Shown: one piece after another, positions 1 through 64,000 of the stretch | Position numbering within the stretch: the stretch's first letter is position 1 | Layout of the letters: each line of letters begins with the position of its first letter | DNA from: Nakamurella alba | GTDB lineage: Bacteria > Actinomycetota > Actinomycetes > Mycobacteriales > Nakamurellaceae | Assembly: GCF_009707545.1 (NCBI RefSeq) | Contig: NZ_WLYK01000011.1 | Span: 248,001 to 312,000, forward strand | DNA: 64,000 nucleotides | Direction: 5' to 3' | Made by a program: the position numbers and the translations under genes | The notes under the pieces: model-generated | Told to the model about the DNA's origin: nothing | Database searches by the model: none | Seen by the model: only the letters and a program-made list of their open reading frames with translations

Positions 1-75
1 CGGATCGTGGACCGGCCGGACCTGGTCGAGACCATCCACCGGCGTGCGGAAGAGGCCCTTGCCGCCTATCGCTGA
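1..75 (+). CDS. C-terminal end of a WYL-domain (PafC-like) protein, partial
   Basis: The first 75 bases read as an open frame with no start, ending in TGA; the last 24 residues run from RIVDRPDLVETIHR to EEALAAYR. A Pro-x-Leu-x-Glu helix ending in an Ala-rich ALAAY tail is what I expect at the end of actinobacterial WYL-domain regulators such as PafC. In many actinobacteria pafB-pafC precede tatA-tatC-helY, and tatC and helY follow here. The assignment rests on the tail and the gene order only; the domain itself lies outside the window. Confidence 0.5.
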   Translation, partial: RIVDRPDLVETIHRRAEEALAAYR

Positions 76-300
76 GCCGCGGTCGCCCACCACCGCCGAC
101 GCCGGGCTGTCGGACAATCGCGGGCCCGTGTGGCGGCGGGGGACCCGAGGAATTCCCGTGCGGACCGGTCCCCGGGGCTGTGAGGTCCGAACGGACAGTG
201 AGGGATGCGCCGGGTCGGTCAGTACGATCGAGGCGGCGCGGGGGTCGGACCCGGTGCCGCACCTGGTGTCGGGAACAGCGGTCGGAAGGGAGCGGGCTCG

Positions 301-1284
301 GTGAAGATGCCGTTCCGCCGCAAGGGAGAGCGCTCGGCCGACGGGTCGATGTCGCTGATGGAGCACCTGTACGAGCTCCGCCGCCGGCTGTTCTTCGCGG
401 TCCTCGGGCTCTTCCTGGGCACCGTGGTCGGGTTCATCTGGTACACGGTCAAGATCCCGGCGTTGGGCATCCCCAGCCTCGGCGACATCATGATCCACCC
501 GTACTGCGCGGTCCCGGCGGAGTACCGGAACGTCACCGGCGACGGCACCTCCTGCCAGCTGGTGGCGATCACCCCGTTCAGCTTCCTGCAGGTCCGGCTG
601 AAGGCCGCGCTGCTGGTCGGTTCGATCATCTCCTCGCCGATCTGGCTCTACCAGCTGTGGGCGTTCGTCACGCCCGCGCTGTACTCCAAGGAGCGCAAGT
701 TCGCCGTCAGCTTCGTCTCGATGGGCGGCTTCCTGTTCTTCGCCGGCTCCGCCCTGGCCTACGTCGTCATCGGCGAGGGCCTGAAGGTGCTGCTCAGCTT
801 CGCTGGTGAGGACGGCGTCGCGCAGCTCACCCCGGACAGCTACTTCTCGTTCCTGATCGCCATGCTGATCATCTTCGGGCTGTCGTTCGAGGTGCCGCTG
901 CTGCTGGTGATGCTGAACTTCGCCGGTGTGCTCAAGGGCGCGAAGCTGGCGCAGGCGCGGCGGTACGCATTCTTCGGGATGGTCGTGCTTGCCGGGCTGG
1001 TCGTCCCCGGCAACGACCCGATCACCATGCTGGCGCTGGCGATCTCGCTGTGCATCCTCTACGAGCTCGCCGTGCAGGTCTCGAAGTTCCACGACAAGCG
1101 CAAGGCCAAGCGGCTGGCGGTCGAGGGCTTCGGGGAGCTGTCGGACGACGAGGCCTCGCCCTCGCCGATCGCCGCCGGTGCCCCCGAGGCGAGCTCGGCC
1201 GCGTCGGTGACCGGTGCCTCCCCAACCCCGACGGCGACACCGCTGCGGGCCGACCACCGACTGGACGACGGCGACGCCACCTGA
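301..1284 (+). CDS. tatC: Sec-independent protein translocase subunit TatC
   Basis: TatC is the polytopic receptor of the twin-arginine translocon, which exports folded proteins across the membrane. The N-terminus carries the family signature (SLMEHLYELRRRLFF), followed by six hydrophobic segments. There is a large extracytoplasmic loop with two Cys at about residues 70-90, the conserved FxF segment before helix 2 (TPFSFLQVRLKAAL), and the P-I-W-x-Y-Q-x-W-x-F motif. The roughly 60-residue C-terminal tail is rich in Ala, Ser and Pro and is probably disordered. GTG at 301 is chosen because GGAAGGGAG lies 8 nt upstream; ATG at 307 is the alternative. The helicase gene follows 24 nt later, so the two are probably co-transcribed. 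No tatA is present between the upstream gene end and tatC. Confidence 0.95.
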   Translation: MKMPFRRKGERSADGSMSLMEHLYELRRRLFFAVLGLFLGTVVGFIWYTVKIPALGIPSLGDIMIHPYCAVPAEYRNVTGDGTSCQLVAITPFSFLQVRLKAALLVGSIISSPIWLYQLWAFVTPALYSKERKFAVSFVSMGGFLFFAGSALAYVVIGEGLKVLLSFAGEDGVAQLTPDSYFSFLIAMLIIFGLSFEVPLLLVMLNFAGVLKGAKLAQARRYAFFGMVVLAGLVVPGNDPITMLALAISLCILYELAVQVSKFHDKRKAKRLAVEGFGELSDDEASPSPIAAGAPEASSAASVTGASPTPTATPLRADHRLDDGDAT

Positions 1285-1308
1285 CCCGTCGCACCCCGGT
1301 GCGGCGGG

Positions 1309-4200
1309 GTGCCGGCCTACGTGTGGAACCCTGGAGGGGTGAGCACGTTCGGGCGGGACCTCTCCGTCGATCCTGATCCGGTCGGTCCCGATCAGGTGGA
1401 GGAGGAACTCTCCCCGGCCGAGCGCTACGCGCGGTCCCGGGAGCGTGCCGCCACCCCGCACCTCACCGAGTTCGTCGCGACCCGGCCGTTCCGCCTCGAC
1501 GACTTCCAGCTGCAGGCCTGCACCGCGCTGGAGTCCGGGCAGGGTGTGCTGGTGTGCGCGCCGACCGGGGCCGGCAAGACGGTGGTCGGCGAGTTCGCGG
1601 TGCACCGGGCGCTGCGCACCGGCGGGAAGTGCTTCTACACCACCCCGATCAAGGCGCTGTCCAACCAGAAGTTCCAGGACCTGATCGCCGAGTACGGCGC
1701 CGACACGGTCGGCCTGCTCACCGGCGACACCTCGATCAACTCGCACGCCGACGTCGTCGTGATGACCACCGAGGTATTGCGCAACATGCTCTACGCCGGG
1801 TCCCCGGACCTGCACGGGCTGACCGCCGTGGTGATGGACGAGATCCACTACCTGGCGGACAAGTTCCGCGGCGCGGTGTGGGAGGAGGTGATCCTGCAGC
1901 TGCCGGAGGAGGTACAGGTCGTCGGGCTGTCGGCGACGGTGTCCAACGCCGAGGAGTTCGGTGCCTGGCTGCAGGCGGTCCGCGGGCACACCACCGTCGT
2001 CGTCGACGAGATCCGGCCGGTGCCACTCTGGCAGCACATGATGGTCGGCCGCCGCATGTTCGACCTGTTCACCACCTCCACCGACGGCGACTCGCCCGGC
2101 GCGGTGAAGGTCGACCCCTCGCTCACCCGGGCCATCGCCGACGCCGAGAGCATGGCCGACCGGTTCGCCCACCGTGGCGGGCGGGGCAACGGGCGGCCCG
2201 GGGGCGGATCCGGGGGCGGGGGCGGGCGTGGTCGGTCCTGGGACAACCGGCCGCGGTTCCGGCCGCCGGCCCGGGTCGACGTCATCGAGCGGTTGGACGG
2301 TAACGGCCTGCTGCCGGCGATCACCTTCATCTTCTCCAGGGCCGGCTGCGACGCGGCGGTGGGCCAGTGCGTGCGCGCCGGGATGCGGCTGACCACCGAG
2401 TCCGAACGCGAGCAGATCCGGGCGGTCATCGACCGGCGCACCGCCGACCTGCCGGAGGCGGACCTGGGCGTACTCGGCTACTGGGACTGGCGGGAGGCGC
2501 TGGAGCGCGGGATCGCCGCCCACCACGCCGGCATGCTGCCGACGTTCAAGGAGACGGTGGAGGAGCTGTTCGTCGCCGGGCTGGTCAAGGCGGTGTTCGC
2601 GACCGAGACGCTGGCACTGGGCATCAACATGCCGGCCCGCACCGTCGTGCTGGAGAAGCTGATCAAGTACAACGGCGAGGGGCACGTCGACCTGACGCCG
2701 GGCGAGTACACCCAGCTGACCGGGCGGGCCGGGCGCCGCGGCATCGACATCGAAGGGCACGCGGTTGTCGTCTGGGCGCCGGGCACGGACCCGCGCACCG
2801 TCGCCGGGCTCGCCTCGAAACGCACCTACCCGCTGCGGTCCTCGTTCCGACCGTCCTACAACATGGCCGTCAACCTGCTCGGACGATTGGGCCGTACCGC
2901 CTCCAAGGAGCTGTTGGAGCAGTCGTTCGCGCAGTTCCAGGCGGACTCGTCGGTGGTCGGTCTGGTCCGGCAGGTGCGTCGCAACACCCAGGCGATCGCC
3001 TCGCACGCGTCCGCGATGGAGTGCCACCTCGGTGACACCGGTGAGTACCTGGACCTGTTGCAGACGCTGGCCGGCCTGGAGAAACAGACCGCCCGCTCCG
3101 GTGCCGCCCGGCGCCGGGAGGCGACCGCTGCGGACCTGGAGGCGCTGCACCGCGGGGACGTGATCTCCGTGCCGAGCGGTCGGCGCGCCGGCCTCGCCGT
3201 GGTGCTGGACCCCGGGCTGGAGGCCGACGGGACAGTCCGGCCGCTGGTGATCACCGCCTCCCGCTGGTCCGGTCGGCTGTCCGCGGCCGACTTCCGCGGC
3301 CCGGTCCCGGCCCTCGGCCGGCTGCGGCTGGCGAAGTTCGTCGACCACCGCTCCGCCCAGGTGCGCAAGGACGTGGCGTCCTCGATCATCGCCGCGCAGC
3401 ACGAGGGGCGGCTGGAGCGGCCGGCGTCGGTCGGCGCGCGGGGCGACACCACCGCCGGCCCGGACGAGGCCCGGCTGTCGCAGCTGCGCCGGGAGGTGCG
3501 GTCGCACCCGGTGCACGGCTGCTCGGACCGGGAGACGCATCTGCAGTGGGCCCGCCGCTGGCGGCGGCTGACCGACGAGAACGCGGCGCTGACCGCGAAG
3601 GTCGACGGCGCCCGGGGCTCGCTCGGCACCGCGCTGGACAAGATCCTCGGACTGCTCACCCGGCGCGGGTTCGTGCAGCACGACCGGTTGACCGACGCCG
3701 GGAGGATGCTCACCCGGATCTGGTCGGAGAGCGACCTGGTCGTCGCCGAGTGCCTGCGCGGCGGGACCTGGGACGGGCTGGCCGCGCACGAGCTCGCCGG
3801 TGCCGTGTCGACGCTGGTCTACGAGTCCCGGCGGGACAACGCGGCCGCGGCGCGGCTGCCCATCGGTGCGATGGGTGACGCGGTGGTCGCCACCCGGCGG
3901 GTGTGGACCGAGGTCGCGGCCGACGAGGCGGAGGCGGGGGTGCCGGTGACCCGGCAGCCGGATGCGGGATTCGCTGCGGCCGTGGCGGTCTGGGCCGAGG
4001 GTGGCATGCTCTCCGACGCGCTGCTGGCCGCGGCCGCCGGCGGCGACGACCTGTCCGCCGGCGACTTCGTCCGCTGGTGCCGGCAGGTGATCGACCTGCT
4101 GGACCAGATCCGGATCGTCGCCCCGCCGGCGATGGCGGGGACCGCGGCGGAGGGTGTCGCGGCGCTCCGCCGGGGCGTGGTCGCGATGGGCGCGGTCTGA
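1309..4200 (+). CDS. helY: DEAD/DEAH-box RNA helicase, HelY/Ski2-like
   Basis: This is a 963-residue superfamily 2 helicase of the Ski2/Mtr4-like group found beside tatC in actinobacteria. Visible motifs are Walker A (APTGAGKT, about residues 84-91), motif II DEIH (about 177-180), motif III SAT (GLSATVSN), motif VI (QLTGRAGRRGID, about 469-480) and a C-terminal DSHCT-type helical domain beginning near HPVHGC. A Gly/Arg-rich insertion at about residues 285-325 (RGGRGNGRPGGGSGGGGG) interrupts the helicase core and may contact RNA. The start is uncertain: GTG at 1309, 1321 or 1339 are all in frame and none has a well-spaced ribosome site. The role in RNA metabolism is inferred from the family. 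Confidence 0.93.
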   Translation: MPAYVWNPGGVSTFGRDLSVDPDPVGPDQVEEELSPAERYARSRERAATPHLTEFVATRPFRLDDFQLQACTALESGQGVLVCAPTGAGKTVVGEFAVHRALRTGGKCFYTTPIKALSNQKFQDLIAEYGADTVGLLTGDTSINSHADVVVMTTEVLRNMLYAGSPDLHGLTAVVMDEIHYLADKFRGAVWEEVILQLPEEVQVVGLSATVSNAEEFGAWLQAVRGHTTVVVDEIRPVPLWQHMMVGRRMFDLFTTSTDGDSPGAVKVDPSLTRAIADAESMADRFAHRGGRGNGRPGGGSGGGGGRGRSWDNRPRFRPPARVDVIERLDGNGLLPAITFIFSRAGCDAAVGQCVRAGMRLTTESEREQIRAVIDRRTADLPEADLGVLGYWDWREALERGIAAHHAGMLPTFKETVEELFVAGLVKAVFATETLALGINMPARTVVLEKLIKYNGEGHVDLTPGEYTQLTGRAGRRGIDIEGHAVVVWAPGTDPRTVAGLASKRTYPLRSSFRPSYNMAVNLLGRLGRTASKELLEQSFAQFQADSSVVGLVRQVRRNTQAIASHASAMECHLGDTGEYLDLLQTLAGLEKQTARSGAARRREATAADLEALHRGDVISVPSGRRAGLAVVLDPGLEADGTVRPLVITASRWSGRLSAADFRGPVPALGRLRLAKFVDHRSAQVRKDVASSIIAAQHEGRLERPASVGARGDTTAGPDEARLSQLRREVRSHPVHGCSDRETHLQWARRWRRLTDENAALTAKVDGARGSLGTALDKILGLLTRRGFVQHDRLTDAGRMLTRIWSESDLVVAECLRGGTWDGLAAHELAGAVSTLVYESRRDNAAAARLPIGAMGDAVVATRRVWTEVAADEAEAGVPVTRQPDAGFAAAVAVWAEGGMLSDALLAAAAGGDDLSAGDFVRWCRQVIDLLDQIRIVAPPAMAGTAAEGVAALRRGVVAMGAV

Positions 4201-4378
4201 TCCGTCGCCGTGATCCGTCGCCGTGATCCGTCGCCGTCCGTGGCACCTTCCGCCGCGGTCCGGGACCCGCTTCGGGGCCGGTCGGATGCTGGTCGGGTGC
4301 TGTGCGGGTGCTGGTCGAGATCCTGGTTGAGTGCTGTGCGGGTGCCGGTCGAGATTCTGGTCGAGTTCAGTGCGGGTT
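4198..4378 (+). repeat. Short tandem repeats behind helY
   Basis: Three exact copies of the 13-mer TGATCCGTCGCCG run from the helY stop codon to 4236. A second array follows, a 34-bp unit beginning GTGCTGTGCGGGTG, with copies at 4297-4330 and 4331-4364 and a partial third from 4365. These fill much of the 415-bp gap 4201-4615. No gene is evident in the gap. Confidence 0.7.
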
Positions 4379-4465
4379 CCCTGCCCATCCGTGCCCCGGG
4401 CGGATCGGGGCATCGTCGGGGCGATCCGTGCAGAACGATCAACTGATCAGGTATCAACAAGACAC

Positions 4466-4493
4466 TGACAAAGCTCTCAGCGGTGCGTACCGT
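4466..4493 (+). promoter_or_regulatory. Candidate promoter of the DUF4333 gene
   Basis: TGACAA (4466-4471) and TACCGT (4488-4493) are separated by 16 nt in the least GC-rich part of the gap, about 120 nt before the start at 4616. This is a pattern match only. Confidence 0.3.
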
Positions 4494-4615
4494 TCCCCCG
4501 GAAAGGCATGCCGGACCGCCGGTCCGGTTGCGGGTCGGTCCGCGGTCGCGCCGAAGCGGCGTGATTGGATGACCAGCAGCGTGCCGGCCGTGGCCGGATA
4601 TCGAGGAGGACGACG

Positions 4616-5368
4616 ATGAGTACCCCGTACGGTCAGGGTGGGAACCCGGACTGGAGCCAGGGCCAGCAGGGCGGTTACGGCCAGCCCGCCGCGCCGGACC
4701 AGTCGGGCTACGGCCAGCAGGGTTATGGCCAGCAGGGTTACGGACAGCAGCCCGGGTACGGCCAGCAGCCGCAGACCGGCGGCTACGGCCAGCAGGGTTA
4801 CGGCACCGGAGCGCAGCCGACCTACGGTGCGCCGGAGCAGCAGGGCTACGGCCAGCAGGGGTACGGCCAGCAGGGCTACGGCTCGGGTGCCCAGCCGACC
4901 TACGGCCAGCCGGACCAGTCCGCCTACGGGCAGCAGGGCTACGGGCAGCAGGGTGCCTACGGTGCCCAGCAGTACGGCCAGGCCGGTTACGGCCAGCAGG
5001 GCTACGGCCAGCCCGGGCAGGGTGCCGCCGGTGCCCCGAAGTCGAACAAGGGCCTGCTGATCGGCGTCAGCGCGCTCGTCGTGGTGCTCGCCGTCGCTGC
5101 GGTGCTGCTGTTCCTGTGGCCCGGGTTCCTCAACAAGAAGGTCTTCGACCAGGCCGCGGTGCAGACCGACGTGCAGAAAATTCTGACCGACCCGGCCCCC
5201 GCCGGCTACGCGCTCTCCGGCATCTCGGCGGTGAACTGCCCGGCCGACCAGGAGGTCAAGGCCGGCACCTCCTTCGTCTGCTCCGTCACCCAGGACGGCG
5301 CGACCAAGAACGTCACCGTCACGGTCAAGGACGACAACGGCCTCTACGAGGTCGGCATCCCAGCCTGA
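4616..5368 (+). CDS. DUF4333 membrane protein with a YGQQ-rich low-complexity N-terminus
   Basis: The 250-residue protein has three parts. Residues about 8-140 are almost wholly Gly, Tyr and Gln in degenerate GYGQQ units with a few Pro/Ala/Ser breaks. One transmembrane helix follows (about 145-170, [22 protein letters not shown]). An exported C-terminal domain of about 80 residues has a Cys pair (VNCPADQ and FVCSV) typical of DUF4333. ATG 4616 has GAGGAGGA five nt upstream. The predicted topology places the low-complexity tail in the cytoplasm and the small disulfide domain outside. The function of DUF4333 is not known. The tail composition resembles phase-separating prion-like domains, which is only an analogy. 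Confidence 0.85.
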
Positions 5369-5382
5369 CCCGGCAGCTCTTC

Positions 5383-5421
5383 GCAACGGCCCGCAACCAC
5401 ACACCGGTTGCGGGCCGTTGC
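5383..5421 (+). terminator. Hairpin terminator after the DUF4333 gene
   Basis: A perfect 16-bp stem (GCAACGGCCCGCAACC with its reverse complement) encloses a 7-nt loop, starting 14 nt after the stop codon. No T-run follows, as is common in actinobacteria. It sits between convergent genes and could serve both. Confidence 0.75.
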
Positions 5422-5431
5422 TGCGTCCCCG

Positions 5432-5665
5432 GTTGGCGCGAGGATCAAAGTCGTCGACGCGTGTGAAGTTGCCGCCGTTGGGACGGGTGTGGCAGGAGTC
5501 GCCACTTTCCTGCGCGCGGGGGCGTTCCCGATGCCCTCGGACGCTGCACCTGGGCTGGCGCGAGGATCAAAGTCCGCGACGCGTGTGAAGTTGCCGCCGT
5601 TGGGACGCGTGGTGCCGGAGTCACCGCTTTCCTACGCGCGGGGGCAGAAACAGTGCCCTCGGCGA
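5432..5665 (+). repeat. Two tandem copies of a ~115-122 bp non-coding repeat
   Basis: A unit starting GTTGGCGCGAGGATCAAAG at 5432 is followed by a second starting GCTGGCGCGAGGATCAAAG at 5554. Both contain ACGCGTGTGAAGTTGCCGCC and end in a GCGCGGGGGC-type segment. Most positions are identical apart from scattered substitutions. Together with the terminator they account for the 313-bp gap 5369-5681. No coding sequence is supported there. Confidence 0.8.
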
Positions 5666-5681
5666 GGGATGGGGGATTCGG

Positions 5682-6635
5682 TCAGCGGGTGAGCATCGTG
5701 TCCAGCAGGCGCTTGACCGACTGGCCGATCCCCAACTCCTTGACCAGGGCGGCGAGGCGCGCCGGGTCGGTGGGGGAGGACGGCAGGGCGCCATCACCGG
5801 CGGGATGCACCGACACCGGGGCGTCCTCGGCGACCCGGACCACCTTCGGCGCCACCGCCAGGTAGTCGGCCGCGGCCAGCAGCTTCTTGCGGGAGGCCTG
5901 CGGCATGCCCGAGTTCCGGTCGTTCGCCGCCACCACGATGTCCTCGATGGTGCCGAAGGTGCCGACCAGCTGGGCAGCGGTCTTCTCGCCGATCCCGGCG
6001 ACCCCGGGCAGCCCGTCCGACGGGTCTCCGCGCAGCGCCGCGAAGTCGGCGTACCGGGAGGCCGGGATGCCGTACTTCTCGGCGACCCCGGCCTGGTCCA
6101 GCACCTGCACCTTGCTCATCCCGGCGCCGACGTAGCGAACCCGCACGGGCGTCGGAGTCTCCCGGGCGAGCTGCAGCAGATCCCGGTCACCGGTGACGAC
6201 CTCGACCGGGTCAACGGTCTCGCGGGCGGCGAGGGTGCCGATCACGTCGTCGGCCTCGAACCCCTCGGCGCCGGCGATGGCGATGCCGAACGCCTCGAGC
6301 ACCTCCAGCAGCAGCGGCACCTGCGGGGACAGCTCGTCGGGCACCTCCTCGACGTCGGCGCCGCCCGGGACCCCGGTACCGGTGGCACCGCCGCCTTCCT
6401 CGATGACCCGGTGCGCCTTGTACGACGGCAGCAGCTCCACCCGCCACGCCGGGCGCCAGTCCAGGTCCAGGCAGGCGATCACCCGGGTCGGCTTCGCGTC
6501 GATCATCACCCGCCGGATGATGTCGATCGTGCCGCGGATCGCGTTCACCGGGCGCCCGTCCGGTGCCGTCATCGACGACGGCAGGGCGTGGAACGACCGG
6601 AAGTAGATCCCCGCGAGGTCCAGGAGCTGCAGCAT
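5682..6635 (-). CDS. 5'-3' exonuclease, PolI N-terminal-domain type
   Basis: The 317-residue protein matches the stand-alone 5' nuclease family related to the N-terminal domain of DNA polymerase I (flap/RNA primer removal). The PIN-like fold shows the N-terminal acidic site (LLDLAGIYFRSFHALP), the central acidic cluster (EGFEADDVIGTLA and VVTGDRDLLQL) and a helix-3-turn-helix DNA-binding segment (PGVAGIGEKTAAQLV). A Gly-rich insertion (EEGGGATGTGVPGG) lies between the first and second acidic clusters. ATG 6635 is preceded by TAGCGT (6643-6648) with only 7 nt between them and no ribosome site, so a leaderless transcript is likely. It is divergent from the peptidase gene. Confidence 0.9.
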   Translation of the reverse strand: MLQLLDLAGIYFRSFHALPSSMTAPDGRPVNAIRGTIDIIRRVMIDAKPTRVIACLDLDWRPAWRVELLPSYKAHRVIEEGGGATGTGVPGGADVEEVPDELSPQVPLLLEVLEAFGIAIAGAEGFEADDVIGTLAARETVDPVEVVTGDRDLLQLARETPTPVRVRYVGAGMSKVQVLDQAGVAEKYGIPASRYADFAALRGDPSDGLPGVAGIGEKTAAQLVGTFGTIEDIVVAANDRNSGMPQASRKKLLAAADYLAVAPKVVRVAEDAPVSVHPAGDGALPSSPTDPARLAALVKELGIGQSVKRLLDTMLTR

Positions 6636-6642
6636 GTGCCGG

Positions 6643-6726
6643 ACGCTACCGTTTCGAGGTTGGGGCCCGCTCACGCGGCGCGCCCTCGCGGCTCGCGCGG
6701 GGCGGGGCGAGTGGTCCGGATAGAGT
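6643..6726. promoter_or_regulatory. Divergent pair of leaderless-type promoters
   Basis: TAGCGT at 6643-6648 (minus strand) lies 7 nt before the exonuclease ATG. TAGAGT at 6721-6726 (plus strand) lies 8 nt before the peptidase ATG. Neither gene has a Shine-Dalgarno. The region between them is the shared divergent promoter. Confidence 0.55.
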
Positions 6727-6734
6727 TCCGTGCC

Positions 6735-7877
6735 ATGACCGACGACCCGGGTGCCGCCACGAGCGCCGCGACTGCTGCGGTCGCGGACCGCCTCACCGCA
6801 CTGGCTGCCCAGGCCGCCGCCCGGGGCGTGGACGTGATCCTGGTCGGGCCGGGCGCCGATCTGCAGTACCTGGCCGGTCATTCGGTGCCCTCCCACGAAC
6901 GACTCACCCTGCTGGTCGTCCCGGCCGACGGCGCCCCGGCGATGTTGGTCCCGGCTCTGGAGCGCCCGGGCTGGAACGACAGCCCGATCGAAGTGCTGGG
7001 CACCCCGATCAGCACCTGGCTCGACGGCGAGGACCCGTACGACGCCGCTGTCGCGCTGTTCCCGACCGGCACCAGGGTGATCGCGGTCGACGACCACCTG
7101 CCGGCGGTGCACGCGCTCGGCATCCGCGACGCCGTCCCCGGCTCCGACCTCACCGTTGCCGGCGCGATCATCGGAGAACTCCGGATGCGCAAGGGATCCG
7201 AGGAGATCGCGCATCTCGCCCGGGTCGGTGCGGCGATCGACCGGGTACAGGGCCGGATCGGCGAGTGGTTGCTGGCCGGCCGCACCGAGCGCGAGGTGGC
7301 GGCGGACATCGCCGCGGCGCTGATCGAGGAGGGCCACACCCGCGCGGATTTCGTGATCGTCGCCTCCGGCCCGAACGGTGCCAGTCCGCACCACGAGGCC
7401 TCAGACCGGGTGATCCAGCCCGGTGACCCGGTGGTGATCGACATCGGCGGACCCGAATCCACCGGCTACTTCTCGGACTGCACCCGCACCTACCAGGTGG
7501 CCGGGACCGCCCCCGACGGTTTCGCCGAGGTCTACGAGATCGTTCGTCGCGCCCAGCAGGCCGCGGTCCAGGTGGTCCGTCCGGGCATCACCGCGGAGAC
7601 CGTGGACCGCACCGCGCGGGCGATCATCGCCGAGGCCGGGTACGGCGATCGCTTCCTCACCCGCACCGGGCACGGGATCGGCCTCGAGGTGCACGAGCAC
7701 CCGTACATGGTCGAGGGGAACGACCGTGTCCTCGAACCCGGGATGGCGTTCTCGGTCGAGCCGGGCATCTACCTGGAGGGTCGGTTCGGCATCCGGATCG
7801 AGGACATCGTGGTGGTCGGGGAGGACGGGCCGGTGCTGATGAACCGGGCCGATCGGATGCTGAAGGTGGTGGGCTGA
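6735..7877 (+). CDS. M24-family Xaa-Pro aminopeptidase
   Basis: A 380-residue metallopeptidase removing the N-terminal residue before proline; the substrate is inferred from the family. An N-terminal creatinase-like domain (residues 1-150) precedes the pita-bread catalytic domain. The five metal ligands are visible: Asp in VVIDIGG, Asp in YFSDCTRTY, His in TGHGIGLEVHEHP, Glu in FSVEPGIY and Glu in RIEDIVVV. The length is normal and no signal peptide is seen, so it is cytoplasmic. The Lrp-type regulator follows with a 1-nt gap, suggesting an operon. The start is set by TAGAGT 8 nt upstream. Confidence 0.93.
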   Translation: MTDDPGAATSAATAAVADRLTALAAQAAARGVDVILVGPGADLQYLAGHSVPSHERLTLLVVPADGAPAMLVPALERPGWNDSPIEVLGTPISTWLDGEDPYDAAVALFPTGTRVIAVDDHLPAVHALGIRDAVPGSDLTVAGAIIGELRMRKGSEEIAHLARVGAAIDRVQGRIGEWLLAGRTEREVAADIAAALIEEGHTRADFVIVASGPNGASPHHEASDRVIQPGDPVVIDIGGPESTGYFSDCTRTYQVAGTAPDGFAEVYEIVRRAQQAAVQVVRPGITAETVDRTARAIIAEAGYGDRFLTRTGHGIGLEVHEHPYMVEGNDRVLEPGMAFSVEPGIYLEGRFGIRIEDIVVVGEDGPVLMNRADRMLKVVG

Positions 7878-7878
7878 C

Positions 7879-8355
7879 GTGCTCGAGGACATCGACGCGC
7901 GCATCGCGGCCGTGCTGGCCGACGACGGACGTTGCAGTTACACGGATCTCGCCGAGAAGGTCGGCCTGTCGGTGTCGGCGGTGCACCAGCGCGTGCGCCG
8001 GCTGGAGCAGCGCGGGGTGATCCGCGGCTACTCCGCGCGGATCGACGTCGAGCAGCTCGGCCTGCCGCTCACCGCCTTCGTCTCGCTCACCCCGATCGAC
8101 CCGGCCGAACCGGACGACTACCCGGAGCGGCTCAAGGGCCTGAGCCAGATCGAGGCGTGCTACTCGGTGGCCGGCGTGGAGTCGTACATCGTGAAGGTGC
8201 GCGTCGCCTCGCCGTCGCAGCTGGAAGCGCTGCTCGCGCAGATCCGGGCCACCGCGAACGTCTCGACCCGGACCACCGTCGTGCTGTCGACGCCCTACGA
8301 GGACCGCCCGGTGACACCGCCGATCGCACCGGCGGCGATCCTCGACCAGGACTGA
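7879..8355 (+). CDS. Lrp/AsnC-family transcriptional regulator
   Basis: The 158-residue protein has an N-terminal winged helix-turn-helix (SYTDLAEKVGLSVSAVHQRV) and a C-terminal RAM ligand-binding domain (AFVSLTPIDPAEPD to VLSTPYEDRP). Feast/famine regulators of this type bind amino acids and form octamers. It starts with GTG one base after the Xaa-Pro peptidase stop, so translational coupling is likely and the peptidase may be a target. The ligand cannot be told from the sequence. The last 20 residues, rich in Pro and Ala, extend beyond the usual fold. Confidence 0.92.
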   Translation: MLEDIDARIAAVLADDGRCSYTDLAEKVGLSVSAVHQRVRRLEQRGVIRGYSARIDVEQLGLPLTAFVSLTPIDPAEPDDYPERLKGLSQIEACYSVAGVESYIVKVRVASPSQLEALLAQIRATANVSTRTTVVLSTPYEDRPVTPPIAPAAILDQD

Positions 8356-8403
8356 TCCTCCGATTCGGCGGTGCGGTGCTCTGCGACCTGCCAAGCTGGT
8401 GCG

Positions 8404-9486
8404 GTGCGGAGACTGGTGGCACGGGCTGGTGCACTCGCACTGGCGGGACTGCTGATCGGCGGTTGCTCGTCCGAAATATCCGTTTCCACCGCTGTTGTCG
8501 GCGGATGGTCGTCGACACCCCTGTACCAGGTGCTCCAGTCGATCCCGGCCACCGCCGGGACCCGCAGCTAGATCGACCTGGTGTCGGTCGCACCGCTGAA
8601 CGCGCTCAACGCCCGTGAGCAGTCGCTGCTGCCGACCACCAATCCGACGGCCCCGCCCGGCATCCGCCCGATCTCGGAGATGGCGTGGTCGCGCTACGCG
8701 CTGACCATGGCGGCCTGTGTCACACCGGAGATGTCGCTGCGTGCCGGGCAGTGGGCACGGACCGGCTCGCTGGACTTCTTGGTGAACGTGCAGACGGCGG
8801 AATCCTTCTCGCCCGGGCCCTCGCTCGGCGTCTGCGTCGGCCCGTACGAGAAGAACCCGGAGTTCGAGCCGGAGAGCGGGTCCTCCTCGACCATCCAGGG
8901 TGTCAGCGGCGTCGAGGACAGCGGCACCTGGTTCGGGTACCGGGAGTCCGACCGCCACCTGTTCGCCATCGGTGACGAGGCCCCGGATTCCCTGGCCGAG
9001 GGGTTGGTCGGTGGTGCACCGGTGACCGCATCGCTGGCCGATGACCCGGATGTGGCAACGGTTCTCGACCAACTGGGCACCGCGGCGACGGTGACCATGG
9101 GCACCTTCCTGGTCATCGACCGGCCACCCTACGGCCCCGCCGGGGATCGCGCCGCCGAGTTGATCACCGCTGCGGAGCAGCGCAGCGGCACCACGCTGCC
9201 ACGACCACGGTTCGCCGGCGTCGGGTGGGCGCCTACGCTGCAAGGCACGGACGGGATCACCACCTTCGTCACGGTGTACGCCGACGACGCTGCCGCGGAG
9301 CAAGCAGCCGCGGTGATCTCGCAGGTCTGGTCCGATCCCGACCGCGACGAGCGCTTCTTCCCCGGCGCGGCCACCACGGTGGAGGGCGCGGCGGTGATCA
9401 CCACCGTCCCGACCGACGGACCCAACCCGTACAACCTGGAGACCCTGCGCATCCTGGAGTACCCCGGCATCGCGCCACGGGGCTGA
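8404..9486 (+). pseudogene. Secreted lipoprotein gene interrupted by an in-frame amber codon
   Basis: From GTG 8404 the frame encodes a lipoprotein signal (VRRLVARAGALALAGLLIGGC, lipobox LIGGC) and about 30 mature residues, then meets TAG at 8569-8571. The same frame continues without another stop to 9486, adding about 300 residues with actinobacterial codon use and three Cys. The downstream part has a GTG at 8581 but no signal peptide of its own and no ribosome site, so it is best read as the body of the same lipoprotein. A single change (for example CAG or TAC to TAG) explains the break. I recognise no domain in the body. It could be a recent pseudogene, a sequencing error or a suppressed stop. 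Confidence 0.7.
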
Positions 9487-9523
9487 GTCGAGCGGACCGG
9501 CGACGGCGTGGTGGGATCGGGGG

Positions 9524-11638
9524 ATGGAACCAGTGGCGGGCAGTGACAACCCGGGGCGTGCCCCGGTCCGGTACCCGGTGGTCGAGCGCGACGACGTGGT
9601 GGACACCCTGCACGGTGTGCAGGTCATCGACCCCTACCGGTACCTGGAGGACCCCGACGCCGACCGGACCCGGGCCTTCGTCGACGCCCAGAATGCAGTC
9701 ACCACACCGTATCTCGACGGGCTGCCAGCACGCGAGACGCTCCTGGCGATGACGACGTCGCTGCTCACCGCGCCGCGCCGGGGCGTGCCGTGGGAGCGCG
9801 GCGGGCGGTACTTCGTCATCGCGAACCCGGGGGAGAAGGACCAGGACCAGCTCTTCGTCGCCGACACCCTGGACGACCTGTTGGCCGGCGGCCGGCTGCT
9901 GCTCGACCCCAACGACTGGTCCGCAGATGGGACCGCCGCCCTCACCGGGCTGTCCATCAGCAAGGCGTCGGGTCTGCTGGCCTGGGCCCGTGCGGACGCC
10001 GGGTCCGACTGGCGCACCATCGGCGTCCTCGACACCGCGACCGGGGAGGTGCTGGACGAGCACCTGATCTGGACCAAGTGGGTCGATCCGACGTGGCTGC
10101 CGGACGGCCGGTCCTTCCTCTACTGGCGCTACCCCGCACCGGTGTCCGCCGAGGACACCGCCGCCATGGGCGCGGGCGAGCTGGTGCTGCACCGGCTGGG
10201 CACACCGCAGGACCAGGACGAGTTGGTGTGGTCGCGCCCGGAGGACAAGGAATGGATGGCCGACCCGTGGGTGAGCGACGACGGTCGATGGCTGGTGCTG
10301 ACCGCCGAACCGGGCACCGACAGCCGGTCCACCGTCGAGGCACGCCGGCTGTCGACCGACGCCGACGGCCGGAGCGTGGTCGGGTCCGAGGTGATCACCG
10401 TTGTCGGCGAGCTGGCCGACGCGCAGTCGGTGGTGGGCAGTGATGGCGACCTGCTGTTCCTGCGCACCGAGCGGGACGCGCCGACCGGTCGGCTGGTGAC
10501 CGTCGACCTGGCCGACCCGGCCGCCGACTGGGTCACCCTGCTGGCCGGTGACGACGAGCGGGTGCTGGCCGGGGTGCGGATGGCGGCCGATTCGCTGCTC
10601 GTCCTGTGGTCGGTGGATGCGGCCCACCGGGTGGTGATCACCGACCGGTCCGGCGGGGCGGCCCGCGCACCCGAGCTGCCCGGTCCGGCGTCGGTGACGG
10701 CCTGGCAGTCCCGGCCCACGTCCGACGAGATCTTCGTCGGGCTCACCTCTTTCGCCTTCCGGCACCGGGTGTTCCGGTTGACCACGTCCGGCGCCGTCGA
10801 CGAGCTGCCGGCACCTGACGGGCAATCGGACCAGGCGGCCGTCACCGCACTCCGGCTGCGTGCGACCTCGGCCGACGGCACCCAGGTGCCGATGTCCGTG
10901 GTGCACCGGGCAGACCTCGGACCCGGCCCGCACCCGACCCTGCTCTACGGCTACGGCGGGTTCGACGTGCCGGTGCTGCCGTCGTTCTCGGCGATGTTCG
11001 CGTCCTGGGTCGCGGCCGGCGGGGTGCTGGCGGTGGCCAACCTGCGCGGCGGCGGTGAGTTCGGCCAGGCCTGGCACGAGGCGGGGATGCTGGAGCACAA
11101 GCAGCGGGTCTTCGACGACCTGTACGGCTGCGCCGAGCATCTGGTGGCGCAGGGGTGGACCACCACCGGGCAGTTGGCGGTGCACGGCCGGTCCAACGGC
11201 GGCCTGCTGGTCGGCGCGGCGATGACCCAGCGGCCCGAGCTGTGGGCGGCGGCACTGCCGACGGTCGGTGTGCTGGACATGCTGCGCTTCCACCTCTTCA
11301 CCATCGGCTGGGCGTGGACCACCGAGTACGGCTCACCCGACGACGAGGCGATGTTCCGGGTGCTGCTGGACTACTCACCGCTGCACCGGCTGATGCCGGG
11401 CACCAGCTACCCGCCGACGCTGATCTGCACCGGCGACCACGACGACCGCGTGGTGCCGGCGCATTCGCTGAAGTTCGGTGCGCAGCTGCAGTTCTGCCAG
11501 GCAAGTGAGGCCCCGGTGCTGTTGCGCGTCGACACCCGCGCCGGGCACGGCATGGGGAAGCCGGCCCGGGCGCTGGCCCTGGAGTACGCGGACCAGCTCG
11601 CGTTCGCCGCGCACCACACAGGACTGGTCGTCAGCTGA
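9524..11638 (+). CDS. S9A prolyl oligopeptidase
   Basis: A 704-residue serine peptidase with a seven-bladed propeller (about 70-430) wrapped around by N- and C-terminal parts of an alpha/beta-hydrolase domain. The catalytic triad is visible: Ser in GRSNGG (about 556), Asp in TGDHDDRV (about 641) and His in RAGHGMG (about 675). The propeller-entry signature DPYRYLEDPDADRTRAFV is typical of S9A enzymes. These cut short peptides after proline. No signal peptide is present, so it is probably cytoplasmic. ATG 9524 is chosen although the upstream GGGGGATGG is a weak ribosome site. It sits 37 nt after the broken lipoprotein gene. Confidence 0.94.
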   Translation: MEPVAGSDNPGRAPVRYPVVERDDVVDTLHGVQVIDPYRYLEDPDADRTRAFVDAQNAVTTPYLDGLPARETLLAMTTSLLTAPRRGVPWERGGRYFVIANPGEKDQDQLFVADTLDDLLAGGRLLLDPNDWSADGTAALTGLSISKASGLLAWARADAGSDWRTIGVLDTATGEVLDEHLIWTKWVDPTWLPDGRSFLYWRYPAPVSAEDTAAMGAGELVLHRLGTPQDQDELVWSRPEDKEWMADPWVSDDGRWLVLTAEPGTDSRSTVEARRLSTDADGRSVVGSEVITVVGELADAQSVVGSDGDLLFLRTERDAPTGRLVTVDLADPAADWVTLLAGDDERVLAGVRMAADSLLVLWSVDAAHRVVITDRSGGAARAPELPGPASVTAWQSRPTSDEIFVGLTSFAFRHRVFRLTTSGAVDELPAPDGQSDQAAVTALRLRATSADGTQVPMSVVHRADLGPGPHPTLLYGYGGFDVPVLPSFSAMFASWVAAGGVLAVANLRGGGEFGQAWHEAGMLEHKQRVFDDLYGCAEHLVAQGWTTTGQLAVHGRSNGGLLVGAAMTQRPELWAAALPTVGVLDMLRFHLFTIGWAWTTEYGSPDDEAMFRVLLDYSPLHRLMPGTSYPPTLICTGDHDDRVVPAHSLKFGAQLQFCQASEAPVLLRVDTRAGHGMGKPARALALEYADQLAFAAHHTGLVVS

Positions 11639-11686
11639 CTCGTGGGTTGCTGCGGAACTGGCGCCCGGTCGCAGCAAGGCGGGTGA

Positions 11687-12175
11687 TCAGCCGGTGACCG
11701 CCGGATCCACGGTGCCGGCCAGGTGGCGAGCTGCCTTGGCCAGCATCGACTGCACGACAATCGGGTGCGCGAGGCGGACCGGCGCGAAGTAGATCCGCCC
11801 GCGCATCCCGTGCAGCCGGACCGCCGTGGTGACCCGCACCAACCGTTGCTCGGTGTCGACGCCGATGGCGCAGGCGAAGTCGAGATGGGTGTCCCGCGCA
11901 AGGATCAGCGCCTCCTCACCGACCACCCGCTCGACGTCGAAGACGTTGCGCGGCGCCCGGTTCACCCCGATCAGCGGGACCACCAGCTGCCGCAGCGCCA
12001 GCGCGGCGCCCACCCAGACCGGCACCCCGGGCCGGCCGAAGACGGTGCGCGCCCACAGCTCCGGGTCCGCCGGCGCGCCCTCCGGCAGCACCCGGATCGC
12101 GACGTCCGCGAAGTCCGGGGCCGGGATCGCGTCCAGGGCTGCGGACCGGAGGGCGGGGGTGGCGAGGGTGTCCAT
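11687..12175 (-). CDS. DUF2867-family protein
   Basis: The 162-residue protein opens with PAPDFADVAIRVLPE and DPELWARTVFGRP, the usual beginning of DUF2867 proteins. Several beta strands follow (RVTTAVRLHGMRGRIYFAPV). It has no signal peptide or membrane segment. The family belongs to the START/SRPBCC-like group by general fold, but its role is unknown. It is convergent with the S9 peptidase gene. ATG 12175 has GATCATGAGGC upstream, a weak ribosome site or -10-like element. Confidence 0.75.
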   Translation of the reverse strand: MDTLATPALRSAALDAIPAPDFADVAIRVLPEGAPADPELWARTVFGRPGVPVWVGAALALRQLVVPLIGVNRAPRNVFDVERVVGEEALILARDTHLDFACAIGVDTEQRLVRVTTAVRLHGMRGRIYFAPVRLAHPIVVQSMLAKAARHLAGTVDPAVTG

Positions 12176-12185
12176 GCCTCATGAT

Positions 12186-12259
12186 CCCAGCAGGTCGATG
12201 TCCGGTCGGGTTTGTCCGGTCAGGGTCTGTCTGGTCAGGGTCAATCCGGTCCCGGTCTG
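12186..12259 (+). repeat. Degenerate short tandem repeats between two minus-strand genes
   Basis: The 74 bases between the DUF2867 start and the exoprotein stop consist mainly of repeated variants of CCGGTCAGGGTCTGT (10-12 bp spacing). No gene or clear terminator is visible. Confidence 0.55.
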
Positions 12260-15200
12260 TCAGGTCAGGGGCGGCAACTCCACGTCGATGTTGCGCGTGA
12301 TCGTCCCGGTCCGTACCCCGACACCGGTGCCTGCCGACGGGGTGGCGGCCTGGGTGTAGCACCGGTCGGCGTAGGACTGGCTCGGTGCCCGCTGGTCGAA
12401 CGGATCGGCCAGGACGCAGACCTTCCAGATCCCGGCCTGCAGGCCGGTGAGGAGATAACGGCCGTCGCTGCCGGTCGGGACCATGCCGTACTCGGGCATC
12501 GGTGCATCGGCCTCGGCGATCGTCACCCACGCCCCCTCGACAGGTCTGCCGGAGCTGTCGGTGATCCGGCCGGCGATCGCGCCGCCGGTGCCCATGGCGA
12601 TGTCGACACCGGCGGTCACCTGGCCGTTGCGGATCACCACCGGCGTGGTGCTCGACGGCGCGGGCCTGCACGAGAAGGTGAAGCCGGTCGCCGGTGTCGC
12701 ATTGACCTCTGTGTCGATCGGATAACTGCAGAATACGAACGACCCGGCGGGCAGCCCACCCATCCGGTAGCCACCACTCGCATCGGTGGAGGCGGATCCG
12801 ACGACGGTCCCGGTGCCGCGTCCGGTCATCGCGAGCACCGTGACGTCCGGGACGCCGCGTCCGGCAGCGTCGGTGATCCGCCCGGTCGCAGCGCCGCCGA
12901 CGCCGAGGGTCGCGTCGATGTTCTTCGCGTAGCCCTCCGCCGGGATGTAGACCTGGAGGGCGCTGCCGCTGCCGACCGGCGCGTCCCGGTAGCACTCCCC
13001 GGCCGACCCGAAGGTCGGTCCCGTGGGTCCCTCCGGGTAGAAGCACACGCGCACACTGCGATTGGTGATCCTGTTGATCTTGTAGACGCCGTTGCTCCCG
13101 GTGATGCCGTAGTGGACCCGCGGTTGCGGCATCACATCGCCGGAGACGAGCTCGGTGGCGACCACCTCGACGTTCGCCAACGGGCGCCCGTCGCTCCCGC
13201 GGACGGTTCCGGTGATGCCCGACGCGGTCGCCATCCGGTACTGCGGGGCCGTGACCGATGCGCCCGCCGCGACGGTCACCTCGATCTCCTCGTTGATCTC
13301 GCAGCTCGGGAGGTAGCCGGTCCCGGCTGCCGGGGGCTCGTACTGGGCGAAGCAGACGACGTAGTCGGCGGCGGGCAGGTTCGGGACGTGGTAGCGCCCG
13401 TCGGAGGCCGTCGTCGTGTAGCCCCGGGCGACACCGTCCACGGTCTGTACCGTCACGTTGATCCCGCCCAGCGCCGCGCCGCTCGAGTAGGTGACGACCC
13501 GGCCGGAGATCTGTCCGCCCGCCCCGAGCACGAAGTCGACACCGGAGGTCGTGGTGCCGCTGCGCACCGGCACGACCTCGGGGGCTGCCGGTTGCAGGGC
13601 CGGATTGACCCCGTCGAGGCACTGCTCTGCGACGCCTGTCCCGGTGGGCAGGGTCTCGCCCGAGAAGAAGGGGTTGCCCGCGCACAGCCCGTAGGAGCCC
13701 GGTGCCAGACCCTCGATGACGAAGCTTCCGTCGCTCTCGGTCGTCACCGTGTTGTAGAAGGACATGAAGTCCATGCGGCTGGGCATGACCACGATGCCAC
13801 CGGCCGGGACGCCTGCCGGCGTGGTGACGGTCCCGGTGATCCGGCCGGTGGGCACGAGCGAAGCGTCGATCCCGGATGACACCCGATCGGCGTTGACCCG
13901 CACCTGGTCGGCGCGGTTCCAGAGCGAAGTGCCCGACTTGCCGTTCCAGCAGGCGGAGGCGTACCCGTACGTCACGGAGCGGGTGTCCGAGAAGCACACT
14001 TCATAGGCCCCGGTCGACAGACCGGTGACGCGGTAGGTGCCGTCCGCAGCGGTCCGGACACGCCGGATGCCTTCGATCATGTCGGCGGTCGCCGCCGGTC
14101 GGCTTCCCGGGGCGATCGTCCGGAGTTGCCCGTCGGGTCCGGCCGCGTACCGCCGCGGATCGTCGGGCGTGGTGGCCGCCCGCTCCGCGGAGGTCGACGG
14201 CTCGATGATGATGCTGGTCGAACCAGGGTCGTAGGGGGTGACCGTGACCAGCAGGCCGCCGATACCACCCCCGGACGGTGCAGTGACCTTGCCGGTGATC
14301 CCCGGTGCAGCGGGGACGATCCGGCTCCACCCGGTCACGGCGGCCACCAACTGCACGTTGGCTCCGGTGGAATTGGTGAACCGCACCTTGCCGTTCGGGC
14401 CCGGCGCGACGACCACCCGGGTCGACGTGGTGGTGCCGGCAGCGACGCTCACGGCCGTCGTGGCCGGCTCCGACGACATGTCCGGGAACACCTGAACGGT
14501 GCCACTGCGGGAGGCACCGACGACGCTCACTTCGAGGACCACCGCTCCGACCGAGGTCAGCGGCGGAACGCCGCCGTTGGCGCTCACCTGGAGTGCGACC
14601 GACTCGCCGGCTGTGACCGGACCGGCGGTGATGCCCTTGCCGGCACGGGAGTCGAGAACACGGCTCGGGATCAGGGTCGTGGAGGTGCCGGGCGCGGTCG
14701 CGGTGCCGGCGAGGTAGTAGCCGGCGACATCGGCGACCAGGTGGACGGTGCCGCCGGAGGTGTTGAACAGCCGGATCTTTCCGTTGGCACCGGGCTTGAC
14801 GATGACCAGGTTGGCCGTGTTGCGGCCCGGGATGTAGCTGATGTCCGGGTCGCCGGTGCGGGCGCCGCCGTCGGGACGGACCTGGAGGTTGCCGGCGGCG
14901 GTGGGCCCGACGGCGGTGATGGTCAGCGCGATTGCACCGACCCTCGAGATGGTGGGTACACCGCCACGGCCGCTGACCTGCAGCTCGATGGAACCGTTGG
15001 CCGGGACCGCGGTCTTCGGGGCTCCCAGCCCGGTGCGGGTGTCGAGGGTGCGGATGGCCGGGACCGGGGTGAATGCGCCGGCTGCGGTGGCGGCGCCGGA
15101 CCTCCAGTAGCCGGCGACGTCGACGGCGAGATCCGTGGTGGCGGGGGAGTTGTTGGCGAAGGTGATCTTGCCGTCGGCGCCGATCCGGGCCACCGCGCTG

Positions 15201-15664
15201 GTGGTGGTCGCGCCGCTGCCGGCGGTGAAGCTGAGGTGGGAGACACCGGGGCGGCCGGTGCCGGACGGGTAGGCGACGATGCTGCCGGTCGCGGCCGGGG
15301 TGAGTGCTGTGATCGAGACGAGGACGGCGGAGATGTTGCCGATGGTGGGCAGGCCGCCGCGGGTGGACATCTGCACGGTGATGGCGCCGCCCGCCGGGAT
15401 CCGGGTGCGGGGAGTGCCGATGCCGACCCGGGTGTCGGCGACCCGCGCCGCGGTGACCGGGACGAACCCGCCGGCCGCCGGAACGGCGGGTGCGGCCGAG
15501 GTCGTGGGCGCCGAGGACGTCGTCGCCGGAGCCGGGGGGACTACCCCGCTGGTCACCGTTGCGGGTGTCCGGGCAGGAGCTGCGGAGGCGCTGGTCGCCG
15601 CGGTGAGCGTGCCGGCGGCGAGCACCGGGATCAGCAGGGCCGTCAAGGTACGACGCATCGACAT
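12260..15664 (-). CDS. Giant secreted protein with three DTR-type repeats and six carboxypeptidase-regulatory-like repeats
   Basis: The 1134-residue protein starts MSMRRTLTALLIPVLAAG, a clear signal peptide cut near ASA-AP (about residue 28), followed by a Pro/Ala/Thr linker. Three ~130-residue repeats follow (about 66-187, 197-317, 330-447), each opening F-x-P and D-(T/S)-R-x-G and closing DV-x-GY or a variant. Six beta-sandwich units of about 110 residues then fill 453-1134. Each has a G-x-V/I-T start, a G-x-Y-x-x-x-x-L turn and a Cys pair, as in carboxypeptidase D regulatory-like domains. Start ATG 15664 has GGGGGAAGAGAG upstream. There is no LPXTG anchor. A cell-surface or matrix role is an inference. 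A paralogue lies directly upstream. Confidence 0.85.
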   Translation of the reverse strand: MSMRRTLTALLIPVLAAGTLTAATSASAAPARTPATVTSGVVPPAPATTSSAPTTSAAPAVPAAGGFVPVTAARVADTRVGIGTPRTRIPAGGAITVQMSTRGGLPTIGNISAVLVSITALTPAATGSIVAYPSGTGRPGVSHLSFTAGSGATTTSAVARIGADGKITFANNSPATTDLAVDVAGYWRSGAATAAGAFTPVPAIRTLDTRTGLGAPKTAVPANGSIELQVSGRGGVPTISRVGAIALTITAVGPTAAGNLQVRPDGGARTGDPDISYIPGRNTANLVIVKPGANGKIRLFNTSGGTVHLVADVAGYYLAGTATAPGTSTTLIPSRVLDSRAGKGITAGPVTAGESVALQVSANGGVPPLTSVGAVVLEVSVVGASRSGTVQVFPDMSSEPATTAVSVAAGTTTSTRVVVAPGPNGKVRFTNSTGANVQLVAAVTGWSRIVPAAPGITGKVTAPSGGGIGGLLVTVTPYDPGSTSIIIEPSTSAERAATTPDDPRRYAAGPDGQLRTIAPGSRPAATADMIEGIRRVRTAADGTYRVTGLSTGAYEVCFSDTRSVTYGYASACWNGKSGTSLWNRADQVRVNADRVSSGIDASLVPTGRITGTVTTPAGVPAGGIVVMPSRMDFMSFYNTVTTESDGSFVIEGLAPGSYGLCAGNPFFSGETLPTGTGVAEQCLDGVNPALQPAAPEVVPVRSGTTTSGVDFVLGAGGQISGRVVTYSSGAALGGINVTVQTVDGVARGYTTTASDGRYHVPNLPAADYVVCFAQYEPPAAGTGYLPSCEINEEIEVTVAAGASVTAPQYRMATASGITGTVRGSDGRPLANVEVVATELVSGDVMPQPRVHYGITGSNGVYKINRITNRSVRVCFYPEGPTGPTFGSAGECYRDAPVGSGSALQVYIPAEGYAKNIDATLGVGGAATGRITDAAGRGVPDVTVLAMTGRGTGTVVGSASTDASGGYRMGGLPAGSFVFCSYPIDTEVNATPATGFTFSCRPAPSSTTPVVIRNGQVTAGVDIAMGTGGAIAGRITDSSGRPVEGAWVTIAEADAPMPEYGMVPTGSDGRYLLTGLQAGIWKVCVLADPFDQRAPSQSYADRCYTQAATPSAGTGVGVRTGTITRNIDVELPPLT

Positions 15665-15796
15665 CTGTGTCCGACTCTCTTCCCCCACCCGGCCGCCCGG
15701 GATCCTGTGGTGACACTGTGACCGATCGGGGCGCATTCGCACAACCGGCCGTAGGTGAACCCAGGGTGTTTGCCCGATCGGCCCACCGCCGAACCG

Positions 15797-16882
15797 TCAG
15801 TCGGCGTCCAGGACGGCACTGATGTTCCGGGTCACCACCCCGGCGGTGACGGTGACCGGCGTCGGGGTGCCGTCGACTTCGACGTCCTTCCAGCATTTAC
15901 TGCCGGAGATCCCGGGTGGGTCGAAGCAGATGGTGGCGGCTCCTGGGGTGAGGCCAATGAACTGGTATCTGCCATCGGGTCCTGTGAGCGAATGGACCTG
16001 TTTGCCGGTCACGTCAGTCGCGAGTACTCCGACGAGGCCCATCGGGTCACCGCCAGGTGTTGTCACCTTCCCGGCGACCGCACCTCCGGTCCTCAGCACA
16101 GGGCTGATGCCGCTCGTCGTGCGGCCGGCGACGGTGGTCACCGGCGTCACCGTTCCCTCGACGAACTCGCCGTTCACGTTCTTCCAGCAGGCGTCCAACG
16201 CTCCCGAATCACGAAGGTCCAGCTCCTCGCGCCGCCGGTCGTTGTCGAAGCAGACGGCCAATTGGCCGGCAGGGAGATTGTCGATCCGGTATCGGCCGTC
16301 CTGATCGGTGGTGACGAAGGTCAGGACCGTGCCAGAACTTCCGAAGCCGATGACTTGGACGTCGACCAAGCCAAGTCCAAGCCCTCTGTCGTTGGTCACG
16401 CGACCTTCGATGGCTGCGCCGAAGGGAAGTGACAGATCAGCTCCGGCCGTGACTGTGCCTCGCTCGACCACGACCTTGTCCCGGGCGGGATCTGTGCCGG
16501 GTTCCGTGGCACGGCAGCGTTCGACCCAACCAGCCGCCGACCGCCCGCCTGTCGCATTCCCGTCGTTGCGGGCGCAGACCGTGTACGTGCCGCCGAGAAG
16601 TCCGCGGAGCGCATAGGTCCCATCAGCCGCCGTGCGTCCCGTTCTAAAGTCGGAATCGGACTCGGCGAACACCTGGATGCCCGCCAAGGGCTGTCCTCGG
16701 GTGTCCCGAATCGTGCCGGTGATCGAGCCGCCCACCTCCAGCCGGATGCGAGCAGCGGTGGTCGTGCGACCGGACGTGGCCTGGACTTCCTGCCCGCACC
16801 CGGGCACGAAGCCGGTCGCACTGGGAATTGCGCTGATGTTGTACCACGTGCCCGTGCACGGAGTGACCAGTCCTGGAATCAC
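15797..16882 (-). pseudogene. 3' part of a frameshifted giant exoprotein gene
   Basis: This frame has no signal peptide. It starts inside a repeat (IPGLVTPCTGTWYNIS), and its GTG at 16882 overlaps the stop of the upstream piece. It carries the second half of unit 3 and units 4-6 of the carboxypeptidase-regulatory-like series (units open GSITGTIRD, AIEGRVTND, AVAGKVTTP) and ends ITRNISAVLDAD, like the neighbouring paralogue. Read one frame back across 16886-16895, the sequence gives Y-R-I-V-G-V-I-P-G, which restores the unit consensus, so one missing base explains the split. A sequencing error is possible. Confidence 0.75.
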
Positions 16883-19074
16883 TCCAACAATCGATAGGCG
16901 CCTGTTGGGCCGGTGGTCGCCGACGAACCCCCCGCGTGGACGTTGACTCCCGGGATCCCCTGCCCTGCTGGATCGACCACGACACCGCTGATCGCAGCAC
17001 CGATCTCGACCTCGAGGTCCAACCGGGTGGTCGCGCCTGCGAGCGGCGTGACAACGACCTCCTCCGCGTCGTCGGAGAAGCAGTTGGGAACGAGTCCCGT
17101 CGACGGGGTTCCCGCCGGTGGTGAGGTTGCCATGGATACGCAGAGGTTTCGTTGGCGGGCCAGGAGACCTGCCAATCGGTACCGACCGGCAGCGTCTGTG
17201 ACCGTTCGGTACCGCTCGTTGGTGTTCAGATCGACGACCGCACCGGGAACCAAAGTGCCGCTGGTGGTCCGAACGACACCTTCGACCGCCCCGCCGGGCT
17301 GCAGACGGCCGTTGACGCCGGCAGTCGTCCGCCCGTTCACCACAGCCACTCGATCAGGGCGGGCGAAGGTGGTGTCGTCCTGGGTTCGACCGTTCCAGCA
17401 GTCGGCGACATACCCTCCGTCCGAGGTGCCGCCCGTGATGTCACCATCGTCGTGGAAACAGATCCGGTAGAGGCCCGCACCCAACCCGGCGAAGGAGTAG
17501 GTGCCGGTGGAAGAGGTTGCGGCGACTCCGATCTCCAAGAACTCGTCGTCCATCAACGACACCGCCACCCCCGTCAACGGCCGGCCGGAGGTGTCGGTGA
17601 CGGTCCCGGAGATGCCGGTGGCACCGGTCCCTGCGCGCACCCACCCGGTCACGGCGGCGACCACGTGCAGGCTGCCGCCGGTGAGGTTGGCGAACTGCAC
17701 CTTCCCGTTCGGGCCGATCGGTACGACGACCCTGGTGGTCACAGTCCGGCCGGCGGCCACCGACACCGATGCCACTGCAGGTAGCGAGGTGCTGTCCGGG
17801 AACACCGTCAGCGCGCCGGATCTCGCGGCAGACAGCACGCTGACCTCGAGCACGACCGCCGAGACCGCACCCACCGTCGGTGCACCGCCGCGGGTACTGA
17901 CCTGCACCGGCACCGACTCGCCAGCGACCAGAACCCCGGCCGAGATCCCGTTGCCGACCCGGCTGTCCAGGATCCGCCCGGGCGCGAGCACGGTGATGGC
18001 TCCGACAGATGCGGTGGACCCGGCCAGCAGGTAGCCGGAGACCTCGGCGATCAGTTGCACGGACCCGGCGGAGGAGTTGGTCAGCCGCACCTTGCCGTTC
18101 GCCCCGACCTTCACGATCACCAGGTTTGCCACGGTTCGGCCCGGGACGAAGCTGACGTCCGGTTCGCCGGAGGGCGCACCGCCATCCGCCGTCACCCGCA
18201 CGCTGCCGGTCGCCGTCGCGGACAGTGCGGTCACGTTCAGCACCACGGCGGCGACCTTCGACACCGTCGGCACGCCACCTCGGGCGCTGACCTGCAATGC
18301 GACCGACGAACCCGCTGCCACCGCGGCTCTCGGTGCACCGAGACCGGTGCGGGTGTCAAGGGTCCGCACCGGAATCAGCGGCTGCAGCGTGCCGCCGGCC
18401 ACCGGGGTGCCGGCGACATAGAAACCGGTCACCTCCACCACCAGGTGCGTGCTGCCGGCGGACAGGTTCGTCAGCCGGACCCGACCACCGGTACCCAGCG
18501 CTGTGATCACGGTGTTGCCTGATGAGGCGCGATCAAAGCTGAGGTTGGTGGTGGCCGGCCGGGAAGTTCCGTCCGCGTAGACCACCACATTGCCGGCGCC
18601 GGTCGGATCGACCGCCGTCACGGTCAGCGAGACGGCCGAGATCGCCGATGCCGCAGGAAGTCCGCCACGCCCGGCCACGGTCAGCACGACCGTGCCGTAC
18701 CCGCCGACCCGCGCCCGGGTCAGGCCGACCCCGGTCCGGGTGTCGCCGATACGGGTGGCAGTCACCGGGACGAACCCGCCGGGCACCGCTGCCGGCGCGG
18801 CAGCGACCCGACCGGATTCCGAGGGCACGGCCTCGGGGTCGTGCGCCGTGAGCCATGGCGTCAGGTCGTCGTCGGCGGAGTCCGTGTCGTCCGTTCCCGA
18901 CTCGGATGGCGAGAAGGGCGTCACGATTGCGGTCGCAGGGGGAGGGGATCCGGGGTCGATGGGCAGTGGATCGGCTCCCGCCGAACCGGTCGGCAGCCCG
19001 ACCAGGACCGGGACCAGCATGAGCAGCGCCACCAGTGCGGATCCGGACCGCCGGAACCTCGTCACCATCGACAT
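16879..19074 (-). pseudogene. 5' part of a frameshifted giant exoprotein gene (signal peptide, three DTR repeats, two and a half regulatory-like units)
   Basis: ATG 19074 begins MSMVTRFRRSGSALVALLML, a signal peptide, with AGGGGG just upstream. A Pro/Ser/Asp linker precedes three ~125-residue repeats of the same kind as in the 12.3-15.7 kb gene (GFVPVTATRIGDTRTGVG and so on), then regulatory-like units 1, 2 and the first half of unit 3. The frame ends at TGA 16879-16881 right after GPTGAYRLLE, in the middle of the conserved G-x-Y-R turn. With the 3' part it would make a protein of about 1090 residues with the same three-plus-six layout as its neighbour. The truncated product could still be secreted. 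Confidence 0.75.
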
Positions 19075-19281
19075 CCCCCTCGAAAGTTGGCACACACCGG
19101 CGCCCCGTCCGCCGATGACGACACCCTGCACCAGGCCACCGACAGCCGACAATCGGCCAGCCGGACGAAAACAGCGATATGTCCGGTTCGAGCCGGTCAT
19201 CGGGGGTGTGACAGCGGGGCTGTCGGCAACCACCGTTAGGCTGTCGAAGGAAAAGTGGATCAGGGAGAGGGACCGTCGAGG

Positions 19282-20718
19282 ATGTCAGCGCCGTCGAAGG
19301 CCGTGCCGGTGGACCGGGCGTCAGTCGGACTGCGCTCCGAGCGGGGCCCCGTCCTGCTCTCGTTGATGGTTGCGATGTCGGTGGTCGCACTCGACTCGAC
19401 GATCATCGCCACCGCGGTGCCGTCGGTCGTCGCCAGCCTCGGCGGGCTGTCCCAGTTCCCGTGGCTGTTCTCGGCGTACCTGCTGGCGCAGGCGATCTCG
19501 ATCCCGATCTACGGCAAGTACGCAGATGTCATCGGCCGCAAACCGATCGTGCTCACCGGCATTGCTCTGTTCCTGATCGGCTCGATCGGTGCCGGTGTGG
19601 CCTGGGACATGACCGCGCTGATCGTCTTCCGCGCGGTCCAGGGACTCGGCGCCGGTGCGGTCCAGCCGATGAGCATGACGATCGTCGGCGACCTCTACAC
19701 CTTGCGCGAGCGCGCGAAGGTGCAGGGCTACCTGGCCAGTGTCTGGGGCATGTCGGCGGTCGTCGGGCCGGCCCTCGGCGGCGTCTTCTCCGAGTGGGTG
19801 TCCTGGCGCTGGATCTTCCTGATCAACATCCCGCTCTGCCTGCTCGCCGGGTGGATGCTCTGGGCCCGGTTGCACGAGAAGGTGCAGCCGCGTGACCGCA
19901 AACCCGTCGACCTGGGCGGGGCGTTCCTGCTGACCATCGGCTGCGGACTGATCGTGCTCGGCCTGCTCGAGGGCGGGCAGTCCTGGGCCTGGGGATCCCC
20001 GGTCGGGATCGGCGTCTTCGTCGTCGGGGCGGTGCTGCTGGTCGTGTTCGGGATCGTCGAGCGGCATGCCGCGGACCCGGTACTGCCGCTCTGGGTGATC
20101 CGGCGGCCGCTGCTGGTCAGCGCCGGCATGACCTCGCTGGTGCTGGGCGCGGTCACCCTCGGCTTCTCCTCCTACATCCCGACCTTCGCCCAGACCTCGC
20201 TCGGCGCCGGGCCGCTGGCCGCCGGGTTCGCGCTGGCGACCCTGACCATCGGTTGGCCGATCGCCGCATCCCTTGCCGGCCGGATGTACCTGCGGCTCGG
20301 GTTCCGGGTGACCGCGCTGATCGGCGCCACCATCGCGGTGATCGGCACCGGGCTGACGCTGACCCTGGACATCGACGCGTCGCTCTGGCACATCGCCGCC
20401 TTCTGCTTCGTCATCGGTCTCGGCCTCGGCTGGGTCGCCAACCCGACGCTGATCTCCGCGCAGAACAGCGTCGGCTGGTCGGACCGCGGCGTCGTCACGG
20501 GTACCAACATGTTCGCCCGCTCGCTGGGTTCGGCGATCGGCGTGGCGATCTTCGGGGCGGCCGCGAACTCGGTGCTGGACGGACGCACGGACGGGCCCGC
20601 GGTCGCCGACGCCACCTGGACGGTGCTGTTGCTGGTCGCGATCTTCGCGGTGATCATGCTGGTGTCCGCCTTCGGTCTGCCGAAGCGGGCGGACACCGTC
20701 GAGCGCGCGAACGCCTGA
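19282..20718 (+). CDS. DHA2-type MFS drug exporter
   Basis: A 478-residue major facilitator with about 14 hydrophobic segments. Motif C of drug:proton antiporters is seen (SAVVGPALGG in segment 5), and the loop 2-3 motif A reads YGKYADVIGRKP. The D-S-T-I in segment 1 (VALDSTIIATAVP) is typical of the 14-helix DHA2 family. Its likely role is proton-coupled efflux of a small molecule; the substrate is unknown. ATG 19282 is preferred because TAGGCT (19237-19242) would place transcription start near 19249, leaving GGGAGAGGG as the ribosome site. GTG 19255 is an alternative. The RibD-like gene follows after 37 nt, so the two may form an operon. Confidence 0.92.
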   Translation: MSAPSKAVPVDRASVGLRSERGPVLLSLMVAMSVVALDSTIIATAVPSVVASLGGLSQFPWLFSAYLLAQAISIPIYGKYADVIGRKPIVLTGIALFLIGSIGAGVAWDMTALIVFRAVQGLGAGAVQPMSMTIVGDLYTLRERAKVQGYLASVWGMSAVVGPALGGVFSEWVSWRWIFLINIPLCLLAGWMLWARLHEKVQPRDRKPVDLGGAFLLTIGCGLIVLGLLEGGQSWAWGSPVGIGVFVVGAVLLVVFGIVERHAADPVLPLWVIRRPLLVSAGMTSLVLGAVTLGFSSYIPTFAQTSLGAGPLAAGFALATLTIGWPIAASLAGRMYLRLGFRVTALIGATIAVIGTGLTLTLDIDASLWHIAAFCFVIGLGLGWVANPTLISAQNSVGWSDRGVVTGTNMFARSLGSAIGVAIFGAAANSVLDGRTDGPAVADATWTVLLLVAIFAVIMLVSAFGLPKRADTVERANA

Positions 20719-20755
20719 CGCACCCGGCGCGCCAGCGCCCGACACCGGAGGTCAC

Positions 20756-21409
20756 ATGTCCCGCGTCCGCGTCCACAACTTCACGGTCTCGCTCGACGGG
20801 TTCGGCACCGGCGAGGGGCAACGGCTGGAGGAGCCGTTCGGGCACGCCGGCAGCCGGCTGCTGCAGTGGGCGTTCCCGACCTGCACGTTCATGGACATGG
20901 GTCTGCACGGCGAAGGCACGGGATCCACCGGCATCGACGAGACCTTCGCGGGCAGGTGGGCGACCGGCATCGGCGCGGAGATCATGGGACGCAACAAGTT
21001 CGCGCCGACCCGCGGCCCGCTCACCGACGACTGGCGCGGCTGGTGGGGCGAGAACCCGCCGTTCCACACCCCCGTCGTCGTGCTGACCCACCACCCGCGG
21101 CCGCCGCTGGAACTGGAGGGCGGCACCACCTTCCACTTCGTCGACGCCACCCCGGTCGAAGCGCTGGAACTGGCCCGCGAGCTGGCCGGCGGCCTGGACA
21201 TCCGGATCGGCGGCGGCGCGACCACAGTCCGGGAGTTCCTGCAGGCCGACCTGATCGACGAGCTGCACATCGTCGTCGCGCCGATCCTGCTCGGCCGGGG
21301 CGAACGGCTGTGGGACGGGCTGGAGGGCATGGAGGACCGCTTCGTGATCGAGTCGATCACCTCGCCGAGCGGCGTGATCCACCTGACCTTCTCCCGCCGC
21401 GGCGACTGA
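20756..21409 (+). CDS. Dihydrofolate-reductase/RibD C-terminal-like reductase
   Basis: The 217-residue protein shows the RibD-C/DHFR-like layout: RVRVHNFTVSLDGFGTG at the N-terminus, IMGRNKFAP, a central VVVLTHHPRPP strand, GLDIRIGGGATTVREFLQADLIDEL (nucleotide-binding Gly-rich loop) and APILLGRGERLW. Actinobacteria carry many such NADPH-linked reductases of unknown substrate, often beside transporters or regulators. GGAG sits 7 nt before ATG 20756. The gene converges on the P-type ATPase gene. Confidence 0.88.
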   Translation: MSRVRVHNFTVSLDGFGTGEGQRLEEPFGHAGSRLLQWAFPTCTFMDMGLHGEGTGSTGIDETFAGRWATGIGAEIMGRNKFAPTRGPLTDDWRGWWGENPPFHTPVVVLTHHPRPPLELEGGTTFHFVDATPVEALELARELAGGLDIRIGGGATTVREFLQADLIDELHIVVAPILLGRGERLWDGLEGMEDRFVIESITSPSGVIHLTFSRRGD

Positions 21410-21434
21410 ATCGCGCGGCGGGAGAGAGCGGCGG

Positions 21435-23900
21435 TCAGGCGTTCTGCGCGGCCCGCATCGCCGGGGCGGTGCGGTAGACGATCTCCACGAGCACCGCGCC
21501 GACCGCGCCGACCAGCAGCGACTCCCAGAGCAGGGTCGAGGAGATCTCGAAGTTGAAGAACTCCCGCGCCATCGGCAGCCAGAAGGCCAGGATCGTCAGC
21601 AGGATCAACGCGGCGATCAGGCCGGCCTTCCACATCCGGAACGGCCGGGCCAGCACGATGAGGATCCAGAAGAACGTCGTCATCAGGGCGATGGTCGCTG
21701 CGGTGCCCGGGTGCCAGCAGACCGTGTTGAGGATCGCCGTGCCGCCCTCCGGTGCCCGGCACTGGCCGGACGCCTCGAGGGCCTTCAACGCGGGTTCGTT
21801 CTTGGCGAGCAGATAGGAGACGAGCACCACCACACCGGCGATCACCCCGGACGGCACGGCGAACCGCAGCACCCGCTTGAGGAACCCGGGCACGTAGCGC
21901 CGCTTGTTCGGGCCCAGCGCCAGGAAGAACGCAGGGATGCCGATGGTCAGCGCGGACACCAGGGTCAGGTGCCGCGGCAGGAACGGGAACGGCATCGACG
22001 CGACTGCCGCCGAGACGATGGCGATGAGGCTCATGACGTTCTTCGCGACGAACAGGTTCGCGACCCGCTCGACGTTGCCGATGACCCGGCGGCCTTCGGC
22101 GAGCACGCTCGGCAGGTGCGAGAACTTCCCGTCCAGCAGGACCAGCTGGGCGACCGCCTTGGTGGCCTGGGCGCCGTTGTTCATCGCGACGCCGATGTCG
22201 GCGTCCTTGAGGGCGAGCGCGTCGTTCACGCCGTCGCCGGTCATCGCCGCGACGTGCCCGTTCATCTTCAGCGCGTTGACGAGGGCCCGTTTCTGCTCCG
22301 GTGACACCCGGCCGAAAACGGTGGTCTTCTCGACGATCTCGCGCAGTTCCTCGGCGTCCTCGCCGATGGTGCGGGCATCGACGAAGCCGTCGTCGTCGAA
22401 CTCCAGGCCGACCCGGCGGGCGATCGCGGCGACCGTCGTCGGGTTGTCTCCCGAGATGATCTTGATCGCGACACCCTGCTCCTTGAAGTAGTCGAGGGTG
22501 TCCTTGGCATCCGGTCGGACCTGCTCGGCGAGCACCACGAGGGCGCGTGGCACCATCCCGGCCGGTAGTTCCTGACCGGACAGGGCGGCGTCCGTGTTGG
22601 ACAGCAGGAGCACCCGGCGGCCGGTCGCGGCCAGCTCGGACACCTTGCCGCGGATCGGGTCGTCGTCGGACAGCAGCACGTCCGGCGCGCCCATCACCCA
22701 GGTCCCGCGGGCGTCCTCGAAGGTCGCCGCGCTCCATTTCCGGGCGGAGTTGAAGGCGATGGTGGTGCGGCGGTTCCAGCCGGACGGGGCCGGCACGGCG
22801 TCCGCGACGGCCTTCAGCGTGCCGTTGGCGTTGGGGTCGTCGGCCAGCGCGCCGAGCGCGGCCCGCAGATCGTTCTCGTCGTAGGCGTCCAGCGGCAGCA
22901 GGTCCTCGAAGATGATGTCGCCGACGGTCAGCGTGCCGGTCTTGTCCAGGCAGACGACGTCGACCCGGGCCAGGCCCTCGACGGCCGGCAACTCCTGCAC
23001 CAGCACCTGCTGCCGGGTCAGCTGCACCGCGGCCAGCAGGAAGGCGACCGAGGTCAGCAGCACCAGACCCTCTGGGACGAGGCCGACCAGGCCGCCGGTG
23101 GAACGGATGACCACCTCGCGCCAGCCCTGGTCGCCGATCACCCGGTACTGCGACCAGATCTGCAGCGGCAGGGCGATGATCACCACCCAGGTGATGTATT
23201 TCAGCAGGGTGTTGACCGAGGACTGGATCTCGGAATGGGTCTTGGTGAATTTCTTCGCCTCGGCGGCGATCTTGTTGGCGTAGGCGTGCGGGCCGACCGC
23301 GGCGGCGGGGAAGCGGCCGGTGCCGGCCACCACGCTGGTGCCGGACATGACCTTGTCGCCGGCGGCCTTCGGGATCGAGTCCGACTCGCCGGTCAGGTTC
23401 GACTCGTTGATCTCCAGACCGGTGGCGGCCAGCAGTTCGCCGTCCGCCGGGACCTGGTCGCCGGTGCGGAGTTCGATCAGGTCGTCGGCGACCACCTCGA
23501 TCGTCGGGATCTCGACGACCTGCCCGTCGCGGACGACGCGGGTGGTCGGCGCGTTGAGCAGGGCGAGCCGGTCCAGCTTCCGCTTGGCCAGGTACTCCTG
23601 CACGATGCCGATCCCGGAGTTGACCACCAGGACGACGCCGAACAGGCCGTCGGCCAGTGATCCGGTCGCCAGGATGAGGACGAACAGGGCGCCCAGGATC
23701 GCGTTGAACCGGGTGAAGACGTTCGCCTTGACGATCTCCCACACGGAGCGGGAGGTCGCCGAGCCGGTGTCGTTCGTCCGGCCGGAGGCGACGCGCTCGG
23801 CGACCTGCGCCGCGGTCAGCCCGGTCTCGGGGGTCACGAATTGCGGGTCACCGGTCGGGTCGGGAGCCTGTGCCAGGGACGGGCCGGAGGGGTTTGCCAC
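21435..23900 (-). CDS. Cation-transporting P-type ATPase, CtpE-like
   Basis: The 821-residue pump has the actuator motif LTGES, the phosphorylation motif DKTGT (Asp near 319), the hinge TGDGVNDALAL, and a membrane helix 4 motif LVPEGLVLL in place of the heavy-metal CPx. The PEGL motif and helix pattern match CtpE-type ATPases, for which calcium uptake has been reported in mycobacteria; the ion here is inferred. Eight to ten membrane segments are visible, two pairs before the phosphorylation domain and the rest after 620. Start GTG 23900 lacks a strong ribosome site; GAGAGT lies 6 nt upstream. It appears to be a single-gene unit. Confidence 0.9.
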   Translation of the reverse strand: MANPSGPSLAQAPDPTGDPQFVTPETGLTAAQVAERVASGRTNDTGSATSRSVWEIVKANVFTRFNAILGALFVLILATGSLADGLFGVVLVVNSGIGIVQEYLAKRKLDRLALLNAPTTRVVRDGQVVEIPTIEVVADDLIELRTGDQVPADGELLAATGLEINESNLTGESDSIPKAAGDKVMSGTSVVAGTGRFPAAAVGPHAYANKIAAEAKKFTKTHSEIQSSVNTLLKYITWVVIIALPLQIWSQYRVIGDQGWREVVIRSTGGLVGLVPEGLVLLTSVAFLLAAVQLTRQQVLVQELPAVEGLARVDVVCLDKTGTLTVGDIIFEDLLPLDAYDENDLRAALGALADDPNANGTLKAVADAVPAPSGWNRRTTIAFNSARKWSAATFEDARGTWVMGAPDVLLSDDDPIRGKVSELAATGRRVLLLSNTDAALSGQELPAGMVPRALVVLAEQVRPDAKDTLDYFKEQGVAIKIISGDNPTTVAAIARRVGLEFDDDGFVDARTIGEDAEELREIVEKTTVFGRVSPEQKRALVNALKMNGHVAAMTGDGVNDALALKDADIGVAMNNGAQATKAVAQLVLLDGKFSHLPSVLAEGRRVIGNVERVANLFVAKNVMSLIAIVSAAVASMPFPFLPRHLTLVSALTIGIPAFFLALGPNKRRYVPGFLKRVLRFAVPSGVIAGVVVLVSYLLAKNEPALKALEASGQCRAPEGGTAILNTVCWHPGTAATIALMTTFFWILIVLARPFRMWKAGLIAALILLTILAFWLPMAREFFNFEISSTLLWESLLVGAVGAVLVEIVYRTAPAMRAAQNA

Positions 23901-24045
23901 AGGATCACTCTCTCAGACCAGGGCCGCCGAGCGGCCCGTTCGCACGACAAGTTCGCCCGTCGGGTCGGCGGACGTGGTGGAAGAGCGACGCAGCGTGACG
24001 GTGATACCGCCCCGACCGTCGTACCGGCGGTGGTCGGGCTCCGGT

Positions 24046-25359
24046 TCAGCCGGTGGTCGAAGGCGAACTGGTGGAGGTCGGCGGCCGGCTCGTGGTGGTC
24101 GACCCGGCGTCGCTCGGCTCGTTGCCGGAGTACGGCAGGACCCGTCCCGGCATCCCGGTGCTGCTGCCGACGACGCTCCACAATGCCTTCTGCAGCGCGT
24201 CGTCCCGCTGACCGGTGACGGACCCGTTGGACGCGCCGAGGAGTCCACACATCCCCAGCCGGGCGTCGATCAGCAATTCGTCGCCTTCGGGGTAGCGCAG
24301 GCGAAGGCGGTAGTAGTCGCTGTACTCGTCGCTCGGATCCCGAACGATCCGCTTCCCGGGCCGGGTGTCCTCGGGACAGAGCCCTACCGCGTAATCGGCA
24401 GGATTCGCGACCGACAATCCGGCGGGGAGCGAGTTCAGCGCTGCCAGCAGGTCGGTCATGTCGGTCCCCGTCACAGTCGCACCCTGGCCGAGGTGGCCAC
24501 GGTAGTAGCGACAGGCCACGATCTCCGTCGGTGCACCCGGAGCCAGCGACGTGCCGGATCCGGCCACCCGACCGCCGCCCTCCGGGCGGGTCTCGTCGTA
24601 GGAATCCGTCGTCGCGCAGCCGTTCTCGTCGATGTTCGTCTGCCGCAGTGTCGCCGCGATCGTCTGAGCTTCGACCTTCGTCGGCGCCTCGATCAGCACA
24701 GCGATGTCGAGCGCCGGTACTACGACGGAGATCGAGTAGAGATCTGCCGTTGATTGTTCGATCTTCACCCCCGTCACCGGGGTGTCGCCCGGGATGGCGA
24801 TCGGCGCGGTGACGCCCTCCCACAGCTGCCGGTGGAACATGACCGAGCTGATGCCTGGCGCGCGCTGCATCAGACACGCGAGTCCGTCGGGCATCCGGGT
24901 CACGGTGTTCTCGGTGGGAGTACCGCACCTGGTCGCTCCGACCGGCCAGTCGGACGGCACCTGGACGCTGAGCCCGTTGACCGTCATCGTCTGCAGTCCG
25001 GTCGGCGTCGGGTCGTTCGATGTCGGAGTGCTGGGCGTGGAACCGGTGGATCCGCTCGGCGTGCTCTCATCGAGCCCGGGCACCGTCGGCACCCTGTACG
25101 TGCTGGAGGTGGTGATCGATGGGGCGGAGCCGGTCGCCGGGCCGTTGGTGCCGTCGGCCGGAGCTGGGCGGAGGCCGTTCCACACCGGGATGCCCACGGC
25201 GAGCAGCACCACCACCGCGGCGACGGCCAGCATGGCCCCGAGCCGGCGGGGTCGGCGGTCGTGGCGGGTCTCGGCCGGCAGTTCGGGCACCGGGGTCGCG
25301 GCGATCTCGTCGCGCGCCCACTGACGCAGGCTGTCGTCGAGCGGATCGTGTTCGGGCAT
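24046..25359 (-). CDS. Membrane-anchored partner of an ECF sigma factor (possible anti-sigma factor)
   Basis: The 437-residue protein has a short cytoplasmic N-terminus (PLDDSLRQWARDEIAATPVPELP), one transmembrane helix (about 42-60, LGAMLAVAAVVVLLAVGIPVW), a Ser/Thr/Pro-rich linker and a long extracellular domain with several Cys, ending in a Ser/Thr/Pro-rich tail. Its ATG overlaps the sigma-factor stop (TGATG), which implies translational coupling and fits an anti-sigma role. The N-terminal segment lacks a recognisable zinc-binding HxxxCxxC motif. I do not recognise the exported domain. Confidence 0.7.
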   Translation of the reverse strand: MPEHDPLDDSLRQWARDEIAATPVPELPAETRHDRRPRRLGAMLAVAAVVVLLAVGIPVWNGLRPAPADGTNGPATGSAPSITTSSTYRVPTVPGLDESTPSGSTGSTPSTPTSNDPTPTGLQTMTVNGLSVQVPSDWPVGATRCGTPTENTVTRMPDGLACLMQRAPGISSVMFHRQLWEGVTAPIAIPGDTPVTGVKIEQSTADLYSISVVVPALDIAVLIEAPTKVEAQTIAATLRQTNIDENGCATTDSYDETRPEGGGRVAGSGTSLAPGAPTEIVACRYYRGHLGQGATVTGTDMTDLLAALNSLPAGLSVANPADYAVGLCPEDTRPGKRIVRDPSDEYSDYYRLRLRYPEGDELLIDARLGMCGLLGASNGSVTGQRDDALQKALWSVVGSSTGMPGRVLPYSGNEPSDAGSTTTSRPPTSTSSPSTTG

Positions 25360-25946
25360 CAGGATTCTCCGTCCGGGGTGCCGAGCCGGGTCCGCAGACC
25401 GGCACGGGCGTCGCGCAGATGGGATTTGACCGAGCCTTCGCCGATGCCCAGCACCTCGGCGATCTCGGCGACGGGCAGGTCGACGAGGTAGTAGAGGACG
25501 ACGACCTGGCGTTGCCGTAGCGGCAGCGTGTCGACCGCGCGTCCGACATCCATGCCGGCGGCGATGTTCTCGTGCGGCGAGGTCCACTCCTCGCCGGCGA
25601 ACGGCTGATCGGGGCGCGACCGGACCCGGTGCCGTCGTGCCCGGTCCAGCAGGATCGCCACCAGCCAGGCGCGGGCACTGCCGCGCGCCGGATCGAAGGT
25701 CGACCGGCGTCGCCATGCCCGGAGCAGCGCCTCCTGCACCACGTCCTCGGCATCCCCGGCCGCGACCACCCGGCGACCGAGTGCGGCGAGCACCGTGAGG
25801 TGCGGGGTGACCCAGGCGGCGAAGGAGCCGGGCAGCTCGGACACGGCCGCACCCGGAGTCGCCGCCGGCACGGCCGTGCCGGGATCGCCACCCGCTGCCG
25901 GCTCCGCCAAGAAGTCCTCCCGCCCCGTGCCCCACACCGTCGTCAC
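25359..25946 (-). CDS. ECF (group IV) RNA polymerase sigma factor
   Basis: About 195 residues. Region 2 is visible as AGDAEDVVQEALLRAWRRR with the downstream ARAWLVAILLDRARRHRVR. Region 4 shows LPLRQRQVVVLYYLVDLPVAEIAEVLGIGEGSVKSHL, a helix-turn-helix typical of SigE/SigM-like factors. The N-terminal 35 residues are Pro/Ala-rich. GTG 25946 is taken as start; another GTG at 25937 is possible. The adjacent membrane protein is coupled by a one-base stop/start overlap, giving a likely sigma/anti-sigma module responding to an envelope signal. Confidence 0.88.
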   Translation of the reverse strand: MTTVWGTGREDFLAEPAAGGDPGTAVPAATPGAAVSELPGSFAAWVTPHLTVLAALGRRVVAAGDAEDVVQEALLRAWRRRSTFDPARGSARAWLVAILLDRARRHRVRSRPDQPFAGEEWTSPHENIAAGMDVGRAVDTLPLRQRQVVVLYYLVDLPVAEIAEVLGIGEGSVKSHLRDARAGLRTRLGTPDGES

Positions 25947-26055
25947 ACCCCTACTACACCGGCGCGCGCCGGCGGGGTGGGGCCGCTCCGGAAAATTGCC
26001 AGCGGTGAATGCCGCCGGGAAAGGAGCCGCTCCAGGAAGTGTTTGACTGACAGAC

Positions 26056-27669
26056 GTGACCACCGTGCTGCTGCGCGGCGGACGTGTCCACACGCCCGCC
26101 GATCCCGATGCCACTGCGATCGCCGTCACCGACGGCCAGATCAGCTGGATCGGAGGGGAGCACGGCATCGCCGCCGCGGGCCATGCTGACCAGGTCATCG
26201 ACCTCGACGGGCTGCTCGTGGTCCCGGGATTCGTCGACGCGCACGTGCACGCCACCGACGCTGGGCTGGCGATCACCGGACTCGACCTCACCGGCACTAC
26301 CTCGCTCGCAGATTGTCTGACAGCCGTATCCCGGTTCGCGGCGGCCCATCCCGACGGCGTGCTGTGGGGCCACGGCTGGGACGAGTCCACCTGGCCCGAG
26401 CGGCGCACGCCGACCACCGCCGAACTCGACGCCGCAGTCGGGCGCCGCGCCGCCTACCTGTCTCGGCGCGACGTGCACAGCGCCCTCGCATCCTCGGTGC
26501 TCCGCGCGGACACGCGAGGCCTGGACGACGCGGCCGGTCATCATCCCGACCTCCCTGTCACCATGGCGGCGCACCACCTGGTCCGGAACCGGGCGAAAGA
26601 GCTGCTCACCACCGAGCAGCGACGCTCGGCCCAGCTCGCGCTGCTCGAGAAGGCCGCCGCGCAGGGCATCGTCGAGGTGCACGAGTGCGCGGCCGGTGAC
26701 GACACCGGCCGGGCCGACCTCGCGGCGCTGCTCGCGCTGGACGGCCCGATCCCGGTCCGCGGGTACCTGGCCGCGGCGGTCACCGACCCGGCGGAAGCCA
26801 CCGCGCTGCTCGCCGCCACCGGCGCGCACGCCCTCGGCGGCGACCTGTCCGTTGACGGTGCGATCGGGTCCCGCACCGCGTCGCTGTCCGCGCCGTACAC
26901 CGACGCCGCGCACATCCACGGCACCCGCTACCTGTCGGACGAGGAGATCCTCGAGCACCTGGTCGCCTGCGCCCGCGCCGGGATCCAGCCGGGCTTCCAT
27001 GCGATTGGCGACGACGCGGTGAGCGCGGTGGCGGCCGGACTCACCCGGGCCGCCGAACGGCTCGGCGGCACCGTGGCACTCGCCGCGGTCACGCCTCGGA
27101 TCGAGCACGCCGAGATGATCGATGCCGCCGCCATCGCTGCGCTCGCCGCGACCGGGGCGGTTGCATCCGTGCAGTCGGTGTTCGACGAGTTGTGGGGTGG
27201 GCCGGACGGCATGTACGCCGAGCGGCTGGGGGAGCGGTGGACTCCGATGAACCCGTTCGCCGCACTGGCCTCCGCGGGTGTCCCACTGGCCCTCGGATCC
27301 GACGCCCCCGTCACTCCGGTCGACCCATGGCGGGCGGTCCGGGCCGCCGTTCATCACCGGACCGCCGGCGCCGGGATCTCCCCGCGGGCGGCCTTCACTG
27401 CGCACACCCGGGGCGGTCACCGCGCCGCCGGCCGGATCGACCGGGGGATCGGCAGCATCGTGGTCGGCGCGCCGGCGCACCTGGCCATCGTCCGTGCCGG
27501 GGAACTGATCCGACCGATCGCCGACGCCGCGGTCGCCCGCTGGTCGACCGATCCGCGGTCCCGGGTGCCGCTACTGCCCGACCTCGGACCGGGCAACGAC
27601 CTGCCGGAGACCGTCGCGACCCTGGTGGCCGGCCGCCCCGTCTTCGACGCCGGTCTGTTCACCGGCTGA
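26056..27669 (+). CDS. Amidohydrolase, YtcJ-like
   Basis: The 537-residue metal-dependent hydrolase opens with the amidohydrolase composite beta domain (LLRGGRVHTP, AIAVTDGQISWIGG, VVPGFVDAHVHA). It then shows the TIM-barrel metal ligands: HVH near residue 57, HAIGDDA, RIEHAEM and GSDAPVTPVDPW. The C-terminus returns to the beta domain (GSIVVGAPAHLAIV). YtcJ-like proteins hydrolyse C-N bonds of unknown or varied substrates. The start is GTG 26056, with no ribosome site. It is divergent from the sigma-factor gene, leaving 109 bp for both promoters. Confidence 0.9.
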   Translation: MTTVLLRGGRVHTPADPDATAIAVTDGQISWIGGEHGIAAAGHADQVIDLDGLLVVPGFVDAHVHATDAGLAITGLDLTGTTSLADCLTAVSRFAAAHPDGVLWGHGWDESTWPERRTPTTAELDAAVGRRAAYLSRRDVHSALASSVLRADTRGLDDAAGHHPDLPVTMAAHHLVRNRAKELLTTEQRRSAQLALLEKAAAQGIVEVHECAAGDDTGRADLAALLALDGPIPVRGYLAAAVTDPAEATALLAATGAHALGGDLSVDGAIGSRTASLSAPYTDAAHIHGTRYLSDEEILEHLVACARAGIQPGFHAIGDDAVSAVAAGLTRAAERLGGTVALAAVTPRIEHAEMIDAAAIAALAATGAVASVQSVFDELWGGPDGMYAERLGERWTPMNPFAALASAGVPLALGSDAPVTPVDPWRAVRAAVHHRTAGAGISPRAAFTAHTRGGHRAAGRIDRGIGSIVVGAPAHLAIVRAGELIRPIADAAVARWSTDPRSRVPLLPDLGPGNDLPETVATLVAGRPVFDAGLFTG

Positions 27670-27701
27670 CCCGAGGCCGTCACACCGGACAGCCTGGCCT
27701 C

Positions 27702-27749
27702 GGAGGTCCTGCAACCGGTGAGCAATAGCTCACTGATTGCAGGACCTCC
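27702..27749 (+). terminator. Two-tier perfect hairpin after the amidohydrolase gene
   Basis: An outer 13-bp perfect stem (GGAGGTCCTGCAA and its complement) encloses an inner 6-bp perfect stem (GTGAGC/GCTCAC) with an AATA loop. It lies 32 nt after the stop codon and 44 nt before the lnt promoter box. No U-run follows. It is probably a terminator; the symmetry could also bind a protein. Confidence 0.65.
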
Positions 27750-27792
27750 AAGGTGGCGCACCGGGCACGCACGGTGTTCACCCGCCGGACAC

Positions 27793-27798
27793 TAGGCT
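27793..27798 (+). promoter_or_regulatory. -10 box for leaderless lnt transcript
   Basis: TAGGCT lies 6 nt before the GTG start at 27805, and no Shine-Dalgarno is present. Confidence 0.5.
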
Positions 27799-27804
27799 GA
27801 TCCG

Positions 27805-29739
27805 GTGACCTCGCCTGCGGTGGACGCCGGGACGGTGGACCCGGGCGAGCCGGCGTCCGCCGACCTGCTGCGACGCACCCGGAAGTCGCTGCGCCGCAAC
27901 GGCTCCCGCGCACCGAAGGCGAGCAGGTGGCCGGACCGATGGCGGTCGCTCCGGGGCGCCGGCGGCCTGCGGATCCTCGGTGCCGCAGTCGGTGGCTACG
28001 TCCTGCAGTTGTCCTTCGCGCCGTCCACCTGGTGGTGGGCCGCGATCCTCGGCCTGGCGATGCTCGGGGTGAGTGTCCACGGTCGGCGGATGTGGCCGGC
28101 CATGGGGCTGGCGCTGGTCTTCGGGCTGGCCTTCTACCTGCCGTTGCTCTGGTGGACCACCGTCTACGTCGGCGGGATCGCCACCGCACTCGCGATCGCA
28201 GAGGCCCTGCTCACGGCGCCGGTCGGCGCGCTGATGGCAGCGGCCTCGAGACGATTGCCCGGCTGGCCGTTCTGGGCCGCCGCGGCCTGGATCGCCGGGG
28301 AGGCACTGCGCGCCCGGGCACCGTTCGGTGGGTTCCCCTGGGGCGCGATCGCGTTCTCCCAGCCGGACGGCCCACTGCTTCCGGCCGCTTCGCTGATCGG
28401 CGCTCCCGGCCTCGGGTTCCTCACCGCCCTGGCCGGTTTCGGCCTGTCCGCGCTGGTCCTGGTGGTGTTCCGGCACCGGCGGCCGGCGATCCCGGCGGGC
28501 GCCGCCACGATCAGAGCCACCGGCACAGCGGCGCCGGCCACGTCTGCGACCGGCACCGGCGCGCAGGGCGCGACAGCGACCACCACCACCGCGACCGGCG
28601 GGCCCGGGCCGGCCAGGACCCCGCTGCGGTCGGCACTGCGTCCCGCGCTGGTCATCGGCCCGGTGATCGCGCTGCTGCTGCCGTTCGGCGTCGGCCTGAT
28701 CGGGCTGAGCACCGAGCAGTCCGGCGAGGGCGCGCCCACCCGCACCATCGCGGTGATCCAGGGCAACGTGCCGGAGCCCGGCCTGGAGTTCAACGCCCGC
28801 CGCCGCGCGGTCACCGACATGCACGCGCAGGAGACCCACCTGCTGGCCGAGCAGGTGCGGGCCGGGACGGCGCCCGCGCCCGACCTGGTGATCTGGCCGG
28901 AGAACTCCTCGGACATCGACCCGTACACCAACCAGGACGCGTACAACGTCATCGATTCCGCGGTGAAGGACATCGGCGTCCCGGTGCTGATCGGCGCCGT
29001 GGTGTCCGGACCGCCCGGCGAGCGCGGCACGTACAACATGGGCATCGTCTGGGACCCGGTGACCGGCCCGGGGGAGACGTACACGAAGCGGCACCCGGTG
29101 CCGTTCGCCGAGTACATGCCCTACCGCTCGTTCTTCCGGCTGTTCACGCACTGGGTCGACTCGGCCGGCTACTTCATTCCGGGCACCACCGTCGGCAACC
29201 TGGACATGGCCGGGGTCAACATCGGTGACGTCATCTGCTTCGAGGTCGTCTACGACCACCTGGTGAAGGACGTCGTCGACGGCGGCGCGCAGGTACTGGT
29301 GGTGCAGACAAATAACGCCACCTTCGGCTACACCAACGAGACCTACCAGCAGCAGGCGATGAGCCGGGTCCGCGCCGTCGAACACGGCCGCTCCGTACTG
29401 ATCTCCGCGACCAGTGGCGTCTCCGCGGTCATCCGGCCGGACGGCAGCGTCGAGTCCTCGGTCGGGCTGTTCACCCCAGGAGTGATGACACCATCGGTTC
29501 CGCTGATCACGGCCACCACCCCCGGTACAGTGCTCGGAGCGCCGATCGAGTGGACCCTCACCATCGGCGTCATCGTGGTGCTGGGAGCGGTCACCGTTGT
29601 CGCCCGCCACCAGCGGCGGCGCACCGCCGACGGGGGATCGAGCAGCACCACCGGCACCACCGCGACGCCCGACGCGGGGTCGTCGAGCGCCCTGACCAGT
29701 ACGACCGCATCGGATCCACAGGAGGACACCCGGCAGTGA
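27805..29739 (+). CDS. lnt: Apolipoprotein N-acyltransferase
   Basis: The 644-residue membrane enzyme transfers an acyl chain to the N-terminal Cys of lipoproteins. An N-terminal bundle of six to seven membrane helices (about 55-300) is interrupted by an Ala/Thr-rich loop. The extracytoplasmic nitrilase-like domain follows with the triad residues visible: Glu in VIWPENSSD, Lys in [10 protein letters not shown] and Cys in [13 protein letters not shown] last helix ([16 protein letters not shown]) and a Ser/Thr-rich tail close it. It overlaps the mannose-transferase gene by 4 nt, the same order as Ppm2-Ppm1 in mycobacteria, where the two proteins interact. Confidence 0.93.
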
Positions 29740-30524
29740 AGAGCTCCCGCGAGGCTGACGCACCGCGCGACCCCGTGGCCACGGACCGGGTCCTGGTGAT
29801 CATCCCGACCTACGACGAGCGGGAGAACCTGCCGCGCATCCTGGACCGGCTGCGTGCCACCCTGCCCGACGTGTCCGTGCTGGTCGTCGACGACAACTCG
29901 CCCGACGGCACCGGCGACATCGCGGATGCCCGGGCCGCGGAGGACGAGCGCCTGCACGTCCTGCACCGCACGGAGAAGAACGGCCTGGGCGGCGCGTACA
30001 TCGCCGGGTTCGGTTGGGGACTCGACCGTGGCTACCAGGTGCTGGTCGAGATGGACGCCGACGGCTCGCACCCGCCGGAGCAGCTGCCCCGGCTGCTGGA
30101 CGCGCTGGACCGCGCCGACCTCGTCATCGGTTCCCGCTACGTCCCGGGCGGCAGCGTCGTGAACTGGCCGAAGAGCCGCGAGGTGCTCTCCCGCGGCGGC
30201 AACCTGTACTGCCGGCTCGCCCTGGGTGTGGGGGTCAAGGACATCACCGCCGGGTTCCGGGCCTACCGGGCCGAGGTGCTCAAGGGCATCGACCTGTCCG
30301 GCATCGAGTCGCACGGTTACTGCTTCCAGGTCGACCTGGCCTGGCGCTCGCTGCAGGCCGGCTTCCGGGTCGTGGAGGTGCCGATCACCTTCACCGAGCG
30401 GGAGATCGGCGTCTCCAAGATGAGCGGCAACATCGTCCGCGAGGCGCTGCTGAAGGTCACTGTCTGGGGACTGAAGCACCGGGTGGACCAGGCGAAATCG
30501 CTCGTCGGGCTCGGCAAACGCTGA
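29736..30524 (+). CDS. ppm1: Polyprenol monophosphomannose synthase
   Basis: The 262-residue GT2 glycosyltransferase makes polyprenyl-phosphate-mannose from GDP-mannose, the donor for lipoglycans and protein O-mannosylation. Motifs seen are [28 protein letters not shown], the metal-binding [20 protein letters not shown] and the acceptor-side [16 protein letters not shown]. There is no membrane anchor of its own, consistent with anchoring through the adjacent Lnt-like protein. GTG 29736 overlaps the lnt stop and has GGAGGA at 29721-29726. Confidence 0.94.
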
Positions 30525-30557
30525 TCTGTCGGTCCGCCGCACGCACCAGGAACGCGA

Positions 30558-30593
30558 GAAGGGCCCCGGAACCGTATGGTTCCGGGGCCCTTC
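30558..30593. terminator. Bidirectional hairpin terminator between ppm1 and rbpA
   Basis: A perfect 16-bp GC-rich stem (GAAGGGCCCCGGAACC and its complement) with a GTAT loop lies 33 nt after the ppm1 stop and 38 nt before the rbpA stop. It can serve both convergent genes. Confidence 0.85.
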
Positions 30594-30631
30594 CCGTCCC
30601 GCTGGTGCGATCCCGCCGTGGCGGGTTCCGT

Positions 30632-30973
30632 TCAGGAGGCGGTGCGGCGCGCCTTCAGCTCCGCCAGCCGCTCGTTGAGGATCTCCTCGAGTTCGGCGAT
30701 GGAGCGACGCTCCAGCAGCATGTCCCAGTGGGTGCGCGGCGGCTTGACCGCCTTGCCCTCGGGGACGGAACCGTCGACAAGGGTCGACTCGACACCGTGC
30801 ATGCGGCAGTCCCACACCGCGGGGACCTCGGCATCGTCCGCGAGCGGGACGGTGAACTCGTGGTCACGCGGGCAGTGGTAGGTCGCGGTGCGACGCGGTG
30901 CCAGGTCGTGATTGCGGTCGGCCTCGTAGCTGGTGCTGCCGAGCCGTGAACCGCGGAGAACGCGGTCGGCCAT
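30632..30973 (-). CDS. rbpA: RNA polymerase-binding protein RbpA
   Basis: The 113-residue actinobacterial transcription factor stabilises the RNA polymerase holoenzyme with the housekeeping sigma factor. Family features are the start MADRVLRGSRLGSTSYE, the core (YHCPRDHEFTVPLADDAEVPAVWDC) with two Cys, the basic linker around KPPRTHWDMLLERR that touches promoter DNA, and the C-terminal sigma-interacting helix (ELEEILNERLAELKARR). The length is normal. AAAGGA precedes ATG 30973. In the 393-bp gap to lysE (30974-31366) I see no further gene. TACGGT at 31316-31321 is a weak -10 candidate for lysE. Confidence 0.96.
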   Translation of the reverse strand: MADRVLRGSRLGSTSYEADRNHDLAPRRTATYHCPRDHEFTVPLADDAEVPAVWDCRMHGVESTLVDGSVPEGKAVKPPRTHWDMLLERRSIAELEEILNERLAELKARRTAS

Positions 30974-31366
30974 GATGGTCCTTTCTGGCATCCGGAGAAC
31001 CGGAAGCGGCAACTCGTGGTTCGAGGCGGATCCCGCCGAACCGGTCCGGACGATCGTTCCGGCGTCCGGGTTCGGGTACCTGATGGATACCCAGACCTGA
31101 CAACGCCATCTGATGTGCGTTCGTTCCCCGCACGGGACCGGATGGCTCGCCGGGGACGTCCCGGAGAATCTGTGTCACGTCCGGCTCGGGCCTTCACCCG
31201 CCGGAACGCAGCGCAGAAGGTTAGCGCACCGCACGGTCCGGCGGCGAGGTGGTCCGACCGGGTGTGACGAGAACAACCCGGATGCCCTCGATGCCCGGAG
31301 CGGGTCGGCGCCCGCTACGGTGTTCCCGCCGCCGGGTGGATCCCCGGCGACGGACCGGAGGTGCAG

Positions 31367-31999
31367 ATGACCCTGCTCGACGCGGTCCTGTCCTTCGCCG
31401 TGGTGGCGGGCCTGCTCACCATCACCCCGGGTCTGGACACCGCACTGGTGCTGCGGTCGGCGCTGACCCAGGGACGCGCCCCGGCCTTCGCGACCGCGCT
31501 GGGAGTCGGTACCGGCGCACTGATCTGGGGCGCGGCAGCCGCTGTCGGAGTGTCCGCGCTGCTGACCGCCTGGACCGTCGCCTTCACCATCCTCAAGATC
31601 GTGGGCGCGGCCTACATGCTCTTCCTGGGCGGCCGCCTGCTGTGGGCGGCGGTGCGCGGAACGGCGGACCCGGCCCCGGTCGACGCGGGACCCGTTGCCC
31701 GCTCCGCCTGGACGGGGTGGCGCCGCGGCATGTTGACCAACCTGCTCAACCCGAAGGTCGGCGCCTTCTACGTCGCGGTGCTCCCGCAGTTCCTGCCGCC
31801 CGACGTGCCGCACCTGTGGATGGGGCTGCTGCTCGCCTTCGTGCACACCGTGCTGGGGATGATCTGGTTCACCGGGGTGATCCTCGGCGCGTCCTCGGTG
31901 CGCAGGTGGCTCACCCGCAGGTCGGCGCAACGGACCATCGATGGCGGGACAGGAGCGGTGCTCGTCGGCTTCGGGGTGAAACTCGCACTGACCCGCTGA
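31367..31999 (+). CDS. LysE/RhtB-family exporter
   Basis: The 210-residue protein has six hydrophobic segments and the family signature at the N-terminus (SFAVVAGLLTITPGLDTALVLRSAL). The Gly-rich helix 2 (ATALGVGTGALIWG) and the GMLTNLLNPKVGAFYVAVLPQF motif are also present. These exporters release amino acids or related small molecules; the substrate is not evident. ATG 31367 follows GGAGG at 31357-31361. The 8-bp repeat array begins within its last codons. Confidence 0.9.
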   Translation: MTLLDAVLSFAVVAGLLTITPGLDTALVLRSALTQGRAPAFATALGVGTGALIWGAAAAVGVSALLTAWTVAFTILKIVGAAYMLFLGGRLLWAAVRGTADPAPVDAGPVARSAWTGWRRGMLTNLLNPKVGAFYVAVLPQFLPPDVPHLWMGLLLAFVHTVLGMIWFTGVILGASSVRRWLTRRSAQRTIDGGTGAVLVGFGVKLALTR

Positions 32000-32078
32000 C
32001 CCGCTGACCCGCTGACCCGCTGACCCGCTGACCCGCTGACCCGCTGACCCGCCGACCCGCTGACCCGCTGACCCGCTG
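31991..32078 (+). repeat. 8-bp microsatellite, 11 copies
   Basis: ACCCGCTG is repeated 11 times head to tail, with one variant copy (ACCCGCCG, copy 8). It starts in the last codons of the LysE gene and ends 6 nt before the stop of the nitronate monooxygenase gene. Copy-number change would not alter LysE because its stop codon is in the first copies. Confidence 0.95.
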
Positions 32079-32083
32079 ACCGC

Positions 32084-33031
32084 TCAGGACCCGGCGAGCG
32101 ACGCCAGATCTTTGGCGACGTCGCGGAACTCGGTCAGCGTGCGCTCGAAGATCTCTGCCACCGGCAGGATCTCGTCGATCCGCCCGGCCACCTGCCCGAG
32201 CTGGGCCAGGCTCGCCTCGATCTCACCGCCGTAGTACAGGGTGGTCACCTCGGCCAGCCAGGTGGCGACGTCGGAGTCGGGTTCGCCGGCGAGGGCCGTC
32301 TCCAGACGGGTGGACAACTCCGTGCGCAGCACCCGCATCGGCCGGCCGACGGCCCGGTTGATCAGCAGGGTGTCGGTCTCGGTGGCGGCCACCACCGCCG
32401 CCTTGAGGTTGTCGTGCACGGCGGACTCGGCGGAGGCCAGCATCCGGGTGCCCATCTGCGCGCCCTCCGCGCCGAGCGCGAACACCGAGGCCAGCGACCG
32501 GCCGTCGACGACGCCGCCGGCGGCGATCACCGGGACGTCGACCCGGGACGCGACCAGCGGGACCAGCACCGTGGTCGACACCTCGCGCGGGTTCTTGAAC
32601 CCTGCGCCCTCGTTGCCCTCCACCACCAGGCCGTCCACCCCGGCGGCGACGGCCTTGAGCGCCGCCGTCAGCGACGGAACCACGTGGTAGACGACCAGTC
32701 CGGCCTCCTTGAACACCGGTGTCAACTTCGCCGGTGATCCGGCCGAGGTGGTGACGAACCGGATGCCCTCCTCGATGATCATCTCCACGACGCGCGGATC
32801 CTTGGCGAAGAGCAGCGGCACGTTCACCCCGAACGGCCGGTCGGTGAGGTCCCGGGTGCGGCGGATCTCCTCCCGGACGATGTCCGGTGCCAGCGAGCCC
32901 GGCACCAGTCCCATGCCGCCCGCGTTCGACACCGCCGCCACCAGTTCGGCCCGGGCCACCCAGCCCATCGGTGCGGACAGGATCGGGATCGGGACACCGA
33001 GGTCGCGGGTGACGCGATTGTCGAAGATCAC
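32084..33031 (-). CDS. Nitronate monooxygenase-like FMN protein
   Basis: The 315-residue TIM-barrel FMN protein resembles class I nitronate monooxygenases (2-nitropropane dioxygenase). Visible features are PILSAPMGWVARAELVAAVSNAGGMGLVPG near the start, GLVVEGNEGAGF, the phosphate-binding VPVIAAGGVVDG and LGAEGAQMGTRML. The catalytic-His position (usually EGxEAGGH) reads EGNEGAGF, so the active site differs from typical enzymes and the activity is uncertain. GTG 33031 is taken as start because the alignment begins VIFDNRVTRDLG; a longer frame extends to 33106. Confidence 0.85.
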   Translation of the reverse strand: MIFDNRVTRDLGVPIPILSAPMGWVARAELVAAVSNAGGMGLVPGSLAPDIVREEIRRTRDLTDRPFGVNVPLLFAKDPRVVEMIIEEGIRFVTTSAGSPAKLTPVFKEAGLVVYHVVPSLTAALKAVAAGVDGLVVEGNEGAGFKNPREVSTTVLVPLVASRVDVPVIAAGGVVDGRSLASVFALGAEGAQMGTRMLASAESAVHDNLKAAVVAATETDTLLINRAVGRPMRVLRTELSTRLETALAGEPDSDVATWLAEVTTLYYGGEIEASLAQLGQVAGRIDEILPVAEIFERTLTEFRDVAKDLASLAGS

Positions 33032-33187
33032 CGGCCGACGGTCCCACCGGGCGGCCCGACCCCGACACCGTGCAGGAGCGGGAGTTTGTGACTCCGCACA
33101 GGGCACCCGCGGGTCCGCCGGACCGGTCGGTCCGTGCCGGGTACCGATCGGACGGGGGATCGGACAGGTGGATTCCGGCAGGGTGGA

Positions 33188-33589
33188 TCAGCCCGGGGAG
33201 ATCAGCAGCGTGGTCGCGGTGGCCTGCTCGCCGGTCATCGCCTCGATGTACGCGGCGCCGTGATCGCCGTACTTGGCCCGGTAGCCGTCGTCGATCGCCG
33301 ACCGGTCGGCGATGTCCGCACCGGTGTTGTGGAAGTGCACCACCGTCTCGGTGCCGTCCAGCCGCAGCAGGCCCTCGCCCAGCCGGCTCGCGTGCCGGTA
33401 CCAGGCACCGCGCGTGCCCTTCCACGAGCGTGCGTACAGCCGGTCCCCGACCCCGACCAGCCAGATCGGCACCCACGCCCGGAGCGTGCCGTCGGGCCGT
33501 CGGGTGGTGACGTCGACCTCGACCGCCCGGGCCAGCGCCGCCAGCAACTCCGGGTCCCAGCCTTCTGCTGCCTCGCTCGACGGGGTCAT
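33188..33589 (-). CDS. DUF2255-family protein
   Basis: The 133-residue protein fits DUF2255: VEVDVTTRRPDGTLRAWVPIWLVGVGDRLYARSW, then GAWYRHASRLGEGLLRL and IDDGYRAKYGDHGAAYIEAMTGEQATATTLLISPG. This is a small split-barrel-like fold. DUF2255 proteins are often described as pyridoxamine-5'-phosphate-oxidase-like, but no cofactor residues can be assigned here. ATG 33589 has GAGGG six nt upstream. No operon is evident. Confidence 0.75.
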   Translation of the reverse strand: MTPSSEAAEGWDPELLAALARAVEVDVTTRRPDGTLRAWVPIWLVGVGDRLYARSWKGTRGAWYRHASRLGEGLLRLDGTETVVHFHNTGADIADRSAIDDGYRAKYGDHGAAYIEAMTGEQATATTLLISPG

Positions 33590-33765
33590 CGGCCCTCCCA
33601 GCGCTCTCGTTCCCTCCGCTGCCACCGGACCAGCGGCGTCGTACAGCCGTCGCACAGCTCGTACTGCCGAGTCTGGCAGGGTTGCGGACTTCCGGCAGCG
33701 GGACCACGGCCCGGTCAGCAGCGGTGGCCGCAGGGTGCTGCGCAGTGGCGGTTTTCGATTCCGCG

Positions 33766-34515
33766 TCAACCCTGCAGCGGCAGGGTGCCGTCCCCGGCGG
33801 CCGGGCCGAGATCCCCCGACCGGTGGTGCCGCCGGCACAGCACGCGGTAGTGCACGGCCGGAGCGGAGGCGGCGGATTCTGTTGCGGTGGCATCGTTGTC
33901 GGTATCGGCCACGACGACCTGGGCGCCTTCACGGACGACCGTGCCGTCGACGATCCGGGCGTTGAACCGGCCCGGGCGGCCGCACCAGCAGAGCACCTCC
34001 ACCTGCAGCGGGAGCACCTCGTCGGCGAGCTCGAAGAGCCGGGTGGAGCCGGGGAACATGCGACCGCGGAAGTCGGTGGCGATGCCGAAGGCGTACACGT
34101 CGACCTGCGTGTCGTCGGCCAGCAGCGCCAGCTGGTCGATCTGCTCGGGGGTGAAGAACTGCGCTTCGTCCACGATCAGGTAGTCGACCCGGCGCCCGCG
34201 GGCCCAGGATTGGCGGACCAGGTCGGCCAGATCCATCGAGTCGTCGACCTCCACCGCCGGGCGGGCGATGCCCATCCGGGAGGTGATCTGGGCGGTGTGC
34301 GAGCGGTCCAGCTTCGTCAGCAGCAGTCCGTGCCGGCCCTGTCGGCTGTGGTTGTGGTCGAGCTGCAGGGCCAGCGTCGACTTCCCGCAGTCCATCGGGC
34401 CGTAGAAGAACTTGACCACGCCACCGGCCGACAGCGCCCGCCGGTCACCGGAGGCCGGAACCGTCGACAGGGTGTCCGGCCGGCGTGGGTCCGCGGTGCT
34501 GCCGTCGTCCGTCAC
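33766..34515 (-). CDS. tdk: Thymidine kinase, type II
   Basis: The 249-residue enzyme phosphorylates thymidine in salvage. The P-loop is GPMDCGKSTLAL. The Walker B/base region is VDEAQFFTPEQ and the lasso-like segment is IATDFRGRMFPGS. Zinc-binding Cys pairs are CWCGRPGRFNAR and CRRHH. A 32-residue N-terminal extension precedes the usual start. GTG 34515 is kept because TAGAGT (34524-34529) lies 8 nt upstream with no ribosome site, a leaderless pattern; GTG 34419 would give the usual length of about 217. The C-terminal 20 residues are low complexity. Confidence 0.92.
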   Translation of the reverse strand: MTDDGSTADPRRPDTLSTVPASGDRRALSAGGVVKFFYGPMDCGKSTLALQLDHNHSRQGRHGLLLTKLDRSHTAQITSRMGIARPAVEVDDSMDLADLVRQSWARGRRVDYLIVDEAQFFTPEQIDQLALLADDTQVDVYAFGIATDFRGRMFPGSTRLFELADEVLPLQVEVLCWCGRPGRFNARIVDGTVVREGAQVVVADTDNDATATESAASAPAVHYRVLCRRHHRSGDLGPAAGDGTLPLQG

Positions 34516-34642
34516 GACCGGCCACTCTATCGGCGCCCGGCGGATGCGCAGGAACCCCGGATCGCGGTCCCGCTCACCCAGCTGCCGGGGAAGGCGCTCA
34601 CGCCAGTCGTCCGGGAGGACCATGTCCCGTGTCCGTCTGCTG

Positions 34643-34849
34643 ACTGCGCCCGATCCGCGCCGTCCACCCGCGCAATCCGCGACCCAACGGCACCGATCGA
34701 GGACCGCCGCCCACCACCCGCTCATCCCGGGCCCCGGCACTTCGGTGTCGCCGCCGCCGGCCAGACACCCCTCCCGGATCACCTCACCGGCCACTGCGCC
34801 CCATCCGTGCCGTCCAACCGCGGAGATCGCGGACGAACGGCACCGATCG
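34643..34849 (+). repeat. Two degenerate ~57-bp direct repeats in a 562-bp gap
   Basis: The segment 34643-34699 (ACTGCGCCCGATCCGCGCCG to ACGGCACCGATCGA) recurs with changes at 34793-34849. A short GTCGTCGCCAACA(C/G)T doublet follows at about 34916-34955. The gap 34516-35077 between tdk and the TetR gene shows no supportable gene; open frames across it are shadows of high GC content. Confidence 0.6.
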
Positions 34850-35077
34850 GCCGCGCCAGCTCGCGCAGCCGGGACGCCCCCCGGTGCGGCCGCCAATTGC
34901 CGACGCCCACGGCTCGTCGCCAACAGTGTCGTCGCCAACACTGTCGTCGCGGGCTGTGCCGCGGACGACTGGTGCCGTGGGCGACCTGGATCGGGATCCG
35001 CGGGCGGCACTCGCAGATCGGGGTGGTGGAGGGGGAGCGGAGGAAGTGGAAGGGATCCGAGGGCGAGACGTTGGTGG

Positions 35078-35722
35078 TCAGTGCCCGCGGGCGTACCCGG
35101 CGAGGAACACCCGCACCGACTCGGCAACGTGCTGCCGCAGCCAGGTCCGGGTGGGCGGCGGGGCCTCCAGCAGCATCGCCCGGTTGAGCGGCTCGCCCAT
35201 CACCATCCAGTTGAAGCTGCGGGCGGCCGCCGGTGGGTCCGGCACGAGCAGCAGCCCGGCCCGGTCGAGCCGGCCGAAGCGCTCGGCCATGGCCGCCATC
35301 GCCAGCGCGGGCCCTGCGTCCCACAGCACCTTCGCCAGTGCCGGGAAGCGGCCCACCTCGCCGATGACCAGGCGGCGCAGCCGGACGATCCGCGGCGACA
35401 GCACCCGGTGCAGTTGGGCGAGTCCGTAACCCACCAGGAACTCCTCGAGATCCTCCGGATCCGTGGGATCGGCGGGCTCGTCGTGCAGGCCGGCGCCGGC
35501 GGCCTTCGTCATCGCACTCACCAACTCGACGAACAGCAGCTCCTTGTTCCCGAAGTGGGCGTACACCGTCTGCTTGGAAGCACCGGCCAGGGAGGCGATC
35601 TCGTCCATCGACGCGTCGGCGTACCCGTCCCGGAGGAACACCTCCTCGGCGGCCGCCAGGATCGCGCGTTCCTTCTCCGCGGTCCGGCCGCCGGGGCGGC
35701 GGGACACGGTCCGTTCGGTCAT
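35078..35722 (-). CDS. TetR-family transcriptional regulator
   Basis: The 214-residue repressor has the N-terminal helix-turn-helix (ILAAAEEVFLRDGYADASMDEIASLAGASKQTVYAHFGNKELL) and an all-helical C-terminal domain that matches the AefR/TetR_C_7-like group (EFLVGYGLAQLHRVLSPRIVRLRRLVIGEVGRFP). It is divergent from the DUF1905 gene, and two similar inverted elements lie between them. It probably represses that gene and itself. The ligand is unknown. Confidence 0.92.
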   Translation of the reverse strand: MTERTVSRRPGGRTAEKERAILAAAEEVFLRDGYADASMDEIASLAGASKQTVYAHFGNKELLFVELVSAMTKAAGAGLHDEPADPTDPEDLEEFLVGYGLAQLHRVLSPRIVRLRRLVIGEVGRFPALAKVLWDAGPALAMAAMAERFGRLDRAGLLLVPDPPAAARSFNWMVMGEPLNRAMLLEAPPPTRTWLRQHVAESVRVFLAGYARGH

Positions 35723-35750
35723 CGATCGCCTCCGGGGGTTGCGGCTCAGT

Positions 35751-35795
35751 ACTGGGCAGTCTAGTTTGTGGAAGTCGGAACTGACCAGTCCAGTT
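35751..35795. promoter_or_regulatory. Paired TetR-type operator half-sites
   Basis: ACTGGGCAGTCTAGTT (35751-35766) and AACTGACCAGTCCAGTT (35779-35795) are near reverse complements of each other. The second also has internal AACTG/CAGTT symmetry. They fill the gap between the divergent TetR and DUF1905 genes, just ahead of the AAGGAG ribosome site at 35796. Confidence 0.6.
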
Positions 35796-35806
35796 AAGGA
35801 GACGTC

Positions 35807-36103
35807 ATGACCAGCACTTCGCCCGCCACCGCTCCCGTCGATCCGGAGCTCGCCGTCACCGCTACGCTGACCTGCGACAACACCCCGGGTGGCTGGACCG
35901 TGGTGTACCTGGCCGGATCGTCCGAGACCTTCGGCACCCGGAAGCCGGTGAAGGTGCGGGGGACGCTGGACGGCCACGAGTTCCGGGCGACCCTGCTGCC
36001 GATGGGCGACGGGACGCACATGCTCCCGGTGCGTGCCGCGTTGCGGCGAGCAGTCGGCAAGTCCGACGGTGCCGACGTCCGGGTCGCCCTGCGCCGCGCC
36101 TGA
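35807..36103 (+). CDS. DUF1905-family protein
   Basis: The 98-residue protein matches DUF1905: WTVVYLAGSSETFGTRKPVKVRGTLDGHEFRATLLPMGDGTHMLPVRAALRRAVGKSDGADVRVAL, a small beta-barrel. It is often fused or adjacent to YdeI-like domains, though not here. ATG 35807 has AAGGAG at 35796-35801. Its promoter lies in the TetR operator region, so it is the likely regulated target. The alpha/beta hydrolase follows 154 nt later and may or may not be co-transcribed. Confidence 0.82.
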   Translation: MTSTSPATAPVDPELAVTATLTCDNTPGGWTVVYLAGSSETFGTRKPVKVRGTLDGHEFRATLLPMGDGTHMLPVRAALRRAVGKSDGADVRVALRRA

Positions 36104-36257
36104 GTTCCCGGAGGCACCGCTCCGCTGTCGATCGCGGGGGCGGCGGGACCGCCGGACGTCGATCGCCGACGGCCTGTCCGGCTGTCCGCCTCCCTGCCGG
36201 CCGTCGCGCCGAGATCTTGTTCACCACCTGCACCTCACCCACGACAGGAGAACGCTG

Positions 36258-37064
36258 ATGACCGAGTACGTGACCACCGCCCGCGGCGACCGGATCGGCT
36301 ACGACCTACGCGGCAGCGGTCCGGCCCTGGTGTTCGTCGCCGGTGCCGGCCCGTTCCGCGCGATGGATCCGTGGACCACCGAGACCGCTGAGAAGGCGGC
36401 GGGTCTCGGACTGACCACGCTGGTCTTCGACCGGACCGGCCGGGGCGACAGCCCCGCCGGGGGCAGACTCGACCTGGATCGTGAACTCGACACGATCCGG
36501 GCCGTCATCGACGTCGCCGGGGGCCCGGCGGTGCTGTGCGGACACAGTTCCGGTTGCTCGATCGTGCTGCGCGCCGCGGCCGCCTGGCTGCCGGTGAACG
36601 GCCTGGCGCTGTGGGAGGCGCCGTTGGCCGGCTCCGCCGCCGACACCGCCTCCTGGTCGGACGGGATCGAGAGCCTCATCGACGCCGGGGATCTCGAGGG
36701 TGCCACCGAGCTCTACATGCGGGACATGCCGCCGGAGTGGCTGGCCGGGGCGAAGGCGTCGCCGGAGTGGGGTGTCATCGCCGCGTCGGTGGTGGCCAAG
36801 CGGGCCGATGCGCAGTCGCTCGCCTGGGCCACCGCTGCGCTGGAGGCCGCGATGGCAGGCGAGGGGGCGCTTCCGGCCCTGGGGATCCCGGTGCTGAGTA
36901 TGTACGGCACCGAGACCTTCCCCGAGATGCCCGTCGCCGCCGCACGTATCGCGGCGGCGATCCCCGGCACGTCGGTCGAGGAGATGCCCGGCGCACAGCA
37001 CGCCTGGGAGCCCGGGCCGATGGCCGATCGGCTCGCCGCGTTCACCCTGGCCGCCGCGGGCTGA
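36258..37064 (+). CDS. Alpha/beta-fold hydrolase
   Basis: The 268-residue hydrolase has the oxyanion region LVFVAGAGPFRAMDPW, the nucleophile elbow GHSSGCS (Ser near 97), a helical cap, and the catalytic His near the C-terminus in PGAQHAWEPG. The acid is probably the Glu in MYGTETFPEMP. The substrate is unknown. AGGAG lies 9 nt before ATG 36258. There is no signal peptide. It may belong to the TetR-controlled group upstream. Confidence 0.88.
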   Translation: MTEYVTTARGDRIGYDLRGSGPALVFVAGAGPFRAMDPWTTETAEKAAGLGLTTLVFDRTGRGDSPAGGRLDLDRELDTIRAVIDVAGGPAVLCGHSSGCSIVLRAAAAWLPVNGLALWEAPLAGSAADTASWSDGIESLIDAGDLEGATELYMRDMPPEWLAGAKASPEWGVIAASVVAKRADAQSLAWATAALEAAMAGEGALPALGIPVLSMYGTETFPEMPVAAARIAAAIPGTSVEEMPGAQHAWEPGPMADRLAAFTLAAAG

Positions 37065-37168
37065 GTCCCGGCGCACCGCACCTGGTTCCGACGGGTGGCC
37101 GGGTCCGGCGGCCGCCGGACCCACGACGAGTCAGGCAGTCGCCGGACGGTGCTCGACGACCGTCCGGG

Positions 37169-37963
37169 TCAGTCCCAGGACCCGCGGGCGCGCAGCACGT
37201 CCCGCAGGACATCCGGCCGGTCGGTCATCAGGCCGTCGACGCCCAGGTCCAGCAGCCGGTGCATCTCCGCCGGGTCGTCGATCGTCCAGACGTGCACCTC
37301 GAGACCCTCCAGGTGGGCGCGCTCGACGAACCGCCGGTCCAGCACGGGCACCTTGCCGAACCGGATCGGGACCTGGGTGGCCACCGGTCGGGTGAACGCC
37401 CCCCGCGGCCGGGGCGGCCGACTCCGGCCCGGCATCCAGCGGGCGCGACCGACCAGCCGGGCCACCTCCCTCGGTCCGGTGGAGGTGGCGAGATCCGGTC
37501 CCAGTGCCTGTCGTAGCACCTTCAACCGGGCATCGGAGAAGGAACCCACGCAGATGCGGTCGACCAGACCGGAACCGCGCAGGGCGTCCAGCAGCGGACC
37601 GACCGCGGCGTCGGTCTTCGGATCGACGTTCACCCGCACCTGCGGGTGCTCCCGCATCAGGTCCAGCACCTCCGCGAACAGCGGGATCGGCTGCCGTCCG
37701 CCGATCCGGGCCCGCTCGATCACCGGGTCGGGGGTGTGCGCGACGAGCCCGCGCTGGTCGGTGACCCGGTCCAGCACCAGGTCGTGGAAGGCGATGAGGG
37801 TGCCGTCGGCGGTGACGTGCACGTCGGTCTCCAGATAACGGAAGCCCTCGTCGACCGCCCGACGGAATGCGGCCATGCTGTTCTCGCAGCCCGCCAGCTC
37901 GTCGCAGTGCCACCCGCGGTGCGCGAACGCCCGCGGTCCGGATCCGTCGAGGAAGGCCGTCAC
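37169..37963 (-). CDS. ugpQ: Glycerophosphodiester phosphodiesterase
   Basis: The 264-residue TIM-barrel enzyme hydrolyses glycerophosphodiesters to glycerol-3-phosphate and an alcohol. Signature residues are AHRGWHCDELAGCENSMAAFRRA (first His and Glu-Asn), ETDVHVTADGTLIAFHD (metal ligands and second His), NVDPKTDAA and the C-terminal VHVWTIDDPAEMHRLLDLGVDGLMTDRPDVL. No signal peptide is seen, so it is cytoplasmic. GTG 37963 has no clear ribosome site. The gene symbol follows the cytoplasmic E. coli enzyme. Confidence 0.92.
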   Translation of the reverse strand: MTAFLDGSGPRAFAHRGWHCDELAGCENSMAAFRRAVDEGFRYLETDVHVTADGTLIAFHDLVLDRVTDQRGLVAHTPDPVIERARIGGRQPIPLFAEVLDLMREHPQVRVNVDPKTDAAVGPLLDALRGSGLVDRICVGSFSDARLKVLRQALGPDLATSTGPREVARLVGRARWMPGRSRPPRPRGAFTRPVATQVPIRFGKVPVLDRRFVERAHLEGLEVHVWTIDDPAEMHRLLDLGVDGLMTDRPDVLRDVLRARGSWD

Positions 37964-38043
37964 CGGGCCAGTCTGCCCGAACCGCCCGGCGCGTCGGACG
38001 GCAGCCGGGCCGTGCCCGCCCCGCCCGGGGCTACCGTGCGGCC

Positions 38044-38442
38044 ATGGCCCCCGCCCGTACCGTGACCGCTCCCGCCGGGAGCACGCCGGCCGGCCCGGTG
38101 CGTGCCGGGACGCGCCGGCGGGGTGCTCCCGTGCGGTGCGAGTGGTGTGGCCGGGAACTGCCGGTGCAGGAGGGTGTCGGCCGGCGTCGCCGCTACTGCG
38201 GCCAGGCCTGTCGGCAGCGCGCCTACGAGCAGCGCAATGCCGTCGAGCGCGGGGTGCTGCCCGAGGACGCCGTGGTGCTCTCGACGGAGGAGCGGGACGA
38301 CCTCGCCGATCGGCTCTTCCAGGTGCGCTGCGCCGCCGAGGACGTCGCCACGGCCCTGCAGGAGTCCGCAGGAAAGGCCGAGCTCGCCGACCTGGTGGAG
38401 ACGTTGATGGACGCGGCGAAGGCGGCCGAGCGGCTGCGCTGA
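38044..38442 (+). CDS. Small zinc-ribbon protein, function unknown
   Basis: The 132-residue protein has a basic Ala/Pro-rich N-terminus and a zinc ribbon (CEWCGRELPVQEGVGRRRRYCGQACRQRAYEQR, CxxC and CxxxC). An acidic helical C-terminus follows (LSTEERDDLADRLFQVRCAAEDVATAL). Similar proteins are common in actinobacteria and uncharacterised; nucleic acid binding is inferred from the ribbon. TACCGT at 38032-38037 lies 6 nt before ATG 38044 with no ribosome site, so the transcript is probably leaderless. It is divergent from the GDPD gene. Confidence 0.82.
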   Translation: MAPARTVTAPAGSTPAGPVRAGTRRRGAPVRCEWCGRELPVQEGVGRRRRYCGQACRQRAYEQRNAVERGVLPEDAVVLSTEERDDLADRLFQVRCAAEDVATALQESAGKAELADLVETLMDAAKAAERLR

Positions 38443-38738
38443 CGTGCGCCCCGCCGCCCGAAGCCCGGACCGGCGACGCCGCGGGGCTGCCTGCACCGGA
38501 CCGACCTTTCCGGGCGGATCGTCTGCTGGTTCTTGCGGTTGCGGGTCTCGTCGCTGGCCGCGCAAGGAGGTCTCGCCGCCCGGTCGCGCCAGGGTTACTC
38601 TCGAACCGGCGTGCAGGACGCCTCCGGTCCGCGGGCAGGGCTCAGTCCACCTGATCGAGCAGCAGCAAGACCTCAGCACCACCGACTCCTTTTCGGCCCT
38701 GCGACGCGGACCCGGGCTCCTACGGAAAGGAGGTCGCC

Positions 38739-40262
38739 GTGCCGACCCCTCGTTTCTTCCTCCCCGAACGACCGTCGATGTCGAAGCTGCGCGCCCAGGC
38801 CAAGGACCTGCAACAGCGGGCCCGGGACGGCAGCGTCGATGCGCTGGAGCTGCTGCGCGAGCTCGCCGGCCACGTCCCCGGCTCTGCCGTTCCACTGCAC
38901 CTCGCACAGCTCGCGCTCGCCCGCGCCTACGGCTTCTCCGGCTGGCCCCGCCTGGTCCGTCACCTCGACCTGGTGTCCGTCCTGCGCCGGGACCCCGACC
39001 CCGGCCCGACCCGCGGCACCGACGGCCGGGCCGATCCCGTCGATCAGTTCCTCCGGCTCGCGCTGCTGTCCTACACCGAGCACGACCGCCCCGATCAGCG
39101 GCAGCGCGCCGCGGAACTGCTCGCGCACCATCCGGACCTGCCCGGGCGGTCGCTGCACGTCGCCGCCGCCACCGGCGATGCTGCAGCGGTCCGGCGGCAT
39201 CTCGCGGTCGACCCGGATCCCACCCGGCCGGCCGGTCCCTGGCGGCTCTCGCCGCTGCTGCACCTGTGCTACTCCCGGGTCGGAGTGCCGGACGCGGACT
39301 GGTCCGGCACCCTCGACGCCCTGCTCGACGCCGGTGCGGACCCGGACGACGGCTACCTCTGGCAGGGTCTGGGCACCCCGTTCACCGCTCTCACCGGCCT
39401 GTTCGGCGAGGGCGAGCAGGGCGCGGTCAACCAGCCGGAACATCCGGCGGCATTCGCCCTGGCGCGCCGGCTGCTGACCGCCGGTGCCGACCCGAACGAC
39501 GGACAGGTGTTGTACAACAGGATGTTCCGGCCGTCCGACGACCACCTGCAGCTGCTGTTCGAGTTCGGGCTCGGCACCGGCGACGGCGGCTCCTGGCACC
39601 GGCGGCTGCCGGAGGTCACCGACGACCCGGCCGGGCTGCTCGAGGTGCAGCTCGCCTGGGCCGTCACCCACCGGATGCCCGATCGCGTGCGGCTGCTGGC
39701 CGGGCACGGCGTCCCGATCGACCGGCCGCTCCGGCGTGGGTACGGCGCCGGGAACCTGACCCCGGTGCAGCTCGCCGCGCGGATCGGTGACCCCGGCATG
39801 GTGCGACTGCTGGTCGACCTCGGCGCGCCCGCCTCGGACGACCCCGTGTCGACAGCACTCGCCGTCCTGCTCGACGGCGACGGGACTGCCATCGCTGCAC
39901 TGGATCCCGCGGTGGTGACCGGGCTCCGGCGCACCCATCCCTCGCTGGTGCTGCGGGCCGCGGTCAACGACCGCCCGGACGTCGTCACGGCCCTGGTCGG
40001 ACTCGGCTGGGACGTGAACGCCTACGGGCGCCAGGACGCGCCGATCGAGGAGAAGTGGGAGACGGCACTGCACCACGCGGCGGGGGAGGGCAAGGCAGAC
40101 CTGGCCCGGCACCTGCTGGCGCTCGGCGCCGATCCGACCCTCACGGACCGCAGGTTCTCCGCGACGCCCGCGGGCTGGGCCGCGCACCTGGGCCATCCGG
40201 ACCTGGCCGCCGCACTCGAGCAGGCCGTGCGGGACCGGCAGCAGCGGGGTTCAGGGCGCTGA
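38739..40262 (+). CDS. Ankyrin-repeat protein
   Basis: The 507-residue protein opens with a helical region (SMSKLRAQAKDLQQRARDGSVDALELLRELAGH). It continues with ankyrin-like units recognisable as SLHVAAATGDAAAVRRHLAVDPD, TLDALLDAGADPDDG, ARRLLTAGADPNDG, PVQLAARIGDPGMVRLLVDLGAP, VLRAAVNDRPDVVTALVGLGWDVN and ALHHAAGEGKADLARHLLALGADPTLTD. Ankyrin repeats mediate protein-protein contacts; the partner is unknown. GTG 38739 has AAGGAGG seven nt upstream. It stands alone, and the 296-bp gap before it shows no gene. Confidence 0.88.
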   Translation: MPTPRFFLPERPSMSKLRAQAKDLQQRARDGSVDALELLRELAGHVPGSAVPLHLAQLALARAYGFSGWPRLVRHLDLVSVLRRDPDPGPTRGTDGRADPVDQFLRLALLSYTEHDRPDQRQRAAELLAHHPDLPGRSLHVAAATGDAAAVRRHLAVDPDPTRPAGPWRLSPLLHLCYSRVGVPDADWSGTLDALLDAGADPDDGYLWQGLGTPFTALTGLFGEGEQGAVNQPEHPAAFALARRLLTAGADPNDGQVLYNRMFRPSDDHLQLLFEFGLGTGDGGSWHRRLPEVTDDPAGLLEVQLAWAVTHRMPDRVRLLAGHGVPIDRPLRRGYGAGNLTPVQLAARIGDPGMVRLLVDLGAPASDDPVSTALAVLLDGDGTAIAALDPAVVTGLRRTHPSLVLRAAVNDRPDVVTALVGLGWDVNAYGRQDAPIEEKWETALHHAAGEGKADLARHLLALGADPTLTDRRFSATPAGWAAHLGHPDLAAALEQAVRDRQQRGSGR

Positions 40263-40294
40263 GCGCCGGAGCGTCCTCCCCGCGCCGGTCCGGC

Positions 40295-40510
40295 GGACAG
40301 CGCGTTCACCGCCCCGCGCCGGCGACCGACAGCACCGGGTCCAGCCACGACGCCGGCGATCAATCCGGGACCCGGTCTGCGCAGACAGTGCGTTCATCCC
40401 CGGGCGCCGGTCGACGACCGCAGCGAGACGCGATGCCGGGGATCAGCCGGGCTGGGCCTGGGAGGACAGCACGTTCATCGCCCAGGCACCGATCAACGAC
40501 AGGACGAGGA
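40295..40510 (+). repeat. Three degenerate ~85-bp repeats, the last forming the 3' end of a small gene
   Basis: GGACAGCGCGTTCACC (40295), AGACAGTGCGTTCATC (40383) and GGACAGCACGTTCATC (40464) head three related segments spaced 88 and 81 bp apart. The third encodes the C-terminal AMNVLSSQ of the small membrane protein on the minus strand. The other two look like decayed copies of it. Confidence 0.5.
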
Positions 40511-40634
40511 CGCCGACCACGGCGCCGGCGACGGCCACGGACGACGAGCCACGCGGATCCGGCAGCCGCCCGGGCAGGATGACCGCGCACAGCAATACGA
40601 GAGCGCCTGCGAGTACGAAGGTGTCGATCCACAT
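40443..40634 (-). CDS. Small two-helix membrane protein
   Basis: The 63-residue protein consists of two hydrophobic helices, TFVLAGALVLLCAVILPGRL and SSVAVAGAVVGVLVLSLIGAW, joined by a short polar loop (PDPRGSS). ATG 40634 has GGAG 9 nt upstream. I recognise no family. It stands between the convergent ankyrin gene and the metallophosphoesterase gene that ends 117 nt upstream on the same strand. Confidence 0.65.
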   Translation of the reverse strand: MWIDTFVLAGALVLLCAVILPGRLPDPRGSSSVAVAGAVVGVLVLSLIGAWAMNVLSSQAQPG

Positions 40635-40750
40635 GACGGACTCCGTTCGTCGATCCGAGGGTTCTGCTGCCGGTCTACCACTCTGCTGAGCGCTGCGGCA
40701 GGGCCTTTGGTCCCGGAGTCAGCGGCCACGGGGCAGGACGGCTCCCGGGA

Positions 40751-41890
40751 TCAGGCGCTGCGCAGCACCAGCACGGTGATCTCGCTGGGGGCGAAGACCC
40801 GGAACGGCGGACCCCAGAACCCGGTACCCCTCGACACGTAGAGCTGGGTGCGGTCGGAGACCCGGGACAGCCCTTGCAACGCCTTCTGCTCGGCGCGGAC
40901 GATCAGGTGGAACGGCCAGATCTGGCCGCCGTGGGTGTGCCCGGAGATCTGCAGGTCGACGCCGTGCGCCACGGCGTCGGCGACCTGGCGCGGCTGGTGG
41001 GCGAGCAGCACGACGGGCAACGCCGGATCGACGCCGGACAGGGCCTTCCGATGGTCGGCCCCGTGGCCGGACACCCCCGAGCGGGCCGCGGTGCGGTCGT
41101 CGACACCGGCCAGCACCAACCGGGCGCCGGAGCTCTCGAGGACGACGTGCGCGTTGTGCAGCATCGTCCAGCCGAGCCCGGTCATCCGCTCGCTCCAGGC
41201 CACGGCGCCGGACATGTACTCGTGGTTCCCGGTGATCGCGAAGCGTCCGAGCGGCGCGGACACCCTGCCGAGCGGCTCCGACTGCGACGCGCGGGCCTCG
41301 GTCGACCCGTCGGCGAAGTCCCCGACGTGGACGACAAGGTCGGGGGAGAGGCCGTTCACCACGTCGACCACCCGGGACGACCAACGGCTGCGGTCGATCG
41401 GACCGAAGTGGGTGTCGGCGATCGCGACCAGCCGCAGTCCGTCGAGAGCCGCCGGCAGTCGCGGGATCCGGACCTCGGTGGTCCGCACCCGCGGGACCCG
41501 CATGGCCTGGTAGCCACCCCACGACGCCTGTACGGCGACCCATCCGGCGACGATCGCGGCGATCCAGCGGGACCGGCCAGGGTCGCCCACCCCGGCGACC
41601 GCCAGCACGGCGGAGACGACCGAGCCGATCACGCTCCAGCTGAAGAGCTGCCAGAGCAACCCGAGCCAGGTGTCGGCGAGCCGCGCGGCGCGGTCGTCGT
41701 GGTGCCGACCGTGGCCGCGCACCATCAGCAGCGGGAAGAGGACGACCGCACCACCGAACAGCACGGTGCCCGCGACGATCAGCCAGGTCGGCGGAGTCGG
41801 GGCAAGGACGAGCAGCCACCAGGGCACGCCGTGGAGCAGCAGGAGCACCACCGTGACCATCAGCAGCACCGGAAGACGCCTGCGTAGCAC
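40751..41890 (-). CDS. Membrane metallophosphoesterase, YkuE/YaeI-like
   Basis: The 379-residue protein has four hydrophobic helices in its first 140 residues, then a calcineurin-like phosphoesterase domain. The motifs are in order: IADTHFGPID, VVHVGDFADG, ITGNHEYMSG, LLAHQP and SGHTHGGQIWPF. It ends GFWGPPFRVFAPSEITVLVL, as in YkuE-type enzymes that act near the membrane; UDP-diacylglucosamine or related phosphoesters are known substrates in the family, and here the substrate is inferred. GTG 41890 is supported by TACCGT (41897-41902) 6 nt upstream, a leaderless pattern. Confidence 0.9.
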   Translation of the reverse strand: MLRRRLPVLLMVTVVLLLLHGVPWWLLVLAPTPPTWLIVAGTVLFGGAVVLFPLLMVRGHGRHHDDRAARLADTWLGLLWQLFSWSVIGSVVSAVLAVAGVGDPGRSRWIAAIVAGWVAVQASWGGYQAMRVPRVRTTEVRIPRLPAALDGLRLVAIADTHFGPIDRSRWSSRVVDVVNGLSPDLVVHVGDFADGSTEARASQSEPLGRVSAPLGRFAITGNHEYMSGAVAWSERMTGLGWTMLHNAHVVLESSGARLVLAGVDDRTAARSGVSGHGADHRKALSGVDPALPVVLLAHQPRQVADAVAHGVDLQISGHTHGGQIWPFHLIVRAEQKALQGLSRVSDRTQLYVSRGTGFWGPPFRVFAPSEITVLVLRSA

Positions 41891-42130
41891 GGCTCGACGG
41901 TACCTGCGGAACGCGTCGGCTCGATCTGCCACACGATCGCGGCACAGCCGGGATCCGCGCGGTCCGGTGCTCACTCAGCGGTCGTGACCTGCGGGCGAAA
42001 GTCGCTCTCTACGGTGAGTGACCAGCTGATCACAGTGTGATGGAATGCTGGTACAGGGCTGATCGGGTGATCGACTGGTCCTTTCGAACCACAGCCCGGT
42101 GCAGCACCAGCGTGATGACTCTGCGAAACC

Positions 42131-42142
42131 GCGTGATCACGC
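42131..42142. promoter_or_regulatory. 12-bp perfect palindrome upstream of the peptide cluster
   Basis: GCGTGATCACGC is a perfect palindrome 87 nt before the first precursor gene. Related GTGATCA or TGATCAC words occur at about 42027-42034. The 339-bp gap 41891-42229 has no gene. This is the main candidate operator for the precursor genes. Confidence 0.35.
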
Positions 42143-42229
42143 AATGCCCGGATCGTCCCCTTCGCAGTGCCACCCGGATCGGGCCGGACCAGCCGGCCCC
42201 GACATGCTCACGGAAGCAGGAACTCACCC

Positions 42230-42622
42230 ATGACCCAGACCGTCGACCAGCCGACCATCGCCCCCGAGCTGTCCGTCGTCGAGCAGATCCAGCTGCGCGC
42301 CGCGGTGGAGCCGGAGTTCCGCGCCGCGGTCCTCGCGGATCCGCGTGCGGTGTTCGCCGAGTACGGCGTGCAGATCCCGGAGGCCGTCGCCGTGCGCACC
42401 GTCGAGTCGGGGGCCGAGGAGTTCGTGCTGGCGATCCCTGCCGCGGTGGACGTCGACGGGGAGCTGTCCGAGGACGCCCTGGCCGGCACCTCCGGTGGTC
42501 TGAGCCCGTTCGCCTTCATCCCCGGCATCATGGCGCTGACCGCGGCCAACGGTGGCGTCATCGTCGGTGCCACCGCGGTGATGGGTGCTGTCACCGGCGC
42601 CATCATCGGCGCCACGTCCTGA
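42230..42622 (+). CDS. NHLP-type RiPP precursor 1
   Basis: The 130-residue peptide has a 90-residue leader resembling the alpha subunit of nitrile hydratase (VVEQIQLRAAVEPEFRAAVL, DPRAVFAEYGVQIPEAVAVR, EEFVLAIPAAVD). It ends ELSEDALAGTSGG, a double-glycine site. The 40-residue core starts LSPFAFIPGI and is hydrophobic and Gly-rich, with six Ser/Thr and no Cys. It resembles pore-forming or membrane-active bacteriocin cores. AAGCAGGA precedes ATG 42230. First gene of the precursor run; its leader is closest to those of precursors 11 and 12. Modification by the nearby LanM-like enzyme and export by the NHLM transporters are inferred. Confidence 0.85.
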   Translation: MTQTVDQPTIAPELSVVEQIQLRAAVEPEFRAAVLADPRAVFAEYGVQIPEAVAVRTVESGAEEFVLAIPAAVDVDGELSEDALAGTSGGLSPFAFIPGIMALTAANGGVIVGATAVMGAVTGAIIGATS

Positions 42623-42741
42623 GTCGGATCACAGCCGCTGCCGCTGATTGTCGGACAAGCCGACGATCCGGCGGTACCGGCGCCCTGCAGCACATCAACC
42701 ACGCCCAGCACCACGACACCCGAAGAGACCAGGAGTTTCCC

Positions 42742-43107
42742 GTGCCCGTCCTGTCCGACATCCAGCTCCGCGCCGCCCACGACGCCGAGTTCCGCGCCGC
42801 ACTGATCGCCGATCCCCAGGCCACCCTGCGTGAGGCCGGCATCGAGCTGCCCGACGGCATGTCCGTCGAGGTCCAGGAGTCCACCCCGACCGTGCTGAAG
42901 CTGGACCTGCCGCCCTTCGTCGACGAGAACGCCGAGATCGCCGAGGGCGACCTGGAATCCGCCAACGGCGGCATGCTGCCGCTGGCCTTCGTGGCCGCCG
43001 GGTACATGTGCGAGGCCATCTGGGGCCTGGCCGCCGTCGGTGGTGGGCTCGTCGGTGCGACCGGCGGCTACTACGGCGCCAAGGGCATCAAGAACCTGGT
43101 CAGCTGA
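42742..43107 (+). CDS. NHLP-type RiPP precursor 2
   Basis: The 121-residue peptide has a 77-residue leader (LSDIQLRAAHDAEFRAALI, DPQATLREAGIELPDGMSVE) ending EIAEGDLESANGG. The 44-residue core begins MLPLAFVAAGYMCEAIWGLA and ends with a Gly-rich GGYYGAKGIKNLVS. It holds the only Cys in any core of the cluster, and only one, so an intramolecular lanthionine is possible at most once. The start is GTG 42742 with AGGAG six nt upstream. Confidence 0.85.
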   Translation: MPVLSDIQLRAAHDAEFRAALIADPQATLREAGIELPDGMSVEVQESTPTVLKLDLPPFVDENAEIAEGDLESANGGMLPLAFVAAGYMCEAIWGLAAVGGGLVGATGGYYGAKGIKNLVS

Positions 43108-43123
43108 GCGGCCCGGCCGACCG

Positions 43124-43534
43124 ATGACGATCACCCTTGCCGAACTGCAGACGCGGTCGGCCACCGACCGGCTCTTCCGCGAGAACCTGATCGCCGACCC
43201 GGCACAGGTTCTCGCGGAGCACGGGGTCGAGGTCCCGGACGGGATCACCGTCGAGGTGCACCCCTCCACGACGCAGACCCTGGTGCTGACCCTGCCACCC
43301 TTCCTCGGACACGACGGCGACATCGAGCTCGATGACGCAGCTCTCGGGCGGGTCGACGGCGGCAACCAATGGGTGCCCTCGGGCTTCTTCGGCAACCTGA
43401 TCGGCGGGCTCGGCCCGGTCATCGGTGCGCCGATCGGCGGGCTCGTCGGGCAGATCCCGGGCGGCATCGCCGGGCACCTCGGCTCGTTCCTGCCGTTCTC
43501 GCCCGTCCCGCCGGGCGGGATCGGCCCACGATGA
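43124..43534 (+). CDS. NHLP-type RiPP precursor 3
   Basis: The 136-residue peptide has an 80-residue leader (MTITLAELQTRSATDRLFRE) ending ALGRVDGG. At 56 residues its core is the longest. It starts NQWVPSGFFGNLIGGLGPVI, is rich in Gly, Pro, Ile and Leu, and has no Cys and only two Ser. Its leader is nearly the same as that of precursor 5 while the cores differ, a sign of leader duplication with core change. It begins 16 nt after precursor 2, and its stop overlaps the next start. Confidence 0.83.
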   Translation: MTITLAELQTRSATDRLFRENLIADPAQVLAEHGVEVPDGITVEVHPSTTQTLVLTLPPFLGHDGDIELDDAALGRVDGGNQWVPSGFFGNLIGGLGPVIGAPIGGLVGQIPGGIAGHLGSFLPFSPVPPGGIGPR

Positions 43535-43770
43535 CGATCACGCAGGTCCCCTCCGCCGACAACCATCACATCCGGAGCACCGCTCCGGAGGCCGAGGTCG
43601 ACGTCGTCGGTGCCGACACCGGGATCGCAGAAGCAGATCTCGAGAGCGCAACCGGCGGAATCGCGCCGATGCCGCCGGCCTACGCCGTCATCCAGGGCAA
43701 GGGAGGGTCCGACGGACCCGACTTCAAGTACCTCCCGTCGATCGTTCCACCCGGTGCCTACCAGCTCTGA
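43531..43770 (+). CDS. Short double-glycine peptide 4
   Basis: The 79-residue peptide has a 43-residue leader without the nitrile-hydratase fold, ending GIAEADLESATGG, almost the same tail as precursor 2. The 36-residue core begins IAPMPPAYAVIQGKGG and ends PPGAYQL. It is rich in Pro, Gly and Tyr, with no Cys and two Ser. Its ATG overlaps the precursor 3 stop (ATGA), so translation is coupled and it belongs to the same transcript. It is probably exported by the same C39 transporter. Confidence 0.7.
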   Translation: MTITQVPSADNHHIRSTAPEAEVDVVGADTGIAEADLESATGGIAPMPPAYAVIQGKGGSDGPDFKYLPSIVPPGAYQL

Positions 43771-43893
43771 GAACTGATCGCGGTGGGGCGGACGCCTGCC
43801 CTGACCCCGAACGACGCCACCCTCCTGACCGCCGCGAAACCCGGCGCTCAGGTGTTTCGCCCCCAGATCCGGACAACTCCTGAGGAGAACCCA

Positions 43894-44280
43894 GTGACCA
43901 TCACCCTGACCGACCTGCAGACCCGCTCCGCCACCGACAAGGACTTCCGCGACGCCCTGATCGCCGACCCGGCCGCGGTGCTCGCCGAGCAGGGCGTCGA
44001 GATCCCCGAGGGCGTTGCCGTCGAGGTGCACCCGTCCACCACCGAGACGCTGGTGCTGACCCTCCCGCCGTTCGCCGGCGCCGCCGCGGACGTGGAGCTG
44101 TCGGAGGACGATCTCGAGGGTGCCAGCGGCGGTCTCTACATGCCCTTCCCGATGCCCGGGATCCTCGGCCTGTTCGGCATTCCGCTCGGCGCGCCGAGCA
44201 TCGTCACCGGCCACACCGGCGGCGTCACCGGCACCATCAACACCGCGCTGCTGAGCGAGACCGGTGCCGCACTCCGCTGA
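43894..44280 (+). CDS. NHLP-type RiPP precursor 5
   Basis: The 128-residue peptide has an 80-residue leader (MTITLTDLQTRSATDKDFRD, EIPEGVAVEVHPSTTETLVL) ending ELSEDDLEGASGG. The 48-residue core starts LYMPFPMPGILGLFGIPLG and ends with Gly/Thr-rich sequence. It has no Cys and eight Ser/Thr. GTG 43894 follows TGAGGAGA. The 123-nt gap before it has no gene. A short peptide gene overlaps its 3' end by 17 nt. Confidence 0.84.
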   Translation: MTITLTDLQTRSATDKDFRDALIADPAAVLAEQGVEIPEGVAVEVHPSTTETLVLTLPPFAGAAADVELSEDDLEGASGGLYMPFPMPGILGLFGIPLGAPSIVTGHTGGVTGTINTALLSETGAALR

Positions 44281-44464
44281 TCGCGCCGACGATCCGGCCG
44301 GCGCGGACGACGAACTGCCCGACGAGGCGTTCGCGGAGGTGACCGGTGCGGGCAACGGCGGGTTCCTCACCGGACCCGGCTGGGAGTTCGGCGGCCGGCT
44401 CCGGCCACCGACGCCCGGCGCGGCACCGGTGATCCGGTACTTCGACACCACCGACCCGGCCTGA
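44264..44464 (+). CDS. Short double-glycine peptide 6
   Basis: The 66-residue peptide has a 33-residue acidic leader (DDELPDEAFAEVTGAGNGG) and a 33-residue core from FLTGPGWEFGGRLRPPTPG to FDTTDPA, with no Cys. GTG 44264 lies inside the end of precursor 5 and has no clear ribosome site, so coupled translation is likely. The case rests on the leader tail pattern shared with peptides 7-9 and on position; it is the weakest of the twelve. Confidence 0.55.
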   Translation: MPHSADRADDPAGADDELPDEAFAEVTGAGNGGFLTGPGWEFGGRLRPPTPGAAPVIRYFDTTDPA

Positions 44465-44505
44465 CCGTCCAGGCGGGCGCCGCCAACTCCCGGAAGGAAC
44501 TGAAC

Positions 44506-44709
44506 GTGCACGACAACCACTTCGCATCAGCTGATGTCGAGCTGACCGACGACGAACTGGGCGCTGTCGCCGGCGGGTTCACCATCCCCCGGGATCGCCC
44601 ACTCCGCCTGGACGAGCACCCCTTCGCCGGCGTCATCAACGGTATGACGGCGATGGATCGGCTGAAGTACGAGCTGCGGGTGCGCAGCACCTCGGCGGTG
44701 GACGAATGA
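44506..44709 (+). CDS. Short double-glycine peptide 7
   Basis: The 67-residue peptide has a 24-residue leader ending VELTDDELGAVAGG, a classical bacteriocin double-glycine leader (L-x-x-x-E-L-x-x-V-x-GG). The 43-residue core starts FTIPRDRPLRLDEHPFAGVI and is charged, with no Cys and three Ser/Thr near its end. GGAAGGAA lies upstream of GTG 44506. Its stop overlaps the next start (ATGA). Confidence 0.7.
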   Translation: MHDNHFASADVELTDDELGAVAGGFTIPRDRPLRLDEHPFAGVINGMTAMDRLKYELRVRSTSAVDE

Positions 44710-44891
44710 CGGCCGTTCCGTCGTCGGTCCCGCCGGACGACACCCAACTGGAGGAGCACGATCTCGCTGCAGTCACCGGCGGGTTCGTCGGTATGCCCAC
44801 GTTCGATCGCGGTGGCAAGGACCCGAACATCGGACTGCACATCAAGCGGACCGGTCCCCGGGTCATCCACTACATCGTCGACGAAACCTGA
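44706..44891 (+). CDS. Short double-glycine peptide 8
   Basis: The 61-residue peptide has a 26-residue leader ending LEEHDLAAVTGG. The 35-residue basic/aromatic core (FVGMPTFDRGGKDPNIGLHI onward) ends YIVDET, with no Cys. The ATG overlaps the stop of peptide 7. Like peptides 6, 7 and 9, the first core residue is aromatic. Confidence 0.7.
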   Translation: MTAVPSSVPPDDTQLEEHDLAAVTGGFVGMPTFDRGGKDPNIGLHIKRTGPRVIHYIVDET

Positions 44892-44958
44892 GCCCCACCA
44901 CACCTTCCCGCACCGAGCCACCGGCTCGTCACCGCCCCACAACACATGGAGGACTGTC

Positions 44959-45138
44959 ATGGACGATCGTCACCCTGCGCCGGAGCACGGCCTGCCCGAC
45001 GGGACAGCCCCGCTCACCGACGACGCCCTCCATGGTGTGGCCGGTGGCTACCGGGTGCAGAACCAGGACCGGTGGCCGTGGTCCTTCCCGCCCGAGGGGC
45101 CGGTGTCGAATCCGACCCGGATCACCCTCGCCGGCTGA
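44959..45138 (+). CDS. Short double-glycine peptide 9
   Basis: The 59-residue peptide has a 30-residue leader ending PLTDDALHGVAGG. The 29-residue core (YRVQNQDRWPWSFPPEGPVS then NPTRITLAG) is rich in Trp, Pro and Arg and lacks Cys. GGAGG at 44948-44952 precedes ATG 44959 by 6 nt, a strong ribosome site that supports real translation of these short genes. Confidence 0.72.
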   Translation: MDDRHPAPEHGLPDGTAPLTDDALHGVAGGYRVQNQDRWPWSFPPEGPVSNPTRITLAG

Positions 45139-45239
45139 ACCACTCGGTCCACCGGCGCGGTCGGTTGTCCCCACGCGTCCATGTGCTCGCTCCAGCCGCA
45201 GAAGATCCGCCACAGCCCCGCAGAAGAACGGAATTCCCC

Positions 45240-45593
45240 ATGACCACGTCCATCCCCACCACCAGCCCGATGACCGAGGTCCAGGTGCGTGCCGCCACCG
45301 ACCCGGCCTTCCGGGCCGCGCTGCTGAGCGACCCGCACGCCACCCTGCGCGAGGCGGGCATCGAGGTGCCCGACTCGGTCGCGGTGCGCATCGAGGAGTC
45401 GACGGCCGAGGAGTTCGTCCTCACCCTGCCGCCGGCGATCGACGTGTCCGCCGATGTCGAGCTCGACGAGGACCAGCTCGCCGGGACCTCCGGCGGTCTC
45501 AGCCCGTTCCTCGCGGGCTTCGCCGTGGTCGGCTACCTCGGCTACAAGTTCGGCGGTCCGAACAGCGCGTTCCCCACCGCCACCAAGTACTGA
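45240..45593 (+). CDS. NHLP-type RiPP precursor 10
   Basis: The 117-residue peptide has an 86-residue leader (MTEVQVRAATDPAFRAALLS, TLREAGIEVPDSVAVRIEES) ending ELDEDQLAGTSGG. The 31-residue core starts LSPFLAGFAVVGYLGYKFGG and ends with Ser/Thr/Pro, with no Cys. The first four core residues equal those of precursor 1. ATG 45240 has only a weak AGAAGAACGG site. Confidence 0.84.
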   Translation: MTTSIPTTSPMTEVQVRAATDPAFRAALLSDPHATLREAGIEVPDSVAVRIEESTAEEFVLTLPPAIDVSADVELDEDQLAGTSGGLSPFLAGFAVVGYLGYKFGGPNSAFPTATKY

Positions 45594-45681
45594 CATCTCC
45601 TCTCCGGTGTGGCGGCCCCCGCCCGTACGATGACCACCCGCAGACCGGATCCCTGATCCACGGCCGAGCAAGGACAAGAAG

Positions 45682-46041
45682 ATGACCGAGTCCGTCGCGC
45701 CGCAGGTGTCCGTTGTCGAACAGGTCCAGCTCCGTGCTGCTGTGGAGCCGGAGTTCCGGTCGGCCCTGCTGGCCGATCCGCGGACCACCCTGCGCGAGTC
45801 CGGCATCGCTGTGCCGGAACAGATCTCGATCCGGATCGAGGAATCCGGTGCTGACGAATTCGTACTGACGCTGCCGCCGGCGATCGCTCCGGGGGGCGAG
45901 CTCGAGGAGGACGTCCTCGCGGGCGCCTCCGGCGGCCTCACCCCCGGAATCGTCTTCGGAGTCGGATTCGTCGGGCTGTGGGCAGCGATCAACCTGACCG
46001 ACGACCCGAAGAACCGGGCCCAACGGATCCCCGTGCGATGA
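45682..46041 (+). CDS. NHLP-type RiPP precursor 11
   Basis: The 119-residue peptide has an 85-residue leader (VVEQVQLRAAVEPEFRSALL, DPRTTLRESGIAVPEQISIR) ending ELEEDVLAGASGG. The 34-residue core opens LTPGIVFGVGFVGLWAAINL and ends with a basic RAQRIPVR tail, with no Cys and two Thr. AAGGACAAGAAG precedes ATG 45682. The leader is nearly the same as that of precursor 12. Confidence 0.85.
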   Translation: MTESVAPQVSVVEQVQLRAAVEPEFRSALLADPRTTLRESGIAVPEQISIRIEESGADEFVLTLPPAIAPGGELEEDVLAGASGGLTPGIVFGVGFVGLWAAINLTDDPKNRAQRIPVR

Positions 46042-46126
46042 GCAGTTTTCCGGCCTTGTCCACCGGCCGAGGTCATCCCGCAGCAGTAGCCGTCCCTACC
46101 GACGAACCACAGCAACCGGAGCGATC

Positions 46127-46474
46127 ATGAGCGACATCACCACCGCGGCAACGTCCCCATTGGAGCAGATCCAGCTGCGTGCGGCCGTCGAGCCGGAGTT
46201 CCGGTCCGCGCTGATGTCCGACCCGCGAACCACGTTGCGAAAGTCCGGCATCGAGGTGCCGGAGCAGATCTCGATCCGGATCGAGGAATCGGCCGCGGAC
46301 GAGTTCGTTCTCGCCCTGCCGCCGGCGATCGACCCTGAAGCCGAGCTCGACGAGGACGCGCTGGCCGGCGCCTCCGGCGGATTCACCCCGGCCTTCCTGT
46401 ACGTCGGCGTCGTCGTCGCCGGCACCCTCGGCGCCGTGTGGTCGTTGCCGGACGGACGCAAGAAGTCGGTCTGA
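46127..46474 (+). CDS. NHLP-type RiPP precursor 12
   Basis: The 115-residue peptide has an 85-residue leader (PLEQIQLRAAVEPEFRSALM) ending ELDEDALAGASGG. The 30-residue core FTPAFLYVGVVVAGTLGAVW then SLPDGRKKSV is a hydrophobic helix followed by a basic tail, with no Cys. It is the last precursor of the run, and its stop lies 20 nt from the stop of the convergent LanM-like gene with no terminator visible between. Confidence 0.85.
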   Translation: MSDITTAATSPLEQIQLRAAVEPEFRSALMSDPRTTLRKSGIEVPEQISIRIEESAADEFVLALPPAIDPEAELDEDALAGASGGFTPAFLYVGVVVAGTLGAVWSLPDGRKKSV

Positions 46475-46494
46475 CCCCGGGAACGACGAGAGGG

Positions 46495-49101
46495 TCAGCG
46501 GAACACCAGCGGGGTCCGGACGGCCGGATCCAGCGCCGCCAGCAGTGCCAGCCCGACCCCGGCGGCGCCGTCGCCCAGCTCCGGACACCACTGCGGCTCG
46601 ACACCGGGACCGAGCAGCCGCAGGTGACCCGGCGGCTGCAGCAGGTCCCCGGGATCCTCACCCCCCAGCACCACCACCCGGCCGGCCACACCCCTGCGCA
46701 GGCCGTGCACCATCAGCTGCCGTCCCGCCGGCCCCGGATCCGGTAGCTCCGCAAGTGCCGACCCTGCCTGCGACGGCTCTGCTTGCAACGACCCTGCCTG
46801 CAGCACCGACAGTTCCGGGCACCGGCGTACGGCTGCCATCAACCCGGTGGATCCGGTTTCCCATCCGTCACCGCCGGAGTGCAGCGGGCCGGTCAGGTCG
46901 AGGCGGTCGAGTACCCGTGGATCCCCGCCGGCCGCCGCTGCCACACCGATGGCGCCGTAGGCCGCCCCGGGCACCAGGGTGAGGTCGGCCCACGACATGG
47001 GTGGCGGAACCATCATCCGTTCCACGACCGCTGGAACGAGATCGACCGCATCGTGGCGGATGTCGGTCAGCGCCCGGACACCGACGAGCAGACCCGCGAG
47101 GCCGCCGTCCAGATCGAGTCGCACCGGCCGCCGTCCCAGCCGGTCGAGGGTGCGGGTCACCAGTTGCAGCGCCGACTCCGCGAGATCGGTGTCGTCGAGC
47201 AGCACCGACAGCCGGGACAGGGCCCAGACCAGGCCACCGGACCCGGCGGACAGGCCGGGATCGGTGGGGGAGCCGGGTTGTCCGGCGCGGTACGCATCGA
47301 TCCGCGTCGCCGTACGGATGGCGGAACGAGCCAGATCGGCAGCGTCCGCATCTCCGTACACCCGCGCCGCCTCGGCCAGGAACACCGCGATCCCGGCAGC
47401 GCCGGTCAGCAGTCCGGGGCCGATCGCGCCGGTGGAGGTGGTGCCGGACAACGGGTCCCGCCGGACGCCCAGCCACCCGGCGGCATCGCCGCGGCGGTAC
47501 GCGGCCGTGGCGACGAGAGCGACAAGGTCGGCGACCCGGCCGAGGATCGTCTCGCGGTCGGGCACGACGGTCGGCTGCGGTTGCCCGTCGGAAACGGTCC
47601 CGGTCCTTGTCGCCGTCCTGGCATCGGTGCCGGAACGGTCCGGTGCGGCGGGATCGGGGGCGCGTACCGCGGACGACGGGTCCGGGAACGCGCCTGCGGC
47701 CTTTGCCGCCGACGGGCGGCCCGGGTCTTCCGCCCGGTCCGTCACCGCGGGGTAGGGCACCGCGAGTGCCGCCGCCGCCATCGACGGACCACGCGGATCC
47801 GCGACCGGGATCTCCTCCGGAATGCCGGTGAACAGCGGGATGTCGAGATCCCACAGCGCGGACAGCTCCGTGTCGAGCTGCCGGGGTTCCACCGGGTCGG
47901 GGAGCCGCCCGAGCAGCACCGTCCGCCGGTGGTCCGCCGACCGCAGCGACGCCGGGGAGGTGGAGGCGGTCAGCGCCGCGGCGTAGGTACTGGTGTGCCG
48001 CAGGATCTGTCGACCCGGCGTTCTCCTGGCTGCCTGTACCGCGGACGTGACCTCCGGGTGACCGCCCAGCAGCACCTCGGTCGCCGCGCGGTAGCCGTCC
48101 AGGAGAGCGTCCGTGTCGAGGGTGCCGGCGACGCCGAGGCCGCCGAGATGGGCCACCCCTGCGGTGATCCGCGAGCGTCCGAGCGGCACTGCGGTCGGCA
48201 GCAGCGCGGTCGCCCAGACCGACGTCTCGAAGGCCGACTCCGCCGGATCCGGGTGCCGCGCGGTGACGGCGGTCCGGCCCGGCAGCAGCACCTCTGCATC
48301 GATCACCACCGGTCCGTCGTCGACCCGGAACACGTTCTCCACGTGCAGGTCCCCGGCTCCGAGATGGCGGGCGACAGCCAGCAGGATCCCGCCGCGCCGC
48401 GCGAAGGCGGGGGAGCCGGGAGGTCGGGGCCCGTCCGCGCGGACGAACCCGACGAAGCCGTGGTCGCCGAGATCCACGACCGTCGGCCACCCGGTGGCGG
48501 GCTCACCGCAGGCAATCGCGACGACCCCGTACAGTCCGCCGAGCAGCAGCTCGGGCAGCACCGAACGGGGTTTGGCCACGACCTGCCGCCCGTCGTCGAA
48601 GGTCAGCACCGTGACCGTGCGACCGCCGTGGTGCGGGTCGCCGGTGCCGGCCAGCCCGGTGAGCGTCGCCGCGGCCGGAACCAGCCCGGCGGCCACCAGG
48701 CGTCGACGCGCTGACCGCAGCCGCCCCAGCAGTTCCACCGCGGCGTCCGCCCAGTGCCGGACCAGCACGCCGCCGATCCGCTCGCCCTCGGGATAGGCGA
48801 CCGGCATCCGGGCCGTGAGCTGTGCCACGAAGGACGGCAGGAGCGCGGCGATCTCGCCCTCGGTCGCCCCGAACGGGTGGCGTACCCGGACCGCTGCCAG
48901 ATACTCCGCGTGCACGGTCGGCGTCCACAGGTCGACCAACCGACCCGTGAGTGTGGCAGCGAGGTCCGCGAGCACGGAGTCCGCGAGCCCGGGATCGACA
49001 TCCCGTAGCCGGAGCGACAAGTCGGCCACAGCGGCGTCAACCCGCGGTTGCACCAGCAGGTGGGCCGGAGTTGCCCCGGAAGCTTGGAGACCGTCACTCA
49101 C
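46495..49101 (-). CDS. lanM: LanM-like RiPP synthetase with intact dehydratase and degenerate cyclase
   Basis: 868 residues. The N-terminal lanthipeptide dehydratase domain (DUF4135, about 60-430) keeps its kinase-eliminase residues: Lys177 in VVAKPRS, Asp251/His253/Asn256 in AGDLHVENVF, Asp268/Glu270 in VVIDAEVLLP, Arg364/Arg368/Thr370 in RQILRHTSTY, and DIPLF near 420. A Pro/Ala/Asp-rich linker (about 450-510) leads to a LanC-like barrel (515-868) with GAAG, GSGG and GLAG turns. The zinc ligands are mostly lost: the usual WC-x-G reads WETG (Glu748), and the CHG motif reads MVHG (Val798, His799 kept). The usual HG of the catalytic His reads AYGAIG (Tyr715). So phosphorylation and elimination of Ser/Thr are likely, and zinc-dependent thioether cyclisation unlikely. 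GTG 49101 lies 7 nt after TAGCAT, so it is leaderless. Confidence 0.85.
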   Translation of the reverse strand: MSDGLQASGATPAHLLVQPRVDAAVADLSLRLRDVDPGLADSVLADLAATLTGRLVDLWTPTVHAEYLAAVRVRHPFGATEGEIAALLPSFVAQLTARMPVAYPEGERIGGVLVRHWADAAVELLGRLRSARRRLVAAGLVPAAATLTGLAGTGDPHHGGRTVTVLTFDDGRQVVAKPRSVLPELLLGGLYGVVAIACGEPATGWPTVVDLGDHGFVGFVRADGPRPPGSPAFARRGGILLAVARHLGAGDLHVENVFRVDDGPVVIDAEVLLPGRTAVTARHPDPAESAFETSVWATALLPTAVPLGRSRITAGVAHLGGLGVAGTLDTDALLDGYRAATEVLLGGHPEVTSAVQAARRTPGRQILRHTSTYAAALTASTSPASLRSADHRRTVLLGRLPDPVEPRQLDTELSALWDLDIPLFTGIPEEIPVADPRGPSMAAAALAVPYPAVTDRAEDPGRPSAAKAAGAFPDPSSAVRAPDPAAPDRSGTDARTATRTGTVSDGQPQPTVVPDRETILGRVADLVALVATAAYRRGDAAGWLGVRRDPLSGTTSTGAIGPGLLTGAAGIAVFLAEAARVYGDADAADLARSAIRTATRIDAYRAGQPGSPTDPGLSAGSGGLVWALSRLSVLLDDTDLAESALQLVTRTLDRLGRRPVRLDLDGGLAGLLVGVRALTDIRHDAVDLVPAVVERMMVPPPMSWADLTLVPGAAYGAIGVAAAAGGDPRVLDRLDLTGPLHSGGDGWETGSTGLMAAVRRCPELSVLQAGSLQAEPSQAGSALAELPDPGPAGRQLMVHGLRRGVAGRVVVLGGEDPGDLLQPPGHLRLLGPGVEPQWCPELGDGAAGVGLALLAALDPAVRTPLVFR

Positions 49102-49108
49102 AGTGCCT

Positions 49109-49137
49109 ATGCTATGAGCAGTGCGTAGCCGGGGTCA
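49109..49137 (-). promoter_or_regulatory. Leaderless promoter of the LanM-like gene
   Basis: On the minus strand TGACCC (49132-49137) and TAGCAT (49109-49114) are 17 nt apart, and the GTG start follows 7 nt after the -10 box. No Shine-Dalgarno is present. Confidence 0.45.
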
Positions 49138-49274
49138 CGGCAGGTCGGTGGGGACCGTCACTCGTCCGCCCGATCCGCCCGGTACATCACCACGCCGCGC
49201 TCCTCGTTCGTGCAGTCCGTGCAGTTAGTGCCACCGCTCCCCGTCCGTCGTCACCGACACCCCGAGGTTGCCCC

Positions 49275-50129
49275 ATGACCGCGCCCGCCCCGTCACCCGC
49301 GCCGGGACTGTTCCGTCCCGAGGCGATCGCCGAGCTCGACGCCGGGAGCCAGCTGGAGAAGCGGCTCCGGATCACCGGGCCGCGCAGCTGGATCGTCCTG
49401 GTGGCTGCACTGGTGCTGGTGCTGTCCGGCACCGGCTGGGCGGTCTTCGGCCGGACCCAGGTCACGGTCGACGGGGCCGGGGCGTTCCTGCCGCCGGAGG
49501 GTCTGTTGTCCATGACCTCGCCGTTCTCCGGCACCGTCACCTCCGTCCCGGTGCTGGACACCGGCGCCGCGCCGGGCGAGCCGGTGCAGCTGGACGCCGG
49601 CGACGTGCTCCTGACCATGTCGACCATCGAGGGCGAGGAGTGGTCGATCAGCGCGCCGACCGACTCGGTGCTGGTCAACCGCGCACCGCTCGCGGCAGGC
49701 ACCCAGCTGGTGGCGGGCACCCCGATCGCCCAGCTGTTGCCGCTGGACCAGGACTCCAGTGCGCTGCTGTTCGTCGACCCCTCGGCCGCCCCGGCCATCG
49801 CGCCGGGCATGACGGTCCACCTGTCGCCGGCGACGGCGCCGTCCAGCGCCTACGGCGAGATGCTCGGCACGGTGCGCTCGGTCGGGATCCTGCCGTCCAC
49901 GGAATCCGATCTGACCCTGCTGGCCGGTGGCAACGTGGCCCTCGCCGCCGAGATGGGTCGCCTCGGCACACTGCGCGTCGAGGTGGAGCTGCAGACCGCC
50001 GACACGCCTTCCGGTTTCGCCTGGACCTCGGCGCAGGGTCCGCCCTTCGGGATCGATCCGACCACCGTGCTGACCGGCTCGGTGCAGATCGGCAGCCGCA
50101 GCCCGATCAGCTACCTGCTGGGGGGCTGA
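49275..50129 (+). CDS. NHLM-type secretion protein (HlyD-like membrane fusion protein)
   Basis: The 284-residue protein has a short cytoplasmic N-terminus (GLFRPEAIAELDAGSQLEKRL), one membrane helix (about 40-60, WIVLVAALVLVLSGTGWAVF) and a lipoyl/barrel-sandwich domain. That domain shows GAGAFLPPEGLLSMTSPFSGTVTSVPVLDTGA and QLDAGDVLLTM, and a hairpin with VLVNRAPLAAGTQLVAGTPIAQL. It lacks the long coiled coil of Gram-negative HlyD proteins, as expected for a Gram-positive exporter adaptor and for the NHLM secretion-protein family. GAGG precedes ATG 49275 by 7 nt. First gene of the export operon; the C39 transporter follows after 4 nt. Confidence 0.82.
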   Translation: MTAPAPSPAPGLFRPEAIAELDAGSQLEKRLRITGPRSWIVLVAALVLVLSGTGWAVFGRTQVTVDGAGAFLPPEGLLSMTSPFSGTVTSVPVLDTGAAPGEPVQLDAGDVLLTMSTIEGEEWSISAPTDSVLVNRAPLAAGTQLVAGTPIAQLLPLDQDSSALLFVDPSAAPAIAPGMTVHLSPATAPSSAYGEMLGTVRSVGILPSTESDLTLLAGGNVALAAEMGRLGTLRVEVELQTADTPSGFAWTSAQGPPFGIDPTTVLTGSVQIGSRSPISYLLGG

Positions 50130-50133
50130 CCAC

Positions 50134-52353
50134 ATGACCACCACCGCTGCACCACCGCCCGCACCCGCCGCTGCCACACCGCAGCCGGAGGAGAAGAAGG
50201 CCGCCCGCATCCACTGCCCGACGGTGCTGCAGATGGAGGCCGTCGAGTGCGGTGCCGCTGCGCTGGGCATCGTGCTCGCCCACTTCGGCCGCTGGGTCCC
50301 GCTGGAGGAGCTGCGCGAGATGACCGGCGTCAGCCGGGACGGCAGCAACGCCCGGTCGGTGCTGCGCGCCGGCCGCGCCTACGGACTCACCGTCCGGGCC
50401 TTCCGCCGCACCCCGGCCAGCCTGCGCAAGCTCGAGCTGCCGATCATCGTGTTCTGGCAGATGAACCACTTCCTGGTCGTCGAGGGCTGGAAGCCAGGTA
50501 CCTGGTACCTCAACGACCCGGCCACCGGCCCGCGCGAGGTCGACGACGCCGAGTTCGACCGCAGCTTCTCCGGCATCGCGATGGAATGCAGCCCCGGCCC
50601 CGAGTTCGTCACCGGCGGCGAGCGGCCACGGCCGTGGGCCCACCTCTGGTCCCGGCTCCGACCGTACCGCAGCGCGCTGGCCTACGTGGTGCTGGCCGGG
50701 CTCGCCCTGCTGGTGCCGGGTCTCGCGGTTCCGGCGCTGTCCCGGGCCTTCGTCGACGGCTACCTCGTCGCGGGCCGGGAGACCGGTCTGCCGATCGTGC
50801 TCGGCGGCATGGCCGTCGCCGCGCTGTTGCAGCTGGTGCTCACCTGGAGCCAGCAGTCGGTCATCAACCGGCTGCGGATCGCCGTCACCACCGGCATCTT
50901 CGCCGGGCAGACGCAACGCATCCTGCGGCTCGCGCTGCGCTTCTTCTCCCAGCGCGCGGCCTCCGACGTCGCCGTCCGGGCCGGCCTCGGCGGCTCGCTG
51001 GCCTCCCTGCTCAGTGGTCCGCTGGTCGCCGCCGTGCTCGGATCCACCGTCGCCGTGGTGTATCTCGCGGTGATCGCGATCATCAGCTGGCCGCTGGCGC
51101 TGGTGATCCTCGGCGCCGCCGCGGTCATCGTGTTGCTGCTCCGGCAGACCGGGCGCAAGCAGCGGGATCTCGGCACCCGGGCCATGCGTGACCAGATCGA
51201 CGCCGCCGTCACCGAATCCGCCACCGTCAACCTGATCGAGACGATCAAGGCGCAGGGCAGCGAGGACCAGTCGCTGCGGTCCATCGCCGCCGCACGGTCC
51301 CGGTTGCTCGCCGTCCGCCAGTCGCAGGAGGTGTCGATGCTGCCCCTGCAGGTGCTGCCGTCGGCGCTGACCGGCCTGACCACGCTGGCCATCCTGGCCA
51401 TGGGCGCGCTGATGGTGATGGACGGCAGCATGTCGCTCGGTGCCATGCTCGCCGTCCAGCTGCTGATGGGATCCGTGCTGGCCCCGCTCGGGCTACTCGC
51501 GACCCTGGGCAGTCAGGTGCAGATGATCAGCGCCACCGTCGACCGGCTGCAGGACGTCGAGCGCGCGGTGGTCGACCCGGAGATCCGCGCCGCGCTGACC
51601 CGGGATCCCGCCGACGGCGACCTGCACACGGCCCCGCTGACCGGGCAGGTGGACGTGCGCGGGGTGGCCTTCGGCTACAGCCCGCTGGACGAACCACTGC
51701 TCCAGGACATCGATCTCACCTTCACCCCGGGCAGCCGGGTCGCGGTGGTCGGCGGCAGCGGCAGCGGGAAGTCCACGCTGGCCCGGCTCGTCGTCGGACT
51801 GCTGCGGCCGTCGGCCGGGGAGATCCTGCTGGACGGCCGCACCCGGGAACAGCTGGGGCGCACCGTGCTCGCCGACGGCCTGGCCTTCGTCGACCAGGAC
51901 GTCGCACTGTTCGCCGGCAGCATCCGCGACAACCTCACGCTGTGGGATCCGACCGTGCCCGACGAGGCCGTGGTCGCCGCGGTCCGTGACGCCGGCCTGG
52001 AATCGGTCGTCACCGCCCGGCCCGGTGGGTACGACTCGCTGATCGGCGAGGGCGGCCGGGGGCTGTCCGGCGGCCAGCGGCAACGACTGGAGATCGCCCG
52101 GGCCCTGGTCCGGAACCCGCGGGTGCTGGTGCTGGACGAGGCGACCAGCGCCCTGGACGCCGTCACCGAACGGCACATCGACCTGGCCCTGCGCCGGCGG
52201 GGCTGCACCTGCCTGATCGTCGCGCACCGGCTGTCCACCGTCCGGGACGCGGACGAGATCGTCGTGCTGGAACGGGGCCGGATCGTCGAGAGAGGTCGGC
52301 ACGACGACCTTCTCGCTCTCGGTGGTCACTACGCGAGGCTGGTGTCGGCATGA
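50134..52353 (+). CDS. NHLM-type ABC exporter with C39 leader peptidase
   Basis: The 739-residue peptidase-containing exporter cuts leaders after double glycine and exports the core. The C39 domain (25-150) has Gln33 and Cys39 (QMEAVECG), His112 (MNHFLVV) and Asp128 (YLNDPA). Six membrane helices follow (about 180-450). The ABC domain shows Walker A VVGGSGSGKST, signature LSGGQRQRLE, Walker B VLVLDEATSALD and the H-loop IVAHRLS. All catalytic residues are intact. It is the expected processing enzyme for the twelve GG-type leaders upstream. The stop overlaps the next start (ATGA). Confidence 0.92.
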   Translation: MTTTAAPPPAPAAATPQPEEKKAARIHCPTVLQMEAVECGAAALGIVLAHFGRWVPLEELREMTGVSRDGSNARSVLRAGRAYGLTVRAFRRTPASLRKLELPIIVFWQMNHFLVVEGWKPGTWYLNDPATGPREVDDAEFDRSFSGIAMECSPGPEFVTGGERPRPWAHLWSRLRPYRSALAYVVLAGLALLVPGLAVPALSRAFVDGYLVAGRETGLPIVLGGMAVAALLQLVLTWSQQSVINRLRIAVTTGIFAGQTQRILRLALRFFSQRAASDVAVRAGLGGSLASLLSGPLVAAVLGSTVAVVYLAVIAIISWPLALVILGAAAVIVLLLRQTGRKQRDLGTRAMRDQIDAAVTESATVNLIETIKAQGSEDQSLRSIAAARSRLLAVRQSQEVSMLPLQVLPSALTGLTTLAILAMGALMVMDGSMSLGAMLAVQLLMGSVLAPLGLLATLGSQVQMISATVDRLQDVERAVVDPEIRAALTRDPADGDLHTAPLTGQVDVRGVAFGYSPLDEPLLQDIDLTFTPGSRVAVVGGSGSGKSTLARLVVGLLRPSAGEILLDGRTREQLGRTVLADGLAFVDQDVALFAGSIRDNLTLWDPTVPDEAVVAAVRDAGLESVVTARPGGYDSLIGEGGRGLSGGQRQRLEIARALVRNPRVLVLDEATSALDAVTERHIDLALRRRGCTCLIVAHRLSTVRDADEIVVLERGRIVERGRHDDLLALGGHYARLVSA

Positions 52354-55049
52354 CGGCCGCGGAGGTACGCACGATGCAGGTGTCCACCCCGCTGCCGGTG
52401 CCGCCGGGCGGTGACTGGTACCGGGTGCTGTCCGGCGCCGTGGTGGTCCGGCCCGTCGACGACCCAGGTGCTCCCGGGGTCGCGGTCCTGCAGGCCGGCG
52501 AGGTGGTGGTGGCCGCGGGACGGCACACCCTGCTGCTCGACCCGGTCGGCAGCGCGGAGGTGCTGCCGCTGGACCCGGCCGATTTCGAGACCCTCTGCGA
52601 GCCGGACACCGTCGCCGGACTGCGCAGCTGGTTCGGGCATCTCGCGGATGCGGCCGGTGGTCAGGCGGGACGGTCCGCGGTCGAGTCCGACACCGATCGC
52701 GAACTGCACCTGGACACGGTCGGGTCGTCCGGTGGCGGCGCCGACAGTCTGTCCGCGCTCGACCTGATCTCCCGGACCGACACCCTGCTCGACGCCGTCG
52801 CGGTGGCTGCCGCATCCGAGGAACGGTCCAGGTCGGAGCGGATGGCAGCGGCCGTGCGCGGCGCCGCCGGACACACGGACCGGGCCGCGGTCGGTGTCCT
52901 CGCCGACGCCGTCCCGCAGCTGCGTCGTGCGGGCGCCGGGACGGTCGTCGACCCGATCGCCGCTGCGCTGGTGCTGCTCGGTGTGCCGGTCGAAGCCGGG
53001 CGCGGACAGCAGGACATCGCCCCCGGCCCCGACCCGCTCGACGACCTGGAACAGCGGGCCGATCGTGGCCGCCGGGTGGTCCGGCGGGTCCAGCTGGTCG
53101 GCGATCCGCGGAAGGACCTCGCCGCTCCGACGGCCACGCTGCTGGCGGGCCGGCTCGTGGTGCTGGTACCGGCCGGGATCGGCGCACGGGTGGTCGATCC
53201 GGCCACCGGCGCCGCCCGCCGGCTGCGATCGGCGGACCTGCCCGCCCTGGGATCCGAGGGACTGGTCGGGATCGTCGAGCTCCCGCGCCGGACCGGACTG
53301 CGCGAGCTGGGACGGCTCGCGGTCCGCGGCAGCGGCCGGGACCTGGCGCTCGCCGGCGCCCTGGCGCTGGCCGCCGGACTGCTGGCCCTGCTGCTGCCCC
53401 AGGCCGGTGGCGCGATCTTCTCCTCGATCGCCCCGGCCCGCGATCACACCCGGCTGGCCGCGCTGGTCGCCGCGTTGATCGGCGTGCTGGTCGCCACCGC
53501 GCTGATCGGTGTCGCCCAGGGGCATCTGGCCACCCGGATCCGGACCCGGGTCGATGCGTCGGCGGGCAATGCCGTCTTCGCCCGGCTGCTCCGGCTGCCT
53601 GCCACCTTTTTCGCCCGGCACGGCGCCGGTAAACTGCTCACCCGGGCCGGCGTGGTCGACCATCTCCGGCAGATCGTCGGCGACTCGTTCGTCGGCGGCC
53701 TGGTCGGCGGCGTCACCGCGCTGTTCAGCGTGGGACTGATCCTCGCCCACAGCACCGCCGCGGGCCTGCTGACCCTCGGACTGGTCGTGGTGCAGGTGCT
53801 GGTGGTGGCTGTGGTCGTGCGGAAGCGCCGGCCGTTGCTGGAGGAGAGTGCCCGCGCCTCACAGGATCTCGCCGGTCTGACCCTGGAGACCATGAAGGGT
53901 GTCAACCGGATCCGGGCGTTCGCCGCCGAGGAGCGGGTGATGGAGCGGGTGGCCGGTGCCTTCGCGACGGTGAGCCGGCTCGGCGCCCGCGACGCGTGGT
54001 GGTCGACCGTGCTGACCACGATGCTCGCCGCCTGGTCCACCATCGGCGTGCTCGCCGTCACCGTCGGCCTGACCCTGGGCGACAGCTCCGACCCGGCCGG
54101 CTACATCGTGCTCACCACCGCGCTCGGCCAGGTGCTGGCCGGGGTGGGAACGCTGACCACGACGGCCCTGTCGCTGATGCTGGTCAAGCCGCAGCTGGAC
54201 CAGCTGCGGCCGATCCTGGACGAGATCCCGGAGCAGTCCGCGGATCCGGAGCCCGACGGGACCGCCGGTGCCACCGGTGCCACCGGTGGTGTCGCCGTCG
54301 CCGTGCCGGAACTCCGCGGTGGGGTGGAACTGTCGTCGGTGTCGTTCCGCTACGCGGCGGACGGCCCGCTGGTGCTGGACGACGTCTCGATCGCCGTCCG
54401 TCCGGGGGAGTTCGTCGCGATCGTCGGGCCCTCCGGTTCCGGCAAGTCCACCCTGCTGCGGCTGCTGCTCGGCTTCGAGCAGCCCGGCACCGGTGTGGTC
54501 AGCTACGACGGCACCCCGCTGGACCGCCTCGACGTCCGCGCGGTGCGCCGGCAGATCGGCACCGTGCTCCAGCACGGCGGTCTGTTCCCCGGCAGCCTGG
54601 CCGACAACATCAAGGGTGGGCGGCCTCTCACCTCTGACGAGATCTGGCAGGCGGCCGACGCCGCCCAGGTGGGTGCGGACATCCGGCGGATGCCGATGGG
54701 CCTGCACACCTTCGTGGTGGAGGGCGCGGCCACGCTGTCCGGCGGTCAGCGGCAGCGGCTGATCATCGCCCGCGCGCTGGCCGGCGCCCCGTCGATGCTC
54801 TACCTGGACGAGGCCACCTCGGCGCTGGACAACATCACGCAGGCCGCGGTCGCCGAGTCGCTGAGCGCGCTCGACGTCACCCGCGTGGTGATCGCGCACC
54901 GGCTCTCCACGGTGCGCGACGCGGACCGCATCCTGGTGCTGGACGGCGGACGCGTGGTGCAGGCCGGCAGCTACCACGAGCTGATCGACACCCCCGGCCT
55001 GTTCGCCGATCTCGCCCGCCGGCAGATGCTGGAGGAGGGCGGGGTCTGA
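52350..55049 (+). CDS. NHLM-type ABC exporter without peptidase, large N-terminal extension
   Basis: The 899-residue second exporter has about 320 residues before the first membrane helix. The first 90 form a beta-rich, cyclic-nucleotide-binding-like roll (DWYRVLSGAVVVRPVDDPGA, VAVLQAGEVVVAAGRHTLLL). Six helices and an ABC domain follow: Walker A VGPSGSGKSTLL (about 695), signature LSGGQRQRLI (about 797), Walker B MLYLDEATSALD and H-loop VIAHRLS. No C39 residues are present. This layout is that of the second ABC protein of NHLM bacteriocin systems. It probably pairs with the peptidase-containing exporter as a heterodimer. Translation is coupled by a 4-nt overlap. Confidence 0.9.
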   Translation: MTAAEVRTMQVSTPLPVPPGGDWYRVLSGAVVVRPVDDPGAPGVAVLQAGEVVVAAGRHTLLLDPVGSAEVLPLDPADFETLCEPDTVAGLRSWFGHLADAAGGQAGRSAVESDTDRELHLDTVGSSGGGADSLSALDLISRTDTLLDAVAVAAASEERSRSERMAAAVRGAAGHTDRAAVGVLADAVPQLRRAGAGTVVDPIAAALVLLGVPVEAGRGQQDIAPGPDPLDDLEQRADRGRRVVRRVQLVGDPRKDLAAPTATLLAGRLVVLVPAGIGARVVDPATGAARRLRSADLPALGSEGLVGIVELPRRTGLRELGRLAVRGSGRDLALAGALALAAGLLALLLPQAGGAIFSSIAPARDHTRLAALVAALIGVLVATALIGVAQGHLATRIRTRVDASAGNAVFARLLRLPATFFARHGAGKLLTRAGVVDHLRQIVGDSFVGGLVGGVTALFSVGLILAHSTAAGLLTLGLVVVQVLVVAVVVRKRRPLLEESARASQDLAGLTLETMKGVNRIRAFAAEERVMERVAGAFATVSRLGARDAWWSTVLTTMLAAWSTIGVLAVTVGLTLGDSSDPAGYIVLTTALGQVLAGVGTLTTTALSLMLVKPQLDQLRPILDEIPEQSADPEPDGTAGATGATGGVAVAVPELRGGVELSSVSFRYAADGPLVLDDVSIAVRPGEFVAIVGPSGSGKSTLLRLLLGFEQPGTGVVSYDGTPLDRLDVRAVRRQIGTVLQHGGLFPGSLADNIKGGRPLTSDEIWQAADAAQVGADIRRMPMGLHTFVVEGAATLSGGQRQRLIIARALAGAPSMLYLDEATSALDNITQAAVAESLSALDVTRVVIAHRLSTVRDADRILVLDGGRVVQAGSYHELIDTPGLFADLARRQMLEEGGV

Positions 55050-55207
55050 GCCCTGCGACGCCGTCGGGTGCCCGACTGCGCCGGAGGCGCACGCCGGGCG
55101 GCGGACCACGTCCGGGTCGGTTCGGGGCGCGCCCGATGGAGTACCCGCCGGGCCGGTCACCGCCGGCGCGAGTACGGCTCCCGGGGCAGGCCCGGCACCG
55201 TCAGGGC

Positions 55208-56179
55208 TCAGAACAGGCCCTGGCCGACCACCGGCTCCACCGAGTCGAAGAGGGCGGAGACCGACTCGCCGTCGTGGATCCGGCGCATCGCCTCGGCCAG
55301 CGCCGGGGCGATCGAGAGCACCGTCAGCTCCGGGATCATCGACTCGGCGGCGATCGGAACCGTGTTGGTACAGACGATCTCGCGGACGTTCGGCAGTGCG
55401 GCGATCCGCTTGACCGCACCGTCGGCGAACAGCCCGTGGGTGCAGGCCACCCGGATGGACCGGGCGCCGAGGTCGTTGAGGTGCCGGACCAGCTCGACGA
55501 CGGTGGAGCCCTTGGCGATCTCGTCGTCCAGCACGATGACATCGCGGCCGGCCACCTCGCCGATCACCGAGGTGATCGCCACCCGGTCGTCGGCGAACCG
55601 CTGCTTCGCACCGGCCGCGACCGGCACCCCGAGCAGCCGCGCGAAGGAGGCCGCCTCCTTGGCGTTGCCGAGGTCGGGGGAGACGACGGTGGTCCGCGAC
55701 AGGTCGTCACCGGCGAAGTGCCGGGCCAACTCACGCAGCGCGTGCAGGTGGTCCACCGGCACACTGAAGAACCCGTGGATCTGCGGGGAGTGCAGGGTCA
55801 TCACCAGCACCCGGTCGGCGCCGGCGGTGACCATCAGGTCGGCCATCAGCCGGCCACCGATGGAGATGCGGGGCGCGTCCTTCTTGTCCGACCGGGCGTA
55901 GGCGTAGTGCGGCATGACGACGGTGACCCGGCCGGCCGAGGCGCCGCGGGCGGCGTCCACCATCAGCAGCAGCTCGACCAGGTGTTCCTGCACCGGGGTG
56001 ACCAGCGGCTGCACCAGGAAGACGTCCCGCTCCCGGCAGTTCGCCTGCAGCTGCACCTCGAGGCAGTCGTTGGCGAAGCGCTGCGTCCGCACCGGGAGCA
56101 GCGGGATCCCGAGCTGGGCGCAGACCTCGGCGGCCAGTTGCGGATGGGCGCTGCCGCTGAACACTGCGATGTCGCGCAC
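55208..56179 (-). CDS. prs: Ribose-phosphate pyrophosphokinase
   Basis: The 323-residue enzyme makes PRPP from ribose-5-phosphate and ATP. Visible are IAVFSGSAHPQLAAEVCAQLG, RERDVFLVQPL, the flexible loop YARSDKKDAPRISIGGRLMADL, the PRPP loop VIVLDDEIAKGSTV (usually VDDMIDTGGT, so this is a divergent version) and ATHGLFADGAV-like VACTHGLFADGAVKRI. The divergent PRPP loop and position outside a glmU-prs pair suggest a second copy beside a housekeeping gene elsewhere. GTG 56179 is the start. It is convergent with the peptide-export operon. Confidence 0.88.
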   Translation of the reverse strand: MRDIAVFSGSAHPQLAAEVCAQLGIPLLPVRTQRFANDCLEVQLQANCRERDVFLVQPLVTPVQEHLVELLLMVDAARGASAGRVTVVMPHYAYARSDKKDAPRISIGGRLMADLMVTAGADRVLVMTLHSPQIHGFFSVPVDHLHALRELARHFAGDDLSRTTVVSPDLGNAKEAASFARLLGVPVAAGAKQRFADDRVAITSVIGEVAGRDVIVLDDEIAKGSTVVELVRHLNDLGARSIRVACTHGLFADGAVKRIAALPNVREIVCTNTVPIAAESMIPELTVLSIAPALAEAMRRIHDGESVSALFDSVEPVVGQGLF

Positions 56180-56236
56180 GATGTCGGCTCTCTCTTCGGG
56201 TGCCGGCCTGTCGCAACCGGTGGGGTCCCGGGTGCC

Positions 56237-58096
56237 TCAGCGACTGTAGCCCTGCACGTCCAGCACCACGCGCACGGTCCCGCCCGACCCGTTGAACAGC
56301 GTGACCGACCCGTTCGCCCCGATCGGGACCAGGATCTGCCCGGCGCTGCTCGCCCCGGACCAGAACTGCATGGTCGAGGTGGCCGGGCGGGAGGTGCCGG
56401 CCGGGTAGACCGTGAGGTAGCCGGTGACACCGGGATTCACCGCGGTGACATTGACCGCGGCCACCGAGGCGCCGGTGGCCGGGACCCCGCCGCGGCCGGC
56501 GATCCTGACGGTGACCGAGGCGCCGGCGGTGAGCGAGGTCCCGGTGTCCAGGAACCGGACCGGCGCGATCGGGGTGAACGACCCGACCCGGGTGCCGGCG
56601 CCGGCGCGGTACCAGCCCTGACCGTCGACGATGATCCGGACCGCGCCGGCCGAGCCGTTGAAGACGGTGATCGAGCCGTCGGTACCGGTACGGACCAGCG
56701 AGAGCGCCGACCGGGACTGGCCGGCGCCGAACTGCATGCTGGAGGCGGCCGGCCGGTTGCTGCCGGTCGGGTAGACGGTGAGGTAGCCGGAGCTCGCGGG
56801 GGAGACGGCGGTCAGGTTGATCGCCACCGTCCCGGCGCCGGTCGCGGGGATGCCGCCCCGCCCGGCCATCTTCACGGTGACTGCGGTGCCGGGGGCGACC
56901 GTCGCCCCGGAGTCGAGGAACCGGCCAGGGGCGATCGGGGTGAACGCGCCGGGATGTGCGGTCGCGCCGCCCACGTAGTAGCCCTGCACGTCGAGCACCA
57001 CCCGTACGGCACTGCCGGTCCCGTTGTAGACGTTCACGGCACCACCGGATCCGGGCCGGGTGATCGACAGGTTCGACACGGTGCGGCCGGCCGGCACCTG
57101 CATGCTGGAGATCGACGGCCGGGCGGTGCCGGCCGGGTAGACGGTCAGGTAGCCGGTCGAGGTGGCGCCGATCGCGCTGGTGTTGACGGCGACGGCGGAC
57201 ACGCCGGAGGTCGGCACGGTGCCGCGGCCGAGCACCTTGACGGTGGCGGTCGCGCCGGGCGCCAACTGCACCCCGGAGTCGTAGAACCGGGCGGTCGGGA
57301 TGACGCCGTACATGCCGGCGACGCCCGGTCGCGGACGCACGGCGCCGGTGAGGTTGTTGCCGCGGTTGTCGGTCGAGGTGGTGTCCACGTCGATCCGGGT
57401 GCCGCACAGCGTGATGTCGAACTGGGCGGCGCTCTGCTGGATCACGAAGCCCTGGGCGGCCTGCGGTGCGGACGAGCTGGCCGATCGCCAGAACACCTGG
57501 GCGCCGACGTTGGCGATGTCGGCGGCGGTGAGCGCCTGCGGCACGCCGATGTACAGGCCAGGCTTGTAGCCGGCCGCCGCGACCACCTTGGTCCAGTTGC
57601 GGATCCACTGGATGATCGTCGCCCGGTTCTGCACGCTGGTCTGCCCGGCGATCTTCGTGTCCTCGACGTTGAGGAAGATCGTCGCCCCGGCCGGGTAGCC
57701 CTGCGCCTTCGCCGCACCGACCACCGCGTTCGCCCGGGTGGTGCCGCGGGCCGGGGTCTTCCAGGCCGAGGTCAGGTAGCCCTGGAACAGACTCACGCTG
57801 TAGCCGAGACCCAGCGCGGTCGAGTACTCGTCCTCCCAGCCGGCCCGCACCTTGTCGTCGGCGCCGGTGTTCACGTCGACGACGTCATGGGTGAAGGCGT
57901 GTGTCTGCAGGCAGCGCAGCACCGACTCACTGTCCGCGCTGATGTTGTCGAACGACTTGGCCCCGGCCGGGACGGTGGTGACCACTGCGGTCGGCACCGG
58001 GTAGGCGGCGGCCGTGGAGGCCGAGGAGACGGCCAGCAGGGCCGACGCGGCCAGGGCGAGGATCAGCGCGGGAGCGAGAGATCGGGACAAACGCAA
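56237..58096 (-). CDS. Secreted DUF1906 glycoside-hydrolase-like protein with three DTR-type repeats
   Basis: About 619 residues from TTG 58096, which has AGGGG six nt upstream; ATG 58168 would add an unlikely extension. A signal peptide (LRLSRSLAPALILALAASAL) is cut near AAA-YP. The next 220 residues match the DUF1906/Rv2525c-type TIM-barrel fold: KSFDNISADSE, YSVSLFQGYL, AGATIFLNVEDTK, YKPGLYIGVP and FWRSA, with an acidic residue where GH25-like enzymes have their catalytic acid. Three ~120-residue repeats follow, the same kind as in the exoproteins at 12-19 kb, ending DVQGYY, DGQGWY and DVQGYS. A wall-associated role is inferred. Confidence 0.8.
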   Translation of the reverse strand: MRLSRSLAPALILALAASALLAVSSASTAAAYPVPTAVVTTVPAGAKSFDNISADSESVLRCLQTHAFTHDVVDVNTGADDKVRAGWEDEYSTALGLGYSVSLFQGYLTSAWKTPARGTTRANAVVGAAKAQGYPAGATIFLNVEDTKIAGQTSVQNRATIIQWIRNWTKVVAAAGYKPGLYIGVPQALTAADIANVGAQVFWRSASSSAPQAAQGFVIQQSAAQFDITLCGTRIDVDTTSTDNRGNNLTGAVRPRPGVAGMYGVIPTARFYDSGVQLAPGATATVKVLGRGTVPTSGVSAVAVNTSAIGATSTGYLTVYPAGTARPSISSMQVPAGRTVSNLSITRPGSGGAVNVYNGTGSAVRVVLDVQGYYVGGATAHPGAFTPIAPGRFLDSGATVAPGTAVTVKMAGRGGIPATGAGTVAINLTAVSPASSGYLTVYPTGSNRPAASSMQFGAGQSRSALSLVRTGTDGSITVFNGSAGAVRIIVDGQGWYRAGAGTRVGSFTPIAPVRFLDTGTSLTAGASVTVRIAGRGGVPATGASVAAVNVTAVNPGVTGYLTVYPAGTSRPATSTMQFWSGASSAGQILVPIGANGSVTLFNGSGGTVRVVLDVQGYSR

Positions 58097-58214
58097 CGAA
58101 AACCCCTGGTACGTCGGCGCGCTCCGGGCGCGGCACGGTCCGGTGCCCGCCGATCGGCGGGTTCCCATCACATCACGATCGGGTGTGGGCAGTGTGTGAA
58201 GGGTGTGGGGACGG

Positions 58215-58239
58215 GTTTGCCCGATTCGCGCCGTGGGCA
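58215..58239 (+). promoter_or_regulatory. Possible stress-sigma (SigB/SigF-type) promoter for the CsbD-like gene
   Basis: GTTT (58215-58218), 16 nt, then GGGCA (58235-58239) resembles the GTTT-N14-16-GGGTA pattern. It lies 135 nt before the CsbD-like start. CsbD genes are stress-sigma controlled in other bacteria. Confidence 0.3.
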
Positions 58240-58374
58240 CAGGCGTGGTGTCCGGATCGGGTGCACAGAGGTCCGACCGGATGCCGGAACCGGTCACAGC
58301 GGTCCGCCAGCAGGTGCTGGCGACGCTCGTCGGTACCGGTCTCAATTCTCGTTCCAGCAACACGGAGGTGCGAC

Positions 58375-58560
58375 ATGGGTATCGGCGACAAGATCCAGCA
58401 CGCAGCGGAAGAGGCGGCCGGGAAGGTCAAGGAGAAGCTCGGTTCCGCCACCGACAACGAGGACATGGAGGCGGAAGGCCGCGGCGAGCAGTCGAAGGCC
58501 AACGTCAAGCAGGCCGGCGACAAGCTCAAGGACGCCGCGGACAACGTGCTCGGCCGCTGA
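58375..58560 (+). CDS. CsbD-like general stress protein
   Basis: The 61-residue, highly charged helical protein (MGIGDKIQHAAEEAAGKVKE, then NEDMEAEGRGEQSKANVKQA and a DKLKDAADNVLGR end) matches the CsbD family, small proteins induced under general stress. Their biochemical role is unknown. GGAGG at 58364-58368 precedes ATG 58375. A strong hairpin follows the stop. Confidence 0.9.
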   Translation: MGIGDKIQHAAEEAAGKVKEKLGSATDNEDMEAEGRGEQSKANVKQAGDKLKDAADNVLGR

Positions 58561-58575
58561 TCGGCTGACTTCCTG

Positions 58576-58609
58576 GTGCCCCGCTCCGCCACCGCGCGGA
58601 GCGGGGCAC
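58576..58609 (+). terminator. Hairpin terminator after the CsbD-like gene
   Basis: A perfect 12-bp stem GTGCCCCGCTCC/GGAGCGGGGCAC encloses a 10-nt loop, 15 nt after the stop codon. Confidence 0.75.
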
Positions 58610-58792
58610 TGCCATGTCCGAGGACGCTGACCGGGGACGATGTCCGGGGACGGGCGCACGGCCGGGGTGCACGGCGCACGGCCGGGGTTTACGGCGGTCG
58701 GCCGGCGGCGCTTCGTGCACGACACCGGGTGGCGGTGCCGGTGACCCGGTTGGGTGGGTGCTGCCGGAGGCCCAGGGTTGCCCCGGGCGCGG

Positions 58793-58999
58793 TCAGCCGG
58801 CGGTGCGTCCGTCCGCATCCCCGGGTGCAGGCGACGAGGTCCCGTCGGGATGACCCGCCGGGTCCTCAGGGGCGTCCCCCGGGTGGCGGGGTTCGCCGGG
58901 CGGATTCCGGGCCGGCACCGCGGGCCCCTGGGGCCGCACGGCTGACAGGTACGCGAACCGGTCAGGGGCGGGCAGCAGCCGGCGTTCCTCGTCCGTCAT
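58793..58999 (-). CDS. Small hydrophilic protein, function unknown
   Basis: The 68-residue protein begins MTDEERRLLPAPDRFAYLSA; the rest is rich in Pro, Gly, Asp and Ala and probably disordered. ATG 58999 follows GAGGAG with 5-nt spacing, the best reason to believe the gene. I recognise no family. It lies between the CsbD-like terminator and the large regulator gene, on the same strand as the regulator. Confidence 0.45.
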   Translation of the reverse strand: MTDEERRLLPAPDRFAYLSAVRPQGPAVPARNPPGEPRHPGDAPEDPAGHPDGTSSPAPGDADGRTAG

Positions 59000-59221
59000 C
59001 GGCGCTCCTCGGGTGATGGTCCGATCGGGGGTCGTCCCCGGGGCAGGGTTCTCCCCGGATCTGTCACCACCGTCCCGCGCCGACCTTGTCAGCACCTTGT
59101 CGCGTCAGGTCGACACCGACCCTGTGTCACACCGGCCGTCGTTGCGACGGTTCCTGCCGCGTCACGCCCGTGTCGTGTCCGCCGGTGTCACATCGGTCCT
59201 GCCGCATCGGTTCCCGCCGCA

Positions 59222-62194
59222 TCAGGCCATGGACGACGTGTCCAGCAGATCGACCAGCCGGGCAGGGTCCACGGACCGGCCGCGCTCCAGACCGGCCGCC
59301 CACTCATCGGGGTCGCCGTGTCCGTCGAGACCGGCCAGGTAGACACCGGTGTCGATCGGGTCCATGGCCCCCGGGTCGTAGCCGATCTGCTCGCCGCGCC
59401 GGAGTGCCGCGCCGAGCGCGGTCGCCGCCCCGGTGGCGTCGCCGGCCCCGTCGAGCACCCGGGCCAGGGCGACGGCGCACACCACCCACGAGGTCCAGTC
59501 GGCGTCGGCGATGCAATCGGCCAACGCAACGACCAGCAGTGCGCGGGTGGCCGGGCCGTGGTCGCCCGCGGCGATGGCCGCCTTCGCCCGGATCCAGCGC
59601 GCCGAACTCGCGCACCACCGGTAGCCGCAGGCATCGGCCTGGGCGATCGCCTCGTCCAGCGCCGCGGCTGCGGCGTCGGTGTCACCCGCCCGCAGGTGTG
59701 CGGTGCCGATCGACTGCAGTGCCTCGGCAGCGCGCTGCGGTGACCCGATCGCCATCGCGATCTGCTGGGCGACCCCGGCATGGGCCAGGGCGTCGGCGAC
59801 GGCACCGGTGGAGGCCTCGAAGTACGAGATGGTGCACAGCGCGTACGCCTGGGCGGCCGGGTCGTCGCTCACCGCGGTGAGTGCGCCCGCCCGCTGGAGC
59901 GCCGGGGCGATGGCGGCCAGGTCGCCGGCCAGGTAGTGCAGCAGGGCGTCGGCCACCGCCGACCGGATGGCCAGGCGCGACGGGGCGCCGGTGGCCTCCG
60001 GGTCGATGCCGGCGAATGCCGACAGGCCGGCCGCCGCGTGACCGGCCCGGTACCAGTACCAGAAGACCCCGGTGGCGATCTGCAAGCGGGTGAGATCGTC
60101 CGGTGCCCAGTCGATCGCGGCGGTGATCGCCGCGTCGTTGCGACCGAGCAGCTGCATCCAGGACCGTCCGTCCGGTCCGCGCAGCTCGTCGTCGGCGTCG
60201 CCCGCGAGTGCGAGAACCCATGCCACCACGCGTGTCCGGACGGCCGAGGTCAACTCGTCGGAGCGACGTGATCCGGCGAAGGTGCGCAGGGTCTCGAGCA
60301 TCCGGTAGCGGCGTGGCCGGCCGGGCAGCACGGTGATCACCGACTTGTCGGCGAGGGCACGGACCAGCAGATGCGCGCCGTCGGTGCCGGTGACCGCCCG
60401 CGCCGACTCCAGGTCGAACGGGCCGTCCAGCACCGCCAGCGCCAGGTAGGCGGTGCGTTCGTCGTCGGACAGCTGGTCGAAGGTCCACGCCACCGCGGCG
60501 TCCATGCTGGCGTGCCGGAGGTTGTGCGACGGTCCGCCGGACAGCACGTCCCACCGGTGGCGGAGCATCCCTGCGAGTTCCTCGGTCGAGAAGACGCGCA
60601 ACTGTGCGGCGGCCAGTTCGATGGCCAGTGGCAACCGGTCGAGCCGGTCGCAGAGCGGGCCGACCTCCGCCAGCTCGGTCGGATCGTCGGACAGATCCAC
60701 CCCGGCGGCATCCGCCCGGGCGAGGAACAGCGACCGGGCGTCGGCGGCGTCCAGTGGGCCCAGCTCGACGGTGCGTTCACCGGCGACGCCGAGGCGCTCG
60801 CGGCTGGTCGCCAGGATGCGCAGTCCGGGGCAGCGGGTCAGCAACTCGCGACTCACGCCGGCCACCACGTCGGTGAACTGTTCGCAGTTGTCCAGGACCA
60901 GCAGGGTTTCTCTGCTGCCGAGAACGCCCGTCAGCGCGGTGATGTCGGGCAGCGAGGCGATGCCCATCGCGTCCCGGACGGCGGAGATCAGCATGTCGTG
61001 GGTGCGGACGCCCGCCAGTTCGACCAGCCACGGTCCGTCCGGTGCTGCCGGTGCCGCTCCCGGAGTGGGAGTCCGCTCCGCTGCTGTGGTATCCGCCGTG
61101 GTGTCCGCCGGTGTCGATGGCCGGCCGGCCACCTCGCGGCCGGGGTTGCTGTCCGGGTCCTGGCCGGAAACATCGCCCGGGACGCCGTCGGTCAACCGGC
61201 GCCGCGCGTACTCGACGGCGACAGTGGTCTTGCCCATGCCGCCCGCGCCGAGGACGGTGACCAGTCGATGCGCTGCGAACGCCGCGTCCAGCTCGAGGAG
61301 CACGTCCTGTCGGCCGATCAGCGGGGTGAGAGCGGCCGGAATGTTGTGCAGCGCAATGGGTCCGGCATCCCGGGAGGCGGTGGTGGCGGTCCCCGCAGCG
61401 TCCGCGGCCGCGCCGGCGTCGTCGAGGGCGTCGGCGGCGGTCAGCTCCGGATCCTGTCGGAGGATCGCCTCGTGCAGTGCCCGCAGGTCCGGGCCGGGGT
61501 CGATGCCGAGCTCCTCGGCCAGCAGTTCCCGTCCCTGCTCGAACCGGGAGAGCGCCTCTGCCTGACGGCCGCTGCGGTAGAGGGCCAGCATCAGCGAGGC
61601 GCGCAGGCCCTCGCGCAGCGGATGCTGATCGACCAGCTCCGGCAGTCGGTCGGCCAGGGCACGGTGCAGGCCCAGGGCGAGATCGAGCTCGACGGCGAAC
61701 TCCACCGCGGACATCCGGGCCTCGAGGAGGCGCTCCGCCTCGCGGACGGCGAAGTCGGCGGTGATGTCGGCATAGGGGTCCGAGCGCCAGAGTTCCAGGG
61801 CGCCGACCACGAGCGACCGCGCCTGCCTGGTGGCACCCTGTGCAGCGAGCCGCCGGGCCTCGGCGACATCGGCGCGGAACCGGCCGGCATCGACGTCCGT
61901 GGGTTCGACGGCCAGCCGGTAGCCGGGCGACCGGGTGACCAGCAGGTCCTTGCCCAGCCGCCCGCGCAGTCGGGAGATGACCGCGTGCAGGCCGGGCAGT
62001 GCACTCGCCGGTACGTCGGACACCTCGGTGCCCCACACCCGTTCCAGGATCACGTCGGTCGGCACGACGCGACCGGCGTCCACGAGCAGTGCGGCCAGCA
62101 CCGTGCGGTGCTGCGGTGGGCCGAGGTCGACGGCGGCGCCGTCGATCCGGGCGTCGAGCGGCCCCAGCACCCCGAACGTCGCCACCAGCTGCAT
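59222..62194 (-). CDS. AfsR/SARP-type regulator with NB-ARC ATPase and helical repeats
   Basis: About 990 residues. The order is an OmpR-like winged helix (1-95, VATFGVLGPLDARIDGAAVD to SPGYRL), a bacterial transcriptional activation domain (about 100-245, EFAVELDLALGLHRALADRL), and an NB-ARC-type ATPase (about 280-560) with Walker A GAGGMGKTTVAVEY, the VLDNCEQF Walker B and the LATSRERLG sensor. A C-terminal TPR-like helical region (about 640-990) follows. Such AfsR-like proteins control specialised metabolism and bind direct heptamer repeats. ATG 62194 is chosen because the domain begins there; the frame stays open upstream to 62518, but the heptamer repeats lie inside that stretch. The target may be the divergent dehydrogenase gene or itself. 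Confidence 0.88.
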   Translation of the reverse strand: MQLVATFGVLGPLDARIDGAAVDLGPPQHRTVLAALLVDAGRVVPTDVILERVWGTEVSDVPASALPGLHAVISRLRGRLGKDLLVTRSPGYRLAVEPTDVDAGRFRADVAEARRLAAQGATRQARSLVVGALELWRSDPYADITADFAVREAERLLEARMSAVEFAVELDLALGLHRALADRLPELVDQHPLREGLRASLMLALYRSGRQAEALSRFEQGRELLAEELGIDPGPDLRALHEAILRQDPELTAADALDDAGAAADAAGTATTASRDAGPIALHNIPAALTPLIGRQDVLLELDAAFAAHRLVTVLGAGGMGKTTVAVEYARRRLTDGVPGDVSGQDPDSNPGREVAGRPSTPADTTADTTAAERTPTPGAAPAAPDGPWLVELAGVRTHDMLISAVRDAMGIASLPDITALTGVLGSRETLLVLDNCEQFTDVVAGVSRELLTRCPGLRILATSRERLGVAGERTVELGPLDAADARSLFLARADAAGVDLSDDPTELAEVGPLCDRLDRLPLAIELAAAQLRVFSTEELAGMLRHRWDVLSGGPSHNLRHASMDAAVAWTFDQLSDDERTAYLALAVLDGPFDLESARAVTGTDGAHLLVRALADKSVITVLPGRPRRYRMLETLRTFAGSRRSDELTSAVRTRVVAWVLALAGDADDELRGPDGRSWMQLLGRNDAAITAAIDWAPDDLTRLQIATGVFWYWYRAGHAAAGLSAFAGIDPEATGAPSRLAIRSAVADALLHYLAGDLAAIAPALQRAGALTAVSDDPAAQAYALCTISYFEASTGAVADALAHAGVAQQIAMAIGSPQRAAEALQSIGTAHLRAGDTDAAAAALDEAIAQADACGYRWCASSARWIRAKAAIAAGDHGPATRALLVVALADCIADADWTSWVVCAVALARVLDGAGDATGAATALGAALRRGEQIGYDPGAMDPIDTGVYLAGLDGHGDPDEWAAGLERGRSVDPARLVDLLDTSSMA

Positions 62195-62449
62195 CCCCTC
62201 GTCCGCCGGTACCCCGCGCGCTGCTGCCCGGACCTGCTCCTGAACGACCGAGGGTAGAGGAAGTCCTGCCCGGAACCTCCGGATACCGGCTGTTTCGGAC
62301 CGCAGGAACCGGACTTGAGGAGCCTGGAGTCGGCGGAGTGATCGCAGGAACCGGCCGGTCGTACCGCCCGAATCGCACCTCCGCCGATCGATCGTCGCCG
62401 CTGTCGGCGCCCGCACACCACCGACGCCAGGCATCGCAAGGTCGGTGGC

Positions 62450-62495
62450 CCACTTGTCCCCGAACAGGACAAGACGGGGACAAGTGGACGACAAG
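62450..62495. promoter_or_regulatory. SARP-type direct heptamer repeats with an inverted copy
   Basis: GGACAAG at 62467-62473, GGACAAG at 62478-62484 and CGACAAG at 62489-62495 are spaced exactly 11 bp. An inverted CTTGTCC at 62453-62459 makes a perfect 13-bp inverted repeat (62450-62462 with 62475-62487). Heptamers on an 11-bp period are the known binding pattern of SARP regulators. The site lies between the AfsR-like gene and the dehydrogenase gene. Confidence 0.65.
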
Positions 62496-62622
62496 GTCCC
62501 CGGGCGAGGCTTCTCCATGTTCCGGTCGACCGCTGCTGCGGGCCGGCCGGGACTTCAGGACAACAGCCGTCAGAGCACCCCGGGTCGACACACCCGGGGG
62601 ACACCCGAGGAGGTCGACCCCC

Positions 62623-62652
62623 ATGCCGTACGCCCGCACCCCGCAGGCCTGA
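62623..62652 (+). CDS. Nine-codon open frame with a strong ribosome site (possible leader peptide)
   Basis: ATG 62623 encodes MPYARTPQA then TGA. GAGGAGG (62607-62613) lies 9 nt upstream, an unusually good ribosome site in a 629-bp non-coding region (62195-62823). It lies downstream of the heptamer repeats. It may be a leader peptide or chance. Confidence 0.2.
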   Translation: MPYARTPQA

Positions 62653-62695
62653 CCCACCACCGGAGCGGCACGTCGGTGACGCCCGTCTCAACTCC

Positions 62696-62727
62696 TTGCC
62701 TCTGACGTCAGTGTCAGGTCCTAGCGT
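62696..62727 (+). promoter_or_regulatory. MerR-type promoter of the short-chain dehydrogenase gene
   Basis: TTGCCT (62696-62701) and TAGCGT (62722-62727) are 20 nt apart, longer than normal. The spacer contains the dyad CTGAC-6-GTCAG (62702-62717). MerR-family activators act on such stretched promoters. No merR gene is in the window. Confidence 0.45.
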
Positions 62728-62823
62728 GGTGGTACCGCCCGAACCGGGCGCGCGACCCTCGTCGGATCCGTTCCGCGGAGTCGCACCCGAGAGACATCCC
62801 GACGTTGCAGAGGCAGGACCATC

Positions 62824-63531
62824 ATGGAGATCTCAGGCGCCGTCGCGCTGGTCACCGGAGCGAACCGGGGGATCGGCCGGCGCTTCGCCGCACAGCTGCT
62901 CGACCGAGGCGCGGCCAAGGTCTATGCGACCGCCCGCCGACCGGAGACGATCGACCTGCCCGGGGTCGAGGTGCTCCGGCTCGACATCACCGACGAGACA
63001 TCGGTGGCAGCAGCTGCTCTCGCCGCCCGGGATGTCACGATCCTGATCAACAATGCCGGCATCGCCACCGGCACCGACCTGCTCACCGGTGATCCGGCGG
63101 CGATCCGGTTGGAAATGGACACCCACTTCTACGGAACCCTCTCGATGGCAAGGGCTTTCGCGCCGATCCTGGGCGCCAACGGAGGTGGCGCGATGCTGAA
63201 CGTGTTGTCGGCGCTGTCCTGGTTCTCCTACCGCGGGGCGAATGCCTACTCCGCCGCCAAGGCCGCGGAATGGGCGTTGACGAACGGGATCCGGCTCGAA
63301 CTCGCCGACCAGGGCACCCTGGTCACCGGGCTGCACCTCGGGGCCGCGGACACCGACATCATGGCCGGCTACGAGGGTGCGATGGTCGACCCGGCCGAGG
63401 TGGCGCGGATCGCGCTCGACGGGATCGAGGCCGGGCAGATCGAGGTGCTGGTCGACGACTGGTCCAGGTTCGTCAAGCGCAGCCTCGCCGACGACCCCGC
63501 CGCCTTCTACGACTCGCCGCTGCCGATCTGA
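62824..63531 (+). CDS. Short-chain dehydrogenase/reductase
   Basis: The 235-residue Rossmann-fold oxidoreductase has the NAD(P) loop TGANRGIGR, an ARR motif after strand 2 (YATARRPE) that suggests NADPH, LDITD, NNAG, and the catalytic Ser in LNVLSALSWFS with YSAAKAAEW (Tyr-x-x-x-Lys). The length is normal for a classical SDR. The substrate is unknown. GAGGCAGG lies about 9 nt before ATG 62824. It is expressed from a MerR-type promoter. Confidence 0.92.
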   Translation: MEISGAVALVTGANRGIGRRFAAQLLDRGAAKVYATARRPETIDLPGVEVLRLDITDETSVAAAALAARDVTILINNAGIATGTDLLTGDPAAIRLEMDTHFYGTLSMARAFAPILGANGGGAMLNVLSALSWFSYRGANAYSAAKAAEWALTNGIRLELADQGTLVTGLHLGAADTDIMAGYEGAMVDPAEVARIALDGIEAGQIEVLVDDWSRFVKRSLADDPAAFYDSPLPI

Positions 63532-63663
63532 GTCCGGGTGGCCGGCGGGCCGACGGTACCGGTCGATGCCGGAACGAAAGCGGCACGGTCCGGGACGGAT
63601 GACGACCGGTCGCGATCCACCGTTCGTTCCGACACCGTGCGAGCGGAAACCCCTGCCACGACG

Positions 63664-63669
63664 TAACCT
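63664..63669 (+). promoter_or_regulatory. -10 box for the leaderless PucR-type gene
   Basis: TAACCT lies 6 nt before GTG 63676, with no ribosome site. Confidence 0.45.
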
Positions 63670-63675
63670 CGGCCC

Positions 63676-64000
63676 GTGCAAGGGCTGCTGCGGCGCATCT
63701 CGTCGATCGATTCCGCGGCCGAGCGCGCCCTGCGGATCATCGAGTTCTTCGACCAGCTCGTGGTGCACGGTGCCGACATCGAGGCGATCACCCGGGCCAC
63801 CGCGGTGCTCGCCGAGGCCACCGTCGGTGCGGAGGACGATGTGCACGGCCGGCACGCGGCGATCGCACCGACCGGGGCCGACGCGGAGGTGCCCGACAAC
63901 GGTTTGCTCTGCCATGACGTCCAGGTCGGCGATCGCACGGTCGGCCGGGTCTGGCTGCACCGCGCCGTGCCGGCCGACAGCAAGGACTGGGACGAGTTGA
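63676..64000 (+). CDS. N-terminal part of a PucR/CdaR-type regulator, cut by the window end
   Basis: GTG 63676 opens a frame that runs off the window: MQGLLRRISSIDSAAERALR, IIEFFDQLVVHGADIEAITR, ATAVLAEATVGAEDDVHGRH and on through CHDVQVGDRTVGRVWLHRAV. The first helix and the following weakly GAF-like domain match the beginnings of actinobacterial PucR/CdaR-like helix-turn-helix regulators. The DNA-binding end is not in the window, so the family call is provisional. The start is set by TAACCT 6 nt upstream. Confidence 0.6.
   Translation, partial: MQGLLRRISSIDSAAERALRIIEFFDQLVVHGADIEAITRATAVLAEATVGAEDDVHGRHAAIAPTGADAEVPDNGLLCHDVQVGDRTVGRVWLHRAVPADSKDWDEL

Follow-up and report, generated by a model that had tools for sequence, protein, structure and literature searches.

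A proteusin-like locus in Nakamurella alba with a LanM-like enzyme that retains the dehydration residues and lacks the cyclase zinc ligands

Organization of the locus

The window, a 64,000-nucleotide stretch of the Nakamurella alba genome (contig NZ_WLYK01000011.1), contains seven precursors with a nitrile-hydratase-like leader peptide (NHLP) and five short peptides of the double-glycine type. A single LanM-like gene accompanies them, together with an NHLM exporter set consisting of an HlyD-like protein and two ABC proteins (Table 1). These parts had been proposed in a sequence-only reading, and each was found in its place. All 16 open reading frames run to a stop codon with a codon-position-3 G+C of 0.81–0.96, and Rfam and tRNA scans of the whole window gave no match.

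Table 1. Features of the locus in window coordinates; a slash marks the start of the core.
Feature	Length (aa)	Position	Strand	Core start	Evidence
NHLP precursor N1	130	42230..42622	+	GG/LSPFAFIPG...	TIGR03793 E 1.1e-11; PF02979 E 1.4e-7; position-3 G+C 0.92
NHLP precursor N2	121, GTG start	42742..43107	+	GG/MLPLAF...	TIGR03793 54.9 bits, above cut-off
NHLP precursor N3	136	43124..43534	+	GG/NQWVPS...	TIGR03793 E 2.3e-12
Short double-glycine peptide S4	79	43531..43770	+		Own NHLP profile weakly, E 0.0012; ATGA overlap with N3
NHLP precursor N5	128, GTG start	43894..44280	+	GG/LYMPFP...	TIGR03793 E 3.5e-13
Short double-glycine peptide S6	66, GTG	44264..44464	+		Position-3 G+C 0.87; open to stop; overlaps N5 end
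Short double-glycine peptide S7	67, GTG	44506..44709	+		Own NHLP profile weakly, E 0.0088
Short double-glycine peptide S8	61	44706..44891	+		Own NHLP profile weakly, E 0.0021; ATGA overlap with S7
Short double-glycine peptide S9	59	44959..45138	+		Sequence; GGAGG 5' of ATG
NHLP precursor N10	117	45240..45593	+	GG/LSPFLAG...	TIGR03793 51.4 bits, above cut-off
NHLP precursor N11	119	45682..46041	+	GG/LTPGIV...	TIGR03793 E 8.6e-11
NHLP precursor N12	115	46127..46474	+	GG/FTPAFL...	TIGR03793 E 5e-13
LanM-like enzyme	868	46495..49101	-		DUF4135 (PF13575) E 7.5e-50; LANC_like (PF05147) E 1.7e-10
HlyD-like NHLM adaptor		49275..50129	+		Best family TIGR03794, E 7.5e-31, below cut-off
NHLM ABC1 (C39 peptidase, permease, ATPase)		50134..52353	+		TIGR03796 877.8 bits, cut-off 853.3; PF03412 E 1.3e-30
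NHLM ABC2 (permease/ATPase without peptidase)		52350..55049	+		Best family TIGR03797, E 1.1e-177, below cut-off

All seven NHLP precursors match TIGR03793 (E 8.6e-11 to 5.8e-15) and have a nitrile-hydratase-like leader that ends in Gly-Gly; two of them exceed the curated cut-off of that family in the protein scan. The N1 core has no Cys, and N2 is the only NHLP precursor of the window with Cys in its core. The three families of the NHLM system test (TIGR03794, TIGR03796 and TIGR03797) are the best families for the three export genes, with the cut-off exceeded by ABC1 only. ABC1 contains the stretches QMEAVEC, NHFLVV and LND, which we take to be the C39 catalytic motifs.

The five short peptides have no recognizable NHLP domain. 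Searches of S4, S7, S8 and S9 against NCBIfam at E 0.01, and of S6 and S7 against Pfam at E 1, returned no family match, and the scan in which S4, S7 and S8 weakly matched our own NHLP profile also scored an unrelated ABC reading frame (E 0.017). S4 begins with MTIT, as do N3 and N5, and may be an NHLP precursor minus its nitrile-hydratase-like part; S6 (GAGNGG) is the weakest of the five calls. Charged residues make up 22.8% of six short cores, including one from a third Nakamurella genome (G005), versus 6.6% of 17 NHLP cores. In G005, the short double-glycine peptide adjoins an NHLM exporter set, whose genes were confirmed by family scans, and no LanM match was found. The short peptides are therefore probably exported without need of the LanM-like enzyme. 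The sequence-only reading had paired precursors of both leader types with this enzyme; we keep that pairing for the NHLP set, whereas the missing NHLP domain, the charge and the G005 precedent speak against it for the short peptides.

The LanM-like enzyme keeps its dehydration residues and has lost the zinc site

The LANC_like match of the window LanM covers profile positions 5–172 of 350, about half of PF05147, and the protein scores 209.1 bits against TIGR03897, below the cut-off of 304. For comparison we used the nine CylM dehydration residues named in the accessible part of PMC4550811. In the alignment, all nine phosphorylation and elimination residues are kept both in the window LanM, where the equivalents of Asp252, His254, Arg506 and Thr512 of the elimination step are all present, and in the related enzyme of Nakamurella leprariae. 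The zinc triad Cys-Cys-His, by contrast, aligns to Glu-Arg-Arg: in the window LanM, WC.G is replaced by WETG and LCHG by LRRG, and the N. leprariae enzyme likewise lacks the first Cys and has LRRG. A global profile-profile alignment independently places LRRG on LCHG; the local profile alignment ends before this region.

Both motifs, WC.G and C[H/C]G, are kept by all 21 other full-length LanMs in the 24-row alignment, that is, by all but three zinc-less enzymes, a count that refers to the rows kept; the excluded L050 and L085 also have no triad. L050 (a 930-aa frame with no triad motifs and a divergent end) was read as a broken frame, and L085 is 590 aa long without LanC motifs. Also left out of the alignment and trees were L018 (a copy of L016), L022 (no full reading frame), and L051, L081, L084, L086 and L088, in which no LanM frame was recognized (L088 lies inside L051). 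The nine dehydration residues themselves vary among the compared LanMs, for example with Arg for Lys274 in L078 and L079, so their retention is supportive and no proof of activity.

Judged from these alignments, the dehydratase half of the enzyme is kept, the ring-closing metal site is lost, and Arg-Arg stands at the former zinc position, in line with the crippled cyclase of the sequence-only reading. We also considered a frameshift or decay of the C-terminus and rejected it: the frame is open to its stop codon, and its last part (LGDGxAGVGL) can be aligned to that of the N. leprariae enzyme.

The same arrangement occurs in a second species

N. leprariae has the same core arrangement, with NHLP precursors adjoining a LanM gene that is divergent from HlyD–ABC1–ABC2, and its exporter genes were confirmed by family scans. 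The two LanMs are 41% identical and have Arg-Arg in common; the LANC_like match of the N. leprariae enzyme is weaker (19 bits, below cut-off). This shared arrangement and shared Arg-Arg indicate, at the level of sequence, that the zinc-less LanM locus is a conserved type and not a decayed gene. This type has so far been seen in these two species only. A profile search of genome contigs with the window LanM alone gave no match; with a two-row alignment, the contigs yielded N. leprariae and five distant LanMs. A plasmid collection returned 20 records, none covering 80% of the query. The N. leprariae LanM matched 9 of 61 relatives at E 1e-8, and the two-row profile matched 25 of 150 genomes of the order at E 1e-10. 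TIGR03793 at E 1e-5 matched 42 of 150 genomes of the order; the matches inspected were those of G000, G008, G001, G062 and G005, that of G005 being, to judge from its VCTLCSC motif, a nitrile hydratase alpha subunit.

The N. alba genome is rated 100% complete. Its only LANC_like match at E 0.001 is the window LanM, and YcaO (PF02624) has no match in it or in N. leprariae, so the earlier observation of no stand-alone LanC and no YcaO holds genome-wide. The NHLP precursor search gave 11 matches, four of them at a second site outside the window, and 10 of the 11 cores have no Cys; a separate LanC or a Cys-rich precursor set, the findings that the sequence-only reading had named against itself, were thus not encountered. 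YcaO matches were obtained in other Nakamurella genomes (three in G013, one in G005).

The NHLP cores are nearly free of Cys and often begin with Ser/Thr-Pro

The 17 NHLP cores of the two species contain 2 Cys in 607 residues, one in N2 and one in an N. leprariae core, leaving 15 cores without Cys and bearing out the earlier description of the substrates. Ten of the 17, which are paralogues and hence not independent, have Ser/Thr-Pro at core positions 2–3, against 0.14 expected from shuffling; when look-alike starts are thinned, the count is 5 of 11 (0.07 expected). None of the six short cores starts in this way (10/17 versus 0/6, with a p of only 0.017). Pro at position 3 is commoner than Ser/Thr, occurring in 14 of the 17 and also in one short core; its role may lie with the peptidase or with the membrane. 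Because seven of the 17 cores have no Ser/Thr-Pro motif and other Ser/Thr residues are present, the site of modification is a guess. Two N. leprariae cores come after Ala-Gly instead of Gly-Gly, Lys occurs close to the C-terminus of several cores, and two cores weakly resemble class II bacteriocins (PF10439, E 0.025 and 0.034, below cut-off).

Proposed function and alternatives

With its lost zinc site, kept dehydration residues and almost Cys-free cores, this is not an ordinary lanthipeptide cluster, as the sequence-only reading had concluded. We think it reasonably probable that it is a proteusin-like (NHLP) locus in which the LanM-type enzyme does no more than dehydrate. Because the dehydrating half is kept and the ring-closing metal site is lost, the products are probably hydrophobic, ring-free peptides modified by loss of water instead of lantibiotics. 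The NHLP leader would bring the hydrophobic, Gly/Ala-rich cores to LanM, which would phosphorylate Ser/Thr and then eliminate the phosphate to give Dha/Dhb. The likeliest first target is the Ser/Thr-Pro close behind the Gly-Gly site, and no thioether rings would form. ABC1 would cleave after Gly-Gly, and a mixture of peptides would be exported; the double-glycine peptides, short and charged, would use the same exporter without the enzyme, and the four second-site precursors would probably be served in trans. Zinc mutants of lacticin 481 synthetase retained dehydration, as cited in excerpts of PMC10301443 and PMC11356792.

A more specific proposal, which we offer tentatively, is that the two loci form an actinobacterial branch of dehydro-proteusins that are made without YcaO and without rings. 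Here one LanM, with a fixed Arg-Arg instead of its zinc Cys-His, would install Dha/Dhb at x-[Ser/Thr]-Pro of many hypervariable hydrophobic cores, encoded beside it and elsewhere, and the old cyclase domain would handle substrate or phosphate.

It is unlikely that the LanM has no catalytic role, being a leftover or an escort for export, and that the peptides all leave the cell without modification in the manner of class II bacteriocins. The G005 exporter set would fit such a reading, as would the sub-threshold PF10439 resemblance and the zinc-less LanM-like CA_C0082 of Clostridium acetobutylicum, described as having a role without catalytic residues (PMC10301443, in part). However, CA_C0082 is reported there to have lost its dehydratase residues, whereas all nine are kept in the two Nakamurella enzymes at an overall identity of 41%.

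We consider it quite unlikely that the enzyme only phosphorylates Ser/Thr and makes a phosphopeptide, as EmbM does in the case of phospeptin. EmbM is LanM-like, has no zinc-dependent cyclase domain and acts at Thr3/Thr4 of the core of its Cys-free precursor EmbA (excerpts of PMC9505594 and PMC9259500), and many of the precursors studied here offer Ser/Thr at core position 2. Yet EmbM is described in the available text of PMC9505594 as lacking the elimination residues, which the window LanM has.

Zinc-independent ring closure in the manner of class III enzymes, with one of the few Cys or a different nucleophile, Lys for example, seems to us improbable. Class III cyclase domains do cyclize though they have no zinc ligands (PMC7268733, PMC10301443, both in part), and the two Cys-containing cores and the Lys residues close to the C-terminus could supply nucleophiles, but the great majority of cores have no Cys at all.

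A dehydrazole pathway, in which LanMbC dehydrates Ser beside azoles, is hardly credible: CcaM and its substrate CcaA also combine a zinc-less cyclase domain with an NHLP leader (PMC10676384, excerpt) and G013, of the same genus, has a LanMbC-type cluster, but both Nakamurella species of the present type have no YcaO match and cores almost without Cys. The three zinc-less enzymes (window, N. leprariae and G013) group in the cyclase-domain tree (94/93) and weakly, on a long branch, in the whole-protein tree (80/86), whereas in the dehydratase-domain tree, which also draws in the long-branch row L019, a 99/96 branch parts the window/N. leprariae pair from G013. It is unlikely that the pair belongs to one clade with the G013 LanMbC.

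The locus is a direct test bed, since it offers the same loss in two species and 17 natural substrates, ten of which begin with a common motif. The genus also supplies natural controls: G013 has a cluster of the dehydrazole type, and G005 has an exporter cluster without a LanM match. The questions it could address are how a bifunctional synthetase turns into a plain dehydratase and what purpose the remaining cyclase domain has. We came across only a few, scattered reports of LanM-like enzymes that do not close rings.

Comparison with known systems

Polytheonamide-type proteusin cores are hydrophobic and poor in Cys, as are the cores of the window; polytheonamide itself needs radical SAM genes and methyltransferases. 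LanM-like enzymes with a dead cyclase, and with precursors free of Cys or products free of rings, have been published before, in the phospeptin, Pseudanabaena galeata, dehydrazole and PoyF systems; a literature search, with most subscription papers outside its scope, found no paper on the present Nakamurella type. The comparisons below draw on excerpts of the cited papers. PoyF of the polytheonamide-type proteusins is likewise a LanM-type dehydratase without a cyclase that works on an NHLP precursor, dehydrating the Thr at the core's N-terminus (PMC9505594). It is, however, a dehydratase domain alone with one Thr as target, whereas the window LanM keeps a degenerate LanC-like domain and has many precursors. 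EmbM, which resembles the window LanM as set out above, differs in leaving the phosphate in place and in the Nif11-like leader of its precursor.

The LanM-like enzyme of P. galeata CCNP1313 also has its zinc ligands missing (A875, M911 and W912 in CylM numbering) and a Cys-free precursor, and peptidase-ABC genes for export lie at a distance of about 9 kb (PMC11356792). It differs in its Nif11 leader, in the one precursor named, in its location on a cyanobacterial plasmid and in the residues at the zinc positions. In the dehydrazole system, CcaM (LanMbC) is similarly a fusion of DUF4135 and a cyclase-like domain that has no zinc ligands, and it uses an NHLP leader (PMC10676384), but it depends on YcaO-made azoles and has a Cys-rich precursor, whereas the N. 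alba genome gave no YcaO match. ProcM of the prochlorosins is a solitary promiscuous enzyme (PMC10783134) that, as proposed here, serves many precursors, some encoded far away (PMC7268733); it forms thioether rings and its precursors have Nif11 leaders. Set against these systems, the combination of parts at this locus is a new variant, with a chemistry predicted from its genes.

Gene content of the RiPP locus

Every part named in the sequence-only reading of the RiPP locus is present: seven NHLP (nitrile-hydratase-like leader) precursors, five short double-glycine ORFs, one LanM-like gene on the strand opposite to the rest, and the exporter genes HlyD, C39-ABC1 and ABC2. Family matches, frames that stay open and the G+C content at the third codon position lead us to consider these genes real, S6 being the most doubtful of the short ORFs. 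The C39 exporter looks intact from its sequence. A BTAD-domain (SARP-like) regulator ∼4 kb past the exporter could control the locus.

Coordinates of features in the window and in compared loci
Feature	Coordinates	Strand
RiPP locus, window	42230-55049	
NHLP precursor N5, window	43894-44280	
BTAD-domain regulator, window	59222-62518	
Second NHLP site, N. alba contig C1, four further precursors	L010:10275-11823	-
UvrA-type-ATPase-like ORF near orphan NHLP site	L010:995-4963	
UvrA-type-ATPase-like ORF near orphan NHLP site	L119:10030-12426	
Orphan NHLP precursor, N. leprariae	L118:7011-7349	
NHLP-like precursor, genome G001	L034:18920-19450	
LanM dehydratase-like ORF, genome G072	L085:9345-11117	

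The LanM-like enzyme

The CylM structure paper assigns nine residues to phosphorylation and elimination and Cys875, Cys911 and His912 to zinc (PMC4550811). In a 24-row alignment the window LanM keeps all nine (D155, H157, K177, D251, H253, N256, D268, R364 and T370). The zinc motifs WC.G and C[H/C]G occur in 21 of the 21 kept rows outside the three zinc-less ones; the window LanM reads WETG and LRRG. Conservation is weak across the second half of its LanC-like domain. When profiles were separately aligned over their full length, LRRG fell on LCHG, and WC.G on the same Trp as before; a local profile alignment ends short of the LRRG region. The loss of the zinc motifs agrees with the crippled cyclase proposed earlier. 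Elsewhere, a 590-aa ORF in genome G072 has no LanC motifs and is possibly a PoyF-like stand-alone enzyme.

LanM relatives were found in three of 17 genomes of the family, which is one genus in the collection used: N. alba, Nakamurella leprariae YIM 132084 and G013. The N. leprariae LanM is 41% identical to that of the window (42.6% in the dehydratase, 35.9% in the cyclase-like part) and also has LRRGVAG. Its gene is oriented divergently from the adjoining exporter genes HlyD, ABC1 and ABC2, which match TIGR03794, 03796 and 03797 best, each below the family's cut-off, and is followed by four NHLP precursors, oriented with LanM there but facing it in the window. All three trees group the two LanMs together (100/100, 99/96, 100/98). 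The G013 LanM stands apart from the pair in the dehydratase tree and joins it in the cyclase tree, and therefore either one or two zinc-site losses are possible. By gene content, with TfuA assigned by eye, the G013 cluster fits that of Nakamurella sp. PAMC28650 (YcaO, TfuA and LanMbC), mentioned in the dehydrazole paper (PMC10676384). Judged from these comparisons, the zinc-less LanM is a conserved type, though a narrow one.

Precursors and proposed pathway

The N. alba genome, 6.05 Mb in 29 contigs with a completeness rating of 100%, encodes 11 NHLP precursors, seven in the locus and four at a second site, where no LanM or NHLM exporter gene was seen within the 20 kb examined; of the six in N. 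leprariae, two lie apart from LanM. The 17 cores are hydrophobic (75.8% GAVILFMWP, 6.6% charged) and hold two Cys in 607 residues, in agreement with the almost cysteine-free substrates noted before. The picture differs in genome G062, where an NHLP-like precursor next to a LanM that has the zinc triad is rich in Cys at its end. The cores vary widely apart from their start: Pro occupies position 3 in 14 of 17 (mean 1.2 after shuffling each core) and Ser/Thr-Pro positions 2-3 in 10 (mean 0.14). After look-alike starts were thinned, leaving 11 of an earlier 15 cores, the counts were 9/11 and 5/11. This pattern supports a constraint on the core start, with no clean probability attached because the precursors are paralogues.

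Three side observations concern these precursors. The tabulated N. leprariae orphan and N5 share the core stretch TGTIN[ST]AL, though their cores otherwise differ. UvrA-type-ATPase-like ORFs (by eye) lie within ∼6 kb of two of three orphan sites, which may be chance. The G001 precursor carries two terminal runs of four Cys each; an NHLM exporter lies ∼3 kb away, and an adjoining ORF looks P450-like by eye.

What the sequences show is the gene content, the dehydration residues kept by the enzyme, its missing zinc residues, the Cys-poor cores and a C39 exporter that looks intact. From these we infer that NHLP cores would be dehydrated without ring closure, first at Ser/Thr-Pro, cleaved behind Gly-Gly and exported as a mixture, with distant precursors served in trans. 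The rival explanations are that the enzyme only phosphorylates, that it is inert, or that rings close without zinc. A dehydrazole pathway is very unlikely because the N. alba genome has no YcaO match; the earlier reading had seen no YcaO gene at the locus.

That reading paired all twelve precursors with LanM; the seven NHLP precursors are kept as putative substrates, but the short peptides now appear LanM-independent. No NHLP domain is recognisable in them, and six short cores (five from the window, one from genome G005) are 22.8% charged, none with Ser/Thr-Pro. Genome G005, in which LanM had no match, carries one such peptide next to an HlyD, ABC1 and ABC2 set. From this one genome we read the short peptides as probable exporter cargo without need for LanM; S4 may have arisen from an NHLP precursor by loss of the nitrile-hydratase-like portion.

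Comparison with known systems

A 2010 paper (PMC2887384) already describes NHLP precursors that accompany LanM and an NHLM-type exporter. Also published are LanM-like enzymes that lack the zinc site or the cyclase and whose precursors have no Cys or whose products have no rings: phospeptin EmbM (PMC9505594, PMC9259500), the P. galeata enzyme (PMC11356792), those of the dehydrazoles (PMC10676384) and PoyF (PMC9505594), besides a catalytically bare Clostridium relative (PMC10301443). The window locus differs from each of these in leader, precursor number, kept elimination residues, kept LanC-like domain or lack of YcaO, and we file what is new in it as a variation on such systems, not a new kind.
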